The notes below the pieces were generated by a model, which was not told the DNA's origin, ran no database searches, and saw only the letters and a program-made list of their open reading frames with translations. The position numbers were made by a program, and so were the translations under genes. Shown here piece by piece: positions 1 through 64,000 of a stretch of DNA of 64,000 nucleotides (position 1 is its first letter; each line of letters opens with the position of its first letter). This DNA is from Desulfurivibrio alkaliphilus AHT 2 (GTDB lineage: Bacteria; Desulfobacterota; Desulfobulbia; Desulfobulbales; Desulfurivibrionaceae), in assembly GCF_000092205.1 (NCBI RefSeq), contig NC_014216.1, positions 868,001 through 932,000 of the forward strand. Direction: 5' to 3'.

Positions 1-1380
1 GATGACGGCCTGAGCGTGCTGATTCCGGTGCAGCTGGCCGCCCACCTGCGGCCGGAGCGCTTCGAGTGGCTGGTACCGGGAATGCTGGAGGAAAAAATCT
101 TTTTTCTGCTGAAAAATCTGCCGAAAAATTTACGCCGCCAACTGGTGCCCATCCCCCGTACCGCCGCGGAACTGGCGGAAAAGTTGCACGAAAAGTTGCA
201 ATCGGTCAATATCTCCCTTTACCAGGCCCTGGGGCAGGAAATTTACCACCGGTACGGGCTGCGGATCGAGGCGGCGGCCTGGCCGATCAAAGCATTGCCC
301 GATCATCTGCGCTGCCGCTTCTGTCTGGTGAACCAGGAGGACAAAATTCTCGCCTCCGGCCGCAATTTAAGCGCCCTGGCCAGCGGCGGCCCACCCGCAG
401 CGCCACCGCCCGACAAGGTGGTGGCGGCATTGCGCCAACGCTGGCAGCGGCAGAACATAAGCGGCGCCGAACTGCCCGAGATTCCTCAGCGACTGCCGAT
501 GACCGGCCCCGACGGGCAACTGATCGGCTATCTTTTTCCCGGTTTACAGGAGGATGATCGGGGCCGGGTAAACCTGCACCTGTTTACGGCGGAAAAACCG
601 GCGCACCTGGCCACCTGCCAAGGGCTGCTGCGGCTCTTTTGCCGGGAGTTTACCGCCCGCCTGAAAGGTTTAAGAAAAGACCTGACCTTCCCCCGCCAGC
701 ACTGGCGCTTGGCCCATGGGGTGGCCAGCCTGGAGGAGTTGAACCGGGCCATCGAGCAGTTTGTGCTGCGGGAGATTTTTGCCACCGGCAGCGGGGAGTT
801 GATCGGGGCGGCGGAATTTCAGGCCCGGGTGGAAAAATTGCGGCGAGATGGCTTTTACCAGGAGGCCCGGCGTTTATATGAGTTGATTCTGCTGGTTTTG
901 CAGGAGCGCTGGGAGACCCTTCAGGCCATTAATCGCCTGGTCCCGCCGGCTGCGGGAGGGCAAAGCAGGGTTGGCTCGGCGGCCGCCGCCGGTCTGCCCG
1001 CAGAGCTGATCGCGGAGTTGCAACAGGAGCTGGCGGAATTGCTGCCGCCGGATTTTTTGGAACACCATGACGCCGCCAGTCTGGCTCGCTTGCCTCGCTA
1101 TCTCAAGGCACTGCAGATCCGCACCCAACGGGCTTTAAGCGATCCCGCCAAGGACGCGGCCAAGGCCGCCCGCCTGGCCGCCTTTAAGCAACGGCTGCAA
1201 AAATACCCGGATGCAAGCGAGTTGTCGGCAGGCAAAAGATCGGTGCTGGCAGAGTATCGCCTGATGCTGGCGGAGTACAAGATAAGCCTTTTTGCCCAGG
1301 AGATCAAAACCATATTTCCTGTCTCACCGCAGCGCCTGGAGGAGAAATGGCGGGAGGTGGAAGGGGTGGTTCCGGTATAA
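1..1380 (+). CDS. hrpA: ATP-dependent RNA helicase HrpA, C-terminal part (5' truncated by window edge)
   Basis: The reading frame is open from base 1, so this is the 3' end of a longer gene; about 459 residues are visible. The stretch reading DDGLSVLIPVQL, then RFEWLVPGMLEEK and LPKNLRRQLVPIP, matches the DUF3418 C-terminal domain of DEAH-box helicase HrpA. The helicase core lies outside the window. HrpA-type helicases act on RNA in the cytoplasm and are linked to ribosome rescue and mRNA processing. The GTG at 16 is an internal codon, not the start. The gene converges on the TPR-methyltransferase gene, with a long palindrome in between. Identity is fairly sure; function in this organism is inferred from the family. 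Confidence 0.85.
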   Translation, partial: DDGLSVLIPVQLAAHLRPERFEWLVPGMLEEKIFFLLKNLPKNLRRQLVPIPRTAAELAEKLHEKLQSVNISLYQALGQEIYHRYGLRIEAAAWPIKALPDHLRCRFCLVNQEDKILASGRNLSALASGGPPAAPPPDKVVAALRQRWQRQNISGAELPEIPQRLPMTGPDGQLIGYLFPGLQEDDRGRVNLHLFTAEKPAHLATCQGLLRLFCREFTARLKGLRKDLTFPRQHWRLAHGVASLEELNRAIEQFVLREIFATGSGELIGAAEFQARVEKLRRDGFYQEARRLYELILLVLQERWETLQAINRLVPPAAGGQSRVGSAAAAGLPAELIAELQQELAELLPPDFLEHHDAASLARLPRYLKALQIRTQRALSDPAKDAAKAARLAAFKQRLQKYPDASELSAGKRSVLAEYRLMLAEYKISLFAQEIKTIFPVSPQRLEEKWREVEGVVPV

Positions 1381-1382
1381 CG

Positions 1383-1498
1383 GGCCGTAAGCGTTCAGCA
1401 GTGCCGCAGGTTCGGGCGATCAGTCAGGCGCAGCGTACCCCCTGTACGTAAGCCTGGCTGATCGCCCGAAGATGCGGTGCTGCTGGACGCTTACGGCC
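1383..1498. repeat. Long imperfect palindrome, copy A of a two-copy family
   Basis: Outer arms GGCCGTAAGCGT (1383-1394) and its exact complement (1487-1498) enclose a nearly continuous stem of about 50 bp per side, with a short centre near 1432-1453. The repeat fills the gap between two convergent genes and overlaps the last codons of the minus-strand gene. The right arm shares the pattern GCCTGGCTG, then CCCGAAG, TGCGG and CTGCTG with the palindrome near 45978-46121. It could serve as a bidirectional terminator, or be a REP/MITE-like element. Confidence 0.75.
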
Positions 1499-2900
1499 GC
1501 AGCAGGTAGAGACGGCCTTGTACCCACCGCTCCTTTTCCCGCCGCAGATCGCAGCGCCGCTCATTGACCACGGTGAAATCATGGCGGCTTGCCAGCTTGT
1601 GGATATAGCCCGGAGCGTGGGCGTAGCGACCGTTTTCCTGCAAAACAAAACCACCTTCACAATCAACTTCTTCCGTGGAAAAAAGCAGCAGCCCCCCGGG
1701 TGGCAACAGGTTGCCGATCTCGGCAAAGAAAGGTGCCAGATCACCAAGATAGTTAAGCACATCGGCGGCCACCACTAAGTCGTAAGTGGCGCGGTGTTGT
1801 TGGCAGAATTCCAGAATATCCTGCTGGTGCAGCTGGTCATAAACCATCTTTTCCCGGGCCTGGGCCAGCATACCGGCGGAGAGATCCACTCCGGTAAGTT
1901 CGGCCGCCTGGGCCAGAAAGGCCTCGCCGGCCAGGCCGGTCCCGCAGCCCAGATCCAAAAGCCGGTCAAACATTTGCCCGCCGGTGGCTTCCCGCAGCAT
2001 CTCGGCCATGATGAAAGGCACCCGGTAGCCCAACTGCTCCATCAGCTCACTTTCAAACTTTTCTCCGTAATGATCGAACAGGCTGGCCACGTACTCTTTT
2101 GGCGGGGACGCCGGGGTTTCCTCGCGCAGGGCCGCCAGCATATGCCGGGCGGATTCCGCCTGATGATCGAGGGCCACCAGTTTTTCAAAAAAGGTAATGG
2201 CCAACTCCTTTTCCTCCAGCTCCACCCACATGGCGCCCAGATGGCCAAGGGCCGGAGCATAGTCGGGATCAAATTCGATCACCCGGAGAAAACAGCGCAG
2301 CGCCTCGGTGTAACGGCTCATGCGGCGATAGAGCACCCCCAGGTTGTACAGCACCTCCCGGTCGTCGGGGGCGGCGGCCAGGGCCCGGTGATAAATGTGG
2401 GCGGCGGCGGAAAATTTTTCCAACCGGGTTAAGGCCAGGGCCAGGTTGTAGAGGGTATCGACATCGTTTGGCGCCAGGTGCAGCGCCTCCTGGTAAGCCT
2501 CCACCGCCAAAGCTTCCTCGCCGCGTTGCAGGCGGGCGGTGCCCAGGTTGTACCAGGCTCGGTGGTGTTCGGGTTTTAAGGCCAGGGCCTGGCGGTAAAA
2601 GTCGATGGCCAGTTCATCCTCGCCCCGATCATGACAGAGGGTGCCCAACTGCAGGTGGAGGTCGGCATGCGGCGGAGCCAGGCGGCGGGTTTCGGCAAAA
2701 CAGCGGCGCCCCTTATCGGCCTCGCCGGCAACCTGATAAAGCAGGCAGAGGGCAACCCGGGCATCCAGGTGGTCGGGACAATTTTTTAAAATATCCCGGT
2801 AAAGATCTTTCGCCCGCTGAAAATCTCCCTGTTCCTGGGCCTCGGCGGCGGCCAACAGTTTATCTTCCGCCTCCGGCTGGTTTTCCGGACAATAATGCAT
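1491..2900 (-). CDS. TPR-repeat SAM-dependent methyltransferase
   Basis: 469 residues. About seven tetratricopeptide repeats (roughly 12-260, with recurring AWYNLG/TLYNLA/VLYNLG cores) are followed by a class I methyltransferase domain with SAM-binding motif DLGCGTG at about 316-322 and a VVAADVLNYL strand after it. TPR-methyltransferase fusions are a known architecture; the TPRs probably bind a protein partner or substrate. The substrate cannot be told from sequence. It is the last gene of the minus-strand signalling cluster, about 105 bp behind the HD-GYP gene, so it may have its own promoter. No signal peptide; cytoplasmic. Confidence 0.8.
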   Translation of the reverse strand: MHYCPENQPEAEDKLLAAAEAQEQGDFQRAKDLYRDILKNCPDHLDARVALCLLYQVAGEADKGRRCFAETRRLAPPHADLHLQLGTLCHDRGEDELAIDFYRQALALKPEHHRAWYNLGTARLQRGEEALAVEAYQEALHLAPNDVDTLYNLALALTRLEKFSAAAHIYHRALAAAPDDREVLYNLGVLYRRMSRYTEALRCFLRVIEFDPDYAPALGHLGAMWVELEEKELAITFFEKLVALDHQAESARHMLAALREETPASPPKEYVASLFDHYGEKFESELMEQLGYRVPFIMAEMLREATGGQMFDRLLDLGCGTGLAGEAFLAQAAELTGVDLSAGMLAQAREKMVYDQLHQQDILEFCQQHRATYDLVVAADVLNYLGDLAPFFAEIGNLLPPGGLLLFSTEEVDCEGGFVLQENGRYAHAPGYIHKLASRHDFTVVNERRCDLRREKERWVQGRLYLLRP

Positions 2901-3005
2901 GGTTCAACCTTGTGTTTTTCGGCTGCCCGCCGCCTGCGACTCGGCCCTTTGAGCGTTTTGGTCGGCCTGTTAAGGAGCTTGGGCGAAACCCGGGTGGTTG
3001 CTGTT

Positions 3006-4598
3006 CTATTCGCCGATCCGGCGCCAGATCTTTTGAAAATCATCCTCACAGGCCAAAAAGGCCTCGACGATGACCGGGTCAAAGTGGCTGCCCGCCGACT
3101 CCACAATGATTTTACGGGCCGTGGCGTGGTCCATGCCCTCCTTGTAGACCCGGCGGGAGCGCAGCGCGTCGTAGACATCGGCCAGGCTGACGATCCTGGC
3201 CACCAGGGGAATCTCTTCGCCGGCCAGCCCCCGGGGGTAGCCGCTGCCGTCCCAGCGTTCATGGTGCCCCTCGGCGATTTCGATGCCGAAGCGGATCAGG
3301 TCGCTGCCGGGATACTGGCGATCCACCGCCAGCAGGGTTTCCGCCCCGATGGTGGCATGCTCCTGCATAATGGCAAATTCCTCCGCTGTCAAGCGCCCGG
3401 GTTTGAGCAGGATGGCATCGGGGATACCCACCTTGCCGATGTCGTGCAGCGGGCAGGCGGCGTAGAGATTGTCGATGAAGGACTCGTCGATCAACTTGCA
3501 AAACCTTGGCATGGTTTGCAGGTGGCGGGCCAGGACCCGGCTGTATTCCCGGAAGCGTTCCAGATGCTCGCCGGTTTCCGGGTCGCGGGATTCGGCCAGC
3601 TTGGAAAGCGAGAAGATGGCGGCCAATTGGGCCCGGGAAATTTCCTGCACCTGCTGGCGCACCCTTTGTTCCAGGAGTTGATTGTGCTGTTCAATTTCCT
3701 GCTTATAGTGCAGTTCCTGGTCGTAAAGTCGCTTTTTCACCAGGCTGGCATTGACCCGGGCCCGGAGCAGGACCGAGTTGAAGGGCTTGGCCAGGTAATC
3801 ATCGGCCCCGGCCTCCAGGCAGCGCACCACACTGTTGATATCACCCACCGCCGAGATCATCAGCACCGGGACATGGCGGATCAGCTCGTTTGCCTTGATG
3901 CGGCGCAAGACCTCGTAACCGTCCAGCTCCGGCATCAGGATATCCAGCAACACCAGGTCGAAGGCTCCCGTTTCCAGCATGGCCAGGGCCTGCCGGCCAT
4001 TTTCCGCCTCCATCACCAAGTAACCCAAACGGCGCAGGCGGCGGCTTAATACCTCGCGGTTGGCCGTGATATCATCGACCACCAGGATCAGCGGCTTTTC
4101 TCCCCGATCATCAATGGCTTGCAGGGCTTTTGCTTCCGTGCGGCCGGGGGGTGTTTTCGGGGTCGGCGCGGCGGCGGGTTTACCGGGGGTCACGCCCTGC
4201 CGGTAGCCGGTCAGGGGCAGTTGCTGTAGCTTGTTGACCTCCTGCAGGACCAGCCGGGACAAGACGTAAAACTCTTGCAGTTGGCCGGTAAAATCGGGAA
4301 CTTCAGGGTTTTCCTCATGATCCTCCAGCAGCATCTCGGTGTAACCCAGGATGTTGTTCAAAGGGTTGCGCAGGTCGTGGCGGGCGGTGGCTACATCAAA
4401 ACCGGCGCCGGCCTGGAGGGCCGACAAGGATTTAATCAGATCCATGATCTCCTTGCTGGCCCGGTTGATCTTGGCCAGATCCTCCTTGCTCTCTTGTTCC
4501 AGCCCGCCACAGCCGGTGACCATGTTTTCACTTTGATCGAGCAATTTTACGGCCAGATCCAACAGGTTCCACTTGTGTTCGGGGACGCGAGGATTCAT
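3006..4598 (-). CDS. HisKA-like / response regulator / HD-GYP phosphodiesterase
   Basis: 530 residues. An N-terminal dimerisation/phosphoacceptor-like segment (about 65-130) carries [18 protein letters not shown], with His74 where kinases are phosphorylated, but no ATPase domain follows. A REC domain (about 168-285) has the DD pair near 175 and phospho-acceptor Asp219. A coiled coil leads to an HD-GYP domain (about 325-520) with CPLHDIGK (His385, Asp386) and [11 protein letters not shown] (445-455), the signature of an active c-di-GMP phosphodiesterase. Its start overlaps the stop of the upstream histidine kinase gene by 4 bp (ATGA), so the two are very likely translated together and may signal to each other. 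Confidence 0.9.
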
Positions 4599-6127
4599 GA
4601 GCTCACCTGTGCTTTGCCATTTTTTTCATCCTGCCGGGCCGTCAGGGGCAGGGAGACGGTGAAGGTGGCGCCGGCGCCGGGGCGGCTGGTGGCCTTGATA
4701 TCGCCACCCATCATCCGACAAAAATAGCGGGAAATGACCAACCCCAGGCCGGTGCCGCCGTATTTACGGGTGGTGGAGGAGTCGGCCTGGGTAAAGGGCT
4801 GAAAGATTTTTGCCAGTTGCTCTTCAGACATGCCAATACCGCTGTCACTGACGGCAAACTCCAGCCTCGGCTGCCGCCGGAGGCGGCAAAGGCTGGCCTT
4901 GAGCATGATCTCCCCGTCGGTGGTGAACTTAGTGGCATTACTTAACAGGTTGTATAAAACCTGGCGCAGCTTGGTGGCGTCGGTAAAGAGCGTGATCTCC
5001 TCAGGCGGGGTGTCGACCTGCAACCGGTTGTTGTTTTTGACCACCAGCGGCCGAATGGTGTTCACCACGTCGTTTAGCAAAGGCTCCCACTGAACTTCCT
5101 CCAGGTGCAAATCCAGCCGACCGGCCTCGATCTTGGAGATATCGAGGATATCGCTGATCAGCATCAAGAGGTGCTGGCCGGCGCTTTTAATCTTTTCCAG
5201 ATCCTCGCTTATTTCCCACTCGCCCCATTCGCTGGCATCCTCGAGCAGCAATTCGCTGTAGCCTATGATGGCGTTTAAGGGGGTGCGCAGCTCGTGGCTC
5301 ATGTTGGCCAGGAAACGGCTTTTGGCCCGGTTGGCCGATTCGGCGGTTTCCTTGGCCTGTTGCAGCAGGCGTGATTGCGCTTCCAGCTCGCGGGTCCGCA
5401 CCTGGACTTTTTCTTCCAGCGAGTCGCGCTCTTCCAGCAAGGCCCAGTAGAGCATGGCGCTGTTGATGGCGCTGGAAATCTGGCTGGCCAGGCTGGCAAG
5501 CCCCAACTGGACGTTGCCGTCGGGCACGATTTCCGCGTAAACCTTGCCGGCGGCCTCGGCATTGCCGGCCAGAACAACGCCGATCAACTCATCCTTGCCG
5601 CTCATGAAGGGCTGGGTGAGCATGGAAACCAGGGTGGAATCAATGGGGGTGTCGCTACCGATCAGCAGGGGGATGGCCATGAGGTGGTCCATCTCAAGCT
5701 GCTTGGCCAGCGGCGCCAGCAGGGGGAACGGGTGGTCCGGGGTATGGATAAGGGGGCGGTTTTGGCGCAGCGGCGCCAGCAGGGGGGAGTCGGCGGCAAG
5801 GCGCAAAGAGGCCAGCTCCGGCTCCCAGTGATCTTCAAAAAAACCGTCGTGGGCGGCCACGTTGAACTTGCCCCCCAGTTGCTCATCCAGCAGCACCAGG
5901 CACCGCTGGCAGCCGATCTCGTAGAGCACCACCGGGGGGATTTCCGCCGCAATACGCCGGATATCCAGCACCCCGGTGGTGCGCTGGCCCAGGTCGTGCA
6001 GGGCGCGGAAAATCCTGTTTTGATGCTCCAGTTGCCGCTGAGTCTTGTAGAGCTTGTGCTCGGTGCGAAACAGGGTCTTGAGCTGCTCGGCAAGCTGTTC
6101 GTTTTCGGCCTCTAGGTCACGATGCAT
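4595..6127 (-). CDS. GAF-domain sensor histidine kinase
   Basis: 510 residues with no membrane segment. A short coiled coil precedes a GAF-type sensor region (about 35-230). A second coiled coil leads to HisKA with [17 protein letters not shown] (His278), then a HATPase_c domain with [15 protein letters not shown] and GGTGLGL boxes. All catalytic motifs are intact. There is no receiver domain; partners are probably the REC domain of the HD-GYP protein (4-bp overlap downstream) and the single-domain REC protein upstream. The start lies 16 bp inside the FIST gene, so the cluster appears translationally coupled. The signal is unknown. Confidence 0.9.
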
Positions 6128-7308
6128 GCCACCACCGCGCTGTAATTGTGGAAGAAATTACTTTGCCGGATGGGCCCGATTTCACCGTAGGTGTAAAAGC
6201 CCAGCCAGGGGACATCGTGGTCGATCCCCATTTGCAGGCGGCTGATCAGTCGGTTTTTTTCCTCCTCCCGGAACATCATCCGCCCCCGGCCGGCGCAATC
6301 GAAATGGGCCACCAGGCAGGGGCGACGGCCCGCCAGTTGCCGCTTGATCTCCAGGTTCAAGGTTTCCGCCCCGGAGTACATTTTCTGAAAATCCCGCCGG
6401 GTCATCCACACCGGAATGCCGGAGGTGGCGTCAAGCTCGGTGGGTAACAGTACGGAACCGTCGCTTTCATCCTTGGCCGGGGTGAAACGGACGATGTAGC
6501 CCTCGTAATCGTCGGCCATGGCGTCCGGGGTGCGGAAGCTGAAGCAGAGGTGCACCCGGGCCTGGTCCAGGTTTTCCTCGTCATCGGTGCCCAGGTACTC
6601 CTTGAAGATTTCCAGGGCCGGTTTGCCGTCGATCTCGTAAACCTTGTTGCCCTCGCAACGGGTAATCATCCGCTCCCGGCCGATGGGCACGCAGCCATGG
6701 CTGATGCCGGAGACAATCTCCGCCGGGCCACACAGTACGGCGCCGGCAACGCCGTCGGAGAAGACCTGGTCGTCGCAGTACTGGTAGGTGCGGGTCAGTT
6801 GCCAGTTGTCGGCTGCGGCCCCGCCGAAAATGGGGAGAAAACGCTCGGGCCGGGCGGTGTCTTCAAAGCCGTTGCGGAAACGGTCGAAATTAACGTGAAT
6901 GCCGTCGGTGAACAGGAACAGGGCGGCGGCATCGGCGGGGATGGCGCCCAGCTTGGCGGCGGTGTCGCAACCGGCGGCGTAGGGGTCGTCGCGCAACCCC
7001 TGGGTCATGGCGTGGATAAAGCGCAGTTCGTCTGATTGCCACACCATCACCGCCAGGGCATGGCTTTCTTCGATGGCCTGCTCGTGGACGATGATGCCCT
7101 CGGCGGAGCAACCGATCAGCGGCGCCCGGCCGCCAGCCTCCCGCACGGCGGCCACCAGTTTTTCCTGGGGGTAGCCGACGGTGGCAAACATCATCATAAA
7201 GTCGCAACGATCGATTCCGGCTTGGGCCATGGCGGCCTGAACGGCCTCACGCCCGGCCTCGGAGGGGTTACGATGAATACTTGTGCCGACTCCTGTGCGG
7301 GTGGTCAT
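6112..7308 (-). CDS. FIST-domain sensory protein
   Basis: 398 residues. The layout fits a FIST N domain followed by FIST_C: an N-terminal half with [15 protein letters not shown] and LIGCSAEGI, and a C-terminal half ending in [15 protein letters not shown] proteins are cytoplasmic small-ligand sensors (amino acids have been proposed) that sit next to kinases and c-di-GMP enzymes, as here. The ATG at 7308 has an AAGGA ribosome site 6 bp upstream. It lies between the CheY-like gene (28 bp away) and the GAF kinase (16-bp overlap). It probably supplies the input to the kinase; the ligand is unknown. Confidence 0.85.
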
Positions 7309-7336
7309 GGCTATTCCTTAAAAGTTATCGGTGAAG

Positions 7337-7723
7337 TTAGGGCTCAGGGGCGGCGGCCGCTTTATGCAGCAGCTTGTCGATCTTGCTTAGCAGCCGCCGC
7401 AGGTCGATGGGCTTGGTTTCAAATTCGTCACAGCCGATAGCCAGTGCCTTGCGCCGGTCGCTGTCCTGGGCGTGGGCGGTGAGGGCGATTATCGGCAGGG
7501 TGGCGGTCTCCCGCTGGGCCCTGAGGAGGCGGGTGGTCTCCCAACCGTCGAGTTCCGGCAGGCTGAGGTCCATCAGGATCAAGTCGGGAATGATGGCGGT
7601 GGCCATGCTCAAACCCTGGCGGCCGTCGACGGCCTCGAGCACCTCGAAGCCGCGTCGTCGCAGGCGCCGCGAGAGCATGTCCCGGTTCATTTCATTGTCT
7701 TCAACCAGTAGAATTTTGACCAT
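7337..7723 (-). CDS. Single-domain response regulator (CheY/DivK-like)
   Basis: 128 residues if started at the ATG at 7723, where the receiver domain begins (MVKILLVEDNEMNRDML). The open frame runs further upstream to 7807, but those residues do not look like a receiver. The acidic pocket is at ED 8-9, the phospho-acceptor is Asp52 (LILMDLSLPELDG), and a conserved Lys follows near the C-terminus (FETKPIDL). No output domain. First gene of the minus-strand signalling cluster; likely a phosphate relay between kinase and HD-GYP protein. No strong ribosome site at 7723, so the start is not certain. Confidence 0.85.
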   Translation of the reverse strand: MVKILLVEDNEMNRDMLSRRLRRRGFEVLEAVDGRQGLSMATAIIPDLILMDLSLPELDGWETTRLLRAQRETATLPIIALTAHAQDSDRRKALAIGCDEFETKPIDLRRLLSKIDKLLHKAAAAPEP

Positions 7724-7780
7724 GATTGCCCAGATCGGCTCCCAGCCCACGTTCTGTTTATGTTCTGTTAACCTTAGTAA

Positions 7781-7807
7781 ATAATATTTATCGTTATCGA
7801 ATGTCAA
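7781..7807 (-). promoter_or_regulatory. Candidate sigma-70 promoter for the signalling cluster
   Basis: On the minus strand TTGACA (7802-7807) is followed after 15 bp by TATTAT (7781-7786). The spacer is shorter than ideal. It lies about 60 bp upstream of the CheY-like start, in an AT-rich stretch unlike the surrounding GC-rich DNA. Confidence 0.4.
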
Positions 7808-7854
7808 GAGTGCTTTTAATTAATTAGTAAAACACCTGTGCAGGCAAGTGCACC

Positions 7855-7883
7855 TTGACAGCCAGCCTTTGCGGTCACATAAT
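7855..7883 (+). promoter_or_regulatory. Sigma-70-type promoter of the hsp20 gene
   Basis: TTGACA (7855-7860), a 17-bp spacer and CATAAT (7878-7883) make a near-consensus promoter about 70 bp upstream of the Hsp20 start. No convincing CIRCE element or sigma-32 site was seen. Confidence 0.6.
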
Positions 7884-7952
7884 TTAATTTGTAAATTTGC
7901 ATGTAAGCCATGAAGCTGTCTGTTGATTTTTTGTGTTAAGGAGCGTGAAACC

Positions 7953-8369
7953 ATGGATGAACGCAGCAAGCGCATCCTGCTGGAGAAGGGGATGAACCGC
8001 ATGGCCCGGGAACTGGGACGGCGAGGAATAAACCCTATGGCGGGGGCTTGGTCGGTACCCACCGATATTTTTGAAACCGATCAAGAGTTTGTCGTCTGCC
8101 TGGAACTGGCCGGGGTCGATCCGACCGCCATTCAGGTAATCGCCGAGGAAACCCGGCTTACCGTCTCCGGAGAGCGAAAATACAACTTTCCTGCCGAGGT
8201 GCGGCGGGTGCATCAACTGGAAATTGAACGGGGCCATTTTGAAAAACGGATCTCTTTGCCCTGGCCCATTGATGTGGCGGCCGCCGGGACCGAATTCCGC
8301 CAGGGCTTCCTGGTAATTACCATGCCCAAACAGCGGCGGCGGGTAACCATTCCGGTATCGGCCGGATAG
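7953..8369 (+). CDS. Small heat shock protein, Hsp20/alpha-crystallin family
   Basis: 138 residues from the ATG at 7953, preceded by AAGGAG at 7938-7943; the longer frame from TTG at 7923 reads through this ribosome site and is rejected. The alpha-crystallin domain runs from about residue 30 to the end (PTDIFETDQEFVVCLELAGV, then LTVSGERKY and GHFEKRISLPWPID) and ends in ITMPKQRRR. ATP-independent holdase that keeps unfolded proteins soluble in the cytoplasm. Followed 52 bp later by lon in the same direction, giving a holdase-protease quality-control pair, possibly one transcript. Confidence 0.9.
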   Translation: MDERSKRILLEKGMNRMARELGRRGINPMAGAWSVPTDIFETDQEFVVCLELAGVDPTAIQVIAEETRLTVSGERKYNFPAEVRRVHQLEIERGHFEKRISLPWPIDVAAAGTEFRQGFLVITMPKQRRRVTIPVSAG

Positions 8370-8421
8370 GCCGCGGCGCTTGCGCCGCCCTGTGATTATC
8401 ATTAACCAACGGTGAAACAAG

Positions 8422-10887
<2,466 letters not shown>

Positions 10888-10915
10888 AGTAGCGGGCGGT
10901 GATTGCGCCACAACA

Positions 10916-10953
10916 GGGCAAGCGGATCGGCATGATAGCCGGCCCGCTTGCCC
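10916..10953. terminator. Bidirectional terminator-like hairpin between lon and mscS
   Basis: GGGCAAGCGG (10916-10925) pairs perfectly with CCGCTTGCCC (10944-10953), and the 18-base loop contains a further CGGC/GCCG pairing. It lies in the 77-bp gap between two convergent stop codons. There is no clear T-tract on either strand. Confidence 0.55.
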
Positions 10954-10964
10954 CGGCAAAAGCT

Positions 10965-11807
10965 TCAAGCGGCCGGCTTTTCCTGGTAAAAATGCACGTC
11001 CCGCTGGGGGAATGGAATGGTGATCCCTTCGGCGTCAAAGGCCTTTTTGACCTTTTCCTGCATATCCCAGTAATAGGGCCAGAGATCATCGGTGGGCACC
11101 CAGGCCCGCACGATGAGGTCCACCGAGCTGTCACCCAGGCCACCGACACAGATCCGGGGCTCCGGCTCGGCCAGGGAGCGTGGGTCTTCCTCCACCAGGC
11201 GTCGGCAAATTTCCTTGGCCTGGTCGATGTCATCGTCGTAATGGATGCCGAAGGTCATGTCGCAGCGGCGTTTGTCGTAAATGCCTACATTGACCACGGC
11301 GGAGTTGGCCAGGCTGCCGTTGGGAATTACGATGCGCCGATTGTCGAAGGTGTTGACCACGGTATAGAGGATCTGGATCTCCGCCACCGCCCCCAGGAAA
11401 CCCTGGGCCTCGATGGTGTCGCCGACCTTGAAGGGCTTGAAGATCAGGATCAGTACCCCGCCGGCAAAGTTGGCCAGGCTGCCCTGCAGCGCCAGCCCCA
11501 CCGCCAGGCCGGCGGCACCGATAACGGCAATGAACGATGTGGTGGCCACACCGACCATGGAGGCCACGGAAATCAGCAGCAGAATCTTCAGGGTAACCCC
11601 GGCGAAGCTGCAGAGAAATTTGACCAGGGTGGGGTCTTTGCTTTCAAGTTTCCGCGCAAGCAGATTTACCAGCCGATTGATCAGCCAAAGGCCGACCAGC
11701 AGAGTCGCCAGGGCCAGCACGATTTTGGGTGCAAAGGACAACGTCATCTCCATGAACTGCTGCAGCAACTGGCCGGCCTGATCGCCGGTTCCGAAAAAAT
11801 CGTCCAT
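10965..11807 (-). CDS. Small-conductance mechanosensitive channel, MscS family
   Basis: 280 residues, close to E. coli MscS. About three N-terminal membrane helices (roughly 25-50, 65-85, 90-120) are followed by the pore helix rich in Ala/Gly (AVIGAAGLAVGLALQGSLAN) and the cytoplasmic beta domain with GVLILIFKPFKVGDTI and VIPNGSLANS. The C-terminal cage ends in IPFPQRDVHFYQ. It opens under membrane tension to release solutes during osmotic downshock; inner membrane. Single gene, convergent with lon. Confidence 0.93.
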   Translation of the reverse strand: MDDFFGTGDQAGQLLQQFMEMTLSFAPKIVLALATLLVGLWLINRLVNLLARKLESKDPTLVKFLCSFAGVTLKILLLISVASMVGVATTSFIAVIGAAGLAVGLALQGSLANFAGGVLILIFKPFKVGDTIEAQGFLGAVAEIQILYTVVNTFDNRRIVIPNGSLANSAVVNVGIYDKRRCDMTFGIHYDDDIDQAKEICRRLVEEDPRSLAEPEPRICVGGLGDSSVDLIVRAWVPTDDLWPYYWDMQEKVKKAFDAEGITIPFPQRDVHFYQEKPAA

Positions 11808-11968
11808 GACTAAACCCTCGAGAGAAATATTTTGCAGATAACTCCGCCCAAACCAGCCAAGTTTGCTCCTGCTGCCGGTGCTGAAAAATCAGGATCCTGC
11901 CTTCCCATAGCGGTTGCGCTTTTGCTTGTCAACCTTAACTCCCCGCATTACCCGGTGGTGGCCCGCTG

Positions 11969-13153
11969 ATGCCATATCGCTTGCTGCTGCCACTGCTTTT
12001 TGCCGTTTTTACCGCTCTGCTGGGAATCGGCATCATAGTGCCGGTGATGCCGGTGTTTGCCACCAGCCTGGGGGCCAGCGGCCTGGCCCTGGGGTTCATC
12101 ATCGCCTCTTTTTCCATTACCCGCGGGGTCTGTCAGCCGGTGGTGGGGATCCTTTCCGATCGCTGGGGGCGCAAAGGGTTCATGCTGGCCGGGCTGCTGG
12201 TCTTCGGCACCGTCGGTCTGCTGATCCCCCTGGCTACCTCGGTGGAGAACCTGGTACTGATCCGGGCCTTGCACGGGGTGGGCTCGGCGATGATCGTGCC
12301 GGTGGCCATGGCTTACGTTAGTGATCTGGCGCCCATGGGGGAAGAAGGACGCTACATGGGGTTGCTTAACTCCGCTATTTTTGCCGGGATCGGCAGCGGC
12401 CCGCTGCTGGGCGGTATCTTCACCGACCTCTGGGGCATGGCGGCGGCCTTTCATGCCATGGCCGCTTTAAGTTTTCTTGCCCTGGTGCTGGTCTTGCTGC
12501 AGGTGCCGGCCATGGCCGTTGACCCCGAACGGGCCGGCAACGGGGACGGGCTGTTCACCGCCATGGCTAAAATGCTGGCCAGCCGGCGCACCTCGGGTCT
12601 GCTGCTGGCCCGCCTGGCCACCATGATCATCATGGTCCCCACCATGGCCTTCCTGCCGCTGTTCATGACCCAGGCCTTTGCCGCCAGCGCGGTGCAGATC
12701 GGGGTGGTGATTTCGGTGCGCACCCTGATCAACGCGGTGCTGCAGGGGGTCGGGGGGCGCCTGGCCGACCGGCATGACAAGCCGACGCTGCTGCGGATCG
12801 GTTGTTTGCTTATGAGCGGGGTGATGATTCTGATTCCGTTAGCCGGCAACTTCTGGAGTCTGCTGCTGCTTTTCGTGGTCCTGGGGCTGGCGGAGGCCAT
12901 CATCTGGCCCACCCTGGGGGCGCTGGCCACCGAAGAAGGGCGCAAGTACGGCCAGGGCACCATGATGGGGGTCTACAACCTGGCCATGAGCGGTGGGGTA
13001 CTGACCGGCGCCCTGGCGGCGGGGATTGCCACCGACTGGTTGGGAATTAAATGGTCCTTTCCGCTCATCGGCATCGTCGTGCTGGGTCTGACCATGTTTG
13101 CCATCGGCACCATCGCCGCCCACCGGCAGCAGCCGGCTGTTGCCGGGAGTTAG
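11969..13153 (+). CDS. Major facilitator superfamily transporter
   Basis: 394 residues, about twelve hydrophobic helices. The first helix begins right after the start (LLLPLLFAVFTALLGIGIIV). Loop 2-3 has MFS motif A as GILSDRWGRKGF, and the second half has a related GGRLADRHDK. The profile fits the drug:proton antiporter (DHA1) type, but the substrate cannot be read from sequence. Inner membrane. The 160-bp stretch upstream, between this gene and the divergent mscS, shows no convincing promoter to me. It converges on the M50 protease gene. Confidence 0.85.
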   Translation: MPYRLLLPLLFAVFTALLGIGIIVPVMPVFATSLGASGLALGFIIASFSITRGVCQPVVGILSDRWGRKGFMLAGLLVFGTVGLLIPLATSVENLVLIRALHGVGSAMIVPVAMAYVSDLAPMGEEGRYMGLLNSAIFAGIGSGPLLGGIFTDLWGMAAAFHAMAALSFLALVLVLLQVPAMAVDPERAGNGDGLFTAMAKMLASRRTSGLLLARLATMIIMVPTMAFLPLFMTQAFAASAVQIGVVISVRTLINAVLQGVGGRLADRHDKPTLLRIGCLLMSGVMILIPLAGNFWSLLLLFVVLGLAEAIIWPTLGALATEEGRKYGQGTMMGVYNLAMSGGVLTGALAAGIATDWLGIKWSFPLIGIVVLGLTMFAIGTIAAHRQQPAVAGS

Positions 13154-13186
13154 CAGGGCCAAAAGTGGGCGGGTTCAGACGGCGGT

Positions 13187-13843
13187 TCAGATCCCCAAGA
13201 TGGCAAAGATCAGGCTGCGCAAAGCGAAAATCGGCGGGCCGATGATACTGCCCAGCATGCCGGTGGCCAACAGGGCCAGCAGGATGATGAAACCCACACT
13301 TTCCAGCCGGTTGTACTGCATGGCCAGCTCCGGGGGCAGCAGCCCGGAGACGATCCGGCTGCCGTCCAGCGGCGGGATCGGCAACAGGTTGAGCACCATC
13401 AGGATCAGGTTGATCAGCACCCCGGCCCCGCCCATGTAAATTAAAGGCAGGCCCAGTAGGGGGGTGGAGGGGTTGAGCATTAGGCCGACTTTCAGCACCA
13501 GCCCCCAGAGCAGGGCCATGCCCAGGTTGGCGGCTGGTCCTGCCACCGAAACCAAAATCATATCCCGCCGCGGGTCCCGCAGATTGCGCCAGTTGACCGG
13601 TACCGGCTTGGCCCAGCCAAAGATGAAGCCGCCCAGCATCAGCAGAATCCCCGGCACTAAAATGGTGCCCACCGGATCGATATGCTTGATGGGGTTCAAG
13701 CTCAATCGCCCCAGCATCTCGGCGGTGGGGTCGCCCAGCCTGCGGGCCATCCAGCCATGGGCCACCTCGTGCACAGTAATGGCAAAGAGCAGGGGCAGGG
13801 CCCAGACGGCAATTTTTTGGATCAGGGTAAGTTCGGCCATCAT
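13187..13843 (-). CDS. Membrane-embedded M50B (site-2 protease family) metalloprotease
   Basis: 218 residues. Zinc-binding HEVAHG (His25, Glu26, His29) lies in the first membrane helix, and the third ligand region reads NLLPIPPLDGSRI (about 168-180). This is the compact form of the S2P family without a PDZ domain, unlike RseP. Such proteins cut membrane-embedded substrates in the bilayer; the substrate here is unknown. The ribosome site AGGAG lies about 10 bp before the start. The gene follows the ParB-like gene by 15 bp and may share its transcript, although no functional link is known. Confidence 0.9.
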   Translation of the reverse strand: MMAELTLIQKIAVWALPLLFAITVHEVAHGWMARRLGDPTAEMLGRLSLNPIKHIDPVGTILVPGILLMLGGFIFGWAKPVPVNWRNLRDPRRDMILVSVAGPAANLGMALLWGLVLKVGLMLNPSTPLLGLPLIYMGGAGVLINLILMVLNLLPIPPLDGSRIVSGLLPPELAMQYNRLESVGFIILLALLATGMLGSIIGPPIFALRSLIFAILGI

Positions 13844-13858
13844 TTTGCTGCGGTTCTC

Positions 13859-14818
13859 CTAAAAATTATTTTCACTTGCCAGGGCGGCTTGGAGCCGGGG
13901 CAGGCACTGTTGTAAAATTTCCCGGTTTGCCAACGGGAGGGTAAGGGTTACCTGGTCATCTTCAAAAGAACGAGTGGGGGCAACACTCCAGCCGTCAGGC
14001 AACCGCAGGCGCGCCTGCCAGGTGTTGAACTCCTGCTCGGCGGCGGTCAGTTCCGGATAGCGGCAAGCCGTGAGGTGCCGCATCAGGGCTGCGGTTTGCT
14101 GGGGAGCGTTCATCTCCGGGTGATCAAGGATCTCGCGAATTTCCTCGCCGGCCAGAATTTGCCTTATAGACACCCGCCGGCGGCGGGAAAGTTCCCGACA
14201 GATCTCGGTCAGTTTCCGCTGGTTGCCGGCACTGAGTTGCAACAGCTCGATCAACTCAAAAATGGTCAGCCGTTCAGGCAGCGACATGGTCAGCATCTCC
14301 CGGGCCACCGGCTCCTGCAGCCGCCCCTGGTGCAGGGCCACGGCAAAGGGTTCCTCCAACTCCGCCAGCTCGGCCCAGCGCTTAAGCTGAAAAGGGGTCA
14401 TGGCCGGTCCCGACAAACGGGACAGCAGGGCGGGCAGTTGCTCTTCAGCCAACAGCTCGAGCACTTTGCGGCCGAACAGGGCCAGTTCCACAACGGTGGG
14501 AGCACGTTTGCAGGCAATCGCTTCATGGGCCAGCACCAGCAACTCATCATCGCCGATGGCCGGCGGCAAAACCAGGCAGGGCAGGGCGGTGCAGTTGAAC
14601 CGCCGCACCGCCAGCCAGGCCCGCCGCTGCCCGCTGAGCAACTGATAAACGTCTCCCCGCGGGTAAACAATGGGGGGGTGCAATAGACCCACCCGCTGAA
14701 TCGAAACCGCCAGCGCCTCATCGGGCTCTTCCACCGGGATGGGAGAAAACCGCCAGGAGAGGTCGGCGAAATCCAGTTGGGTGGCCAGCACCCGTTGTAT
14801 TTGTCCTTGCGCGATCAT
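13859..14818 (-). CDS. Orphan ParB/Spo0J-like nuclease-domain protein
   Basis: 319 residues from the ATG at 14818, chosen because the upstream extension to 14893 looks non-coding and an AAGAGC precedes this start. The ParB N-terminal fold is visible as VSIQRVGLLHPPIV and LLSGQRRAWLA (61-70). The middle part has helices that could be an HTH (around 120-190). No ParA ATPase gene is adjacent, so it is unlikely to be the chromosome-segregation ParB; it may be a specialised DNA-binding or CTP-switch regulator. A perfect 34-bp palindrome lies about 65 bp upstream and could be its binding site. Confidence 0.7.
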   Translation of the reverse strand: MIAQGQIQRVLATQLDFADLSWRFSPIPVEEPDEALAVSIQRVGLLHPPIVYPRGDVYQLLSGQRRAWLAVRRFNCTALPCLVLPPAIGDDELLVLAHEAIACKRAPTVVELALFGRKVLELLAEEQLPALLSRLSGPAMTPFQLKRWAELAELEEPFAVALHQGRLQEPVAREMLTMSLPERLTIFELIELLQLSAGNQRKLTEICRELSRRRRVSIRQILAGEEIREILDHPEMNAPQQTAALMRHLTACRYPELTAAEQEFNTWQARLRLPDGWSVAPTRSFEDDQVTLTLPLANREILQQCLPRLQAALASENNF

Positions 14819-14881
14819 AAAAGCTCTTGCTAATGTTGGCGGGCTGTTAAAGAGTACCGGGGAGCGACCGGAAAAGCAACA

Positions 14882-14915
14882 GTAAGCGATCACGGGGCAC
14901 CCCGTGATCGCTTAC
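14882..14915. repeat. Perfect palindrome between divergent genes
   Basis: Sixteen-base arms beginning GTAAGCGATCACGGGG (14882-14897) match perfectly across a two-base centre (arm two 14900-14915). It lies between the ParB-like gene (minus) and the RibD_C gene (plus), where a terminator makes little sense, so an operator or protein-binding site is likelier. Confidence 0.7.
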
Positions 14916-14975
14916 CCGGTGGCCCCAATGATCACTCATAAGCAACAGGATGAAACAGAGGAGCACAGTGTGGTG

Positions 14976-15614
14976 ATGCGGGTAAGCCTGATAGCGGCCA
15001 TGACCTTGTGCGGGCGAATCAGCCCGGCCACCATGGGCAGCCGGCAGGATCGCCGTTTCCTGGAGGAAAGCCGGCAGGCCACCGACGCCAGCCTGCTGGG
15101 GGCCGGCACCCTGCGCGAGGGGGATGCCGAAATGCGCGGCCCGGGAGGCATTTTACCGGAAAACCGGATCCGGGCCATCATCAGCGCCTCCGGCCGCTTG
15201 CCGCTGGAGCAACGGAAAATCTTTCAAATCGGCCCCCGGCCCCTGATCTTTACCGCCGCTGAGCGGGCCAAATCACTGGCTGACCAGGCCGGCCAACGGG
15301 CCGAGGTCATTGCCCTGCCGGCCAAAGACGGCTTTCTGGATCTGGCGGCGGCCTGCCGCAAGCTGGCCCGGCGCGGGGTCAAAGAACTGCTGCTGGAAGG
15401 TGGCGGCACCCTGAACTTTCACGCCCTGCGGCAGAGGATAGTGGATGAACTGCTGGTTACCATCGCCCCCAAGCTTTCCGGCCACCGGGCCGCCATCTCC
15501 CTTGCGGACGGCGCCGAACCCCTGGGCGATCCCTTTCTGGATCTGCAATTGCTATCCTGCCACCCCACCTTAAACGGTGAACTGTTCTGCCGCTACCGAG
15601 TCAACAAAAACTGA
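14976..15614 (+). CDS. RibD C-terminal-type reductase (pyrimidine reductase / dihydrofolate reductase fold)
   Basis: About 212 residues. The region MRVSLIAAMTLCGRISP, then LLGAGTLREGD and ELLLEGGGTLNF, is the RibD_C fold. In RibD this domain reduces the ribosylamino-pyrimidine of riboflavin synthesis with NADPH. No deaminase domain is fused, so this is a stand-alone version whose substrate could differ. The ribosome site GAGGAG at 14958-14963 would also serve GTG codons at 14970 and 14973, so the true start may be two codons earlier. The next gene, a PP-loop ATPase, begins 71 bp later in the same direction. Confidence 0.8.
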   Translation: MRVSLIAAMTLCGRISPATMGSRQDRRFLEESRQATDASLLGAGTLREGDAEMRGPGGILPENRIRAIISASGRLPLEQRKIFQIGPRPLIFTAAERAKSLADQAGQRAEVIALPAKDGFLDLAAACRKLARRGVKELLLEGGGTLNFHALRQRIVDELLVTIAPKLSGHRAAISLADGAEPLGDPFLDLQLLSCHPTLNGELFCRYRVNKN

Positions 15615-15685
15615 ACAAGCTTGGCAGGGTGATCGGCTAAAGCAAGGTGGGCCGGAAAAATCAAAAAAATAAGGAGAACCGACCA

Positions 15686-16429
15686 ATGTCCAAACAGGAG
15701 CTTGCCATCCTTTTTTCCGGCGGTACCGATTCCCTGGCGGTTTATGCCCTGGCCGCCCTGGGTCGGCATCCGGAGCTGCCCCGGCCGGTGAAGATCCACC
15801 TGCTGCACATGCTCAACGGCATGAGCCGGTTCCATGATTTCCCTCGCCAGCGCTTTGCGGCGGCCCAGGAAATTCTGGCCACAAAAAGCATGCAGCCGGA
15901 AAAGATGCCGGCGGCGGAAATGGTGGAGCTGGATTCGGGCCGCCTCTTTCAAGGCCTGTGGCTAGACCGCTACGAAGAGTTGATGCCGCGCTACAACGGC
16001 AAAAACCTGGTCTGCGTGGCCTGCAAGGTGGCCATGCACACCAAGGCAATTCTCTACTGCACCGAAAATCTGGTACCGGTCCTGGCCGCCGGTTATGCCA
16101 AGCGGCAAGACTACTACCCGGAACAGACCCCGGTGTTCATGGAAAAAATCGCTGCTCTCTCGGACCATTTCGGCATTCGCACCATCTTCCCGGTCTTTGA
16201 GGATTTCGACCACGAGCAGATCACCCGCCACGTGCTGGAAGATTTCGGCCTGCCCTCCACCGGCGGCGGCGAGCGCAAGTGCCTGTTCTGCCAGACCCTG
16301 ACCACCGCCACGGAAAAGGAGATCGGCGCTTATCTCGACGAGATGATCCCCCGGGCCGGGGAATATATCGAACACAAACTGCATGGCCGGATACGGGAAG
16401 CGGCCGGCGTTTTCCCACCAGGCCGGTAA
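15686..16429 (+). CDS. PP-loop superfamily ATPase with two CxxC pairs
   Basis: 247 residues from the ATG at 15686, preceded by AAGGAG at 15671-15676. The ATP pyrophosphatase loop SGGTDS is at residues 11-16. Two CxxC pairs (Cys110/Cys113 in LVCVACK and Cys199/Cys202 in RKCLFCQ) could bind zinc or an iron-sulfur cluster, as in tRNA-thiolating or deazapurine enzymes of this superfamily. Such enzymes activate a carbonyl by adenylation and then add sulfur or nitrogen. I cannot assign it to QueC, TtcA, ThiI or MnmA with confidence. Cytoplasmic. Confidence 0.75.
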   Translation: MSKQELAILFSGGTDSLAVYALAALGRHPELPRPVKIHLLHMLNGMSRFHDFPRQRFAAAQEILATKSMQPEKMPAAEMVELDSGRLFQGLWLDRYEELMPRYNGKNLVCVACKVAMHTKAILYCTENLVPVLAAGYAKRQDYYPEQTPVFMEKIAALSDHFGIRTIFPVFEDFDHEQITRHVLEDFGLPSTGGGERKCLFCQTLTTATEKEIGAYLDEMIPRAGEYIEHKLHGRIREAAGVFPPGR

Positions 16430-16525
16430 ACCGTGAAGATTGGCCGCTTCGAGTCGCCGTTGTGGCTTTGCCGAAGGTTTGCCCTGCGTTAAACCGGCAG
16501 GTAATTATTTTTGAGGGAATGGTTG

Positions 16526-17230
16526 ATGAGCGTCAACGCCGAGCAGATTCAGTTGGAGGAGTCCTGGAAGAACCTGCTGCTGGAGGAATTCGCCCAGCCC
16601 TACATGCAGCAACTGCGGGAGTTTCTGCTGCAAGAGAAGAGGGCCGGCAAGGTGATCTACCCGCCCGGCGGCGAGATGTTCAACGCCCTTAACCTCACCC
16701 ACTTTGCCGACGTCAAGGTGGTGATCCTGGGTCAGGACCCTTACCATGGCCCGGGCCAGGCCCACGGCCTTTGTTTTTCGGTACGCCCCGGCACTGCGGT
16801 ACCGCCCTCGCTGCTCAACATTTACAAGGAACTGCAAAGCGATGTCGGCTTTTCTCCCCCCAACCACGGCTATTTGCAAAGCTGGACCCGGCAGGGCGTG
16901 CTGCTGCTCAACGCCACCCTCAGCGTCGAGCGGGGCAAGGCCGGCTCCCACCAGGGCAAGGGCTGGGAAAGATTCACCGACCGCATTGTCGCCCTGCTCA
17001 ACGAACAGGGCGAACACTTGGTCTTTCTGCTCTGGGGCAGTTACGCCCAGAAAAAGGGGGCCATCATCGACACCCGGCGCCACTTGGTGCTGCGGGCCCC
17101 GCACCCCTCACCGCTGTCGGCCAACCGGGGCTTTTTCGGCTGCCGCCATTTTTCCAAGGCCAACCAATACCTGACCGCCAACGGCAAAACCCCCATCAAC
17201 TGGCAGATCCCCGCCGAGGCAAGTCTTTGA
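16526..17230 (+). CDS. ung: Uracil-DNA glycosylase, family 1
   Basis: 234 residues from the ATG at 16526 with GAGGGA just upstream. The water-activating motif GQDPYHG is at 69-75 (catalytic Asp71), uracil-binding and minor-groove segments follow ([18 protein letters not shown]), and the DNA-intercalation motif [17 protein letters not shown] lies near the end. All family-1 residues are in place. It removes uracil from DNA to start base-excision repair. Apparently a single gene. Confidence 0.97.
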
Positions 17231-17284
17231 ACGGTTTCTTCAAGGTCGGTTGTGTTGTCAATTTTGATGGCATCCGTAACATGT

Positions 17285-17327
17285 TTGAAATTGTCCACGA
17301 TGTGGGTTACTATAGCTATAGATACCC
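17285..17327 (+). promoter_or_regulatory. Promoter with palindromic operator of the toxin-antitoxin operon
   Basis: TTGAAA (17285-17290), a 17-bp spacer and TACTAT (17308-17313) form a strong sigma-70 promoter. A 24-bp near-palindrome (17304-17327) with the perfect core CTATAGCTATAG sits on the -10 element. This is the expected place for autorepression by an RHH antitoxin. AAGGAGG at 17333-17339 is the ribosome site. Confidence 0.75.
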
Positions 17328-17346
17328 ACATTAAGGAGGGTGTGTC

Positions 17347-17580
17347 ATGAGAACAATTCAGATGACCTTGGATGATAATCTTGTTAAGGCGGTCGACCGT
17401 GTTTCAAAGGAACTCCACACAAGTAGGTCCGCCTTTACCAGGAAGGCCCTGCAGGATGCTCTGGCCCGTTATAAAAACGAACAACTGGAGCTGAAACATC
17501 GTCGTGGTTACGAACAAAATCCGGTTGCCGACGACGAGTTTTCGGTTTGGGAAGACGAGCAGGCATGGGGTGATGAATGA
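17347..17580 (+). CDS. Ribbon-helix-helix antitoxin (CopG/MazE-like)
   Basis: 77 residues. The N-terminal RHH fold is visible: strand IQMTLDD, helix NLVKAVDRVSKEL, turn HTSRSAF and helix TRKALQDALARY. An acidic disordered tail (DDEFSVWEDEQAWGDE) would bind and block the toxin. The RHH dimer should bind the palindrome at 17304-17327 and repress the operon. The last four bases overlap the toxin start (ATGA), giving the usual coupled translation. Confidence 0.88.
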   Translation: MRTIQMTLDDNLVKAVDRVSKELHTSRSAFTRKALQDALARYKNEQLELKHRRGYEQNPVADDEFSVWEDEQAWGDE

Positions 17581-17891
17581 AGCGAGGGGAAATACGCTGG
17601 TATAAATTCGCGGCACCGGATAAAAAACGGCCCGTCCTCATCCTGACCCGTGACAGCGTGTTGGAGTACCTGGGTGAGGTTACCATCGCGCCTATCACAA
17701 CCACCGTGCGCGATATTCCATCGGAAGTGTTTCTTTCGGCGGTCAACGATGGTGTGCCCAGGGATTGTGCCCTTAATTGTGACCACTTGCAGACCGTCTC
17801 AAAGGGGAAAATCGGCCCACTGGTCACATCTCTCCCCCGGAACAAGATGTTAGAGGTCGGACGAGCAATCCGCTTTGCACTCGATATTTGA
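17577..17891 (+). CDS. mazF: MazF/PemK-family endoribonuclease toxin
   Basis: 104 residues. It opens with KRGEIRWYKF and KKRPVLILTRDSVLEYL, then VTIAPITTTVRDIPSEV, and the catalytic-site serine/threonine region CDHLQTVSKGKIG: the full MazF/PemK signature. Such toxins cut mRNA at short sequence motifs to stall growth when the antitoxin decays. The module is less GC-rich than its flanks and abuts a decayed cobT remnant, which suggests it arrived by horizontal transfer. Confidence 0.92.
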   Translation: MKRGEIRWYKFAAPDKKRPVLILTRDSVLEYLGEVTIAPITTTVRDIPSEVFLSAVNDGVPRDCALNCDHLQTVSKGKIGPLVTSLPRNKMLEVGRAIRFALDI

Positions 17892-17897
17892 TGTTGG

Positions 17898-18062
17898 CTA
17901 ACCTTGGCTCACCCCGGCCTCGCCGAAGGTGGCCATCTCGTGCATGATTTTCAGGCCGGCCTCCACCAGGCCCATGGCCAAGGCGGCAGCGCTGGAGATA
18001 AAGCCATCCACCACCGGCACCCGGCTTCTGGCCGCCTCCAGAATTTCCCCGCAGAGGGCCGC
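17898..18062 (-). pseudogene. cobT: Remnant of cobT (nicotinate-nucleotide-dimethylbenzimidazole phosphoribosyltransferase)
   Basis: About 55 codons ending in TAG at 17898. The translation joins two separate CobT segments. ALCGEILEAARSRVPVVDGF with SSAAALA matches the region before the active-site loop, and MGLVEAGLKIMHEMATF with GEAGVS matches the extreme C-terminus. The roughly 80 residues normally between them are gone, apparently by deletion between two similar Ala-Ala-Leu-Ala coding stretches. The N-terminal 200 or more residues are also missing. Intact CobT is about 350 residues, so this cannot work. It lies between the mazF stop and the GGDEF-EAL gene. Confidence 0.7.
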
Positions 18063-18091
18063 CGAGGGGAATGTTTTTTTAGGCCGATTCG

Positions 18092-19540
18092 CTACCCACA
18101 AACCGCAGCTTGTGGGAGACGGACGCCGACCTGCAGCAGTTGTTCAAAGTCCGCTTCCGGAAGCGGCTTGCTGAAGAAATAGCCCTGAAACCCGTGGCAC
18201 CCATGACGGCGCAGGAAGTCCGATTGGCCTTCGGTCTCCACCCCCTCTGCGACAACTTCCAGTCCCAGGGCCTGGCCCATGGCAATAATTGCTCTGGTGA
18301 TGGCGGTGTCCTGTGGGGTGGTTTCCAGGTCACCGATAAAAGAGCGGTCGATCTTGAGTTGGTCCAGCGGCAAATGTTTCAGCTTGGCCAGCGAAGAGTG
18401 ACCGGTACCGAAATCGTCCATCGCAAAACCGATACCGTCTTCCCGCAGGGCGCACATTTTGGCGATGGTGTCGTCAATGTCTGACAGCACCAGGCTCTCG
18501 GTTAGCTCCAGCTTGAGCCGGTGGGGCTCAAGACTGGAATCGGCGACAATGGTCCGAACCTCATCGACAAATGTTTGCTGCTGGAACTGGCGGGCGCTTA
18601 CATTGACGGCCAGTTGCCAGTCGGCACCGATATACCGGCGCCAGCGGGTGGCGGCGGCGCAGGCCTGTTGCAGGACCCGGCGTCCGATGCTCAGGATCAG
18701 CCCGTTGGTCTCAGCCAAGGGAATGAAATGCCCCGGTGCGATCAAACCCTGTCGGGGGTGGTGCCAGCGAACCAGGGCCTCGGCGCCGACGATGTGGCCG
18801 TTGCCGTCGGTTTGCGGCTGGTAATGCAAGACCAGTTCATCCTGGTGTAAAGCCTGGCGTAAATCCTGAAGCATGGCCTCGCTTTCTTCAAGAGCGATCT
18901 GTATGGCCGGGTCGAAAAAGCGGATATTACCCGGCCCGGCCTCCTTGGCATGACACATGGCGGTATCAGCGTAGCGCAGCAGGTCAACGGCACTCTCCTC
19001 CTGGCCGCGGAACAACACCACACCAAAACCAGCGCTCAAATGGAAATCCCGGTCCATTTCGTATTCGGAGCCGCAGATGGGGGCGGTGATCGTCCGGCGA
19101 ATCTTTTCCGCCAAACGGCCCGCCCTGGTTACGGCCAGTTCAGCATTGTCGGACAGATTGAGAAACAGGACGGCGAACTCATCACCCCCCCGGCGGGCAA
19201 TGGTGTCGCAGGCGCGAACCACGGTGCGCAAGCGGGCGGCGACAATTTGCAACAGTTGGTCACCTACCCGGCTGCCCCATAGATCATTGATACCTTTGAA
19301 CCGATCCAGGTCCAGCAACAACATGGCACAGTAACAGCCGCTACGGGCCGAAACGGCACCGGCCTGCTCCAGACGGTCATAGAACAGGTGACGATTAGCC
19401 AGTCCGGTCAGGCGGTCGTAAAATGTCAGCCGGTGGATTTCCGCCTCCAGCGTTGCCAGCTTATCTGGCGAACAACAACCGGAATCCGCGGTTGGCGTGG
19501 CCGGCGAAGCCTGATTGACAATATGATGGGAACTGTTCAC
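18092..19540 (-). CDS. GGDEF-EAL protein (c-di-GMP cyclase/phosphodiesterase)
   Basis: 482 residues, soluble. A short N-terminal segment precedes a GGDEF domain (about 38-215) with intact RRGGDEF (GGDEF 118-122). No clear RxxD inhibitory site was seen. An EAL domain (about 225-470) has EALVRW (254-259), ELTESLV, DDFGTGHSSL and AEGVE motifs, all complete. It could therefore both make and break c-di-GMP; which activity dominates is not predictable. No sensor domain is attached. Its start is about 58 bp from the stop of the heme-sensor kinase gene upstream. Confidence 0.92.
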   Translation of the reverse strand: MNSSHHIVNQASPATPTADSGCCSPDKLATLEAEIHRLTFYDRLTGLANRHLFYDRLEQAGAVSARSGCYCAMLLLDLDRFKGINDLWGSRVGDQLLQIVAARLRTVVRACDTIARRGGDEFAVLFLNLSDNAELAVTRAGRLAEKIRRTITAPICGSEYEMDRDFHLSAGFGVVLFRGQEESAVDLLRYADTAMCHAKEAGPGNIRFFDPAIQIALEESEAMLQDLRQALHQDELVLHYQPQTDGNGHIVGAEALVRWHHPRQGLIAPGHFIPLAETNGLILSIGRRVLQQACAAATRWRRYIGADWQLAVNVSARQFQQQTFVDEVRTIVADSSLEPHRLKLELTESLVLSDIDDTIAKMCALREDGIGFAMDDFGTGHSSLAKLKHLPLDQLKIDRSFIGDLETTPQDTAITRAIIAMGQALGLEVVAEGVETEGQSDFLRRHGCHGFQGYFFSKPLPEADFEQLLQVGVRLPQAAVCG

Positions 19541-19598
19541 GTAGCACCTCCAATGCCGGGAATTATAAACTGCCGGAATACGTTTACTTGCGTTGTGG

Positions 19599-21710
19599 TC
19601 ATCGAGTCAAAGCGGTGCGTACTTTGGCGGCTAGTTCTTCCATGCTGAACGGTTTCTGGATAAAATTGACCTGCTCAAGGTCCAGTTTAACCTGGTCGGC
19701 GACGGTGGCGGAAAGGTAGCCGGACATATAAAGGCAGCGCAGTTCAGGTCGCTGAGTTTGCAGTTGGGCGGCCAGCAGGTGACCGTACATTTCCGGCAGC
19801 ACCAGGTCGGTGAGCAGCAGGTCGATCTCCGGTTGTTCGCCTGCAATTTGCAACGCTTCGGAAGGGTGGGCTGCGCTGAATACCCGATAACCCAGCCGAG
19901 TCAGGATCGTTTCCGCCATGGTCAGGATCGCTTTTTCATCCTCCACTAATAAAATGGTTTCCTGACCTCCCGGCAGGGCGCTGTTGGTTTTGATGGGTTC
20001 GGGACCGGCACTTTCCCGGCTGCGGGGCAGGTAAAGACGGAACACGGTGCCCTGCCCGGGCTCACTGTATACATTGATGCAACCGTGATTCTGGCGCACA
20101 ATGCCATAAACGGTGGCCAGCCCCAGACCGGTCCCCTTACCCTGCTCCTTGGTGGTGAAAAAGGGTTCGAAAATCTGGGCCAGAGTTTTGGCATCCATGC
20201 CGCAACCGTCATCGCTGACGGTCAGCAACACGTAGTCACCCGGTTTGGTGCCGGCGGTGGCGGCACAGTATGTGGCGTCCAGGCTGACGTTTTTGCTGGT
20301 GAGAGTAATGCGGCCGGGGCCGTTGATAGCGTCGCGGGCGTTGATTACCAGATTGGCCAGCATCTGATCAACCTGGGAGGGATCAATACGCACCGGCCAG
20401 ATCTCTTCCCCCCGTTTCCATTCCAGGGTGATATCTTCGCCGATTAAACGTTGCAGCATCCGGAGCATACTGCCGACGGTTTCATTGAGGTCGATCACTT
20501 TGGGGATGGCTGGCTGCCGACTGGCAAAAGCCAGCAACTGGCGGGTCAGGGCGGCCGAGCGGAGACCTGCCTGGCGGATCGCCCGCAAGTTCTCAAGTTG
20601 GGGATCGTCCGGCGCCATCTCTGCCGCCATAATGTCGCAGAAACCGATTACCCCTTGCAGCATGTTATTAAAATCATGAGCCACCCCGCCGGCCAAACGG
20701 CCGACGGATTCCAGCTTCTGCGCCTGGTGTAACTGTTTTTCCAGGGTGGCTTTCTCTTCCAGGTTTCGCGCCCGTTCTCGCAGATGCTGCTGGGACTGGG
20801 CCATTTGGGCGGCGATCAACCGCGCGGCGTTATTGAGTTCGTCGATTTCGTCAATTTGCCGGGTCTGCTCCAGCAACTGCCGACCTTCTTCATCCACCAG
20901 GCTACCCCGGAAACCAGCCAGCATCTGGCGCAAATTATTGACGATCAGCCGTTTGAAACAGAAGGTAAAGATGCTGTACAAGAGCAAGGCCAACATGATG
21001 GCGCCGCCAAAGAGAAAAAAAGCGGTTTCCTGGATCCGGGCCATGCCTTTCTCTGCCGGAATGGCCACCCCAACCAGGCCGGCCGGCACATCCAGCGGTT
21101 TATGAAAACCACCGCTGTCACCATACAAATCCAGGATGGTCGATGGCGCCGTTGCCGGCTCACCATGGCAGTACAGGCAGCTAGCGCTGTAGGTTACCGG
21201 TCGGAAATGCATGAAATATCGCCCCTCTTCCAGCCTGACAATATCGCGCCAGTCTGTGCTTGCGGGGTGGTCTCTAAAGTATTTGATGATCCGCCTTTCC
21301 AGTGCGGTGGCTTCAAACTCCGGGTTGCGAGCGTTGATGCTGACCCGGCGGTAGCGGAAGTTCGGGTTTTCTTCCCCGAAATACTCCATCACCTTACGCG
21401 CAATGTAAGAGCTGGACATCGCTTCCAAAACGAATTGCTCCGGAGCCATAACCGCCAGCAGACGGGGGCGCATATCCTCCTGGATGTATTTGCGGGTAGC
21501 GCCTACGGTGGCCATTACCAGTTCAGCCTGTTGGAAGGTGTGCGCTTCCAGGCTGCGCCGTTCGGAATAATAGGTCACCCCGGCTGCCAGGGCGCAGAAG
21601 AGGACCAGGGCCAAGGCCATGACCAGGCGGAAGCGTTGCTGGAGGCCGGCGGGGACCAGGAAACGCCGCAGGCGTACGATACAAGTAGCAGGGCGAGTGG
21701 ATGTATTCAT
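19599..21710 (-). CDS. Hybrid histidine kinase with heme-binding DUF3365 periplasmic sensor
   Basis: 703 residues. TM1 (about 29-47) and TM2 (about 230-252) enclose a periplasmic DUF3365/Tll0287-like domain with a CLYCH heme c motif at 178-182. HisKA follows with [11 protein letters not shown] (His345), then HATPase_c ([23 protein letters not shown]) and a C-terminal receiver domain (about 590-700; [10 protein letters not shown]). The covalent heme suggests that it senses redox state, NO or another heme ligand in the periplasm, fitting the cytochrome locus next door. The 4-bp overlap with the HAMP membrane protein gene upstream suggests a complex. Confidence 0.9.
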
Positions 21711-22252
21711 TTGGTCTTCAACTGTTGCAGTTCCCGGCAGAGCTGGGCCAGATGCTCTGCCGCCGGTTGTTCCCCACCGGCGTTTACCTGTCGGCAGGCC
21801 TCCTGAAGCTGTTGCACCCGCAGCCGCAATTCCGCCAGGGTGCCGTTGAGGCCGGCGGCTATTTCAGGCAGGGGATCGCCGCGGCGCAATTTGATCTGCA
21901 CGGTCAGATCCCCCTGGCGCACCCGTTCCAGCTCCCGCTCGATCCGGTAAAGCGGTCCGGCGATCTTCTGGGGCAGAAAGAGGGCCAGCAGGGCGCCGCC
22001 CAGCAGGCTGATCGCCCCGCCGGTCGCCATGGCCAGCCAGAGTAGATCGCTGACCTGGCGGATGGTGAAATGGGCTTCATAAAAGCTGCTGCCCAGTTCG
22101 CGCCAGCTGTAGATAAACAGGATCAGCACCGCCAGCAGCACACTGAGCAGCACCACCCCGAAAATGCGCCCGAGCAGCCAGCGCTGCAAATCACGTTTGA
22201 CGGCCAGGTTCAACATTTTACGTTGTTTATGATCTTGTGCGGATACGGCCAT
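21707..22252 (-). CDS. HAMP-domain membrane protein
   Basis: 181 residues from the ATG at 22252 with AGAGG upstream; the longer open frame to 22411 overlaps the next cytochrome gene and looks non-coding. Two membrane helices (about 26-50 and 70-95, GGAISLLGGALLALFLP) flank a short periplasmic loop. A HAMP-like segment (PQKIAGPLYRIERELERVRQ) and a coiled coil complete it. No kinase or methyl-accepting output is present. It overlaps the heme-sensor kinase by 4 bp and lies 16 bp behind the pentaheme cytochrome gene, so it could adapt that sensor to the cytochrome system. Confidence 0.7.
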   Translation of the reverse strand: MAVSAQDHKQRKMLNLAVKRDLQRWLLGRIFGVVLLSVLLAVLILFIYSWRELGSSFYEAHFTIRQVSDLLWLAMATGGAISLLGGALLALFLPQKIAGPLYRIERELERVRQGDLTVQIKLRRGDPLPEIAAGLNGTLAELRLRVQQLQEACRQVNAGGEQPAAEHLAQLCRELQQLKTK

Positions 22253-22268
22253 TTGGTTTACCTCTGGT

Positions 22269-23453
22269 TCAGTAATCGGCGTGGCAGCCCAGGCAGAGTC
22301 GCCGTTGGTTTTTGCGTGCCAGGCGGTACGGGGGGGCGCCGGTATGGGGTTGATGACAAGAAATGCAACTGAGCCGACCGTCGGCCAGCAGCCGGTAAGT
22401 TTGCCGATCAATGCTCATCCCCGACGGGGGCAAAACATCTACCGGGTGCGAAAGCGGCCCCTTGAGCTTTTCGTGGCACTGGTAACAGACCTCCAGGCTG
22501 GTAAAGCGCTCATCGGCCATGGCGGGATGTTCAGGTTCACGTTGTTTTGTGCTGGCGGGGGCAGCCAGCATCATGGTTACCGGGTGTTCGCTTTGCAGGT
22601 GCAGCAACAGCCGGTCGGGCAGTTGCTGCACCTCGCCCTGGAGCCGGGGGCGGGCGGCGCCGGCAGTGGTTGCCGCTCGCTCCCGGCTGACAGGTGGAGT
22701 GGGCCGGTAGTCGCGGGTGGAGAAGGTAATCTCGGCGGAGGTGGTCCGGTTGCCGAACAGATCCCGGGCCAGGGCCACCAGCCGGTAAGTTTGCTCGGGT
22801 TGCAGGCCGCTGATAACCATTCTGTGTTCAGTGCCATGGTACTCATCATCAAAACGGCGCTGGTCAAGCTGCCGGTGCCCATATTTCACTCCGGCGCTGG
22901 TGACGTGATCGGTCTGCCAACTGACGGTGGCGCTCCAGACCACCCCCCGCTTGATTTCCTCGACCTGCAGGTTGATGATTTGCGGGGGGGCGGCGGGCGG
23001 GGACAACAACGGGATGGCCACCAGCGGCGGCAAAAGCAGGGTGGTGCGTAAAGGGGTAACGTCCGGGCCGTTGGCGACAATGGTCAGTTCCCGCTCCGCC
23101 ATTGCCAGGGGCAGGAGAAAGTAATGGTCCCGAGCCGTTTGCCAACTGGCGAAGGTGGCGCCGGGAACTTCCCGGCGGTCGGCGGGGGGGGGACTCGCCG
23201 CCTTGACATGGCACAGCGTACAGCGTTGCTCTTTGAACGGGGCATGGGCCAGGCGGTGGTCCGTTTCGGCGCAGACTTCCTGGTGGCAGTCGCAGCACTG
23301 CTGGCCGGCGGCGGCAGCCGGAGCGGCACCGCCGGAGAGGGAACTGGTGGCAATTGGCAGCAACGAGGCATACAGCAACAGGGCGGCTATCGTCACCGCC
23401 GGCCGCAACCGAGCGGTTGGGGTTGGCGAATTATCGTAGAGGCGGCTTTTCAT
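22269..23453 (-). CDS. Pentaheme c-type cytochrome with a fibronectin-III-like domain
   Basis: About 394 residues from the ATG at 23453. A signal sequence (about 15-50) is followed by two CxxCH motifs (CCDCH, CTLCH). A heme-free insert of about 150 residues follows (VSWQTDHVTSAGVKYG, then TEHRMVISGLQPEQTYR) with the pattern of an FN3 domain. Three more motifs (CYQCH, CISCH, CLGCH) close the protein. Exported, periplasmic or cell-surface. The FN3 domain suggests docking to another surface protein. It is the last cytochrome of the minus-strand cluster, 32 bp after the propeller lipoprotein. Confidence 0.85.
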   Translation of the reverse strand: MKSRLYDNSPTPTARLRPAVTIAALLLYASLLPIATSSLSGGAAPAAAAGQQCCDCHQEVCAETDHRLAHAPFKEQRCTLCHVKAASPPPADRREVPGATFASWQTARDHYFLLPLAMAERELTIVANGPDVTPLRTTLLLPPLVAIPLLSPPAAPPQIINLQVEEIKRGVVWSATVSWQTDHVTSAGVKYGHRQLDQRRFDDEYHGTEHRMVISGLQPEQTYRLVALARDLFGNRTTSAEITFSTRDYRPTPPVSRERAATTAGAARPRLQGEVQQLPDRLLLHLQSEHPVTMMLAAPASTKQREPEHPAMADERFTSLEVCYQCHEKLKGPLSHPVDVLPPSGMSIDRQTYRLLADGRLSCISCHQPHTGAPPYRLARKNQRRLCLGCHADY

Positions 23454-23485
23454 GGTCAAAAAATGCTGCTCCGTGGCGTAATGGT

Positions 23486-24973
23486 TCAGTCGATGATCAC
23501 CAGATGCCCGGCCCTGGTGCCCAGCTCCACCCGGCCGGTGACCCGCTGGGAGCCCTGATCGATAATGGTCAGGCCCTCGGCGCTGTCGGCCGCATACAGC
23601 CGCCGGTAACCGGTCGCCGTGGCCAGTTCCCCGGGCTGGTGCTCCGTGGCGATCTCCCGCAACAGGCCTGGAGGACGCATACTCAGCAGCGAGATGGTCC
23701 GTCCCCGGCGGTTGCTGACGTAAACCCGCTGTTCCGCCGCCACCAGCCGATAAGGGGCGCCGGTGGTGGCGATGCTGGTTACCGGCTGGCCGTCATGGAG
23801 GCGGTAAACGCCCACCGTATCGGCGTCGTTTTCCGCCACGAACAGCAAGTCGGCGGCGGCCAGCAGGCCGGCGGGGTCACCTTGCACCGGCCAGACGGTG
23901 AGCACCGCCAGGGTGGCCGGATCCAGCCGGTAAATTTCGCGGGAAGCCGAAGCGGCCAGGGCCAGGGTACCGTCGGGCAACCAGTGCAGGTAGCGGGCGC
24001 CAAAGCCCAGGCGGCGGCGCTGTTCCACCGCCCCCCGGGCCAGGTCGAACAGCAGCAGGTTGTCGTCCTCATCAAGGAGATACAGGCTCTGCCCATCGGC
24101 GGCGAGTAACAGGAAGCTGGGGCGGGTGGTCAAGGGGATGGTCAGCCGGTCAACCGTTCGCCCGGTGGCCGCTTCCACCACCTGGACGGCGCCGGCGCCG
24201 GCGGCCAGCACATACAGGTGCCGGCGGCGGTCGTCGTAGGCCAGCCGGGTAGGGCGGCCGGCCACCGCGAAGGAACCGCAGATATGGTCGTTGTCGGTAC
24301 GCAACAGGTAGACGGTATCGATCTCCGGGGCGCTGATAAACGCCAGGTCGGTCAGCAGCGGCGGCGTTGCCGGTTGCAGCCGCCAGGCCTGCCGCGGCCG
24401 GGCAGGGTCCAGGGCGGCGGCGGGGTCCCAGTGCAGGAACAGACTTTGGCTTTCCCCCGGCGCCAGGCGGAAGTCCCCCGGCAAGGGCAGCTTCAACCCC
24501 GAGCCGGCCGGCATGACGGCGGGCTCGCTGCCGCTCCGGGGGGCGGCGAAGCTTAGCCGCAGGTACCGATAACGGCCGGCCGGAACCGGTTGCCGGGCCG
24601 CAAACCGCTGCCCGCCGGCAATGGCGGCGCTCTCCAGCGTCAGAGGCGCCGGCAGCAGGGCGAATTCCGCCCCGTCGGCCGCCAGCAGGTCGATGGCGGC
24701 CAGGGTCCGGACCAGGGCCGGCCCATCCGGTTCTGCAAGTTGAATAAACAGCGAAAGCAGGGCTTCATCCCCGGCCGGAGGCCGGGCCGGAATCGGCGCA
24801 CCGGCCGGGGATGAAGGGGGAGCAGTGACGGCCGCGCAGCCGCCGGAGAGTAGGCCGATTACCAGGGCTGGAAAGATAAAAGCCCACAGGTGTCGACCCG
24901 GCCGCCGGCGCCGGCTGCTCCCGCTTCCCTCTCCCGCTGAAGCGGGCTTATGGGTGATGGTGGTTGGCAGCAT
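23486..24973 (-). CDS. Beta-propeller lipoprotein (YVTN/NHL-like)
   Basis: 495 residues. A twin-arginine-rich N-terminus and hydrophobic stretch end in lipobox LLSGGC at about 46, so it is probably a lipoprotein. Residues about 240-495 contain repeated blades (RHLYVLAAGAGAVQVVEAATG, QSLYLLDEDDNLLLFDLA, ADLLFVAENDADTVGVY, QRVYVSNRRGRTISLL, RRLYAADSAEGLTIID). No catalytic residues are evident. Such propellers act as protein-binding scaffolds. It starts 2 bp after the octaheme stop with no ribosome site of its own, so it is translationally coupled. Confidence 0.8.
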   Translation of the reverse strand: MLPTTITHKPASAGEGSGSSRRRRPGRHLWAFIFPALVIGLLSGGCAAVTAPPSSPAGAPIPARPPAGDEALLSLFIQLAEPDGPALVRTLAAIDLLAADGAEFALLPAPLTLESAAIAGGQRFAARQPVPAGRYRYLRLSFAAPRSGSEPAVMPAGSGLKLPLPGDFRLAPGESQSLFLHWDPAAALDPARPRQAWRLQPATPPLLTDLAFISAPEIDTVYLLRTDNDHICGSFAVAGRPTRLAYDDRRRHLYVLAAGAGAVQVVEAATGRTVDRLTIPLTTRPSFLLLAADGQSLYLLDEDDNLLLFDLARGAVEQRRRLGFGARYLHWLPDGTLALAASASREIYRLDPATLAVLTVWPVQGDPAGLLAAADLLFVAENDADTVGVYRLHDGQPVTSIATTGAPYRLVAAEQRVYVSNRRGRTISLLSMRPPGLLREIATEHQPGELATATGYRRLYAADSAEGLTIIDQGSQRVTGRVELGTRAGHLVIID

Positions 24974-24975
24974 CG

Positions 24976-26415
24976 TTAAAAGGTTTTGATCAGGTTACCG
25001 TCTTTGTCGACCATGGTGGAACCGTGGCCGTGGCAGCTCAGGCAGTTGACCTGCCAAGCGGGATAGCCGGGATCAGCATGGCAGTCGTAACATGACTCGT
25101 ACATTAAACGCCAATTAAGGCCATCTCCGTAGTCGTTCCTCTTGTAGCCATGGTGTGTGGCGCCGGCATAGGGATGGCATCTGCTGCAGACATACGTGAT
25201 ATTTTTACGATGGTCAGTGAAAGGGCCGCGGCTTATCGGATAATCATAATTTGTCATAGAATCCATATAGGCCCTCGCGTTGATCCGCCAGCGAATCAGG
25301 GCGGCGTTGTACGAGCCGTGGGGATCGTGGCAGTCCAGGCAGGAGAGCACCAGGTTGCCGTCCGGATGGTTATGGTAAGGCTCCAAGGTTCTATTGTCAT
25401 TATAATCGGAGAGTCCATAACTATCGGTAAACGAGTACGAATAATCATCCCGGGGAGCGCCGCCGTGTTTGTCGCCGTCCGGCCCCCAGTCGATGGGCTT
25501 GAGATAGCGTCCCAGGGCGGTGCTCCAGACCTGCAGTTGGGGGTTGTGGCAGGTGGTGCAAAAGGCAACGTAATCCGGAGTCAGGCCGGGTTCGGCGGCG
25601 ATTGCCGGTCGGGGTTCATGGCGTTTACCGGGTATATTCCAGTACGGTGGCTGGTAGCCACCGAAGCCGATCTCGGCCATGGTTTCCCCGGCCCCGCCCC
25701 AAAGCTGGTTGGGGGCGGTGGGTTTGGAGATAACCGGGGTGGGCGGCTGGCCGGGCTCTACCTGCCGGCGTTGGGCCAGGTGGACGTTATGGCAGGCGGT
25801 GCAGGGATTGCTGTTTTCGTCGTACCAGGGGAAATGGGCCTGGTTGGCCAGCATGAACTGGTGAATGCCGTGCAGGTTATGGGCGGAGCCGTCGGTGCTG
25901 CCGTCGCCGGCCACGGTTACCGGGGCGTTAAAGGCGGCCAACACGGAGGTAAAAGAGGGGTCGCTTGGTGAGTCGCTGAAGCCGCCGTAACGGGTGGCGT
26001 AATCGAGATTCTCCACCTGCATCACCGTTCCCTGCGCTCCGCTGTGGCAGGCGAAACAGATGTTGTCCGCCACGCCGTAGGGGGGCTCGGCCCACTGGTC
26101 GGTGGGGGCGAAGAGGGCGTGGGGATACGGCCCGGCGGGATCCGCATCCGGGGCGCTGCCGTGCAACAGGTGACAGTGGCCGCAGTTGCCGCGGGCATAG
26201 CCCTCGGCGCTGCGCGACGGGTGTTCGACCCCGTAGGTGCCGGAGCCGTGGGCCGATTGGCGGTAGGGGCCGCTGTGGTCGGCGCCGGCCGGGGGGATCA
26301 CCCCCCCCCAGGCCAGGGCCAGCAGCAGGGCCGCCGCCACCGGCAGCAAGCGGCCAAGGGGCAAAAAGCGGCGGGTAAGCAACGTTGGCGAGGATGGCGG
26401 TAACTGGTAAGGCAT
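24976..26415 (-). CDS. Octaheme c-type cytochrome
   Basis: 479 residues. After an N-terminal membrane/signal segment (about 20-42) there are eight CxxCH motifs: CGHCH, CFACH, CTACH, CTTCH, CLDCH, CSRCH, CYDCH and CLSCH. The long heme-poor stretch between motifs 3 and 5 is rich in Asp, Tyr and Gly. It does not show the hydroxylamine-oxidoreductase or tetrathionate-reductase octaheme layout that I know, so an electron-carrier or conduit role is likelier than catalysis. The ribosome site GGAGGTG precedes the ATG. It sits 18 bp behind the OmcS-like gene. Confidence 0.88.
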   Translation of the reverse strand: MPYQLPPSSPTLLTRRFLPLGRLLPVAAALLLALAWGGVIPPAGADHSGPYRQSAHGSGTYGVEHPSRSAEGYARGNCGHCHLLHGSAPDADPAGPYPHALFAPTDQWAEPPYGVADNICFACHSGAQGTVMQVENLDYATRYGGFSDSPSDPSFTSVLAAFNAPVTVAGDGSTDGSAHNLHGIHQFMLANQAHFPWYDENSNPCTACHNVHLAQRRQVEPGQPPTPVISKPTAPNQLWGGAGETMAEIGFGGYQPPYWNIPGKRHEPRPAIAAEPGLTPDYVAFCTTCHNPQLQVWSTALGRYLKPIDWGPDGDKHGGAPRDDYSYSFTDSYGLSDYNDNRTLEPYHNHPDGNLVLSCLDCHDPHGSYNAALIRWRINARAYMDSMTNYDYPISRGPFTDHRKNITYVCSRCHPYAGATHHGYKRNDYGDGLNWRLMYESCYDCHADPGYPAWQVNCLSCHGHGSTMVDKDGNLIKTF

Positions 26416-26433
26416 GGCACACCTCCACTCAAT

Positions 26434-27510
26434 TCAATTCTTGCTGCTGTGACAGACGCCGCAGCCGTTGTAGCCGTTTGCCGGCCAACTCTTGTAATCC
26501 CAGCGCAACATGGCGTCCACCGGGCTGCCGTGGGCCCGATGGCAGGAGAGGCACATCACCACCGCCTGATCGCCGGCGCTGATCTCGATGGTGGCGGGTA
26601 CCTGGTCGCTGGTGTCGGCGGTGGCCAGCGGTACTGCCACGTTGTAAGGGTTGGCGGTACCATCGCCGCCGTTGTAGCCCAGATATTCTTCCAGCGGCTC
26701 ACCTTGGCTTAAATCGAAATCCACCGGGTGGCGCAACCAGGGGGAGCCGTCGCCGGTGGCCTGGTGAAAGTCGCCGTGGCAGCGGGCGCAGAAGCCACTG
26801 ATGGTGTCCGGGGCCGGGTCGCTGCTGCCGCTGCGGTGGTAGCCGTAATATTTGTTGCGCTGGGAAGCGCTGGGTTGCCATTCAAACGAGGGATCGCCCA
26901 GTCCCTGCACACCTTGCAGCAGGCGGTAACTGGTGGCCACCGTGCCGCCGTCCCGCCAGCCGCTCTTTTCCTGGTGGTGACTGCCCTGCAGGGCGGTGGC
27001 GGGGGTGGCCACCTCCGGCGAACCGTGGCAGCCGGCGGCGCCGGCGCAGGTCAGTTGCGCCGGCAACACGGTACCACCCGGCGGCGTGTAGCCGTGCTGC
27101 CGGTCCCAGTCGGCCAGCCCGGTCACGTTGTGTCCCTTGCGATCCTGGCCGTGGGCCACCCAGTAAAAACTGCCGGCCGCCCGGGTGTTGCCCCCGGTGC
27201 CGGTCAGGCCATAGTCCGGTTCTTCCAGCGACAGGACATAGGGCATGGAGCCGGCGCTGTTGACTCCCAGGTGACAGCCGACGCAACCGGTTACCAGCAG
27301 GGCCGGGTTAGGGTCGCCGCCGGTCACCAGTTGGCCTTCGTCCCGGTCGAAAAAGTAGGTCATGGGTTCACCCTGCCGGCTGTTGTGGATGGTATGGCAG
27401 TCGGAACATGGTCCCTGCACCCGGGCCACCCCGGCTGCCGGCCAGCCCAGCAGGCCGGCCAGACCCGGGATCAGCAGGATGGCGCTGATAAGGAGCGGGG
27501 TGGCGCGCAT
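26434..27510 (-). CDS. OmcS-like multiheme cytochrome, paralogue 1 (5 CxxCH + CX5CH)
   Basis: 358 residues with a signal peptide. Heme motifs: CSDCH 35-39, CVGCH 76-80, CX5CH at Cys155-Cys161-His162, CARCH 241-245, CLSCH 320-324 and CGVCH 350-354. Motif order and flanking words (CHTIHNS, FYWV, DRKGHNV, CHGDFH, LRHP, CLSCHRAHGS) match Geobacter OmcS, the hexaheme that polymerises into nanowires, except that the third site is CX5CH where OmcS has CxxCH. Related throughout to the protein at 38476-39516. GAGGAGG precedes the start. It is likely exported and may form or cap filaments; polymerisation is inference. Confidence 0.82.
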   Translation of the reverse strand: MRATPLLISAILLIPGLAGLLGWPAAGVARVQGPCSDCHTIHNSRQGEPMTYFFDRDEGQLVTGGDPNPALLVTGCVGCHLGVNSAGSMPYVLSLEEPDYGLTGTGGNTRAAGSFYWVAHGQDRKGHNVTGLADWDRQHGYTPPGGTVLPAQLTCAGAAGCHGSPEVATPATALQGSHHQEKSGWRDGGTVATSYRLLQGVQGLGDPSFEWQPSASQRNKYYGYHRSGSSDPAPDTISGFCARCHGDFHQATGDGSPWLRHPVDFDLSQGEPLEEYLGYNGGDGTANPYNVAVPLATADTSDQVPATIEISAGDQAVVMCLSCHRAHGSPVDAMLRWDYKSWPANGYNGCGVCHSSKN

Positions 27511-27528
27511 GGTGTTCCTCCTCTGGCG

Positions 27529-28494
27529 TTATGGTAACTCTTCCCTCTCGCTTCCAGGGGCCGTCCCCCCCCCCGGGGGACGGCTCAACCCCCGGCGCTC
27601 GAAAACCAGGACCCGGTTGTTGCCCTGATCGACTACACAGAGGCGCCCCCAGGGGTCAAAGCGCAACTCCGCCGGGTAATAGAGATGCCGGCGCCCATGC
27701 CCTTTGCTCAAAAAATGGTAGCGCTGCCGACCATCTTGGTCATAAACCGTTATGCGCCCCCGGTGGCGGTCCAGAACGTAAAAAAAGCCGCCCCGATCCC
27801 GGGCCAGGGCGGTGGGAAAAGTTACCTCCGACAGGGCGATGCTGGGTCCGGCTTGGCCCTCGGGAGTCAGGGTGATGATCTGCCGACGCTGTTGATCCAG
27901 CAGCCAGAGGTGGCCCTCCCGGACCAGCAGATCCACCAGGTTGCCGGTATCCTCCGGGGGGTTGTGTACCGCCGTCACCTGCAGGCGGTCGTCGAGTTGC
28001 AGCACTCGGCCCCCCAGCCGGTCCAGGACATAAAGATTGCCCCGGTCGACAACCAGCCGGTCGACGAAGACCTCCCGGCCCTGGTGGTGCAAAACCACCG
28101 GCTCGGTGGTCCGGTGGCGCAGATCGATCCGGGTCAGGCTGTTGCGACCCCGTTCCAGGACCAGCAGGGTCTGGTCATCCAGGCGGACCAAGGCGTGGGG
28201 GCGATCCAGGGCGCCGTCGGCACTGAAGGCGCGCAGAAATTCGCCCTGGCGGTCGTAGGAGAGCAGCCGGCCGCTGCCGCTGTCCACCACGTAATAACGT
28301 TCCCGAGCCTCGTCCACGTAAAGCGACACCGGCAGGACCAGGCCGTCGGGGGCGCCGTTGAGCAGCAGGGTCAACTGCCAGGGATCACCCCCACCGGTTC
28401 GGGCCGCCGCCGCCGGAGGGTGAACCAGCCCCGGCCCGGCGGCCAGCAGCAGCAACAGCAGCAGTATCCTTTCCATCCATAACAGGTTCGGCAT
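27529..28494 (-). CDS. NHL-repeat six-bladed beta-propeller protein
   Basis: About 321 residues from the ATG at 28494, where GGGAG precedes the start; the longer frame to 28542 overlaps the 16-heme gene. A signal-like hydrophobic N-terminus (LLLLLLLAAGPG) is followed by NHL-type blades (RERYYVVDSGSGRLLSYDRQG, GNLYVLDRLGGRVLQLD, GHLWLLDQQRRQIITL, GFFYVLDRHRGRITVYDQDG, GRLCVVDQGNNRVLVF). NHL propellers bind proteins or peptides. One of three propellers in this locus, sitting between the OmcS-like and 16-heme genes, so an assembly or scaffold role for the exported cytochromes is plausible. Confidence 0.85.
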   Translation of the reverse strand: MPNLLWMERILLLLLLLAAGPGLVHPPAAAARTGGGDPWQLTLLLNGAPDGLVLPVSLYVDEARERYYVVDSGSGRLLSYDRQGEFLRAFSADGALDRPHALVRLDDQTLLVLERGRNSLTRIDLRHRTTEPVVLHHQGREVFVDRLVVDRGNLYVLDRLGGRVLQLDDRLQVTAVHNPPEDTGNLVDLLVREGHLWLLDQQRRQIITLTPEGQAGPSIALSEVTFPTALARDRGGFFYVLDRHRGRITVYDQDGRQRYHFLSKGHGRRHLYYPAELRFDPWGRLCVVDQGNNRVLVFERRGLSRPPGGGTAPGSEREELP

Positions 28495-28514
28495 CTTCTC
28501 TTCTCCCGCCCAGG

Positions 28515-29702
28515 TCAGTAGGCACGATGGCATTGCACGCACAAATCACGGTGATGACTCTGCACCAGGTGGAACTGAAACGGGGTGCCATGGGGGTCGT
28601 GACAGGTGGTGCAGGTCATGGGCCGGTTGGTGCGATGGTCGATCACTTCTTCTCCCACCGGATGACTGAGGGTGCCCTGCCGTTCATGGCAGCGGGTACA
28701 GAGGGTGCTGTCCGCCGCCCGCAGCATGGCGACCTGATCCGAGCCGTGACTCTGGTGGCATTCGGTGCAGGCCGGCAGCGGCGGATGATGGTGCCGGCTG
28801 GTGGCCTGCCGCTGAAAAGTAGCCTGGTGGCACTGCTGGCAGACCCGGTCGCCGGCCATCCGTAACAGGCGGTCGTCGTTGCCGGCATGGGGGCTGTGAC
28901 ACTGGATGCAACCATTCTGCGACCCGGCCAGCAGATGATTGGTCGGCTTGCGCATCTCCGCCATGACTTCGCGGTGGCAGGAGATACAGGTGGCGCTGCC
29001 TTCCCCGGCCGGCCGGTCATGGCAGGAAGCGCAGTCCCCGGCGGCAAAGGGGGGATGCAGGTGGTCGCGCAACAGGCCCGGCCGATCGCTTTCATGGGGC
29101 TGGTGGCAGCTCAGGCACTCCCGCAGCAGGCCGCCGAACCCCTGATGGCCGGGGGCGTCGGCAGCTTGCTGGTGGCAGGAGAGACACAACTGGTCGGCCG
29201 GCTGCCGCAGCAGGCCGGGGTGGCCGGCCTGGTGCGGCTGATGACAGGCGGTGCAGCGACCTTCACTGAACGGGGCATGGCCCACCGCCCGTTCCGCTGC
29301 CCGGGGGTGGCAGTCCCGGCAGGTGGCGGCCGGCTCCCGGCTCAACAGGCCGGGATATTCTCCCCGGTGGGGGTCGTGGCAGGCCAGGCAGTCGCCGGTC
29401 CGCACCGGCTGGTGGGTGCCGCCCCAGATTTCCTCTTCGGGGTGAGGGGGGTGGCACTGGTAACAGAGTTTGGCGCCGGTTTCCATCAACAGCCCCCGGT
29501 GGCGGGCGGCGTGGGGATTGTGACAGGCGCTGCACTCCTGCCGGGCCACCGGCTGGTGGCTGACGGGTCCTTGGAAGTCGACCTGCTGGTGGCAGTCGAA
29601 ACAGCCCACCTCGGCGGCCGGCACCCCGTACTCGGCCCGGGCGGCCAGGGAACCGCCGCCGGCGATTAAACCGATCAGGGCAAAAAACAACAGGTAACGC
29701 AT
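28515..29702 (-). CDS. 16-heme c-type cytochrome (doubled-CXXCH type)
   Basis: 395 residues from the ATG at 29702, which overlaps the stop of the 26-heme gene by one base (TGATG) and has GGAGG upstream. A signal peptide (YLLFFALIGLIAGG) precedes sixteen CxxCH motifs, from CFDCH to CVQCH, spaced about 18-30 residues apart. Many are followed by PH or AH (CHxPH), the doubled-CXXCH pattern in which the trailing His may ligate a neighbouring heme. It is a probable long-range electron wire. It was probably derived by repeat expansion together with the upstream gene, whose spacing and words it shares. Confidence 0.9.
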   Translation of the reverse strand: MRYLLFFALIGLIAGGGSLAARAEYGVPAAEVGCFDCHQQVDFQGPVSHQPVARQECSACHNPHAARHRGLLMETGAKLCYQCHPPHPEEEIWGGTHQPVRTGDCLACHDPHRGEYPGLLSREPAATCRDCHPRAAERAVGHAPFSEGRCTACHQPHQAGHPGLLRQPADQLCLSCHQQAADAPGHQGFGGLLRECLSCHQPHESDRPGLLRDHLHPPFAAGDCASCHDRPAGEGSATCISCHREVMAEMRKPTNHLLAGSQNGCIQCHSPHAGNDDRLLRMAGDRVCQQCHQATFQRQATSRHHHPPLPACTECHQSHGSDQVAMLRAADSTLCTRCHERQGTLSHPVGEEVIDHRTNRPMTCTTCHDPHGTPFQFHLVQSHHRDLCVQCHRAY

Positions 29703-31678
29703 CAGTCGTTCCTCCCGGGATGACAGTCGCGGCAGACCCCCTGGGCAAATGGGGTGTGCAGGACCGGATGCAACAGGCCGGCGGCGGGGGAGCCATGGGG
29801 GTCGTGGCAGCCCAGGCAACTGGCGCCGCCGGGGGCAAAGCCGCCGTGGCGCTGGCGGAAAGCAGGGCTATCGGTCCGGTGGCACTGCAGGCAGAGTTGC
29901 CCGTCGTCAACCGTCAGCAAGTGGGGCTGTTGGCCGCCGTGGCCCTGGTGGCAATCGGTACAGCGCCCGCGGGCCGGGGCGTGGGCAAAGCCTTCCTCCC
30001 AGTGGGCCGCGGCCTGCTGGTGGCAGTTGAGGCACAATTCCGGCTGCTCGCGCAACAGATGGTGTTCCTGGCCGCTGCCGTGGGCCGTGTGGCAGCCGGT
30101 GCAGTTACCCTGAGCCAGCAGCGGGTGGGGATGAGGCTGCTCCTGCTGCCCCCGGATCGCTTGGTGGCAGGCCAGGCAGGACTCGCCGGTGGGCCGGCGC
30201 TGGACAAAGGCGTGATCGGCCGCGTGGGGAGCGTGACAGTGCAGGCAAACGCCGTCCCGATAAGGGGGATGACCGCCGGCCGCTGTCGCGAGGGCGTCGG
30301 GCGCGGCATGGCATTGCCGGCACAGGGCGCCGCCCGCGGCCGGCCGGGCCAGCAGGGCCGGCTCCGGGGCCTGGTGAGGATCGTGGCACTGGCTGCACTG
30401 GCCGCGGGCAAAAGAAGGGTGCAGGCTGAACAGGGTCAACTCATTATCGAGCTGCTGGTGACATTCCAGGCAGAGCAGGCCGTCGGGCTGGGTCAGCAGC
30501 TTCCTCTCCGGCGACTGGTGGGGCTGGTGGCAAAAATTGCATTGTTGCGCCGCCGCCGGCGGGTGTGCCCCCGCTCCGCCGCCGTAGTCGCTTTGGGCGT
30601 GGCAGGTGGCACACAACGCCGCCGGCTCGGCCTGCAGTTGCCGCGCCGCCGGCGGCGCGTGTTCCTGGTGGCACTCAAGACACCGGCCGTCGCGGACGGG
30701 GGCATGGTGGCTGCGGGTGGGATGGTCGGTGGGGCCGGGATCGTGGCACTGCAGGCACAAGCGACCGGCCGGTTGCTGCAGCAGCGCCGGCTGGTCGGCG
30801 GCATGGGCGTTGTGGCACTGGAGGCAATCGCGGTCGCGGCTGGGGGGGTGGTTGCTGCGCGGCCAGTGGTCGGGATCGTGGCACTGCCGGCAGAGCTGTC
30901 CGGCGTCCGGTTCCGGCCGGCGCAGTTGGCCGTCGGCGACCTCATGGCAGCGGTGGCATTCACCCCGGCGCACCGGTTCGTGAACCCGGGCCCGCATCAG
31001 GCCGGGGCTGTCAGTAGCGTGGGGTTCATGGCAGGCCAGGCAGTTGTCCGTTACCTGATAACCGTGGTGCCCCTGCAACTGGGCGCTCTCTTCGGCGGGG
31101 TGGCAGGAGAGGCAGAGCGGGGCGGCGGCCTGGCGCAGCAGCGGCGACTGGTCGCTGTGGTGCGACTGGTGGCAGCTCAGGCACTGCTCCGGCGCCGACA
31201 GGGGGGCATGCTGTACCGGTTTGCGAAATGGCGCCTGTTCATGGCACCGGAAACAGAAGTCGGCGCCGACGGCGGGCAGCAGTTGCGGGTGGTGGCTGTG
31301 GTGCGGGTCGTGGCAGCGGCTGCAGTCGCCCCCCCGCAGCGGTGGATGGCTGCCCGCGGGGTCGGTTACCGCCGCCCGCTGCTCCTGGTGGCACTCCAGG
31401 CAGAGGCGGGGTTGCGGCTGGCGCAGATGGGCGCCGCCGATTACCCCGTGGGGCAAGTGACAAGCGGCGCACCGGTCCTCGGCCACCGGGGCGTGGGTAT
31501 GGCCCCGGGCAAAGGCGGCGCTTTCTTCGGCATGGCAATCGACACAGGTCTGGCGTTGGGTGGTGCGCTGCTCGTCCGCCGGGCCGTCCTTCCGGCAGGC
31601 GGCCAGCAGGAGTGCCGCCAGGGCGACAAGCAGGATCAACGTCGCCAGGTGGGCGCGATTAATTGCTGTTCTTTTCAT
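29702..31678 (-). CDS. 26-heme c-type cytochrome lipoprotein
   Basis: 658 residues from the ATG at 31678 (GGAGAG upstream). The N-terminus has a hydrophobic stretch ending in lipobox LLLAAC, so it should be lipidated. I count 26 CxxCH motifs, first CVDCH and last CRDCH, or one heme per 25 residues. They recur as pairs of the form C-x-x-CH-x-PH and LCLxCH with HxPx between, so the protein is essentially a tandem repeat. The start lies 20 bp inside the foldase gene. It is probably a surface or periplasmic wire linked to the 16-heme protein. Confidence 0.9.
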   Translation of the reverse strand: MKRTAINRAHLATLILLVALAALLLAACRKDGPADEQRTTQRQTCVDCHAEESAAFARGHTHAPVAEDRCAACHLPHGVIGGAHLRQPQPRLCLECHQEQRAAVTDPAGSHPPLRGGDCSRCHDPHHSHHPQLLPAVGADFCFRCHEQAPFRKPVQHAPLSAPEQCLSCHQSHHSDQSPLLRQAAAPLCLSCHPAEESAQLQGHHGYQVTDNCLACHEPHATDSPGLMRARVHEPVRRGECHRCHEVADGQLRRPEPDAGQLCRQCHDPDHWPRSNHPPSRDRDCLQCHNAHAADQPALLQQPAGRLCLQCHDPGPTDHPTRSHHAPVRDGRCLECHQEHAPPAARQLQAEPAALCATCHAQSDYGGGAGAHPPAAAQQCNFCHQPHQSPERKLLTQPDGLLCLECHQQLDNELTLFSLHPSFARGQCSQCHDPHQAPEPALLARPAAGGALCRQCHAAPDALATAAGGHPPYRDGVCLHCHAPHAADHAFVQRRPTGESCLACHQAIRGQQEQPHPHPLLAQGNCTGCHTAHGSGQEHHLLREQPELCLNCHQQAAAHWEEGFAHAPARGRCTDCHQGHGGQQPHLLTVDDGQLCLQCHRTDSPAFRQRHGGFAPGGASCLGCHDPHGSPAAGLLHPVLHTPFAQGVCRDCHPGRND

Positions 31679-33293
31679 GGCTCTCCAACTCCCGGCGCAG
31701 GCGTTGCCAGGCCGGTTGATTGATTTCGATGGCGGCATGCTGCCGCAGCCGGTTGATCAGTTCCGCCCTGACCTCCTGTTCTTTTTGTTCCTGCAAGGTC
31801 TGCCGGATTTCCTCCCGGACCGCCGCCAACGGCTGGAGTCGGCCGGGATGGCGGCCGCTCAGTCGCAGCAGGGCGTAATGATTATGCAGGGGAAAGAGGC
31901 GGCTGACCTCGCCCGGCGCCAGTTCCGCCGCCACCGCGGCGACAGCCGGATCGAGTTCGGTCACCGCCAGTCGCTGCCGCGGCGCCCCGCCGGGACTGTG
32001 CCGGCTGATGGCGGCGGTGAAATCGCGGCCGCCGACAATCTCCCGGCGCAGGTCGTCGACCAGTTCCGCCGGGCCGGTAAAGAGCATGAAGCTGAGCTCC
32101 TCCGGCCGGGTGAAAAGTTCGGGGTGCCGCTGGTAGTAATCCTCGATCTCCGCCTCCTCCACCACGGTTCGGGGCTGAATCAGGCGGGCGTCCAACTCCT
32201 GGATCAGCCGGTGCTGGCGGTAAAACTGGTAAATCGGGGCCAGCGGCTCACGCCGGTGGTAATCGCGGGCGTCGGCCTCCCAGGAGATCAGAGTCTGGGC
32301 GATGATCCCGTTGACCACCCTTTGTTTCAGGCGCTCGAACTCCTCTGCGGCAAACTGGTGGCGGCGGCGAAATTCCTGCTCGCGGCCCAAGACGGCCCAG
32401 AATTGAGCAACGGTGATCGGTTCCTGGTTGTTGTCAATCAGCACCAGGTCGGCCAATTCCTCCCCCGGTGGTTCCGGGCTGAGCCGGGCCAGCAGTTCGT
32501 GGTTGATCTCCACGGCGAATTTGGCTCGCAACCGTGCCACCAGTTCGCTGGTCAGCCGTTGCTCCTCACGGCGCCGCAGATCCCGTTCCAGGCCGGCGCG
32601 GTGCGGCTCCAGATCGGCGCTGGTGCTTTCCACCGCGGCGATAATCTGTAAAACGATGGCGCCATGGGTTCCCGGCAGCGGCCCGACCACATCCCCCGGG
32701 ACGGCGCCGGCCAGGGCCTGCTGCCAATCCGCCGGCTTGCGGGGCAGGTGCAAGCGGCGCTCCCCGCTGTGGTCGGGACCACCTGCGTCCGTTGGCAGTG
32801 TCGCCAGCTCGTCCGCCGTGCGGTGCCCCTCCTGCAGCTCGGCGGCCGCGGCGGTGGCCTGCTCTTCAGTATGGAAAAAGAAGTTGCGTACCTGGAGGAC
32901 CGGGGTGTGCTGTTCCAGGTAGAGTTGGTATAGCCTGTCATCCGTCAGTTCGATGCGCTGGTCCACCTCTTCCGCCTTCAAACGCATCAAAGAGCGGACC
33001 CGGCGAAAGACCTCCACCCGGCGCTGGAAGGTGGCTTCCCGATAGAGCTCCATCCGTTGCGCCTCGTGGGCTTGCAGGTGCCATTCCACGAAGGGGTCGA
33101 GGGTGGTCGGCAGCGGGGTCTCCGCTTCCCGCCATTCCCGCCACCAAGGCCGGAAATCGGCCACCGTATACACGGTGCCGTCGATGGTGACCAGCGGGGT
33201 CTCCGGCTTCGGCTGCAAACCGCGGGCCGCCGCCGGATCGGCGAGCGGTGCCAGCAGGGTCGCCAGCACCAGGAGCATCAGGAATCGGGGCAT
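31659..33293 (-). CDS. SurA/parvulin-like periplasmic foldase
   Basis: 544 residues from the ATG at 33293 with AAGGAG 8 bp upstream. Signal peptide (FLMLLVLATLLAPLADPAAA). The fold repeats twice: a SurA-N-like helical region with DFRPWWREW, then EEVDQRIELTDDRLYQLYLEQH and a PpiC-like segment, and again EEAEIEDYYQRHPELFTRPEE with a PpiC-like segment. Conserved parvulin active-site residues are weak, so chaperone action may outweigh isomerase activity. Peptidyl-prolyl isomerases occur near extracellular cytochrome genes in Geobacter. The 20-bp overlap with the 26-heme gene ties it to cytochrome export or folding. Confidence 0.8.
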   Translation of the reverse strand: MPRFLMLLVLATLLAPLADPAAARGLQPKPETPLVTIDGTVYTVADFRPWWREWREAETPLPTTLDPFVEWHLQAHEAQRMELYREATFQRRVEVFRRVRSLMRLKAEEVDQRIELTDDRLYQLYLEQHTPVLQVRNFFFHTEEQATAAAAELQEGHRTADELATLPTDAGGPDHSGERRLHLPRKPADWQQALAGAVPGDVVGPLPGTHGAIVLQIIAAVESTSADLEPHRAGLERDLRRREEQRLTSELVARLRAKFAVEINHELLARLSPEPPGEELADLVLIDNNQEPITVAQFWAVLGREQEFRRRHQFAAEEFERLKQRVVNGIIAQTLISWEADARDYHRREPLAPIYQFYRQHRLIQELDARLIQPRTVVEEAEIEDYYQRHPELFTRPEELSFMLFTGPAELVDDLRREIVGGRDFTAAISRHSPGGAPRQRLAVTELDPAVAAVAAELAPGEVSRLFPLHNHYALLRLSGRHPGRLQPLAAVREEIRQTLQEQKEQEVRAELINRLRQHAAIEINQPAWQRLRRELESHEKNSN

Positions 33294-33910
33294 AACAACC
33301 ACTCCTTACCTTGCCAATGGGTTAAAATTTCGCCTGCCGCGTTACGCGCCAAGCCGCTGATGGTGTGCGGTACACCGAAGTGCAGAAGGGTACGATAATC
33401 TTCACCCCGACGCTGGTGACTGGTGCTCCAGAGCTGGCGACCATGGCGGTCGAATACCCTGACCCGCACTTCCAGCATGGTGCGGGTCAGGTCCGCGGCA
33501 GGTCGTTCTTCCATGGCCAAGACCTCGCCGGCGATGAGCAGCTCGGCCCCCAGCCGGCCGGCAATGGCCTGCAATTGGTGCTGGTCCGGTACTTGCCACG
33601 GCGGCAGCCGCAACTGGCGGTAGACATTCATTACATCACCCTCCAGGGCCACCCGCCACTGCCGGCAGGCGGCCAGTTCGTCGGCCAGCAGCAACATCAG
33701 GAGGCGGCCGCCCGGGGGATGATCGCCGTGATCGATCACCGGCAGCACCGCCAGGCTGCGTGGCGCTTCGGCCAGGGGCAGCGGCCGGTAGGCCTGGGAA
33801 TGCGGCAGGGCGCTGCTGCAGGCAACCTGCTGGAGAGCCAGGGTCAGCAGCAGGGCAGCGCCGGCGCCGGCTTTAAAAATCCACCGTCCAGTAATCACTG
33901 TCAGCCTCAT
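33278..33910 (-). CDS. CsgG/GNA1162-like envelope protein
   Basis: 210 residues from the ATG at 33910. A hydrophobic N-terminus ends at ALQQVACSS, a poor lipobox (no Leu at -3), so lipidation is uncertain. The rest has the TolB-N/CsgG-type alpha-beta pattern: SLAVLPVIDHGDHPPGG, then LADELAACRQWRV and ELLIAGEVLAMEE, then VRVRVFDRHGRQLWSTSH. It is related in pattern to the next two upstream proteins. CsgG-family proteins form outer-membrane secretion pores or help assemble surface fibres. It overlaps its neighbours on both sides (15 and 38 bp). Confidence 0.6.
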   Translation of the reverse strand: MRLTVITGRWIFKAGAGAALLLTLALQQVACSSALPHSQAYRPLPLAEAPRSLAVLPVIDHGDHPPGGRLLMLLLADELAACRQWRVALEGDVMNVYRQLRLPPWQVPDQHQLQAIAGRLGAELLIAGEVLAMEERPAADLTRTMLEVRVRVFDRHGRQLWSTSHQRRGEDYRTLLHFGVPHTISGLARNAAGEILTHWQGKEWLLCPDS

Positions 33911-35456
33911 CGGTATCGCTGCTCTCCTCCTCCCCGTTCTCCTGCCGGAACAGATCCCGGCGCTCCAGCCGGATCTGATTACCCACCTGATCACGACCCC
34001 GGACCAGCAGCAGCACCGGTTCGGCGGCCACCACCGCCGCCGGCAATGCCAGTTCCACCGGCAAGCGGTCACCGTCGGCCGCGAAAACAATCTGCTGCTG
34101 CTCATTGCGCAGTTCCAGTTGCCAGGTGGTTACCGGCGGGGCGTCGCCGGCCGCCAGGTGCAGCCGGAGGCCGTCGGCCCGGTGCACCAGGGAGGTTTGC
34201 AGCGGCGGCGGCTGGCGCAGCACCAGAAAAGGCGCTTCCGCCGTCCCCTGGTTGCCGGCCCGGTCCCAGACCGTTAATCTGACCCGGTAGTGACCGTCCG
34301 GCACCGGCCGGCCATCCTGGCGCCGCCCCTGCCAGCGGAAACCGGAGGGCAGATTGTCGCGTCCGTCTTCGGCCCGCATCACCCTTCGCTGGTCGTCCAA
34401 CACTTCAATTTCCCAGGCACTCAACGGTTCCGGTTGTTCCATGGCGGCCACGATGCGCAACCGATCGCGGAGCACCACGGAGCCGTTGAGTTCCTGCCCG
34501 CGCAAGGTCAGGTGCAGGCGGGGACCGCTGCCATCCACCAGCAGGGTCCCGGCGCGAAAAAGCCGGTGTTCAGCACTTGCCGCGGGGGTCGCCAGCCCCA
34601 GGCGTACCCGGACCGAATAGTGGCCGTCGGCGGCCGGGGCGGGCCAGCTGACTTCATAGTAACCGCTGTCGGCCTGGTAAACGGCCCGCCACTGCTGATT
34701 GTCGATCAGTACCGCGACTTCCTGCTCCGCCTCCCGGATTCCCGGATCCACCTGGTCCACCTGGTCCACCGGGTCCAGGGGATAGATCCGGCAAGTGATC
34801 TGCTCGCCGGGACGGGCGATGTCCGGCGTTAATTCAACGCGCGCCGCCGGCGGCAGGGGGGCCTTCCCCGGCTGCAGGAGGGTGAAATCCCGGGGCCAGT
34901 CCGCCAGGGCGGCCGCCACCACCTGCTGTTCCAACTTGCTCAGCTCCCGGGGTTCGGCAATGGTCAACAGGCGCCGCAGATCAGCCCGGCTCAACTCCGC
35001 GCCGCCGGCCCAGAGCAGGCGGGCTTCGGCACTGCGGATCAACTGCAGTGTCAACCCCAGCCCCGGCGGCTCCTGCTGCCGGCTCTGGGTCACCGTGCCC
35101 AGCAACAGGTAGTCGGCCCCCAGTTCCCGGTACAGGGCCAGGGCCTGGCGGCTGTCGATCCGGCCCAGCTGACGGATGCGGTGGCGGACCATGAAGTCCC
35201 GCACCTCGGCGGCCGCCACCTGCCGTACCCCCCGTTGCTCCAGGGCGTGTCGCAGGTGCTCGGTGATGGTCGGGTTCATCCCGTTGTCACCCCGGCTCAG
35301 ATCTTCCACCGGCAACACCGCCAACCGACCGGCGGCGTTCACGCTGCCGGGCAGCGCCATCCACAGTGCCATGATTGTCACCATCAACCATTGAGTTAGC
35401 CTGATCCGGCGGCACCGGAACGCCGCCGGTCGGGCGCTGGGGCGGTTTGCAGCCAT
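33873..35456 (-). CDS. CsgG/TolB-N-like protein with FlgD-type Ig-like domains
   Basis: 527 residues from the ATG at 35456; the frame to 35582 overlaps the next gene. A signal sequence (about 20-42) precedes a CsgG-like domain (RLAVLPVEDLSRGD, ELGADYLLLGTVTQS). Then come several Ig-like domains, one with the FlgD pattern (FRWQGRRQDGRPVPDGHYRVRLTV shortened here: GRPVPDGHYRVRLTVWDRAG). A short Asp-Gln-Val repeat (PVDQVDQVDPG) lies between them. The C-terminus is acidic (EEESSDTDEADSDYW). It is probably periplasmic or surface-exposed. The fusion could hold a secretion pore to its cargo; that is inference. Confidence 0.65.
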   Translation of the reverse strand: MAANRPSARPAAFRCRRIRLTQWLMVTIMALWMALPGSVNAAGRLAVLPVEDLSRGDNGMNPTITEHLRHALEQRGVRQVAAAEVRDFMVRHRIRQLGRIDSRQALALYRELGADYLLLGTVTQSRQQEPPGLGLTLQLIRSAEARLLWAGGAELSRADLRRLLTIAEPRELSKLEQQVVAAALADWPRDFTLLQPGKAPLPPAARVELTPDIARPGEQITCRIYPLDPVDQVDQVDPGIREAEQEVAVLIDNQQWRAVYQADSGYYEVSWPAPAADGHYSVRVRLGLATPAASAEHRLFRAGTLLVDGSGPRLHLTLRGQELNGSVVLRDRLRIVAAMEQPEPLSAWEIEVLDDQRRVMRAEDGRDNLPSGFRWQGRRQDGRPVPDGHYRVRLTVWDRAGNQGTAEAPFLVLRQPPPLQTSLVHRADGLRLHLAAGDAPPVTTWQLELRNEQQQIVFAADGDRLPVELALPAAVVAAEPVLLLVRGRDQVGNQIRLERRDLFRQENGEEESSDTDEADSDYWTVDF

Positions 35457-35472
35457 GGCGCCACCACCCGCT

Positions 35473-36081
35473 CTAGCGGGGAATGGTGGCCAGCAACTCA
35501 TCCACCAGTCCCCGGGCCACCTGGTAACGATCCCGGGCGGCCAGGCCGAACAGCCGCCGGCTGAAAGAATCGCCATCGGCATTGCCGCCGGCCTGCCAGA
35601 TCACCAGCCCGCTTTCCACGTCCAACAGGCGCAGGGTAAGCGCCAGCTCCGGGTAGGTCACCGGCCCCTTGCGCTGCTCGGCGGCCACATCCACGGTGCC
35701 CAGCAACACTCCCTGAACCTGCAGGTGCCGGCCCAGCCGTTGCAGGGTGACGGCATCCAGCGGCTGGCCGGGATCCAGCACCTCCTCCCGCATCCGGCTG
35801 TCCACCAGCCCCTTGTCCACCACGTCGAACAGGCGCCGGTGCAACACCCGGGTCATAATGATATCCCGTACCATTTCCGGGGCAAACTCGTCCCGGCTGT
35901 TGTTGGCCAACGACAGCACGGCGATCTGGCGCATATATTCCAGGTCGATGTCGTCCCGCAGGTAGTAATCCCCGGCCCGGGTCGCGCAACCGCCGCCGGC
36001 CAGCAGGAGCTGGAGCAGCAGCAAGAACAGCAGCCAGAGCAGCGGCCGGCAACCGGTGCGGCAGGATACATTTGAGATCAT
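35473..36081 (-). CDS. CsgG-like outer-membrane lipoprotein candidate
   Basis: 202 residues from the ATG at 36081, with AAGGGGG 8 bp before it. A long hydrophobic run (LLWLLFLLLLQLLLAGGGC) ends in a lipobox-like cysteine. The mature part shows CsgG/LpoB features: QIAVLSLANNSRDEF, then MTRVLHRRLFDVVDKG and LQVQGVLLGTVDV, with LALTLRLLDVESGLVIWQ. This family includes the curli secretion channel and penicillin-binding-protein activators. It lies between the beta-barrel gene and two further CsgG-like genes, suggesting an outer-membrane assembly unit. Confidence 0.68.
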   Translation of the reverse strand: MISNVSCRTGCRPLLWLLFLLLLQLLLAGGGCATRAGDYYLRDDIDLEYMRQIAVLSLANNSRDEFAPEMVRDIIMTRVLHRRLFDVVDKGLVDSRMREEVLDPGQPLDAVTLQRLGRHLQVQGVLLGTVDVAAEQRKGPVTYPELALTLRLLDVESGLVIWQAGGNADGDSFSRRLFGLAARDRYQVARGLVDELLATIPR

Positions 36082-36117
36082 GTCGGCAACCCCCTTGGGC
36101 AACTCCCTCGGCCCGTT

Positions 36118-38229
36118 TCAGTGGCGGCGGTAACGGGCGCTGAGCTGCCCGTAAAAGCGCCAGTCATGCTCCCCGCCGCGGCGGATGTAGGTAGTGTTGG
36201 CCTGTAGCGTCAGCTGGGGGGCTAGGGCCCAACTGCCGGTGATGGTGTAACGATTGGTGGTCTCCAGACTGCGATGGTGCTGCCAGCGCCAGGAAAGCTG
36301 GGTGGAGCGGCTGGGTCTCATGGTGGCCTGGAGCAGCAAATCATCTTGCCGGCTGCTCCCGTTTTCCCACCGCTTGCCGCCCCGGGCAGTGAGCGCCAGC
36401 AGTTCGGAGGGCCGCCAGTTAACCTGCAGTTCGCCGCCGCTGTTCTCCCGGCCGGCGGCGGCCGTCGCTCGCTCCCGGCCGTAGTCGGTCTGCAATTCGG
36501 CGTGCAGGTTGGGGCGCAGCCGGCTGTGCAGCTTCAGCCGGAGGTGCTGTTGCCGACTGGTGTTGCCGGTCAGGTGCTGGCGGCCGCTGTGCCAGGTCAA
36601 ATCCAGATCGGCGTGCAGATCGGGGTATAGGCGGGCGCTGGTGTAAAGACCGGCTTCGTGGCTGGTGCGTTGCCGCCGGCCCGCCACGTAATTGTCGGTG
36701 CGATGCAAACCCAGGCTGGTATCCGCCGCCGGCCCCAGGGGGTGGCTGAGGCGCAGGCTGTAACCGCGCCGCAGGGTATCCTCCCGCCCGGCCAGGTTCT
36801 CGTGGTGCTCGTGCAGCCGCAGGGTGGAGCTGAGCGCCGCCGGCCGCCAGTTGAACTGGGCGTGCTGCCGCCGGCGCTGAAAGCTCTGGCCGGAGAGGTA
36901 ATCGCCCTGTTCAAAGGCGATCCCGCTGTCGAAACTCGACTTTTCGCTCAGGCGATAAGCCAGGCGCAGGTCGCTGAGGTGGCTTTCGGCCTGCCGGCTG
37001 AATTGGTGCTGCTCATCGACAACGGTCAGGAGCCGGGAGGCGGCCAGGCCGGTGAACGCCACCTCCACCAGGGAGCTGGCGGTGATTACCAGGGCCAGCC
37101 AGCGCTCCTCCCGCTGGGGCAGGGTGAGTTCAAAACGCTGGTCAGCGGGGTTATAGACCATGGCCAGGCTCTCTTCCCGGCGCTGGAAGTCGACGCCGTC
37201 GTCACTGCCGTAAAGGGCGAAGCTGAAATCGGCGGCAACCCCCGGCGCCAGTTCCTCGCCGGTGTAAAGGTATACCTGGTTAACCGGTTGATAATCCAGG
37301 CGCAGCAGCAGATGCCAGGGCGGGCTGTCGATGCCGTCGGTGGTCAAGGCGGCGGCCCCCTCCCGGTCATTGGCCGGCAGTTGATCGGCGGCGGTAAACT
37401 GTTCCTGGTCCAGCTCCTGCCCCGGCTGGTGGCGCCCCAGCAAAACCTCGGCCACCGTCGCCGGCTGGCGGAGTTGGTCGCGGCCGGCGCTGTCCAATTG
37501 CTGCCGCTGGTGGTGGTATTGCTGGGAAAAACCCAGGCGCAGGCGATCGGCGAAAAAACGGCCGTCGCCATCCAGGCGGAGAAACTGGTTGGTGTCCACC
37601 TGGTCGCGGTACTCAATCGGTTGCTGCTGCCAGTTGCGATTCAGGCGGTACTGGAGGCGCCAGGGTCGCTCCCCCCAGGCCAGAGCCAGGGCGGCCCGGC
37701 GTTCGGTCTGGTCGAGGCGGGGCGGGGCATGATGGTCGAAGCGGCGGGTCTCGCCGTAGTTGAGGCGCAACCGGGGCAGCCGCCGGTCATCCCAGTTGCC
37801 GGCCCAGCGCGCTTCCCAGTGGCGGCGCTGTTGGCTGGCGTCCGCCGAGCGTTGCTGGTAACCGGCATCTCCCTGAAGGTCGAACCGGAACAGGTAGTTG
37901 TCGATGTTCAGGCGTACCCCGGGATCGTAGCTTTGGCGCCGGCCCTCCGGCCGCCAGTGACTGCTGTAGCGGAAGGTTTCGTAGAGGGTCATGGTTTCCG
38001 TCAACTGTTGGCTGAGGTTCAGGGTATAGCCCAGATCATACTGATTGCGGGTGGCCTCGTCCTTACCCTGCTGGTGACTCCAGCGGGCGCTGAGGGCCTG
38101 GTCGGCGGCTGCCGGGAGAGCCGACAGCGCGAAAGCGGCCGGCAGGCTCCAGAGCAGACCCGGGAGCAACCGCAGCATTAACCATCGGCCGGCCCGGCTC
38201 CGGGCGGTTGTGCTTCCCTCGTGCTTCAT
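36118..38229 (-). CDS. Outer-membrane beta-barrel protein, possible conduit porin
   Basis: 703 residues from the ATG at 38229; the upstream open frame to 38394 is Arg-rich and contains a large hairpin, so it is not coding. A signal peptide ends near ALPAAADQ. The rest alternates polar and hydrophobic residues with many aromatic-ended strands (LTLQANTTYIRR, DWRFYGQLSARYRR at the end), typical of a large barrel with probably 20 or more strands. A middle segment (about 270-420) is less barrel-like and could be a plug or extracellular domain. Next to multiheme genes it could be the porin of a porin-cytochrome conduit, though no MtrB similarity is obvious. Confidence 0.72.
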   Translation of the reverse strand: MKHEGSTTARSRAGRWLMLRLLPGLLWSLPAAFALSALPAAADQALSARWSHQQGKDEATRNQYDLGYTLNLSQQLTETMTLYETFRYSSHWRPEGRRQSYDPGVRLNIDNYLFRFDLQGDAGYQQRSADASQQRRHWEARWAGNWDDRRLPRLRLNYGETRRFDHHAPPRLDQTERRAALALAWGERPWRLQYRLNRNWQQQPIEYRDQVDTNQFLRLDGDGRFFADRLRLGFSQQYHHQRQQLDSAGRDQLRQPATVAEVLLGRHQPGQELDQEQFTAADQLPANDREGAAALTTDGIDSPPWHLLLRLDYQPVNQVYLYTGEELAPGVAADFSFALYGSDDGVDFQRREESLAMVYNPADQRFELTLPQREERWLALVITASSLVEVAFTGLAASRLLTVVDEQHQFSRQAESHLSDLRLAYRLSEKSSFDSGIAFEQGDYLSGQSFQRRRQHAQFNWRPAALSSTLRLHEHHENLAGREDTLRRGYSLRLSHPLGPAADTSLGLHRTDNYVAGRRQRTSHEAGLYTSARLYPDLHADLDLTWHSGRQHLTGNTSRQQHLRLKLHSRLRPNLHAELQTDYGRERATAAAGRENSGGELQVNWRPSELLALTARGGKRWENGSSRQDDLLLQATMRPSRSTQLSWRWQHHRSLETTNRYTITGSWALAPQLTLQANTTYIRRGGEHDWRFYGQLSARYRRH

Positions 38230-38321
38230 CCCTGTCTCTGTCCCTGAGCGCTGCCGCCGTTGCCGTCGGCAGACGGTCGAGACCCGTCGCCGCTGCCGGG
38301 TGAGGTGATATGCGGTAAGCT

Positions 38322-38359
38322 GCCGGCCCGGGTGTGAGGGGTTGAGGACCCGGGCCGGC
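38322..38359. terminator. Strong hairpin between OmcS-like and beta-barrel genes
   Basis: GCCGGCCCGGGT (38322-38333) and its exact complement (38348-38359) form a 12-bp perfect GC-rich stem with a 14-base loop. No T-run follows. A weaker hairpin TGGGGT/ACCCCA lies at 38423-38443, closer to the OmcS-like stop. Together they could trim read-through, so that the cytochrome is made in excess over the downstream genes. Confidence 0.6.
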
Positions 38360-38475
38360 GGCTTCCGGTTGGGGTTGATAATTTCGACCGGCACTCTTCT
38401 AAGGGGAGGAGGGATGAGTCTTTGGGGTTGCTGCTTTACCCCATCCGGTCGACCTCAATATGCCACTGCGGCTTC

Positions 38476-39516
38476 TCAACTCTTCGAGGTATGGCAGTGA
38501 GTACAGCCGGTCGCCTCAGCACCCTCGTGGGCCTTGATACCGCTGTAATCAAAGCGCAGCATACTGTCGTACTCCGAGGCGTGGGCCCGGTGACAGGAAA
38601 GGCAGGTGACGACGGCGGACTGGCTGGTGTCTTTGGCAACTGCGTAGCTGTCCATCTGCGAGGAACCCACCGGGGCCTCGAAGGTGAACTCATAATTCTC
38701 GTACTCACCGCCCAGTTGGGCCATGTCCAGGTCGGTGGGATGGCGCAGCCAGGGAGAGGACATCCCGTTTTCGGTAATCTTATCTCCGCTGTGAAAATCG
38801 CCATGACAGGTGGCACACATATTGCTTATGGTGCGTTCGGTAGAATCACCTGCACTTTCGCGATGCACGGCATAGTAAACATTGCGGTTCTCGACCTGCG
38901 GTACTGCTTCCCACATCATTCCTCGATAACCGTCAACTTCGCCGCGCAGCATCCGCATGCTCTCTCCCGTCTTCACCCGGTTGTTTTCATCATAACGCTC
39001 GGCATGGTGCTGACCGCTGATGGAGGCAAAGTTGCCTGCATCTGGGAGAGTTTGGGGATCTCCGTGGCAACCGGTGGCGGTGGCACAGGTGACTTGCCCC
39101 ATCATCATGCCGCCCGGGGCGGTGCTAATGTCTTGATCGGCATCGACAACCCCCACCACGTTATGGCCCTTACGGTCATCCTGGGTCACCCAGTAAAAAC
39201 TGCCGGCGGCGGTTTCGCCCATTGGTTCGCCGGCATGATATATAGCCGGCGCATAATTATCCGGATTCAGCGGCGTGCCATCACTGCTATGACAACCAAG
39301 ACAATCCCCCCGGGTCAGGGCGGGATAAACCGCCTCTGACTCATCGTAGGCCATTGACTCGCCTTCAAAGCTGCCGTGCATGGTATGGCAGTTGACACAT
39401 TCACCGCTGACCTGGGCCGTCGCCTGGTCGGCCAGCAGGTAACCGCTGCCGACGATCACCGCCGCGGCCAGCAACGGTTTCCACAGTTGTTTGTTGATCC
39501 TGATTTGCTTTTTCAT
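38476..39516 (-). CDS. OmcS-like multiheme cytochrome, paralogue 2 (5 CxxCH + CX5CH)
   Basis: 346 residues from the ATG at 39516, with GGAGG upstream. The signal peptide ends near ATAQ. Heme motifs: CVNCH 40-44, CLGCH 72-76, CX5CH at Cys144-Cys150-His151, CATCH 234-238, CLSCH 305-309 and CTHCH 338-342. Shared words with Geobacter OmcS: CHTMHGS, DRKGHNV, TAPGG, LRHP, CLSCHRAHAS with DSM.RF. OmcS is about 430 residues; this is shorter, with a shorter C-terminus. A sigma-54 promoter lies about 305 bp upstream and a strong hairpin follows, so it is a separately controlled gene. Best candidate for the filament subunit. Confidence 0.85.
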   Translation of the reverse strand: MKKQIRINKQLWKPLLAAAVIVGSGYLLADQATAQVSGECVNCHTMHGSFEGESMAYDESEAVYPALTRGDCLGCHSSDGTPLNPDNYAPAIYHAGEPMGETAAGSFYWVTQDDRKGHNVVGVVDADQDISTAPGGMMMGQVTCATATGCHGDPQTLPDAGNFASISGQHHAERYDENNRVKTGESMRMLRGEVDGYRGMMWEAVPQVENRNVYYAVHRESAGDSTERTISNMCATCHGDFHSGDKITENGMSSPWLRHPTDLDMAQLGGEYENYEFTFEAPVGSSQMDSYAVAKDTSQSAVVTCLSCHRAHASEYDSMLRFDYSGIKAHEGAEATGCTHCHTSKS

Positions 39517-39809
39517 TAGCCCTTCCTCCTCTGCTCCATCTTCTTTGGGTTCTGACCTCTTCCAACTTGCACCTTCCCGTGGTGGCACCCTTACCGCTAG
39601 GGTCCGGGATGTCGGACCCCGGCGGACAACCCAGCGGCGCCCAGTCGACTTCATTCCCCGTACTTTACCTTGACTACCTCCCTGTTACATGTTCGTTAAC
39701 CGTTAGCCGGCGTCGACCGGGGCGCCGTTGGGGCCGGATCCCGTAAGGGTGAAAGCCATGGCTCGCAGTGGAAACCCACTAGCGTGGTCCGGTTGGGTCC
39801 GGTCTTGTA
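39517..39809 (-). other. Long structured leader of the OmcS-like gene
   Basis: Between the predicted sigma-54 start (near 39809) and the ATG lie about 290 bases without a gene. Hairpins are visible: AGTGG/CCACT at 39767-39780, GGTCCG/CGGACC at 39601-39618, and GC-rich pairings around 39711-39745. I looked for the c-di-GMP riboswitch core and did not find it. The leader may affect stability or translation. Confidence 0.4.
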
Positions 39810-39819
39810 GAGTCGAGAG

Positions 39820-39835
39820 AGCAAGTTGCATGCCA
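39820..39835 (-). promoter_or_regulatory. Consensus sigma-54 promoter of the OmcS-like gene
   Basis: On the minus strand the sequence reads TGGCATG, four bases, TTGCT, a full match to TGGCAYR-N4-TTGCW with GG and GC exactly ten bases apart. It faces the OmcS-like gene and lies about 265 bp from the stop of a sigma-54 activator gene. Confidence 0.75.
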
Positions 39836-39957
39836 GGATGGTGCGATTTGTGGTCGGGAGTGGTGCTAACAATAATAAATTGCAGAACAAACGGACTAAT
39901 GCGAAGATGCCGAACTGCCTTCGAGACGGAGTCAAATGGTGAAGGTGACAGGCAGTC

Positions 39958-39995
39958 GATCAGAAACTGATCAATATACCGGCTAGTTTCTGATC
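39958..39995. promoter_or_regulatory. Inverted repeat, candidate upstream activator site
   Basis: GATCAGAAACT (39958-39968) and its exact complement (39985-39995) are 16 bp apart. The first arm is also part of a compact palindrome, GATCAG-AAA-CTGATC (39958-39972). It lies roughly 140 bp upstream of the -24 element, the usual distance for an NtrC-type enhancer. Confidence 0.5.
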
Positions 39996-40000
39996 ACCCA

Positions 40001-40036
40001 CAACCGTGCACCATGTGGTGATGAGGCAAGCGGTTG
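40001..40036 (-). terminator. Possible terminator of the NtrC-type regulator gene
   Basis: CAACCG/CGGTTG outer arms (40001-40006, 40031-40036) with an inner CACCA/TGGTG pairing, about 50 bp behind the stop of the minus-strand regulator gene. Short arms and no T-run make this a weak call. Confidence 0.3.
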
Positions 40037-40087
40037 CGGAGCCCGGGCGGAGGGGAGCTGTGGGATGGGGAACTGCGAGCCGACAGA

Positions 40088-41440
40088 TTAAGAAGAGGGG
40101 GGGGTGAAGGGGTTTTGCAGTTGGTAATCGCGGATCTTTTTGCGCAGGGTGGTGGGGGAAACCGCCAGCCGGCGGGCGGCTTGGCTGATGTTCCAGTCCA
40201 CGGCCGCCAAGGTCCGTTCCACGTGGCGTTTCTCTGCCGCCGCCAGGCTCAGGAGTTCTTCCTTGCTCTCGGGCCGGCCGGCGGCCGGGGGCTCCAGTTG
40301 CAGATCGTCGGCCACCAGCACCGGATCAACACTCAAGGCCACGGCCCGGGTGAGGACGTTTTCCAGTTCGCGGATGTTGCCGGGCCAGTTGTGGGCCTGC
40401 AACTTGCGCAGCGCCGAACCGCTCAACCGGGGCCGGCGGCATTGCAGACGCTGGGTAATGCGGGTCAGCAGGACTTCGGTCAGCAGCGGGATATCGCTGC
40501 GCCGGTCCCTCAGCGGCGGCAAGCGAATCGTGGAAACGCTGAGCCGGTACCAGAGGTCCTCGCGGAAGCGCCCTTCCTGGACCAGGCGGGGCAGGTCGCA
40601 ATGGGTGGCGGCGATGATCCGGGCCTTGAGAGGGAGAGTTTCCAGGCCGCCCACCCGGGTGAACTCTTCCTCCTGCAGCACCCGCAGCAGCTTGGCCTGC
40701 AGGTCCAGCGGCATGTCGCCGATTTCATCGAGAAAGATGGAGCCGCCGGCCGCGTATTCCAGTTTGCCGATTTTGGTCTGGTCGGCGCCGGTGAAGGCCC
40801 CCTTTTCGTGGCCGAAAAATTCGCTCTCCAGCAGGGTGGCCACCACCGCCGAACAGTTGACCGCCACAAAAGGCTGCTCGGGTGCGGCCGCCTGATGCAG
40901 GATACGGGCCGCCAGTTCCTTGCCGGTACCGGACTCTCCTTCGATCAGCACCGTAACCCGGCTGCGGGCCAGCAGGCCGATCTGTTTATGCAGTGCGATG
41001 ATCGCCGGATGGTTGCCGATCATTTCCGGCGCCGGGCTCTCGGTGAGCGCCTCCTCCTGGTCGGCGGCGGCCGGCGCGGCCGCCCGCAGGTGGGTCACCC
41101 TTTTAATTACCTGCCGCACCTCATCCAAGTCCAGGGGTTTGCGCAGGAAATCGAAGGCGCCTCCGTGCATGGCCTCCACCACCGCCGTGTTGTCACTCTC
41201 GCCGGTGATCACCACCACCGTCGGGCTGCCGGGGCCGGCCAGCAGGGCGGACAAAGCCTTCAGGCCACTGTAATCGGGCAGGTTGACATCCAGAAAGATC
41301 AGGTCCGGGGCAAACGCGCGCGCTTCGCTCAAACCCCGTTCGGCGGCTAGGGCGCAGCGGGTTTCGTGTTGCTGCATCCCCAGTTGGATTTGCAGCGAAC
41401 GGCCCAGGGCCTGGTCATCATCGATGATTAAGATTTTCAT
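40088..41440 (-). CDS. NtrC-family sigma-54-dependent response regulator
   Basis: 450 residues from the ATG at 41440, where the receiver begins (MKILIIDDDQ); an upstream GTG at 41455 is possible. The receiver (1-118) has Asp51 as phospho-acceptor. The AAA+ domain (about 140-370) has Walker A GESGTGKE and the sigma-54-contacting GAFTGA loop (214-219). The C-terminal Fis-type helix-turn-helix reads WNISQAARRLAVSPTTLRKK. It should bind an enhancer and open sigma-54 promoters; the promoter at 39820-39835 beside its gene is the obvious target. The NtrB-like kinase at 44033-45973 is the likely partner. Confidence 0.93.
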   Translation of the reverse strand: MKILIIDDDQALGRSLQIQLGMQQHETRCALAAERGLSEARAFAPDLIFLDVNLPDYSGLKALSALLAGPGSPTVVVITGESDNTAVVEAMHGGAFDFLRKPLDLDEVRQVIKRVTHLRAAAPAAADQEEALTESPAPEMIGNHPAIIALHKQIGLLARSRVTVLIEGESGTGKELAARILHQAAAPEQPFVAVNCSAVVATLLESEFFGHEKGAFTGADQTKIGKLEYAAGGSIFLDEIGDMPLDLQAKLLRVLQEEEFTRVGGLETLPLKARIIAATHCDLPRLVQEGRFREDLWYRLSVSTIRLPPLRDRRSDIPLLTEVLLTRITQRLQCRRPRLSGSALRKLQAHNWPGNIRELENVLTRAVALSVDPVLVADDLQLEPPAAGRPESKEELLSLAAAEKRHVERTLAAVDWNISQAARRLAVSPTTLRKKIRDYQLQNPFTPPSS

Positions 41441-41515
41441 GGCGGTTGACACCAAATTCGGGTTGCAAGCGAGCGTAGATATTTTTTCCTGATGGCAGTT
41501 TCCAGCTTGCCCGCT

Positions 41516-41544
41516 TGTTAACTCTGTTGTAAAATAAATGTCAA
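41516..41544 (-). promoter_or_regulatory. Weak candidate promoter of the NtrC-type gene
   Basis: Minus-strand TTGACA (41539-41544), 17-bp spacer and TTAACA (41516-41521). The -35 is perfect but the -10 is poor. It lies about 75 bp upstream of the regulator start. Confidence 0.3.
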
Positions 41545-41655
41545 GTCTATCCAGAAGGTCGCTTCCCCGTCGACCTCTTCCTTTGACTGCCCTTCTTTTT
41601 CTTCATCGCACTACTATACCATTTGGTTCTTGGTGTTGCTTTTATTTTTGCCCGT

Positions 41656-41760
41656 TCAGGTCGAAGGTTACTGCCCGCGCCGGGGTGCGCTCTTTGCCAT
41701 GTAACCCGGCGGGCATATGCCCCGTGAGCATACAGGCGCCTCCAAGGTGGATTGAGTTGT
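41656..41760 (+). other. Structured leader upstream of the decaheme gene
   Basis: Part of the roughly 360-bp gap between divergent genes. GGTTAC (41667-41672) can pair with GTAACC (41701-41706), and TGCCCG with CGGGCA (41710-41715) as a competing fold. Mutually exclusive helices of this kind occur in riboswitches and attenuators. No known class was recognised. Confidence 0.3.
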
Positions 41761-41798
41761 AACAATTTTCAGCAATGAAGGGAAGCGGAGTTGGCGGG

Positions 41799-42914
41799 AT
41801 GACAAACAGATGGTTGAGATGGTTATTGTGCTGTTGGGTGGCCGCGGCGGCCGCCACGGCAGAAGCGGAGACGGCGATATTTCTGGCGCCGCCGGAGGGG
41901 CAGGTATGGCAGACTACGCGGACCCACCTCTCCGTAGTGGTGCAATGGCCCGATCAAGCTGAAGATCGCCCGGAACTGCGGCACAACCAGCAGTTGCAAG
42001 AGCCGCACGGGGTGTACCCAACGGAGCTCGCCGCTGCCCAATTTGCCCATTTCCGTCTGGAATTGCATGAGGGGCTGAACCGGCTGGAACTGGTGCCCGG
42101 CGGCCCCAGTCTGGAAATGATTTATCGGCCCCGGCCTGCCGGCGATGAGGCGCAGCAGTACCGTTTCCATCGCCGGCAACTGCTGCCGGCGACTTGCCGC
42201 CAGTGCCATAGCGAGCAAGCGGAACTCTGGCCCACCGCCCCTTACCGGGAAGTCGGGAGGCAGGTCTGTCTGCCCTGCCACCAGGAGAAGTTAACCCAGG
42301 CCTGGCGCCACGGTCCGTCCATCAATTACCAGTGCCTGGAGTGCCACCGACCGACGTCGGAGGAGGTTACGGTGGTGCTGCCGGCCGGGCCTGTTGACCA
42401 ACTCTGTTTCCGCTGTCATAGTGGTAAAGAACAGTTGTTCAAGCAGCCTCATGTGCATGCACCGGTGGCGGTCGGTGACTGCACCGTCTGCCATGATCCC
42501 CACGGGGATGTCCGGCGGCGGCAATTGTGGGCCGGCGGCAAGGGTGAACTTTGCGTGGCCTGCCACGGGGACAAGACCGCCCTGGTCCATGATCCGGAAC
42601 GGGTGGCGGGTTATGTGCACGGCATTATCGGCGGTGGCGGTTGCACGGCCTGCCACGACCCCCATGCCGCCGGGCAGCCGTTTTTATTGGCAGTGGAGAT
42701 TAATGAGCTGTGCCTTGGCTGCCACACCTCCCTGCGGGGGGTGGAGAAGGGCCATCCAATCGGGGCGCACCCGGTGGCCGGTGCTGATGATCCGGCCCGG
42801 CCAGGCCGCCGGCTCTCCTGCACCAGTTGCCATGATCCCCATCAAGCCGATTTCCCGGCTCTGCTGGGTGGCAGGGTGTTGGGGGGAACGGTCTGTAAGC
42901 CATGCCATCGTTGA
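41799..42914 (+). CDS. Decaheme c-type cytochrome
   Basis: 371 residues from the ATG at 41799, chosen over 41775 because GGAG lies 8 bp upstream. Signal peptide (LRWLLCCWVAAAAATAEA). A heme-free N-terminal domain of about 115 residues (beta-rich, TAIFLAPPEGQVWQTT) precedes ten CxxCH motifs, from CRQCH to CKPCH, several in CHDPH form. The N-terminal domain may bind another surface protein, or a carbohydrate. It is the first gene of a plus-strand trio (cytochrome, NHL propeller, kinase), 18 bp before the propeller gene. Probably periplasmic or outer-membrane associated; it has no lipobox. Confidence 0.88.
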   Translation: MTNRWLRWLLCCWVAAAAATAEAETAIFLAPPEGQVWQTTRTHLSVVVQWPDQAEDRPELRHNQQLQEPHGVYPTELAAAQFAHFRLELHEGLNRLELVPGGPSLEMIYRPRPAGDEAQQYRFHRRQLLPATCRQCHSEQAELWPTAPYREVGRQVCLPCHQEKLTQAWRHGPSINYQCLECHRPTSEEVTVVLPAGPVDQLCFRCHSGKEQLFKQPHVHAPVAVGDCTVCHDPHGDVRRRQLWAGGKGELCVACHGDKTALVHDPERVAGYVHGIIGGGGCTACHDPHAAGQPFLLAVEINELCLGCHTSLRGVEKGHPIGAHPVAGADDPARPGRRLSCTSCHDPHQADFPALLGGRVLGGTVCKPCHR

Positions 42915-42932
42915 CCAGCCCGAGGGGATAAA

Positions 42933-44036
42933 ATGACCGGAGCGAAAAAGGTTGTTGGGCGGCGTCCTGAACGATTATGGCCGCTGCTGTTGTTGATGAT
43001 GATTATGATAGCGGCCGGAACCGCCACCGCGGCGGGGCCGCCGGCCCCGGTCCCACCAGGGGTAAACTTGCATGTGGTGCTGGAAAAACTGATCCTGCGG
43101 GATCATCGCGGCGACTTGTTGCGCTATCCTTCCCAGCTGGCCTTTGATCCCGCCCAGGAAGAGATCTACCTGCTGCTGGCCGACCGGGGGGGATTTGTGG
43201 TTTACGACTACGATTTTTACCCCCACCTATTCCTGGGCAAAGGGCGGGGTCTGCAGCGGCCCCGGGCGGTTTTTTTTGCCCCCGCCGATCACCGGGTCCT
43301 GGTAATTCAGGGGCGGATCGACCAGCGCCCCCCGAGTTTGCTTATCTTCGATGGCGCTTATCTGCCGCTGATCGAAATTGAACTCAAGACGCCGGATACA
43401 CCGGAAGGAGAGCACGATTTTGTCCCCTCCGCGGGGGTAGTGGGGCGCAACGGCGATATTTATCTGGCCGGCGGTGATCCCCGGGGGGTTATGGTACTCT
43501 CGCCGGAGGGCGCTTTTCGCCGCTGGCTGCCCCCTCTGGCAAGCGGGGAAGTAACCGGGGAAGAGGAAGTCGCAGCGGGACCGATCAGCTACCTGACCCG
43601 GGATACGCAGGGACGACTCTATGGTCTCAGCGAGGAGGCGGGCAAGGTGTATGTTTATTCGGCCAGCGAAGAACTGCTTTACAGTTTCGGCCAAAAAGGG
43701 GCCAATGTCGGTCAGTTGAGCCGCCCCCGCGGACTGGCGCTGGATGAACGGCGCGGTCTGGTTTATGTGGTCGATTACATGCGCCACAGTGTCCTGGTCT
43801 ATTCCCTGAATGGTCGTTTCCTGCACGAATTCGGCGGTCGCGGCACCGCCCCCCGCTGGTTCAATTTCCCCAACGCCGTGGTGGTGGATGCGCAGGGCCG
43901 GGTGGTGGTGGCCGACATGTTCAACCACCGGCTCCAGGTTTTACGACCGGAATTTATCGGCCCCGGACCAGTGGGACCTATCCCGGCTCCCGGGCCGTCA
44001 GCGGAGCAACCGCCCCGGCGGGATGAGCGGGAATGA
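42933..44036 (+). CDS. NHL-repeat beta-propeller protein
   Basis: 367 residues. Ribosome site GAGGGG precedes the ATG. A signal-type segment (LWPLLLLMMIMIAAGTATAA) is followed by six or so blades: EEIYLLLADRGGFVVYDY, GDIYLAGGDPRGVMVLSPEG, GRLYGLSEEAGKVYVYS, and the classic NHL blades RGLVYVVDYMRHSVLVYSLNG and GRVVVADMFNHRLQVL. A Pro-rich tail ends it. It resembles the propeller at 27529-28494 in layout. Its stop overlaps the kinase start by 4 bp, so it could be the periplasmic ligand or tether of that kinase. Confidence 0.85.
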   Translation: MTGAKKVVGRRPERLWPLLLLMMIMIAAGTATAAGPPAPVPPGVNLHVVLEKLILRDHRGDLLRYPSQLAFDPAQEEIYLLLADRGGFVVYDYDFYPHLFLGKGRGLQRPRAVFFAPADHRVLVIQGRIDQRPPSLLIFDGAYLPLIEIELKTPDTPEGEHDFVPSAGVVGRNGDIYLAGGDPRGVMVLSPEGAFRRWLPPLASGEVTGEEEVAAGPISYLTRDTQGRLYGLSEEAGKVYVYSASEELLYSFGQKGANVGQLSRPRGLALDERRGLVYVVDYMRHSVLVYSLNGRFLHEFGGRGTAPRWFNFPNAVVVDAQGRVVVADMFNHRLQVLRPEFIGPGPVGPIPAPGPSAEQPPRRDERE

Positions 44037-45973
44037 AGGGAGATATGGGGTGCAGAGTGGCGAATCTGGCCGCCACCGGTGGGATCTGGAGCAAGATACG
44101 CGCCTGCGTGTTGATTGCCCTGGCCGGTTACTGCCTGGCCACCCTGGCCGGCTTTTACGCCAGTTGCCAGCAGACCGGCCGCCTGAGCCAACTGCTGGAA
44201 ATCCATTACCCTTTGGCCGGACAAGGGGTGGAAGCAGCGGCCAAGTCGCAATTGGAACTGGCTTACTACCACGAAGCATTGGTCTCCGGCAGCGTGGGAA
44301 CACTGGCCGAGGCCGAGCGGTTGAGCGTGCAGGTGCAGGAACTGCTGGCGGAAATGCTGACCCTTGCGACCCGTGAGGATGATGGCGATCCGGTGGCTGC
44401 CCGGATCGCCAACCTGCAGCGCTGGCATGAGCAGTACCTCCGCCGGGTCCAGGCCAATTTCGCACTCCCGGAAGCGGGGGAAGAGTGGGCGGTCAGTCAG
44501 CAGGAGCTTACGGAACTGGCGGTGATGAAAGATGATCTGCAGCAACAGTTCCTGGCCCTGGCCGGGCAGTTGAGCGCTAAAGTCAAAGGGCTGGTAGAGC
44601 TGGAAAGGGATCGGGCGCAACGCCATAATTTGTACCTGGGCCTGTTTTTCGTGCTGGTCCTGGTGATCACCATGGCGATCAGTCGTTGTTTCGCCCTGCG
44701 CCAACTGATTGAGCCCTTGCAGGGCGTCCGGCAGTTGGTGGACCGTTATGCCCGCAAACGGGACGCCGGCTCGCCGCCCCAAGGCCGGACGGACGATGAA
44801 ATCTTTCAATTGGCCGAGGCGATCTGGCATTTGCTCCGGGAACTGGATCAGACCACGGTGACCCGGGATTACGTCGACAGTATCCTGCGCCAGATGAATG
44901 GCTGTTTCATGCTGCTGGATGCCGAACAGAAGCTGCTGAAAATCAATGACTACACCGGTAAGCTACTGGGCTATGGCGAGGATGAAATGGTGGGGCGGCC
45001 GCTCAGCGATTTTGTGGCCCCCGGCAGCGCGATCCGTTTTGCCCGACTGGCATCGGATCTGCTGACCGCCGGCAAGGAAGTGGACAACCTGGAGATAGCC
45101 CTGCAAACTAAAGAAGGGCAAGCGGTTTCCGTTCTTTTCTCCGCCACCTCACCGGTGCTGGGCGAGCAGGACAAGGGCGAAATTGTTTGCCTGGCCCATG
45201 ATCTTACCCAGCGCAAAAAAGCCGAAGAGATGTTGCGGCGGGTGGCCGTGGAACGGGCGACCGCCAAATCGGCGGCACTGGCGGCGGTCGGGGAACTGAC
45301 GGCGGGATTGACCCACGAGATGCGCAACCCCCTTTCTTCAATTCGGATGAACACCCAACTGCTGCAACAATCCACCCGCCTGCTGCAACAGGGGCTGCAG
45401 CGGCCGGAACTGGTCGAGCTGGCGGAGATCAGCCGCCAGCAGGCCCTGCGCCTGGAAAAAATGCTTAATGATCTGCTGGGTTACGGCAAACCTCTGACCC
45501 TGCGCCTGGGCCTGATCCGCATGGGGGAACTGCTGCAAAGCGTGGTCGAGGCCGTTGAGGTGGAACGGGAACAGGCCGGCGTGCAACTTGCCGTTGACGA
45601 TCAAACCGACGATTGCAGGATGGAACTGGACGGGGAATTGATGATCAGGGCGCTGAGCAACCTGGTGCTGAATGCCATCCAGTGGTCACCCCAGGGACAA
45701 ACGGTGGAACTGTTGGCCCGCTTCGGGGAAAACAGCGATGACGGGGCCAAACAGGTGGTATTCGAGGTGCGGGATCATGGCCCGGGGGTTACGGCGGAAA
45801 AGCGGCACCGGCTGTTTCAACCCTTTTTCACCACCCGCAGCGGTGGTACCGGGATGGGGCTGGCAAATGTCAAAAAGATCGTGGAGTATCATGGCGGTAC
45901 CGTGAGCGCCGCCAACCTTCCGGCCGGTGGCGCGGTGTTCCGCCTGGAACTGCCGCTGGTGATTCCCAGTTAA
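44033..45973 (+). CDS. NtrB-like membrane sensor histidine kinase with PAS domain
   Basis: 646 residues. TM1 (about 22-42) and TM2 (about 200-220) enclose a helical periplasmic sensor of about 155 residues. Next come a HAMP-like linker and a PAS domain (about 280-395). HisKA follows with GLTHEMRNPLSSIRMN (His428), then HATPase_c (NLVLNAIQWS, DHGPGV, GGTGMGLANVKKIVEYHGG), the style of NtrB/AtoS/ZraS partners of NtrC-type regulators. There is no receiver domain. Overlap with the NHL gene couples the two, and the regulator gene at 40088-41440 lies just across the divergent promoter region. Likely input: envelope or redox state; the signal is unknown. Confidence 0.9.
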   Translation: MKGDMGCRVANLAATGGIWSKIRACVLIALAGYCLATLAGFYASCQQTGRLSQLLEIHYPLAGQGVEAAAKSQLELAYYHEALVSGSVGTLAEAERLSVQVQELLAEMLTLATREDDGDPVAARIANLQRWHEQYLRRVQANFALPEAGEEWAVSQQELTELAVMKDDLQQQFLALAGQLSAKVKGLVELERDRAQRHNLYLGLFFVLVLVITMAISRCFALRQLIEPLQGVRQLVDRYARKRDAGSPPQGRTDDEIFQLAEAIWHLLRELDQTTVTRDYVDSILRQMNGCFMLLDAEQKLLKINDYTGKLLGYGEDEMVGRPLSDFVAPGSAIRFARLASDLLTAGKEVDNLEIALQTKEGQAVSVLFSATSPVLGEQDKGEIVCLAHDLTQRKKAEEMLRRVAVERATAKSAALAAVGELTAGLTHEMRNPLSSIRMNTQLLQQSTRLLQQGLQRPELVELAEISRQQALRLEKMLNDLLGYGKPLTLRLGLIRMGELLQSVVEAVEVEREQAGVQLAVDDQTDDCRMELDGELMIRALSNLVLNAIQWSPQGQTVELLARFGENSDDGAKQVVFEVRDHGPGVTAEKRHRLFQPFFTTRSGGTGMGLANVKKIVEYHGGTVSAANLPAGGAVFRLELPLVIPS

Positions 45974-45977
45974 AAAC

Positions 45978-46121
45978 GTCAGCCTGACCGTAAACGAACA
46001 GCCGTGCCACAGCTTCGGGCGAGCAGCCAAGCCTACAGCCTACGTACGGTGCACGCGGTGCCTGGCTGCTCTTACCCGAAGCTGCGGCCCTGCTGAACGG
46101 TTATGACCGACAGGCCGGCTG
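45978..46121. repeat. Long imperfect palindrome, copy B of a two-copy family
   Basis: The left arm (CAGCCTGACCGTAAACG, then CAGCTTCGGGCGAGCAGCC) pairs with the right arm (GGCTGCTCTTACCCGAAGC, then CTGCTGAACGGTTATGACC) around a centre near 46045. It lies between convergent kinase and ccsB genes. Arm sequences match copy A at 1383-1498 at many positions (GCCTGGCTG, CCCGAAG, TGCGG, CTGCTG). Boundaries are approximate. Confidence 0.7.
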
Positions 46122-46122
46122 A

Positions 46123-46986
46123 TCAACCATAGCTGTGCAGGCCGGACAACATAAAGTTGACCCCGTAGTAGGTGAACAGGGTGGAGGCAAAACCCAGCAC
46201 CGCCAGCCAGGCGATCTTTTTGCCGCTCCAGCCCCGGGTGTAGCGTACATGGAGGGTGGCGGCATAGATAAACCAGGTAATCAACGACCAGGTTTCCTTG
46301 GGATCCCAACTCCAGTAGGTGCCCCAGGCCGAGTTGGCCCAGATGGCGCCGAAGACCAGCCCCCCCACGGTGAACCAGAGAAAGCCGAAGAAGATGGTCT
46401 TGTAAATCACCTCATCGATCACCTTCAGGCTGGGCAGGGCGGCGAAAAAGGGGGTACCCTCGGGCAGACCGCTTCTTGCCACATTGCGGGCCTTGGCCAG
46501 GTACATCACCGCCATGCCGAAGGCGATGGCCCAGGCGGCGTAGCCGACAAAACTGGCGATTACATGGGCGATCAGCCAATTGCTCTGCAGGGCCGGCAGC
46601 AGGGGGCGCAGGTCCTGGTTCCACTGGGGCCAGTACTCGGCAAAGGCCTGGGCCAGGAAGGCAAAGGGCATGGCAAACGCCCCCAGGGTCTGGTTCTTGT
46701 ACGTAAACTCCAGGACCAGATAAGCCAGGGCGATGCACCAGGCAAAGAAGACCAGCGATTCGTACATGTTAGAGAAGGGGGCGTAGTAACCGAAGCCCAG
46801 TTGCACGGCTTCGTGCCAGCGTAGCAGGATGCCCATGGTGCTGAGCAGCAGGGCTCCCATGGTGACCAGGGTGGCGGTCAGCCCCAGGGTTTTGTTTTTG
46901 CTACCGTAAACCAGGATCGCGACATAGAGGATCGCCGAGGCCAGATAGGCAAAGGTGGTGAGATTGAGCAGTTGCGCACTTTCCAT
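46123..46986 (-). CDS. ccsB: Cytochrome c maturation protein CcsB (CcsA/ResC family), system II
   Basis: 287 residues with about eight membrane helices. The tryptophan-rich heme-handling motif WGTYWSWDPKE is at 221-231, with a conserved His in SNWLIAHV (about 141) and another after it (TLHVRYTRGW). Together with ResB it brings heme across the membrane and attaches it to apocytochrome CxxCH cysteines outside. All multiheme proteins in this window need such a machine. AGGAG precedes the start. The resB gene is about 15 kb away on the same strand, which is unusual. Confidence 0.93.
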   Translation of the reverse strand: MESAQLLNLTTFAYLASAILYVAILVYGSKNKTLGLTATLVTMGALLLSTMGILLRWHEAVQLGFGYYAPFSNMYESLVFFAWCIALAYLVLEFTYKNQTLGAFAMPFAFLAQAFAEYWPQWNQDLRPLLPALQSNWLIAHVIASFVGYAAWAIAFGMAVMYLAKARNVARSGLPEGTPFFAALPSLKVIDEVIYKTIFFGFLWFTVGGLVFGAIWANSAWGTYWSWDPKETWSLITWFIYAATLHVRYTRGWSGKKIAWLAVLGFASTLFTYYGVNFMLSGLHSYG

Positions 46987-47031
46987 GATTTCTCCTGAAT
47001 GGGCTTGGTGGTTAATGAAGGGGTTGTCGTT

Positions 47032-50000
47032 TCACTGGACCGGCAAGGTTGTCTTGCCGGGTTCGGATCCGGCATAGACGCGGTCTTGGGTGGAGCGGGA
47101 GATAATTTCTTCCAGGGGGCGGCCCGGGTCGATCACCTCGCCCAGCACGTAGTCGATCTTCATCTCTTCCATGGCGGCCAGCAGGCTGGCATCATCGACC
47201 CCGGTAGCAATTACCGGCAGGCGCATTAATTGGCCGACGCGGCTGACGGTTTCGGCCAGAATATAGTCGACGTGATTCTCCAGCAGGGAGTTGGTGATGC
47301 CGGCATCGAGCTTGAGGAAATCAACGGCCAGTTCTTCCAGGTGACCAAATGAGCCGCGGTTGTAACCGAAACGGTCGATGGTCAGGCGAAAGCCGGCCTT
47401 TTTCAGGGCCTTGAAGAGCCGTTTGACCCGGGTGAAGTTGGCCGTCAGATCCGTTTCGTTGATTTCAAAAGCGATATTTTTGCTGTTGAGACCGCAACGC
47501 TCCGCCTGCTGGAGGATAAACGGGCACAACTGCTCGCTGACCTGCAGGGCCATGGTGGCAAGCTTGAGCGCATAAACCTTATTGGGGTCGCAAGTGGTGG
47601 CCACTCTGGCCATCAGGGTGCTGATTTTCCATTTTTCGACATCCATGATCAACTGGTGCCGCTCGGCCATGGGCAAAAAGGAGCTCTCCGGCAGATAATG
47701 GCCTTGATCGTCGCGCAGGGTCAAAGAGAGTTCGTAATAGTGCGGCAGCCGCTGGTCGCTGCTGAGAATACGCGACCGACGGGCCCACAGGGTGAAACGG
47801 TTCTCGGCGATGCCCTGCCGGATACGATCCTGCCAGAGAGCGCCGGCCGCCGACCCCTGGGAGGCCTGCGGTTGATACTGCTGAATCCGGTTGCGCCCTT
47901 GCTCTTTGGCCTGGTAACAGGCGGTGTCGGCCGCTTTCAGCACGTCGTCCAGGGTCCCGCTGTCGGCCTGCAACTGGACCAGGCCGATGCTGACGCTCAG
48001 CTCGAAAGCGCGACCATGCCAGGTGAAGCGGTACTCTTCCAGAGCGCGGCGGATTTGCTCGGCGATTTTGTGGCCCGCCTCCATGGGGCAGGAAGAGAGC
48101 AGGATGGCGAATTCATCTCCGCCCAGCCGGGCCAGGATATCCGTGTTGCGCAGTTGGGCCTGCATCAGTTCCGCCACCTGTTTGAGCACTTCATCACCGG
48201 CATCGTGACCGCAGGTGTCATTGATGATCTTAAACTTGTCCAGGTCCAGGTAGCCCAGCACATGCTCCTTTCCCTCCTCACTGGCCGCCGCCAGAGCCTG
48301 GTTGAGCAGGGCATTGAATTCGCGGCGGTTACGCAGGCCGGTCAGTTCGTCGTACTTGGCTTCCCGGGCCATACGCCGTTCGGCTACCCGGATTTTGGAA
48401 ACATCCCGAAAAACCATCACCGCGCCGATGATTTTCTGCTGGCGATCATGAATCGGGGTGGCGGTGATCTGGAGGCTGAACTCGCGACTGTCGTTGGTGA
48501 CCAGCAGGGCGCGCCGGGTGATGTTGACGGTACGGTCCAGGCGCAACGCCCGCTCAACGGGGTTGCTCAGCGGCTGGCGGCTTTCTTCGTCCCGCAAATC
48601 AAAAACCTGGTCGAGTTCCATACCCATGACGTCTTCCCGGGTCCAGCCGGTCAGCCGTTCAGCCGCGGGGTTAAGATAATCGACAACGCCCCGGTTATTG
48701 GTGGTAATCACCCCCTCGCCGATGGCCGCCAAGGTGACCATGGCCCGTTCTTTGGCCTCGGCCAAGGCCTGTTCGGTCCGTTTGCGGCCGGTGATATCAG
48801 TGAGAAAAAGGGCAGTGAGCGGTTTGTCGTCCGGTTCCTTCAAGGCCACGGCACTGGCCAGAACGGTGAGCTTTTCACCGCGGCGGTTTTGCAGCATGAA
48901 TTCCCCCCCCCGCCGTTCATAGGCCGGCGGCTCCGGCACCACATCATGCCAGACGACTTCAGGCAGCAGGGTAAAAAGTGAATTTTGGAGCAACTGCTCG
49001 GCGTCGTAGCCGAACATCCGCTCCAGCATGGGATTGACGGTGCGGATACGATGCTCCTGGTCAACGATGCAAATAGCAATGGGCGCCTGTTCGATTACCG
49101 TTCGTTCCCGGCCTTCCCGGCACCGCAATTCCTGGATAAACTCGAACTGCTCGCTGACATCGCGCAACAAAAAGAGTAAATGAGTGGCGTGTTGCTGGTC
49201 GTTGACCAGCGGGGTCAGAGAGATTTCATGCCAGAAAAGCGTGCCATCCGGACGTTGCTGATGGAGGATCACGTGGCAGGAACGGCGTTCCGCCATGGCT
49301 TGCCGTAACTCCTCAGCCCCGGCGGGGTGGGCGGAAACGGTTTGGTGGAGAAAACGCGGCTTGCGGCCGAGAATCTCTTCGCCGGCGTGGCCGGTAATCC
49401 GTTCCACGGCGGCATTGGCATAGACAATGAGGTTACCGCGAGCCACATCGCTGATCAAGACCCCTTCGTGCAGCAGATCGACACTGCGCCCGGCCAGGCG
49501 CAACGTTCCTTCCTGGCGCCGTTGCTGGGTGATATCCCACAGGCACCAGAGCCGACCGCCGGTGGGTTGGCCGGTGTCGTCGGCGAGCGGCCGGGAAATC
49601 AGATGAACATCGATCAGCTTATTGTGTTGGATCAAACGTTGGGTTTCCCATTCACCGGGGTGGTGGCTCGCCAGCTCCTCGACTAACTCCCCCTGTCGCC
49701 AGGGAGGCAGCAGACGGCTGGCCGGCTTGCCCACCAGTTCATCTGCCGCCAGGCCGAACAGGCGGCAGGCGGCCGGGCTGGCATAAGTGATGTCGCCCAC
49801 CGGAGAGAGCAGCATAATGGCGATTTCGGCCAGCACCATGCCGGTGGGGACCGGTTCCGGGGCTGGGGAGTGTTCCCGGGCGGCCGGTTCCGGAGCGGCC
49901 CGGGGTGGGGCCGGGGCGGCCGGCGGCGGCTCCTGGCCTTCGTCGTTGGCGGCGGGCAAAGTTGGTTGCAGCGCCAACAAAGGATTATCCCTCCGGGGCG

Positions 50001-50088
50001 GTCGGCGACGGCGCACGGCGAGGGCCAGTAACAGGACCAGGCCCAGGCCGATGATAACCGGTAACAACCAGGCAAAATTAAAATTCAT
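47032..50088 (-). CDS. Multi-PAS GGDEF protein with a degenerate EAL domain
   Basis: About 1018 residues from the ATG at 50088. One N-terminal membrane helix (FAWLLPVIIGLGLVLLLAL) and a Pro/Ala-rich linker precede four PAS-like domains (about 90-570). The GGDEF domain has intact ARLGGDEF near 655. The EAL-like domain has lost its signatures: YELSL replaces EAL, EINETD replaces ELTES, DRFGYNRGS replaces DDFGTGYSS, and ATGVDD replaces AEGVE. It should make c-di-GMP but not degrade it; the dead EAL may bind c-di-GMP or a partner. It lies between ccsB and the Tad operon end and may tune pilus output. Confidence 0.9.
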   Translation of the reverse strand: MNFNFAWLLPVIIGLGLVLLLALAVRRRRPPRRDNPLLALQPTLPAANDEGQEPPPAAPAPPRAAPEPAAREHSPAPEPVPTGMVLAEIAIMLLSPVGDITYASPAACRLFGLAADELVGKPASRLLPPWRQGELVEELASHHPGEWETQRLIQHNKLIDVHLISRPLADDTGQPTGGRLWCLWDITQQRRQEGTLRLAGRSVDLLHEGVLISDVARGNLIVYANAAVERITGHAGEEILGRKPRFLHQTVSAHPAGAEELRQAMAERRSCHVILHQQRPDGTLFWHEISLTPLVNDQQHATHLLFLLRDVSEQFEFIQELRCREGRERTVIEQAPIAICIVDQEHRIRTVNPMLERMFGYDAEQLLQNSLFTLLPEVVWHDVVPEPPAYERRGGEFMLQNRRGEKLTVLASAVALKEPDDKPLTALFLTDITGRKRTEQALAEAKERAMVTLAAIGEGVITTNNRGVVDYLNPAAERLTGWTREDVMGMELDQVFDLRDEESRQPLSNPVERALRLDRTVNITRRALLVTNDSREFSLQITATPIHDRQQKIIGAVMVFRDVSKIRVAERRMAREAKYDELTGLRNRREFNALLNQALAAASEEGKEHVLGYLDLDKFKIINDTCGHDAGDEVLKQVAELMQAQLRNTDILARLGGDEFAILLSSCPMEAGHKIAEQIRRALEEYRFTWHGRAFELSVSIGLVQLQADSGTLDDVLKAADTACYQAKEQGRNRIQQYQPQASQGSAAGALWQDRIRQGIAENRFTLWARRSRILSSDQRLPHYYELSLTLRDDQGHYLPESSFLPMAERHQLIMDVEKWKISTLMARVATTCDPNKVYALKLATMALQVSEQLCPFILQQAERCGLNSKNIAFEINETDLTANFTRVKRLFKALKKAGFRLTIDRFGYNRGSFGHLEELAVDFLKLDAGITNSLLENHVDYILAETVSRVGQLMRLPVIATGVDDASLLAAMEEMKIDYVLGEVIDPGRPLEEIISRSTQDRVYAGSEPGKTTLPVQ

Positions 50089-50152
50089 AAGCTGCGTTGT
50101 CCAAATCAACTTGTTTCAAGTTCTCTCCCGGGCGCCTAAACTGGGCCGCCGC

Positions 50153-51898
50153 TCAATGCAGCAATTTGGGGGTACCGGGTTCAAGGTGGAACACCATGAT
50201 ATCGGCCCCGCCCAGATCCACCCCCAAGGCCTGGAGCAATGGCCCGAGCAGCTCAAGCAGCAAGTCCTCCAGCAACGGTTCCAGGACCCCACCCAGAGCA
50301 TTGAGCACATCATCGGTCAGCAGCCCTCCGGAACCGCAGGAAGATAACTGGGTTTGGTTCAGTAAGGTGCTCAGGGCATGGGCCAGGGCGGGTTCGGGGG
50401 AGGTGCCGATTCTGGCCGTCTCGTTGAGCGAGACAAAGTATAACTCCTGGGCCGGGTCGCCCAGGGAAACATCCGCTTTGGCCTCGACACAGATCTGGCC
50501 CAGCAGCGGCAGGTTCACGTCCAGCAGAGTGGAGGGCAGCAGATTGCCGTTTTCCCACCGGCCGATACCCAGGCGCGCCACCTGGCTCTCGGCCTCCACG
50601 GTGGCCCGGGCCATGGGGTAAGAAGGGGTGGGCCGGAGCAGCTCGGTCAGGGCTGCTTCGGCGGCGGCGGCTTGCAGCCAGAGGTCCAGTTCCACCGCGA
50701 TGCCGGCGCCCAGCAGGGACAAGAGGCCGCCCAGCAGGCCGCTGTCGCCCAGCAGCCGCGTGTGCAGGGCCAGGTCGAGCTGGGCGTTTTCGGCCCGGGT
50801 CAGCCAGGCACCGGTGTCGGGGTGGCGGAGCGGCGGCCCGATGGCCCAGCGGGGCGGCTCCAGGATCTTTAACTCCAGGGCCAGCTCTGCCAGGCCCAGC
50901 TGGCTGAGCAGGGCGGGAGCCAGTTCGACCGACAGCAGGTGGTCCCGGTTGGCGGCCAACCCCATGGCCACAATCAGGTCCAGGAGCGGCAGTTCCACCC
51001 CCAGCGCCGCCAGCTCATCCTCCAGGCTGAGCGTCAGCAAGTCCTGGAGTTGCACCTCCAGGCCCGGCGGCGCCACCCCGGCGGCCAACTGCGTCAGGCT
51101 GACAGCCAGCGCCGTCTCGCCCTGCCGGTTGAAAATCGCCGCCAGCTGCCCCAGCCACTGGCCCAGGGTCAATTGCAGGCCCAGCAGCTCCGTGGGGGTG
51201 CCCACTGCGGCCTCGGCAACCAGGTCGGCCAGGCTGACCCGGGCCGTGGCCAGGCCGCCGTAGGCCGCAACATCGAGGTTCAGTTGGCTGTCGTGGCCCA
51301 GCAGGGAGGTCAGCAGGCTGTTGAGAAGCGCCGATTGCTGGCTGTCGATGCCGGCCAGAAAGCTGCCCACCAGCAGCCCCGCCGCCACCTCTTCCTGCTG
51401 GGCCACCGCCTGGCGGAACAGGGTGATCCGGTTGTCGGGTATCATGCCGCCGATCACCAGGCTGAAGGGAACCTCCCGCTGGGCGGTCACCAAGATGGCG
51501 TTGAAAGGTGGCGGCCCGGCGAAAAACTCCCACCTGCCATCCTGGCTGACCGCCAAGATCGCCTGCACCGCGTCAGCCTCTGCTGTCAGGTCACCGTCGT
51601 AACCGTTGCGTGCCGCCGCTTCCTGGGCAGCGCTTACGGCGGCGCTGAAATCACCGGAAGCGGCGTAAGCGCTGGCGGCCGCCAGTGCTGCCGCATCGGC
51701 GATCCCCGCCAACTGCTGGCGTTGCAAGGCAAGCCGGCCCAGATCAAGGGTCAGGGCCATCAACAAAAGCAGGAGCAGCAGCAAAATGACACTGGAAACG
51801 GTGATCGAGCCCCCTTGCCTCCGAACCGTCACTGGCCGAAGGCAACCGGCGGCTGGTGGCGAATTTACCATAAAAGGCTGCCGGTCAACGATCATCAT
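50153..51898 (-). CDS. tadG: TadG-like Flp pilus-associated protein
   Basis: About 581 residues. Its two tandem ATGs (51898, 51895) follow GGAGG and overlap the end of the tadD gene. Typical TadG N-terminus: positively charged, then a hydrophobic helix (SVILLLLLLLLMALTLDLG) and QRQQLAGIADAAALAAASAYA. The long remainder is Leu/Ala-rich with few aromatics and no recognised domain (a VWA domain, common in TadG, is not evident). TadG-type proteins are minor pseudopilin-like components of Flp secretion. Last gene of the tad operon. Confidence 0.75.
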   Translation of the reverse strand: MMIVDRQPFMVNSPPAAGCLRPVTVRRQGGSITVSSVILLLLLLLLMALTLDLGRLALQRQQLAGIADAAALAAASAYAASGDFSAAVSAAQEAAARNGYDGDLTAEADAVQAILAVSQDGRWEFFAGPPPFNAILVTAQREVPFSLVIGGMIPDNRITLFRQAVAQQEEVAAGLLVGSFLAGIDSQQSALLNSLLTSLLGHDSQLNLDVAAYGGLATARVSLADLVAEAAVGTPTELLGLQLTLGQWLGQLAAIFNRQGETALAVSLTQLAAGVAPPGLEVQLQDLLTLSLEDELAALGVELPLLDLIVAMGLAANRDHLLSVELAPALLSQLGLAELALELKILEPPRWAIGPPLRHPDTGAWLTRAENAQLDLALHTRLLGDSGLLGGLLSLLGAGIAVELDLWLQAAAAEAALTELLRPTPSYPMARATVEAESQVARLGIGRWENGNLLPSTLLDVNLPLLGQICVEAKADVSLGDPAQELYFVSLNETARIGTSPEPALAHALSTLLNQTQLSSCGSGGLLTDDVLNALGGVLEPLLEDLLLELLGPLLQALGVDLGGADIMVFHLEPGTPKLLH

Positions 51899-52571
51899 GG
51901 GCCTCCAACTTTGCCGCCGCAGCTCGCAGTTGTTCCAGGGCCGGCCGTGGCAGGCCGGCATTATCAGCCACCATTTCGGCTTCACCAAACCGGCCCAGCA
52001 CCAGCAGGGCCAGCAACTGGTTCACCAAAGCCCGCTCGCCGCCCCCCAACTCCACGGCCGTGCGGAGTTGCGGCAGGGCTTCCGCCGGTTGGCCGGCCAG
52101 CAGCAGGGCATAACCCAGATCGTTGCGAAACCTGGCATCGGTGGGTTGCAGCGCCACGGCACGGCGCAAATGGCTTACCCCTTCTTCCTGCCGGCCGGCG
52201 GCCATGGCCAGCCGGCCCAGACCGCGATACCCCCGAGCCGCCAGGCAACTGGTCGTCAAGTCCAGGTAAAGGACCTCCGCCGCCTCCGGTTGTCCGCTGT
52301 GACGCAAGGCTTCGGCCCGCAGATAGAGGGCCCGGGGCGGCGGTTCGCCCAAGTCGGCCTCCAGGGCATCCAGATGGGCCAGGGCGGCATGGTACAGACC
52401 CTGCTGTTGCATCTCGGCGATCAGATCGAGGTGGATCACCGTTTCAGACGGTAGTTCCCGGGGTGGGCAGACAACGTTTGCCGTCGGCGCTTCCGCGAAA
52501 GGCTGGGCGTTATTGCCGGTGAAGGTGCAACCTCCCAGCAGCAGACCAAAAAGGGTAAGCAGATAGAGCAT
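51885..52571 (-). CDS. tadD: TadD-like TPR lipoprotein
   Basis: 228 residues. Signal peptide with lipobox LLLGGC (Cys15). Several TPR-like helical pairs follow (HAALAHLDALEADLGEPPPRA, then ARGYRGLGRLAMAAGRQEEG and DARFRNDLGYALLLAGQPAEA). This corresponds to TadD, an outer-membrane-linked lipoprotein needed for Flp secretin function. It sits 6 bp after tadC and overlaps tadG by 14 bp. Confidence 0.8.
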   Translation of the reverse strand: MLYLLTLFGLLLGGCTFTGNNAQPFAEAPTANVVCPPRELPSETVIHLDLIAEMQQQGLYHAALAHLDALEADLGEPPPRALYLRAEALRHSGQPEAAEVLYLDLTTSCLAARGYRGLGRLAMAAGRQEEGVSHLRRAVALQPTDARFRNDLGYALLLAGQPAEALPQLRTAVELGGGERALVNQLLALLVLGRFGEAEMVADNAGLPRPALEQLRAAAAKLEAHDDR

Positions 52572-52577
52572 GGTGTT

Positions 52578-53495
52578 TTATCCTATACCGGTTAACATTC
52601 GCCAGATGGCGATAAAGCCGGGACCGGCGACCACCGCCAGCAGGGCCGGAAAAAAAAAGATGATTACAATAATGGTCATACTGCCGGCCAATTTGCCCAC
52701 CCGTTCCTGCAACTTGATCCGGCGCCGATCATAGAGCAGGGCCACAAACTCCCGTAAGGGATCGCGCACGTTACCGCCGTAACGGTACACCTGCCGCAGC
52801 ATTTCGCAAAGGTCCTGCAACTCCTGAACATCCAAAGTCCGGGCCATGGCCAACAGGGTGGTACCGCGTTCGGCCCCTTGTTCCACCTGGCGCATCACCA
52901 CCGATAACTCCTGACTGCAAGCGGGGATAATCTCCCGGTTATCGGTGGCCACCGTCAACAGGGCCTGGTCAAGCCCCAGGCCGGCCTCGATCAACACCCG
53001 CAACAACTGGGCGAGCATCGGTACTTCCCGGCGGATGCGAGCCTGCCGGGCCCGGGCCCGCATCCGCAGGCCCCACAAGGGTAGCAGCCAGCCCAGCGCG
53101 CCGACGGTCGGCAGCAGTATCCAGGACAGTTCCAGGGCCCGGCCGCCGACCACCCAGAGCAGCAACAGCAACAGCAGCATCATGGCCGGTACCAGTAGCA
53201 GCCGCAAGCCGGCAAAGGTGGCGTAATCGAATTGGCGCCGCCAGCCGGCCTGGCGCAGGAGCCGTTCAGTGGCCGCCGCCGCTTCCGGTCGTTGTGGCCA
53301 GAGCGCGCTGAGCTGCGCCAGCCAGCCGGGACTTCCCGGACGCCGAAGAGCCCCGTCACCGGGGCGGTGCAGCGTCCGCTGAAGGCGGGCCCGCATCCGG
53401 CGCCGCTGCTTGGCGGCCAGCCAGAGCATTACCCCCAGGCCACAGCTTATGGTCAGCAGGGCCGCAACCAGGGCCCAGATCAGCGCATGGATCAT
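52578..53495 (-). CDS. tadC: Tad pilus inner-membrane platform protein TadC
   Basis: 305 residues, T2SSF fold. Membrane helices sit near the N-terminus, around 95-150, and at the C-terminus (AGSMTIIVIIFFFPALLAVVAGP). The cytoplasmic T2SSF region reads MLAQLLRVLIEAGLGLDQALLTV and ELSVVMRQVEQGAERGTTL. Works with TadB as the platform on which the TadA ATPase drives pilin polymerisation. Starts 1 bp after the tadB stop, so the two are coupled. Confidence 0.9.
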   Translation of the reverse strand: MIHALIWALVAALLTISCGLGVMLWLAAKQRRRMRARLQRTLHRPGDGALRRPGSPGWLAQLSALWPQRPEAAAATERLLRQAGWRRQFDYATFAGLRLLLVPAMMLLLLLLLWVVGGRALELSWILLPTVGALGWLLPLWGLRMRARARQARIRREVPMLAQLLRVLIEAGLGLDQALLTVATDNREIIPACSQELSVVMRQVEQGAERGTTLLAMARTLDVQELQDLCEMLRQVYRYGGNVRDPLREFVALLYDRRRIKLQERVGKLAGSMTIIVIIFFFPALLAVVAGPGFIAIWRMLTGIG

Positions 53496-53496
53496 G

Positions 53497-54414
53497 TTAC
53501 AGTACCCTGGTCAAACGCCATAAGGCCAATACCCCGCCGCTTTGCAGCAGCAGGGCGATCAGCAGAATTGTCCGCCCCGCCGGATCATGCCAAAGGTGGG
53601 CGGGATACTCCGGATTGGTCAATAACAAAAAGCCGACCAGCAACAGCGGCATCAGCCCTAAAACCCAGGCAGTGAGCCTGCTTTCACCCGTCAGGGCACG
53701 AAACTCCTGGCGACTGGTTTCTTCCTGTTGAATCAGGGTGACCAGACTCCGGAGCAGTTCCTGAATGCTGGAGCCATAGCGCCGATTGACCCGGATGGCC
53801 AGCGCCAGCAGGCGCAGCTCCTCCAGGTCGTAAAGACGGATCGCCTCGCTGAGCGCGGTGTCGATCTCCCCGCCCAGCTTGATTTCCCGCGTTACCTGCT
53901 CCAGCACTTCGCCCAGCGGCAGCCGGCTGTCGGCGGTGGCCGTAAGCAGGGCGGCGTCAAGGGTGTGGCCGGCGGCCACGGCCCGCAATAACTGGTCAAT
54001 AAAGGTTGGAATCTGGGCCACCATCAAGCGCCGGCGGCGTTGACTACGATAGTAGAGCAGGCCACCGGCGGCCGCACCCCCGCCGACCGGCAGCAGTACC
54101 GCGCCAGCGGGCCCAAACAGCAGCAGGCCCGCCACGGGGGCCAGCAGCAAAGAGGCGCCGGCGCCCAGCAATAACCGGGGAGAGGGGGCCAGCCCAGCCC
54201 GGCGCAGCAGCACGGTGGCCTGAGTGGCCGGCCAGACCAGCCAGGGATGAATTCCAGGCGGTGGCGGCTGGCTCCGGCGCCGGGGCAAAGAGGCGTTGAT
54301 CCGGGCCAGGAAGCGCTGCCGCTGCCGATATCGTTGCCCCAGGACCAACAGCAGTCCGGCGCACAAACCCAACATCAGCAGAGCGAGCAAGGTATACCAC
54401 CAAAAAATCTCCAC
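53497..54414 (-). CDS. tadB: Tad pilus inner-membrane platform protein TadB
   Basis: 305 residues from a GTG start with GGAGGG 5 bp upstream. N-terminal helix (TLLALLMLGLCAGLLLVLG), paired helices around 85-120, T2SSF region (FIDQLLRAVAAGHTLDAALL, LEQVTREIKLGGEIDTAL) and two C-terminal helices (LMPLLLVGFLLL, ILLIALLLQSGGVLALW). Same fold as TadC and the same length. Forms the inner-membrane core of the Flp pilus machine. It follows tadA by 21 bp. Confidence 0.9.
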   Translation of the reverse strand: MEIFWWYTLLALLMLGLCAGLLLVLGQRYRQRQRFLARINASLPRRRSQPPPPGIHPWLVWPATQATVLLRRAGLAPSPRLLLGAGASLLLAPVAGLLLFGPAGAVLLPVGGGAAAGGLLYYRSQRRRRLMVAQIPTFIDQLLRAVAAGHTLDAALLTATADSRLPLGEVLEQVTREIKLGGEIDTALSEAIRLYDLEELRLLALAIRVNRRYGSSIQELLRSLVTLIQQEETSRQEFRALTGESRLTAWVLGLMPLLLVGFLLLTNPEYPAHLWHDPAGRTILLIALLLQSGGVLALWRLTRVL

Positions 54415-54435
54415 GCCGCCCTCCAGGGTTACAAA

Positions 54436-55731
54436 TTATGGTGTAAAATAGCCGGCAAAACCGGGCGCGGCAGCTTTTTTTTCCGGCTGTTGCAATTTAC
54501 GGTTATGCGGCTTGATTGCCAGTTGCTGGAAAGACCGCAGTTTCTGGTCAAAGTGAAACAGCTCCTGCAACAGATAATTCTGGTCGGCCACGCCGGTAAC
54601 TTCCTGCACCTGCAATACCTTGCGCTCCCCGTTGGCCAGGCGCCCGACCTGGACAATCAGGTCGATGGCGGCCGCCACCTGCTGGCGCAGGGTGTGCTCG
54701 CTGCCCCGGTAGCCGGCAAAACCGGCCAGCATTTCCAGGCGGTTGAGGGCATCGCGCGGGCTGTTGGCATGCAGGGTGCCCATGGAGCCGTCATGGCCGG
54801 TGTTCATGGCCTGCAGCATGTCCAGCATTTCCTCGCCGCGCACCTCACCGACAATGATCCGTTCGGGGCGCATCCGCAGAGCGTTGCGCACTAGCATCCG
54901 GGTGGTGATCTCCCCCTGGCCCTCAAGGTTGGGGGGCCTGGTTTCCAGGCTGACCACATGGGGGTGGTTGAGTGACAGCTCCGCTGCATCCTCGATGGTA
55001 ACGATGCGTTCATCCTTGGCGATGAAATTGGCCAGGACATTGAGCAGGGTGGTCTTGCCGGCGCCGCTGCCGCCGGTAACCAGGATGTTGCAGCGATTAT
55101 TCACCGCCTGACGCAGAAATTCCTGAATGGCTTCATCCCAGGTCCGGTAGGTCAGCAGATCACCGGCGGCCAGTGGCAGGCGGCGGAACTTACGAATGGA
55201 AATGCAGGGGCCGCAAAGCGACAGCGGCGGAATAATGGCGTTGACCCGCCCCCCGTCGGGCAGGCGGGCATCGACCAGGGGAACCGTTTCATCCACCCGC
55301 CGCCCCAAAGGGGCCAGGATGCGGTGGATAACCCGCATCACGTGGTCGTTGTCGATGAAACGGAGCGCTGTCTTGCTGAGTTTGCCTTGGCGCTCGACAT
55401 AGATATCCCGGGGGCCGTTCACCAGAATGTCGCTGATTTCATCATCCTCGATCAACTGCTGGATGGGACCGAACCCCCGCAACTCATCGATCATTTCATC
55501 GGTCAACAGCTCCCCGTCCCGGCGGTTGACCGCCAGCCGCTGGTCGGCCACAAAATGGCCGATCTTGCCGGTGATGTAGTGGCGCAACTGATCCTTGGAC
55601 CAAGAGTCGATGAGCGCGTTTTCCGCTTCCACCGTTTTAATCAGGTAACGGTGCAGGCGTTTTTTGAGCTGCTGGTAATGCTCGTCGTCGCGCTTGCGCT
55701 GTTCGTCCTGGAGCGGGTCGAAATAATTCAT
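54436..55731 (-). CDS. tadA: Tad pilus assembly ATPase TadA/CpaF
   Basis: 431 residues. Secretion ATPase of the VirB11/CpaF type: N-terminal helical domain, then [20 protein letters not shown], Walker [10 protein letters not shown] (about 221-229), Asp box [15 protein letters not shown], and Walker B/His boxes ([39 protein letters not shown]). All motifs are intact. It hexamerises at the inner membrane and powers Flp pilus extension, and possibly retraction. Lies 81 bp behind tadZ. Confidence 0.95.
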
Positions 55732-55812
55732 GGCAACATTATCTTTTCATCATTTTATCATCTCTGCCGCCGGCCGGGCGAGCCGGGGTGGCGGCCGCAT
55801 GGGTCGGGTCGG

Positions 55813-57024
55813 TCAGCCAAAAAGCCGGCCCAGCCAACTCGGCCAGTTGCGGCGGGGGCTTAATCCATTCCGGTGGTCGCTGCAACCAATCAATTTATCG
55901 GTAAACTCATGCACCGCCTTGGCATATCCGTTGCGGGGGGCCAGTTCAAAAATGCTCTGGCCGCTGTTCAAGGCCTGCATACGAACCAGGCCGCTGGGCG
56001 GCAGGCGGTGAAAAAGGGTCAGTTCCAAGGCCTCGGAAATGTCGCTGGCCGATAAGCCCACATCCGGCGAATAACGGTCAACAACCATCCCCATGCTGTT
56101 CACCGGATAATCGTGATTCGCCAGCTTGGCCAGCAACTGCTGGCTGGAACGGCAATGAGGCAGGGACTGCTCCACCATCAACAGGGCCAGGTCTGATTTG
56201 GCCAGGATCAGGCGCACAAAATCGGTGGGCTCGACCCCGCCCAGATGAACCACGATGCGGCTGAAATAGGAACGCAACACGTTGAGCAGGATCATCACAT
56301 CCGCCGCCGTTACCTCTGCCATACCCTTTAAGTCTTCGGGCAGGGCGAGGGTGGTCAGGCCGCTGTCATGGCGGATGAAGGCGGTTTGAATCAGGGTCTG
56401 ATCAAAACGGCGAACGCTGCGGATGGCATCGAGAAAACTGTAGGTCGGTTGCAACCCTAAAGCCAGTTGGGTGTCGCCCGGCGGCAGCCCCAGGTCCAAC
56501 AGCAAAACCCGGCCGTCGCCGGGGGGGCGGGTCAACATGGCCAGGGCGCAGTGCACGGCCAGGGTGGTCACCCCCTCGTAGGGGCGGGCGGAAATGAAGG
56601 AGTAAGTCCGGCTGCTTTCCGGGGTCGCCGCCTGGCGGGCCGGGGTGGTTTCCTCCAGGTGATGGACCAGGTTGACCACCTCACGGGGGTCGCTGCCCAC
56701 CCGCAAATAATCGCGGGCCCCGGCCCGCATGGCCGCCAGCAGCAGGGTCTGGTCCACATCGGTGCTGATGGCGACCACGCTTAGTCCGGGTTTCAAGGCC
56801 AGTAAACCCTCGATCAGACTGGTATGGGAATGGATTTCCCCTTCTTCCAGCTGCACGAAGATCACCGTGGCCTTAGCGGCATCGACCAGCAGCCCAATGC
56901 GTTCCACCGAGTCGTGGTCGGCCAGCACTACATCCCGCTCATCATCCAAGGCATCGATCAACCATTGTACATGCTCCTGCCGGTTGCAAACCGCGATGAC
57001 ATTGCCGTGATCCGTGTTCTGCAT
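55813..57024 (-). CDS. tadZ: Tad pilus localisation protein TadZ/CpaE
   Basis: 403 residues from the ATG at 57024; the longer frame overlaps rcpA. The N-terminal receiver-like domain (about 1-130) lacks a clear phospho-acceptor site. A MinD/ParA-type domain follows with a degenerate Walker A (SARPYEGVTTLAVH instead of KGGxGKT), then LLLDLGLPPGDTQLALG. Such atypical P-loops are common in TadZ/CpaE proteins, which place the pilus machine at a pole. Lies 7 bp behind the secretin gene. Confidence 0.85.
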   Translation of the reverse strand: MQNTDHGNVIAVCNRQEHVQWLIDALDDERDVVLADHDSVERIGLLVDAAKATVIFVQLEEGEIHSHTSLIEGLLALKPGLSVVAISTDVDQTLLLAAMRAGARDYLRVGSDPREVVNLVHHLEETTPARQAATPESSRTYSFISARPYEGVTTLAVHCALAMLTRPPGDGRVLLLDLGLPPGDTQLALGLQPTYSFLDAIRSVRRFDQTLIQTAFIRHDSGLTTLALPEDLKGMAEVTAADVMILLNVLRSYFSRIVVHLGGVEPTDFVRLILAKSDLALLMVEQSLPHCRSSQQLLAKLANHDYPVNSMGMVVDRYSPDVGLSASDISEALELTLFHRLPPSGLVRMQALNSGQSIFELAPRNGYAKAVHEFTDKLIGCSDHRNGLSPRRNWPSWLGRLFG

Positions 57025-57031
57025 GGTGCTC

Positions 57032-58252
57032 TCATTCACTGAAGCCACCCTCCAGGTCATGGGTTCGCCGGTTAAAGCTGCCGTCTTCAAGGAACAGCAG
57101 GGTGCCAAAACCGGGCTGGTAGTCGCGGTAATGCTCACCCGGCAACGGGACCTGGGCACCGCGCTCCAGAGGGCGGACCAGGTGGGGGGTGACCACCATG
57201 ATCAGCTCCTTGTCGTTGCTCTGCAGCCGGGTGGATTTAAAAAAGGCTCCCAGTATCGGCAGGCTACCCAGAAACGGAACTTTTTCCACCGTCGAGGCAT
57301 TTTCATTGCTGATCAGCCCGCTGATGACAAAACTCTCGCCGTCGGCCAGTTGCACGGTGGTTTCGGTGCGCCGCACCCGGAAACCCGGCACGGTGACCCC
57401 CGCCGTGGAAACGGCGGCGGAAAAATCGAGTTCGCTGACCTCGGGGGAAACCTCGATGGTAATGCGCCGCGGATCCAGCACCGTGGGGGTGAGTTGCAGG
57501 CGGACGCCGAAATCCCGGTATTCTATGCTGACACTGCCGCTGGTGCCGTGGCTGACCGGGATCGGAACCTCCCCGCCGGCCAGAAAACTGGCCGTTTTGC
57601 CGCTCATTACCGTAAGGCTGGGCTCGGCCAGGGTATAGGCGAATCCGTTACTTTCCAGCAGGCTGATGATTCCCAGCAGGCGTTGCTTGGCGTCTCCGGC
57701 CACCAAATTAAAGGCTTGCGCCAGGGGGACAAAACCGCTGTCGCTGGCCAGCGGGAGGCCCGCGGCCTGGTTGTCAATCCCGGTCAACACGCCGGGGGCG
57801 GTGGTGGCCACGGTAATGCTGTCTGAATCTTTAAGCAGATTGACCCCGGACTGCCGGAGGGCCCGGCGGCTGACTTCCACCACCCGGATATCAGCCCTTA
57901 CCTGGATATCGTAGTCTTGATAGGGGGCGGCCGGGACCACTACCACCCGCAACATTTCCGGCTCGGTCTCCTGGTGCCATAGTCGCAACTGGGTGGCTCC
58001 CGGGGCCAGGGCGGTCAGCAGGAGTTCTTGCTGGGAAATCATTTCCACTTCCATTATGCTGGGATCGGCCACCGCCACGCGAATAATTGGCTGGTCGCGG
58101 CTGATTACATGCTGACTTTGGGCCTCCAATCGCAAAGAATCAGGGCGCCAGGAATCAGGCGCCGCGGCCACCGCCCCGGGCGGCAACAAGACCGCCAGGC
58201 ACATGGTCAGCAGGAGAAGCGGGTGGGTAACTGATCGTTTCAGGATGCTCAT
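57032..58252 (-). CDS. rcpA: Tad pilus outer-membrane secretin RcpA/CpaC
   Basis: 406 residues. Signal peptide (LLLLTMCLAVLLPPGAVAA), an N-terminal BON-like/pilus-secretin domain (SQHVISRDQPIIRVAVADP, TQLRLWHQ) and a secretin C-terminal domain with GGEVPIPV, VRLQLTPTV, and the closing signature VPFLGSLPILGAFFKS. Forms the outer-membrane ring through which Flp pili emerge. Its start overlaps the rcpC stop by 4 bp. Confidence 0.92.
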   Translation of the reverse strand: MSILKRSVTHPLLLLTMCLAVLLPPGAVAAAPDSWRPDSLRLEAQSQHVISRDQPIIRVAVADPSIMEVEMISQQELLLTALAPGATQLRLWHQETEPEMLRVVVVPAAPYQDYDIQVRADIRVVEVSRRALRQSGVNLLKDSDSITVATTAPGVLTGIDNQAAGLPLASDSGFVPLAQAFNLVAGDAKQRLLGIISLLESNGFAYTLAEPSLTVMSGKTASFLAGGEVPIPVSHGTSGSVSIEYRDFGVRLQLTPTVLDPRRITIEVSPEVSELDFSAAVSTAGVTVPGFRVRRTETTVQLADGESFVISGLISNENASTVEKVPFLGSLPILGAFFKSTRLQSNDKELIMVVTPHLVRPLERGAQVPLPGEHYRDYQPGFGTLLFLEDGSFNRRTHDLEGGFSE

Positions 58253-59127
58253 TGAGGATACTCCACCGTTGATTTGTCGGTACCCCGCCAGATTGTGGTT
58301 GGGGGCGGCGAGGGCGGTGGTTCCGCCACCGGCTGACGGGCTGGGGGGGGAGCAGGAGCAGGGCTTTGGATCGCAATGGCATCCAAGGTGCTGTCCGCCT
58401 CCTCCCCGAGCACTCTGCCCGGCTCGGGTCCATGCAGAGCCAGGTGCAGGGTGCCCACCTGGGCGGCCAGCAGCAGCTTGGGGGCATCTTCGGTGCGCAC
58501 CGCCAGGACGGCGGTGTCGCTTCCTCTCCCGGCCCCACGGGCGGGCTGTGTTCCGGCCTTAGCCGCAGCCGGTGCTTGCCCATAAGCCAACAGGCGCTGG
58601 CGGGCCAGCAGGATCCTGGCCTGCGCCGGCTGTCGGCGACGCTGGTCGGCGGCCAGATACAGCAGGACATCCACGTGATCTCCAGGGGCCAGAAAACCAC
58701 CCACCCCAATGGCATCATTAACCACAATGGCCACGGCCCGTTCGTCGGGATCCAGAACATGGGCCAACTCGCTGCCGGGGAGGAAATGACGTTTGGTCAG
58801 AGGCTCACCGATCTGGAGCGATACCGCCGGGCGCCGCTCCACCACCTCCTCCAGGCTCGAAAAGCTGTCGGGAGGCACCAGCCGCGCAGGCACCAGTTGC
58901 ACCGCCGCGGCGGTGATGGGCTCGCCGCGGGACAGCGGCTGACCGGCCACCACAATGCGGGGCCAGTCGGCTGCTGTCTCCTCCGGTTTAGCCAAAGCAT
59001 CCTCCAGGTCCGTTTCCGAAGGCAAAATCGGCGGCGGTTCCGCGGTGTGGCGGTAAGCAAGATAGGCAAACAACAGGGCAGCCAAGGCGGTGACCATGGC
59101 CAAGATTTTTAACGGGCGTGTCGGCAT
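58249..59127 (-). CDS. rcpC: Tad pilus protein RcpC/CpaB (SAF domain)
   Basis: 292 residues from the ATG at 59127 with GAGGA 8 bp upstream; the long upstream frame to 59457 overlaps tadE and is rejected. One N-terminal helix (ILAMVTALAALLFAYLAY), then a SAF-like domain (VVAGQPLSRGEPITAAAVQLV) and the CpaB/RcpC domain (VLDPDERAVAIVVNDAIGVG, LAPGDHVDVLLYL). Stabilises or gates the secretin in the periplasm. The 113 bp between tadE and this start contain no further gene that I can see. Confidence 0.88.
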   Translation of the reverse strand: MPTRPLKILAMVTALAALLFAYLAYRHTAEPPPILPSETDLEDALAKPEETAADWPRIVVAGQPLSRGEPITAAAVQLVPARLVPPDSFSSLEEVVERRPAVSLQIGEPLTKRHFLPGSELAHVLDPDERAVAIVVNDAIGVGGFLAPGDHVDVLLYLAADQRRRQPAQARILLARQRLLAYGQAPAAAKAGTQPARGAGRGSDTAVLAVRTEDAPKLLLAAQVGTLHLALHGPEPGRVLGEEADSTLDAIAIQSPAPAPPPARQPVAEPPPSPPPTTIWRGTDKSTVEYPQ

Positions 59128-59240
59128 TACCTTATCCTCGCCAGCAATCAGAGCCTGACCGGCTCGCCAGAATCTGAGCAGAATTTGCAGGTATCTAAGG
59201 GCCCCGGTGAAAGTTGCAGCCCCGAGCGCCGGGGCCGGGT

Positions 59241-59807
59241 TCAGAGCCGGAGACTGATTTGCGCCGTTAGCTGATCGGGTACGGGCGGGATGGTCCAGTC
59301 GCCGAACTGCAGCAGCGGTAACAGCGCATTCTGCGGGTAATCTGGCCAGGTAAGGCGCACCAGCAACCAGTCGCTCTCGGCCGCATCGGTGGAGAGTACA
59401 ACCTCCACCTGCTGGTAATCGCTCCCCAGCACCAGCTCGCTCCAGGCCGCCGGCCATTGCTGCCAGGCCGTTTCCAGGCTGACGCCGGCGCTCTGGCGAG
59501 CCAGAGCGGCCAGCACCTCGGCATAATCCTCGTGCCGGGGATCGGCGGCCAGAGCGGCACGGGCGCCGGCCTGGGCGGCATAATGCATGCTGTTCTGCAA
59601 AGAAAGGATCATCCCCCAGTTGACAATCCCGTAGACAAACAGGAAGAGCAGGGGAAAGACCAGGGCAAACTCCACTGCCGCCGCACCACGCTGGTTATGC
59701 CGATCGCTGGAGCGCCCGCCCGGCCGTGGAGAATAAAAAACCTCCGCCTGGTTGAGGTCGCCCGGTAGCAGCCGGCACCATTCCCGCCCCAGAAGGCGGC
59801 AGATCAT
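59241..59807 (-). CDS. tadE: TadE-like minor pilin
   Basis: 188 residues. After a basic leader of about 40 residues comes the TadE core RGAAAVEFALVFPLLFLFVY, with the Glu at position 5 typical of pseudopilins cut by a prepilin peptidase before AAVEF. The C-terminal part is soluble. The leader is long for TadE, so the true start might be internal. The annotated ATG overlaps the flp stop by 4 bp, which favours it. Minor pilin of the Flp pilus. Confidence 0.85.
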   Translation of the reverse strand: MICRLLGREWCRLLPGDLNQAEVFYSPRPGGRSSDRHNQRGAAAVEFALVFPLLFLFVYGIVNWGMILSLQNSMHYAAQAGARAALAADPRHEDYAEVLAALARQSAGVSLETAWQQWPAAWSELVLGSDYQQVEVVLSTDAAESDWLLVRLTWPDYPQNALLPLLQFGDWTIPPVPDQLTAQISLRL

Positions 59808-60007
59808 CCGCCTTCGCCGGGACCGGTTATCTGCTCGGCAACAGACTGCAGGAGAGCTAATATTTGCTCACCCAAGAGCTGATAGCCGGCAATGACCACT
59901 CCTGTCATGACGGCGACGATCATGGCGTACTCGATGGCGGTGGCGCCTTCCTGGTTTTTGCTGCTGCGCTTGAGTTGCTGCAGGATGGTGTAAAGGATGG
60001 TCTGCAT
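59804..60007 (-). CDS. flp: Flp/Fap-type major pilin
   Basis: 67 residues from the ATG at 60007, with GGAGG 8 bp upstream; the frame to 60064 reads through this site. Leader MQTILYTILQQLKRSSKNQ, then the processing region EGATAIEYAMIVAVMTGVVI with the Glu-Tyr pair of Flp pilins and a hydrophobic helix, and a short acidic tail. First gene of the tad operon and its most abundant product. A prepilin peptidase (TadV) is needed to mature it but is not in this window. Confidence 0.93.
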   Translation of the reverse strand: MQTILYTILQQLKRSSKNQEGATAIEYAMIVAVMTGVVIAGYQLLGEQILALLQSVAEQITGPGEGG

Positions 60008-60122
60008 GGTTCCGGCCTCCAAATTGTGAAGATTACGTGACGGGTGGTCCTGTGCTGGCGGCACCCGATTCTCCCCTGGGCGGCGTGACGCCGACCCGGA
60101 CTACTCTCTACATATCGGTGTA

Positions 60123-60138
60123 AGCAAAAAATATGCCC
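60123..60138 (-). promoter_or_regulatory. Sigma-54-like promoter of the flp-tad operon
   Basis: Minus strand reads GGGCATA, four T, TTGCT, with GG and GC exactly ten bases apart; one mismatch from TGGCAYR-N4-TTGCW. It lies about 115 bp upstream of the flp ATG. A short palindrome TCAGTA-CATC-TACTGA (60233-60248) about 100 bp further upstream could be the activator site. The rest of the 309-bp gap holds no gene that I can see. Confidence 0.6.
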
Positions 60139-60316
60139 ATCAAAACGGTAAATTGACCGACTGCCGGGATTGCCCCCACCATGCGGCTTCGCGGTGGTGA
60201 GCAGCATGGCGGGCCGGAGATGCTCCCCGGGCTCAGTACATCTACTGAACAGTTTCTGGCGGCTAAGGCGACCAGATTCTGGCCAGTTAGTGAAGCACCG
60301 AAGCCATAGGCCGGCG

Positions 60317-61234
60317 TTACGGCAACTCACCATCCGCCGGCAGGGGATGAGCGGCTGGTCCCTGGCCCAGAGAGGTGGTCAGTCCGCGCAGGGCTTCTTG
60401 GTTGATTTCGATTTGATACTCCTCTTTGAGCTCAGCCAGGTATTGTTCAAAGGCGTTTTGCCTGAGATGTGGGGCCACCTGCTGGGTCAGTAACTGGCGA
60501 ATTTTATCAAACTCGGGCAGATCGCCGCGGTAATCCGAAACCTTGAGAAAGTAAATCCCCCCCGATTGGACAATGGGAGCGCTGATCTCACCTTGGCGCA
60601 ACACGTTGAAGGCGTGGTGGGCGAGATCCGAGGGGAGGGCCTGGCGCCCCACGAAACCCAGATCGCCGCCGTTGGCCGCCGACTCCTCATGCCGGGAAAA
60701 TTGCTGCGCCACCACGGCAAAGTCGTCGCTGGCCGCCAGCCGCGCCTGGACCTCCCGGGCCTTTTCCGGAGTTTCCACCACGATCTTGCTTACCTGCACG
60801 GCTGTTTTGACGGTGAACTCTTCGGCGTTTTCGTGCAGGTATCTTTGCAGGACTTCATCGTTTAATTCTATCTTGTCACTCAGTTTTTTTTCCACCAGCA
60901 GCGAGGCCAAGGTGGTTTTCCGGAAATCTCGCACCAGTTCCTGCAGGCGTGGTAACTGATCCAGGTCGTGTTTCAGCGCTTCCTGATAAAGAATCTCTTT
61001 GGTCACCAGGGAATCGACGAAATGGGCGGCGCCGCCATGCTGCTGGAGAAATCCCTGGACCGCTTCGGGGCGCAGTTCCATCTCGGTTTTCACCTCCTCC
61101 ATGGTCAGGGTGGTGCCGTTGATTTTGGCCACGTAATCCCCGGGGTCGCTTGCGCTTCCGGCCTGGGCCGCCCCCCCGCTGATCATGCACATGGAGATGG
61201 CGAACATCATTGCTGTCTTTTTGGCATACCTCAT
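60317..61234 (-). CDS. Parvulin-type peptidyl-prolyl isomerase (PpiC/SurA-like), copy 1
   Basis: 305 residues. AAAAGGAG precedes the start. A signal peptide (FAISMCMISGGAAQAG) precedes a SurA-N-like helical part (VAKINGTTLTMEEVKTEMELRP, HFVDSLVTKEILYQEA) and the parvulin domain (QVSKIVVETPEKAREVQARL, ESAANGGDLGFVGRQALP, then GEISAPIVQSGGIYFLKV). It catalyses proline isomerisation in exported proteins. Close paralogue of the gene upstream. Between the pilus and cytochrome-maturation genes, its clients could be pilus parts or cytochromes. Confidence 0.9.
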   Translation of the reverse strand: MRYAKKTAMMFAISMCMISGGAAQAGSASDPGDYVAKINGTTLTMEEVKTEMELRPEAVQGFLQQHGGAAHFVDSLVTKEILYQEALKHDLDQLPRLQELVRDFRKTTLASLLVEKKLSDKIELNDEVLQRYLHENAEEFTVKTAVQVSKIVVETPEKAREVQARLAASDDFAVVAQQFSRHEESAANGGDLGFVGRQALPSDLAHHAFNVLRQGEISAPIVQSGGIYFLKVSDYRGDLPEFDKIRQLLTQQVAPHLRQNAFEQYLAELKEEYQIEINQEALRGLTTSLGQGPAAHPLPADGELP

Positions 61235-61318
61235 GTCTTACTCCTTTTGCTCTGTTTTTTGGGTTACAAACGATTGTATAACAACTCGGCCGCCGCCGGG
61301 AATTCACCGGGCGTCGGA

Positions 61319-62209
61319 CTACATCATGGAGCCGTGACCGGCCTCCTGCATCAACTGCTGGATAGCTTCGGCACTGAATTCTATCTTACGATCCTGCTTG
61401 AGGGTGGCGACAAAGTCCTCGAAAGCGGCCTTACGGCCGAAGGTCTCCATGCGCTGAGCCAGCAGGTTTTTTATCTCTTCATAAGGCACGGTTTCGCCTT
61501 GCAGATCGGTCAGCTTGATGACCACAAAGCGGTTTTCCGCCAACTCCTGCGGACTGCTGATATCGCCGAGACCCAGCACGTTGAAGGCCAAATGCGCTTC
61601 CCGCTCGGAAAGGGCGTCGCGCTCGACAAAGCCTAGATCGCCGCCGGCGGCGGTTTCCTGCTCCAGCGAAAGGTCCTGCGCCACGGCGGCAAAATCTTCG
61701 TCGGCCAACAACCGGGCTCGAACCTGCTGGGCCTCTTCAGCGCTGCCCACCACGATCCGGCTGAGACGCACCTTTTCCCTGGTCATAAATTCCTCCGGGT
61801 TATTGCGGTAATACTCCTGCAGATCTTCTTCGCCGAACTGCACCTTGGGGGCCAGTTCCTGTTCGATCAGGGTGTTGACCAGCAGCGTGCGGGCATAATC
61901 ATCGATTACCCGGCGGAGCTGGGGCTCCTGATCCAGCCCGCGGCGCCGGGCTTCCTGGTAGAGCACCTCCTTGGTGACCAGGGAATCGACAAACCTGGCG
62001 GCACCGTCATGGGCCCGGAAAAACTCGCGGGTGGCTTCCGGGCGTAACTCCATTTCATTTCTGACATCCGCCATGGTAATCCTGGCGCCGTCTACGGTGG
62101 CCACCGTCATACCCTCATCAGCTGCGGCGACGGGGGGCTCCTTGGGGTCGCCGGAACAGGCGGATAGAAGCAAACTCAGGGTGAGCAGAGGAACAATCAA
62201 CAACTTCAT
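61319..62209 (-). CDS. Parvulin-type peptidyl-prolyl isomerase lipoprotein, copy 2
   Basis: 296 residues, AAGGAG upstream. Lipobox LLLSAC (Cys18) marks it as a lipoprotein. SurA-N-like part (VATVDGARITMADVRNEMELRP, RFVDSLVTKEVLYQEA) and parvulin domain (RLSRIVVGSAEEAQQVRARL, TAAGGDLGFVERDALSE). Clearly a tandem duplicate of copy 1 (both have FVDSLVTKE.LYQEA), one anchored and one soluble. It follows resB by about 50 bp and likely shares its transcript. Confidence 0.9.
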   Translation of the reverse strand: MKLLIVPLLTLSLLLSACSGDPKEPPVAAADEGMTVATVDGARITMADVRNEMELRPEATREFFRAHDGAARFVDSLVTKEVLYQEARRRGLDQEPQLRRVIDDYARTLLVNTLIEQELAPKVQFGEEDLQEYYRNNPEEFMTREKVRLSRIVVGSAEEAQQVRARLLADEDFAAVAQDLSLEQETAAGGDLGFVERDALSEREAHLAFNVLGLGDISSPQELAENRFVVIKLTDLQGETVPYEEIKNLLAQRMETFGRKAAFEDFVATLKQDRKIEFSAEAIQQLMQEAGHGSMM

Positions 62210-62260
62210 GGGCGGTCTCCTTGTACTTAATGTTAAAATAACGATTGATCACGCTTGCCC

Positions 62261-63709
62261 TTAGGGGCGTGCGGCGGCAGGCTGTTTGGCGACGGCCGCC
62301 ATCTTTTCCAGCAGGCGGAGTAAACCCGGCGGGTTATTGTTGGTGGTTCCGCAGAACGTTACTTTAACCCGGCGGGAGCCGGCGGCCTGTACCCGGACCC
62401 AGACCCGGATGTGGCTGACCCAGAAAGCCACACCCAAGCCGATGCACAGCATCATAAAACCGGTGTAAACAATCCAGATCCCGGGGTCTTTTTTGACCTG
62501 TAGGCCGGTATATTGCATGCCCCAAAGATCGACGAATTCCACGGTGTGCCCGTCGCGCAAACGCCAAGAATCGGGGCGGCGCTGCATCAACCACTGGCTG
62601 TCGTACCATTCCCCGTCCCGGGTAAAAAAGAGCAGCAGGACCGAAGGGTTGTTCATTTGCTGGGCGTACGTGACCAGATTGCCGTCCCGGTCCATCCCGA
62701 GGGCGGGTGAAAAGTCATCAATAAGGGCGACCAGGTCGGTGCCGGGGATGGCAAAGTGGTCGCCGAAGCGGAACTGTTTTTCCACCGGCTGTCCATCCAC
62801 GGGGGTGATGCGAAAAATGAAAACGCTGTGCTCAATGGCGTTGGGCACCAAGCCGTAGCTTGATTGGTAAAAAGTGATTCCCCGGTGCTTGAGGGGGGTG
62901 TTGACGTCGATCACCCGCGAGGTGCCGGCGCCACCCTCTTCAATTACTGTCAGAGTGCTTTCATAGGCACGGGGAATATCGGTCTGATCATAAAAACTGA
63001 CCTGAAAGTTGTCGCAACGGACGGTGAATCCCAGAGGAATTTCCTCGCCGTACCTGGTGTAGACCACATCGGTGGCGGATCCTTCCGGGATGTCGACTCC
63101 GGCCCGAAAACCAAAGAGTTCGCCCACCAGTGCCCCGGCCAGAATGATCAGGATGCTCAGGTGGATCAGGTAACTGCCCAGGCGACTGTAACCGCCCCGC
63201 TGGGCCACCAACTGATATTCCCCGGCTTCCGGCCCCGGGGTTCGGGTGGGGAAAAAACCGGCCCGGCGCATGGTCGCGGCCACCTGCTCCACTGCCTGCT
63301 CCGGAGAACCGGCCAGCAGCAGCTCTTTTTTGCGGGGATCGGTGGCAAAACGCGATGCCGGCAACGGGGACGGCGAGGTGCGAATTATTTTCAACACCCT
63401 GGGCAAGCGATCCAGGGAACAGATCAGCAAATTGAGGGCGAAGAGCAGCAGCAGGGTGATAAACCACCAACTGCGGTACATGTTGTCCATGAACCCCATG
63501 GCGTCCAAGGCCTGGTACAGGTAAGGGGCGGCCCAGGCCCCGACCAGGGAACTGAGAATTCCGATGTTGTGTTCCGGCCGACCATGGGCCGGTTCAATGA
63601 CGGTGCCGACAATGGACACCGCAGCAATTACGGCGATGAGCACTATCGCCAATTTAATCGAGGTGAAAAAACGCCAGCAGTGCTTAAAGGGGGTGTGAAG
63701 GTAGCGCAC
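62261..63709 (-). CDS. resB: Cytochrome c maturation protein ResB, system II
   Basis: 482 residues from a GTG start with GGAG upstream. Three N-terminal membrane helices (LAIVLIAVIAAVSIVGTVIEP, WWFITLLLLFALNLLICSLDRLP, LGSYLIHLSILIILAGALVG), a large periplasmic domain (LKHRGITFYQSSYG) and a C-terminal helix (IWIVYTGFMMLCIGLGVAFWVS): the full ResB layout. It works with CcsB to ligate heme to CxxCH proteins in the periplasm. Here it heads a group with two peptidyl-prolyl isomerases and is separated from ccsB by the tad operon. Confidence 0.95.
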   Translation of the reverse strand: MRYLHTPFKHCWRFFTSIKLAIVLIAVIAAVSIVGTVIEPAHGRPEHNIGILSSLVGAWAAPYLYQALDAMGFMDNMYRSWWFITLLLLFALNLLICSLDRLPRVLKIIRTSPSPLPASRFATDPRKKELLLAGSPEQAVEQVAATMRRAGFFPTRTPGPEAGEYQLVAQRGGYSRLGSYLIHLSILIILAGALVGELFGFRAGVDIPEGSATDVVYTRYGEEIPLGFTVRCDNFQVSFYDQTDIPRAYESTLTVIEEGGAGTSRVIDVNTPLKHRGITFYQSSYGLVPNAIEHSVFIFRITPVDGQPVEKQFRFGDHFAIPGTDLVALIDDFSPALGMDRDGNLVTYAQQMNNPSVLLLFFTRDGEWYDSQWLMQRRPDSWRLRDGHTVEFVDLWGMQYTGLQVKKDPGIWIVYTGFMMLCIGLGVAFWVSHIRVWVRVQAAGSRRVKVTFCGTTNNNPPGLLRLLEKMAAVAKQPAAARP

Positions 63710-63779
63710 CGTATCAGTCTCCGGCTCGATGGTTCGCTTGGTTGCGGCACCCCAAAAGGGGTGGGTTTACATGCAGAGG

Positions 63780-63819
63780 CACCGGTAACGAGAGGGGTGA
63801 GCCCCTCCCGTTACCGGTG
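63780..63819 (-). terminator. Strong terminator-like hairpin before resB
   Basis: An 18-bp stem (17 of 18 paired) starting CACCGGTAACG (63780-63797), with loop TGAG and a second arm at 63802-63819, just behind the stop of the gene at the right edge. A second hairpin CACCCC-AAAA-GGGGTG lies at 63748-63763. Together they should separate that gene from resB. Confidence 0.65.
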
Positions 63820-63847
63820 GTTGTGGTTAAGGATTCATCGGGTCCGC

Positions 63848-64000
63848 TTACAGATCGGGCTCTCCCGACAGGGCCGCGGCCATGTCGTTATAGTCCGCGT
63901 CGCTGAAAGTGTCCGCAGGCCACTTCATCATGTGAGGTGCATCACCTTCCGCCCGCTCCTTGAGCTGGGAGGCCGCCCGCCCGGGGATGTTGCTGGCGTG
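63848..64000 (-). CDS. 3' end of an unidentified gene cut by the window edge
   Basis: The last 50 codons of a minus-strand frame ending in TAA are visible. The tail has HMMKWPADTFSDADYNDMAAAL, here described only as Met-Lys-Trp-Pro followed by an acidic SDADYNDM helix. That pattern resembles the C-terminus of class I cytochrome c domains (axial Met, then a closing helix), which would suit the neighbourhood. The visible part holds no CxxCH, so this is a guess. Followed by a strong terminator hairpin. Confidence 0.6.
   Translation of the reverse strand, partial: HASNIPGRAASQLKERAEGDAPHMMKWPADTFSDADYNDMAAALSGEPDL

Follow-up and report, generated by a model that had tools for sequence, protein, structure and literature searches.

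Desulfurivibrio alkaliphilus is a soda-lake bacterium, and a gene at 38476-39516 (minus strand) of the stretch analysed here raises the question of whether the multihaem cytochrome that it encodes is the subunit of an OmcS-type nanowire, and with what control and what helpers such a wire would be made. OmcS of Geobacter is a hexahaem protein whose subunits assemble into filaments that conduct electricity. The stretch (hereafter, the window) is 64,000 nucleotides long and corresponds to positions 868001-932000 of the single contig of 3,097,763 bases that was searched as the genome. Regulation, secretion and anchoring of cytochrome nanowires are regarded as an open question (PMC12307469), and iron-oxide respiration driven by sulfide has been shown for D. 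alkaliphilus in the main text of a recent study (PMC12545173; Nature 2025). Because the window holds, in this iron-oxide-respiring organism, a small and conserved gene cassette together with a sensor/regulator pair and a candidate enhancer of known position, the regulation and assembly of nanowires become testable. The locus combines homology to OmcS, an OmcS-like predicted fold and conserved haem ligands with a conserved promoter, enhancer and cassette, and we consider it likely that the gene encodes a secreted filament subunit of the OmcS type, which is controlled by sigma-54 and an NtrC-type regulator, is supported by the cassette and carries electrons to iron(III) oxide.

An OmcS relative and its predicted fold

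The gene starts with the ATG at 39516, preceded by GGAGGAAGGGCTA as a good ribosome-binding site, and its product has 346 amino acids. The signal peptide ends near Ala34, a cleavage site judged by eye, and the mature protein from about Gln35 on has 312 residues, compared with 407 in OmcS; the protein is indeed smaller, as the earlier note on this DNA had said. All of the sequence words by which that note had recognized OmcS (CHTMHGS, DRKGHNV, TAPGG, LRHP, CLSCHRAHAS and DSMLRF) are found in it. The haem sites are, in order, CVNCH, CLGCH, CATATGCH, CATCH, CLSCH and CTHCH. There are six attachment sites in the OmcS order, but only five of them are canonical CXXCH motifs, and the third is a CX5CH motif that the note had passed over.

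The resemblance to OmcS is not a matter of chance. A single-sequence phmmer search of the PDB found OmcS at E 9.6e-11, and a family profile built from 25 sequences matched OmcS (6ef8) at E 6.2e-28 over positions 4-298, nearly the whole chain; the two proteins are about 30% identical and homologous along most of their length. At the level of sequence, homology over the haem-bearing chain is therefore firm. An AlphaFold model of the apo-monomer, computed with 91 sequences, reached a pLDDT of 78.6 and a pTM of 0.80, and its sole significant PDB match by Foldseek was again OmcS 6ef8 (E 5.5e-7, TMq 0.49). With a second structure aligner, 262 residues superposed on OmcS at 4.4 A (Z 14.1), which supports an OmcS-like fold for the modelled monomer. 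OmcE of Geobacter sulfurreducens (7tfs), which shares inter-subunit haem ligation in principle, gave only a weak structural match (Z 3.6, 129 residues); it is a nanowire protein with four haems, and it is absent from the sequence-search matches. For DA_402, the only one of the three D. alkaliphilus homologues that is modelled in the main text of the 2025 study, a TM of 0.56 and a DALI score of 14.3 against OmcS are given there (PMC12545173), so that the predicted fold of the window protein matches OmcS about as closely as the published DA_402 model does.

In that text, DA_402, DA_756 and DA_765 are described as OmcS-like cytochromes of D. alkaliphilus that are up-regulated when sulfide oxidation is coupled to ferrihydrite reduction (PMC12545173). 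Two primers printed in the paper, for DA_402 and recA, each have one exact match in the genome. The window has two OmcS-like genes lying nine genes apart, as the numbers 756 and 765 do, and from this gene count and position the gene at 38476-39516 is almost certainly DA_765 and that at 26434-27510 DA_756. The product of the former belongs to the sister clade of OmcS and, as DA_765, had already been presented as an OmcS-like protein in 2025 (PMC12545173). A scan of species genomes confirmed at least 504 relatives, of which 80 were kept; those among the matches listed come from Desulfobulbaceae, Desulfuromonadales, Thermodesulfobacteria, Nitrospirota and others. Within the set of 91 sequences the window protein sits on a long branch and has an unusual composition, with the highest contents of Asp+Glu and of Met, and it has another residue at 13 positions that hardly vary otherwise, among them Y153M, F155M and W288F (mature numbering).

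Haem ligands and the re-organised third site

In mature numbering, histidines 10, 13, 42, 84, 136, 137, 204, 208, 225, 275, 278 and 308 occur without exception in the 91 sequences, and a distal histidine candidate is available for each haem (H13, H84, H136/H137, H208, H225 and H278; also 91/91), although which histidine serves which haem is suggested by sequence comparison. The ligand positions in CHTMH, GHN, RHP and CHRAH are shared with OmcS of G. sulfurreducens (6ef8/6nef), as are the number and order of the haem sites, and alignment of the protein with 13 OmcS-type sequences pairs H13, H84, H208, H225 and H278 with OmcS H16, H110, H247, H257 and H335, respectively. His47 of the precursor (mature H13; 39376-39378, minus strand), located in CHTMH, thus occupies the place of OmcS His16, which is the inter-subunit ligand to haem 5 of the neighbouring subunit in OmcS filaments. 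Of the 12 OmcS ligands, 11 belong to the subunit that holds the haem, and the twelfth, on haem 505 (haem 5), is supplied by the neighbour (Filman 2019; PMC6584659). The earlier note had pointed to such an inter-subunit histidine as a test of the OmcS comparison, and the one aligned with OmcS His16 is invariant in all 91 sequences, a conservation seen in sequence only. As in OmcS, the second histidine of the N-terminal CHTMH would complete haem 5 ligation in the next subunit, and secreted subunits, joined head to tail, would build a filament outside the cell along which respiratory electrons reach iron(III) oxide.

The third site, CATATGCH at 39064-39087 (minus strand), is less simple. In the alignment of the 91 relatives, both cysteines are present in every sequence, the histidine in 90, and the CX5CH spacing in 83; in the remaining eight, this place is taken either by an extended segment containing two CXXCH-like motifs or by a degenerate version. 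OmcS reads C140-SS-C143-H144-DP-H147-G at this place and the window protein C110-ATATG-C116-H117-G, with H117 aligned not to the proximal H144 but to the distal H147. OmcS C143 and H144 have no counterpart in the window protein, and C116 and the invariant HH pair (136/137) are new. Judging from this alignment, the third site has been re-organised, and an unbroken stack of six haems is not assured. A CX5CH haem in mid-wire, if present, would probe how much latitude there is in the construction of the haem chain.

OmcS-like genes with a second haem motif inserted at the CX5CH place occur at six loci (L003, L041:6367-7371, L036:10504-11463, L046:8706-9758, L066:8784-9839 and L077:67-1164). These variants are possible intermediates toward CX5CH, and it may be speculated that CX5CH arose when the first cysteine of one motif became fused to the CH of the motif after it.

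Alternatively, the CX5CH site might hold no haem at all, which would leave a pentahaem subunit with a gap in the chain and no continuous wire. CX5CH is not a canonical attachment motif, and a literature search with this term found no paper. Against this stand the near-complete retention of the two cysteines and the histidine, and the invariant HH as a ligand candidate. Haems are known to be attached at other spacings as well, CX4CH among them. Furthermore, CX2-5CH is counted as a haem motif in the main text of the 2025 study (PMC12545173). We regard the pentahaem subunit as quite improbable, and a haem at the CX5CH site, as the conserved residues suggest, as the better assumption.

A cytochrome of the OmcS family need not polymerise by itself. 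The protein, with its OmcS-like fold, could instead carry electrons at the surface or in the periplasm, either as a monomer or as a minor component or cap in a filament consisting mostly of DA_402. The earlier note had pictured a highly made structural subunit, and this description is not supported by the expression data given in the main text of the 2025 study, where the most-transcribed homologue is DA_402 and not DA_765 (PMC12545173). Genomes hold several OmcS paralogues and each cassette two, which also suggests that not all of them need be the bulk subunit, and the re-organised site 3 points in the same direction. Even for OmcS, the physiological conduit role is disputed (PMC11077965). 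However, the CHTMH histidine, which in OmcS serves the neighbouring subunit, does not vary here, and the predicted fold comes as close to OmcS as that published for DA_402. A protein that does not form its own filament is thus an unlikely alternative, if the weightiest one, and a self-assembling filament subunit remains the reading that we prefer.

Sigma-54 promoter, candidate enhancer and leader

A perfect match to the sigma-54 promoter pattern GG-N10-GC, TGGCATGCAACTTGCT, lies at 39820-39835 (minus strand; 0 mismatches), 319 nt upstream of the ATG. Further upstream by 125 nt, a palindrome of the form CAGAAACT-N16-AGTTTCTG (39961-39992) is conserved in relatives and is a candidate enhancer. 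The gene directly upstream of the OmcS-like gene encodes an NtrC-type sigma-54 response regulator with a receiver domain, an AAA+ domain with GAFTGA and a Fis-type HTH (40088-41455, minus strand). Beyond it lies a divergent unit on the plus strand consisting of a multihaem cytochrome (41775-42914), an NHL-repeat protein (42933-44036) and a PAS sensor histidine kinase (44033-45973), presumed to be the partner of the regulator. The region between the divergent NtrC-type and cytochrome genes has no sigma-54 site at up to 2 mismatches. In the proposed mechanism, the adjacent regulator would act from the palindromic enhancer to activate the sigma-54 promoter, and the nearby kinase would be the likely sensor; binding of the regulator to the candidate enhancer is presumed, and the wiring from kinase to regulator to enhancer is suggested by proximity.

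A single sigma-54 site is weak evidence, and the intergenic regions of ten loci were therefore compared: the window and nine related loci chosen for an NtrC-type gene directly before the OmcS-like gene. One sense sigma-54 site (up to 1 mismatch) is present in all ten regions and an antisense site in none, compared with a mean of 0.07 loci in shuffles, although the loci are related and so do not amount to ten independent tests. The palindrome lies upstream of the sigma-54 site in 10/10 loci and never in shuffles; the leaders of these loci are otherwise largely unalignable. Its arms in the ten loci are CAGTTTCTG and CAGAAACTG, in reversed order and with a 16-nt spacer in the window, and its distance from the promoter ranges from 91 to 309 nt. 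This recurrence of promoter and enhancer supports the sigma-54 control that the earlier note had proposed.

Genome-wide, there are 23 perfect sigma-54 sites and none matching the reversed pattern, and the genome has an rpoN gene. One further perfect match, at 38811-38826 on the plus strand, lies inside the OmcS-like gene on the opposite strand and was taken as a chance occurrence. Two others, on the minus strand at 469887 and 471623, stand 182 nt ahead of the ATG of DA_402 and 140 nt ahead of that of its tandem twin, respectively. The palindrome, on the other hand, occurs only once in the 3.1 Mb genome, and likewise once in each of six related genomes where it matches exactly. Sharing of this enhancer by DA_402 is thereby ruled out, and some other site must serve the second cassette. 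The promoter had been called private in the earlier note: the word suits the single-copy enhancer, but not the sigma-54 sites, which also stand before two other OmcS-like genes. As far as such sites can tell, D. alkaliphilus seems to place OmcS-like genes under sigma-54 as a recurrent feature of its genome.

Could the site and the palindrome serve something else, for example an unrelated small RNA, with the OmcS-like gene being read from the regulator transcript or from another promoter? The 319 nt between site and ATG and the varying distance between enhancer and promoter leave some room for it. Nevertheless, in all ten loci the site lies on the strand of the gene, past the stop codon of the regulator, with only this gene after it, and perfect sites also stand ahead of DA_402 and its twin. 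Such a separate target is very improbable in our judgement, and the OmcS-like gene is taken as the target in what follows.

Counted from the sigma-54 site, the transcript would have an untranslated leader of about 293 nt (39517-39809, minus strand), in agreement with the long leader of the earlier note; in relatives it measures 165-290 nt. It folds no better than shuffled sequences (z -0.85), and the leaders of relatives could not be aligned and share no conserved element. Rfam yielded no riboswitch or other RNA element in the window at gathering scores, and none in the leader even with the E threshold relaxed to 5. Behind the gene, a hairpin with a 12-bp perfect stem (38322-38333 paired with 38348-38359; 38322-38359, minus strand) lies in a region with a fold z of -3.7, and it is as strong as the earlier note had described. 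It has no U-tract or T-run and was not reported by a terminator scan, and was rejected as an intrinsic terminator; its role may be to reduce read-through or to protect the mRNA.

The cassette, its second copy and Geobacter-type loci

Downstream of the gene, a block of genes on the same minus strand begins with a predicted outer-membrane barrel protein (36118-38230, with a likely ATG at about 38230), recognized by weak Pfam matches and composition. It continues with an LpoB-like lipoprotein (35473-36102), a protein with an LpoB/FlgO-like domain and a FlgD-type Ig domain (33873-35582), a small lipoprotein-like protein whose ORF start is uncertain (33278-34105) and a PpiC-type peptidyl-prolyl isomerase (31659-33302). 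These are followed by a large many-haem cytochrome with 13 paired-CXXCH matches (29702-31738), another with 8 (28515-29819) and an NHL-repeat protein (27529-28542). Then comes the second OmcS-like cytochrome (26434-27510), whose third site is also CX5CH, and a multihaem cytochrome (24976-26415) ends the cassette. The order of barrel, lipoproteins, PpiC, many-haem cytochromes and NHL protein is shared by most of 79 loci. Probably, the cassette serves secretion, folding and electron loading, as its predicted locations and conservation suggest: the barrel, the lipoproteins, the isomerase, the many-haem cytochromes, the NHL proteins and the second OmcS-like protein would divide these tasks. A second complete cassette, at 454133-476182 of the genome (L152, L153), contains DA_402, the tandem twin and a kinase and an NtrC-type gene of its own.

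The cassette around omcS itself is syntenic with that of the window in the omcS loci of four other genomes, which have OmcS at 57-73% identity. In three of the four Geobacter-type loci, a c-di-GMP-I/GEMM riboswitch is found at omcS (L139:9126-9213, L140:15899-15974 and L142:820-905); it was not found in the window or in the two relatives tested (L037 and L053). Sigma-54-like matches over the Geobacter-type loci are about as many as chance predicts. In L142, a one-mismatch sigma-54 site at 783-798 is followed by the riboswitch and then by the omcS ATG at 924, and in L140 a one-mismatch site precedes the NHL gene upstream of omcS. Given these two sites, a clean exchange of riboswitch for sigma-54 between the lineages would be too strong a claim. 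The firm difference is the absence of a riboswitch from the window, together with the conserved enhancer.

In G. sulfurreducens, the RpoN regulon includes sigma-54 promoters of surface electron-transfer functions such as pilA, and omcB responds to RpoN; OmcS and the tags GSU2503 and GSU2504 are absent from the text of that study (PMC2725144). The main text of the 2025 study mentions neither sigma-54 nor two-component control (PMC12545173), and the main texts of the literature examined describe neither the layout of promoter and enhancer, nor the altered third haem site, nor the duplication of the cassette. Tentatively, and with rather less than even confidence, we propose that Desulfurivibrionaceae and their kin have a distinct variant of the cassette, with a CX5CH third haem and a dedicated switch of kinase, NtrC-type regulator, enhancer and sigma-54 promoter that lacks the cyclic-dinucleotide riboswitch of Geobacter-type loci, and that D. 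alkaliphilus has two such cassettes under separate regulators.

Two minor observations may be added. A genome of the same family (G023) carries, on contigs C15 and C4, OmcS-type genes that are 54-62% identical to Geobacter OmcS and may have come by horizontal transfer of the Geobacter type. In the window, a cytochrome c assembly protein (PF01578; 46123-46986) and a PAS-GGDEF-EAL protein (47032-50109) adjoin the cassette.
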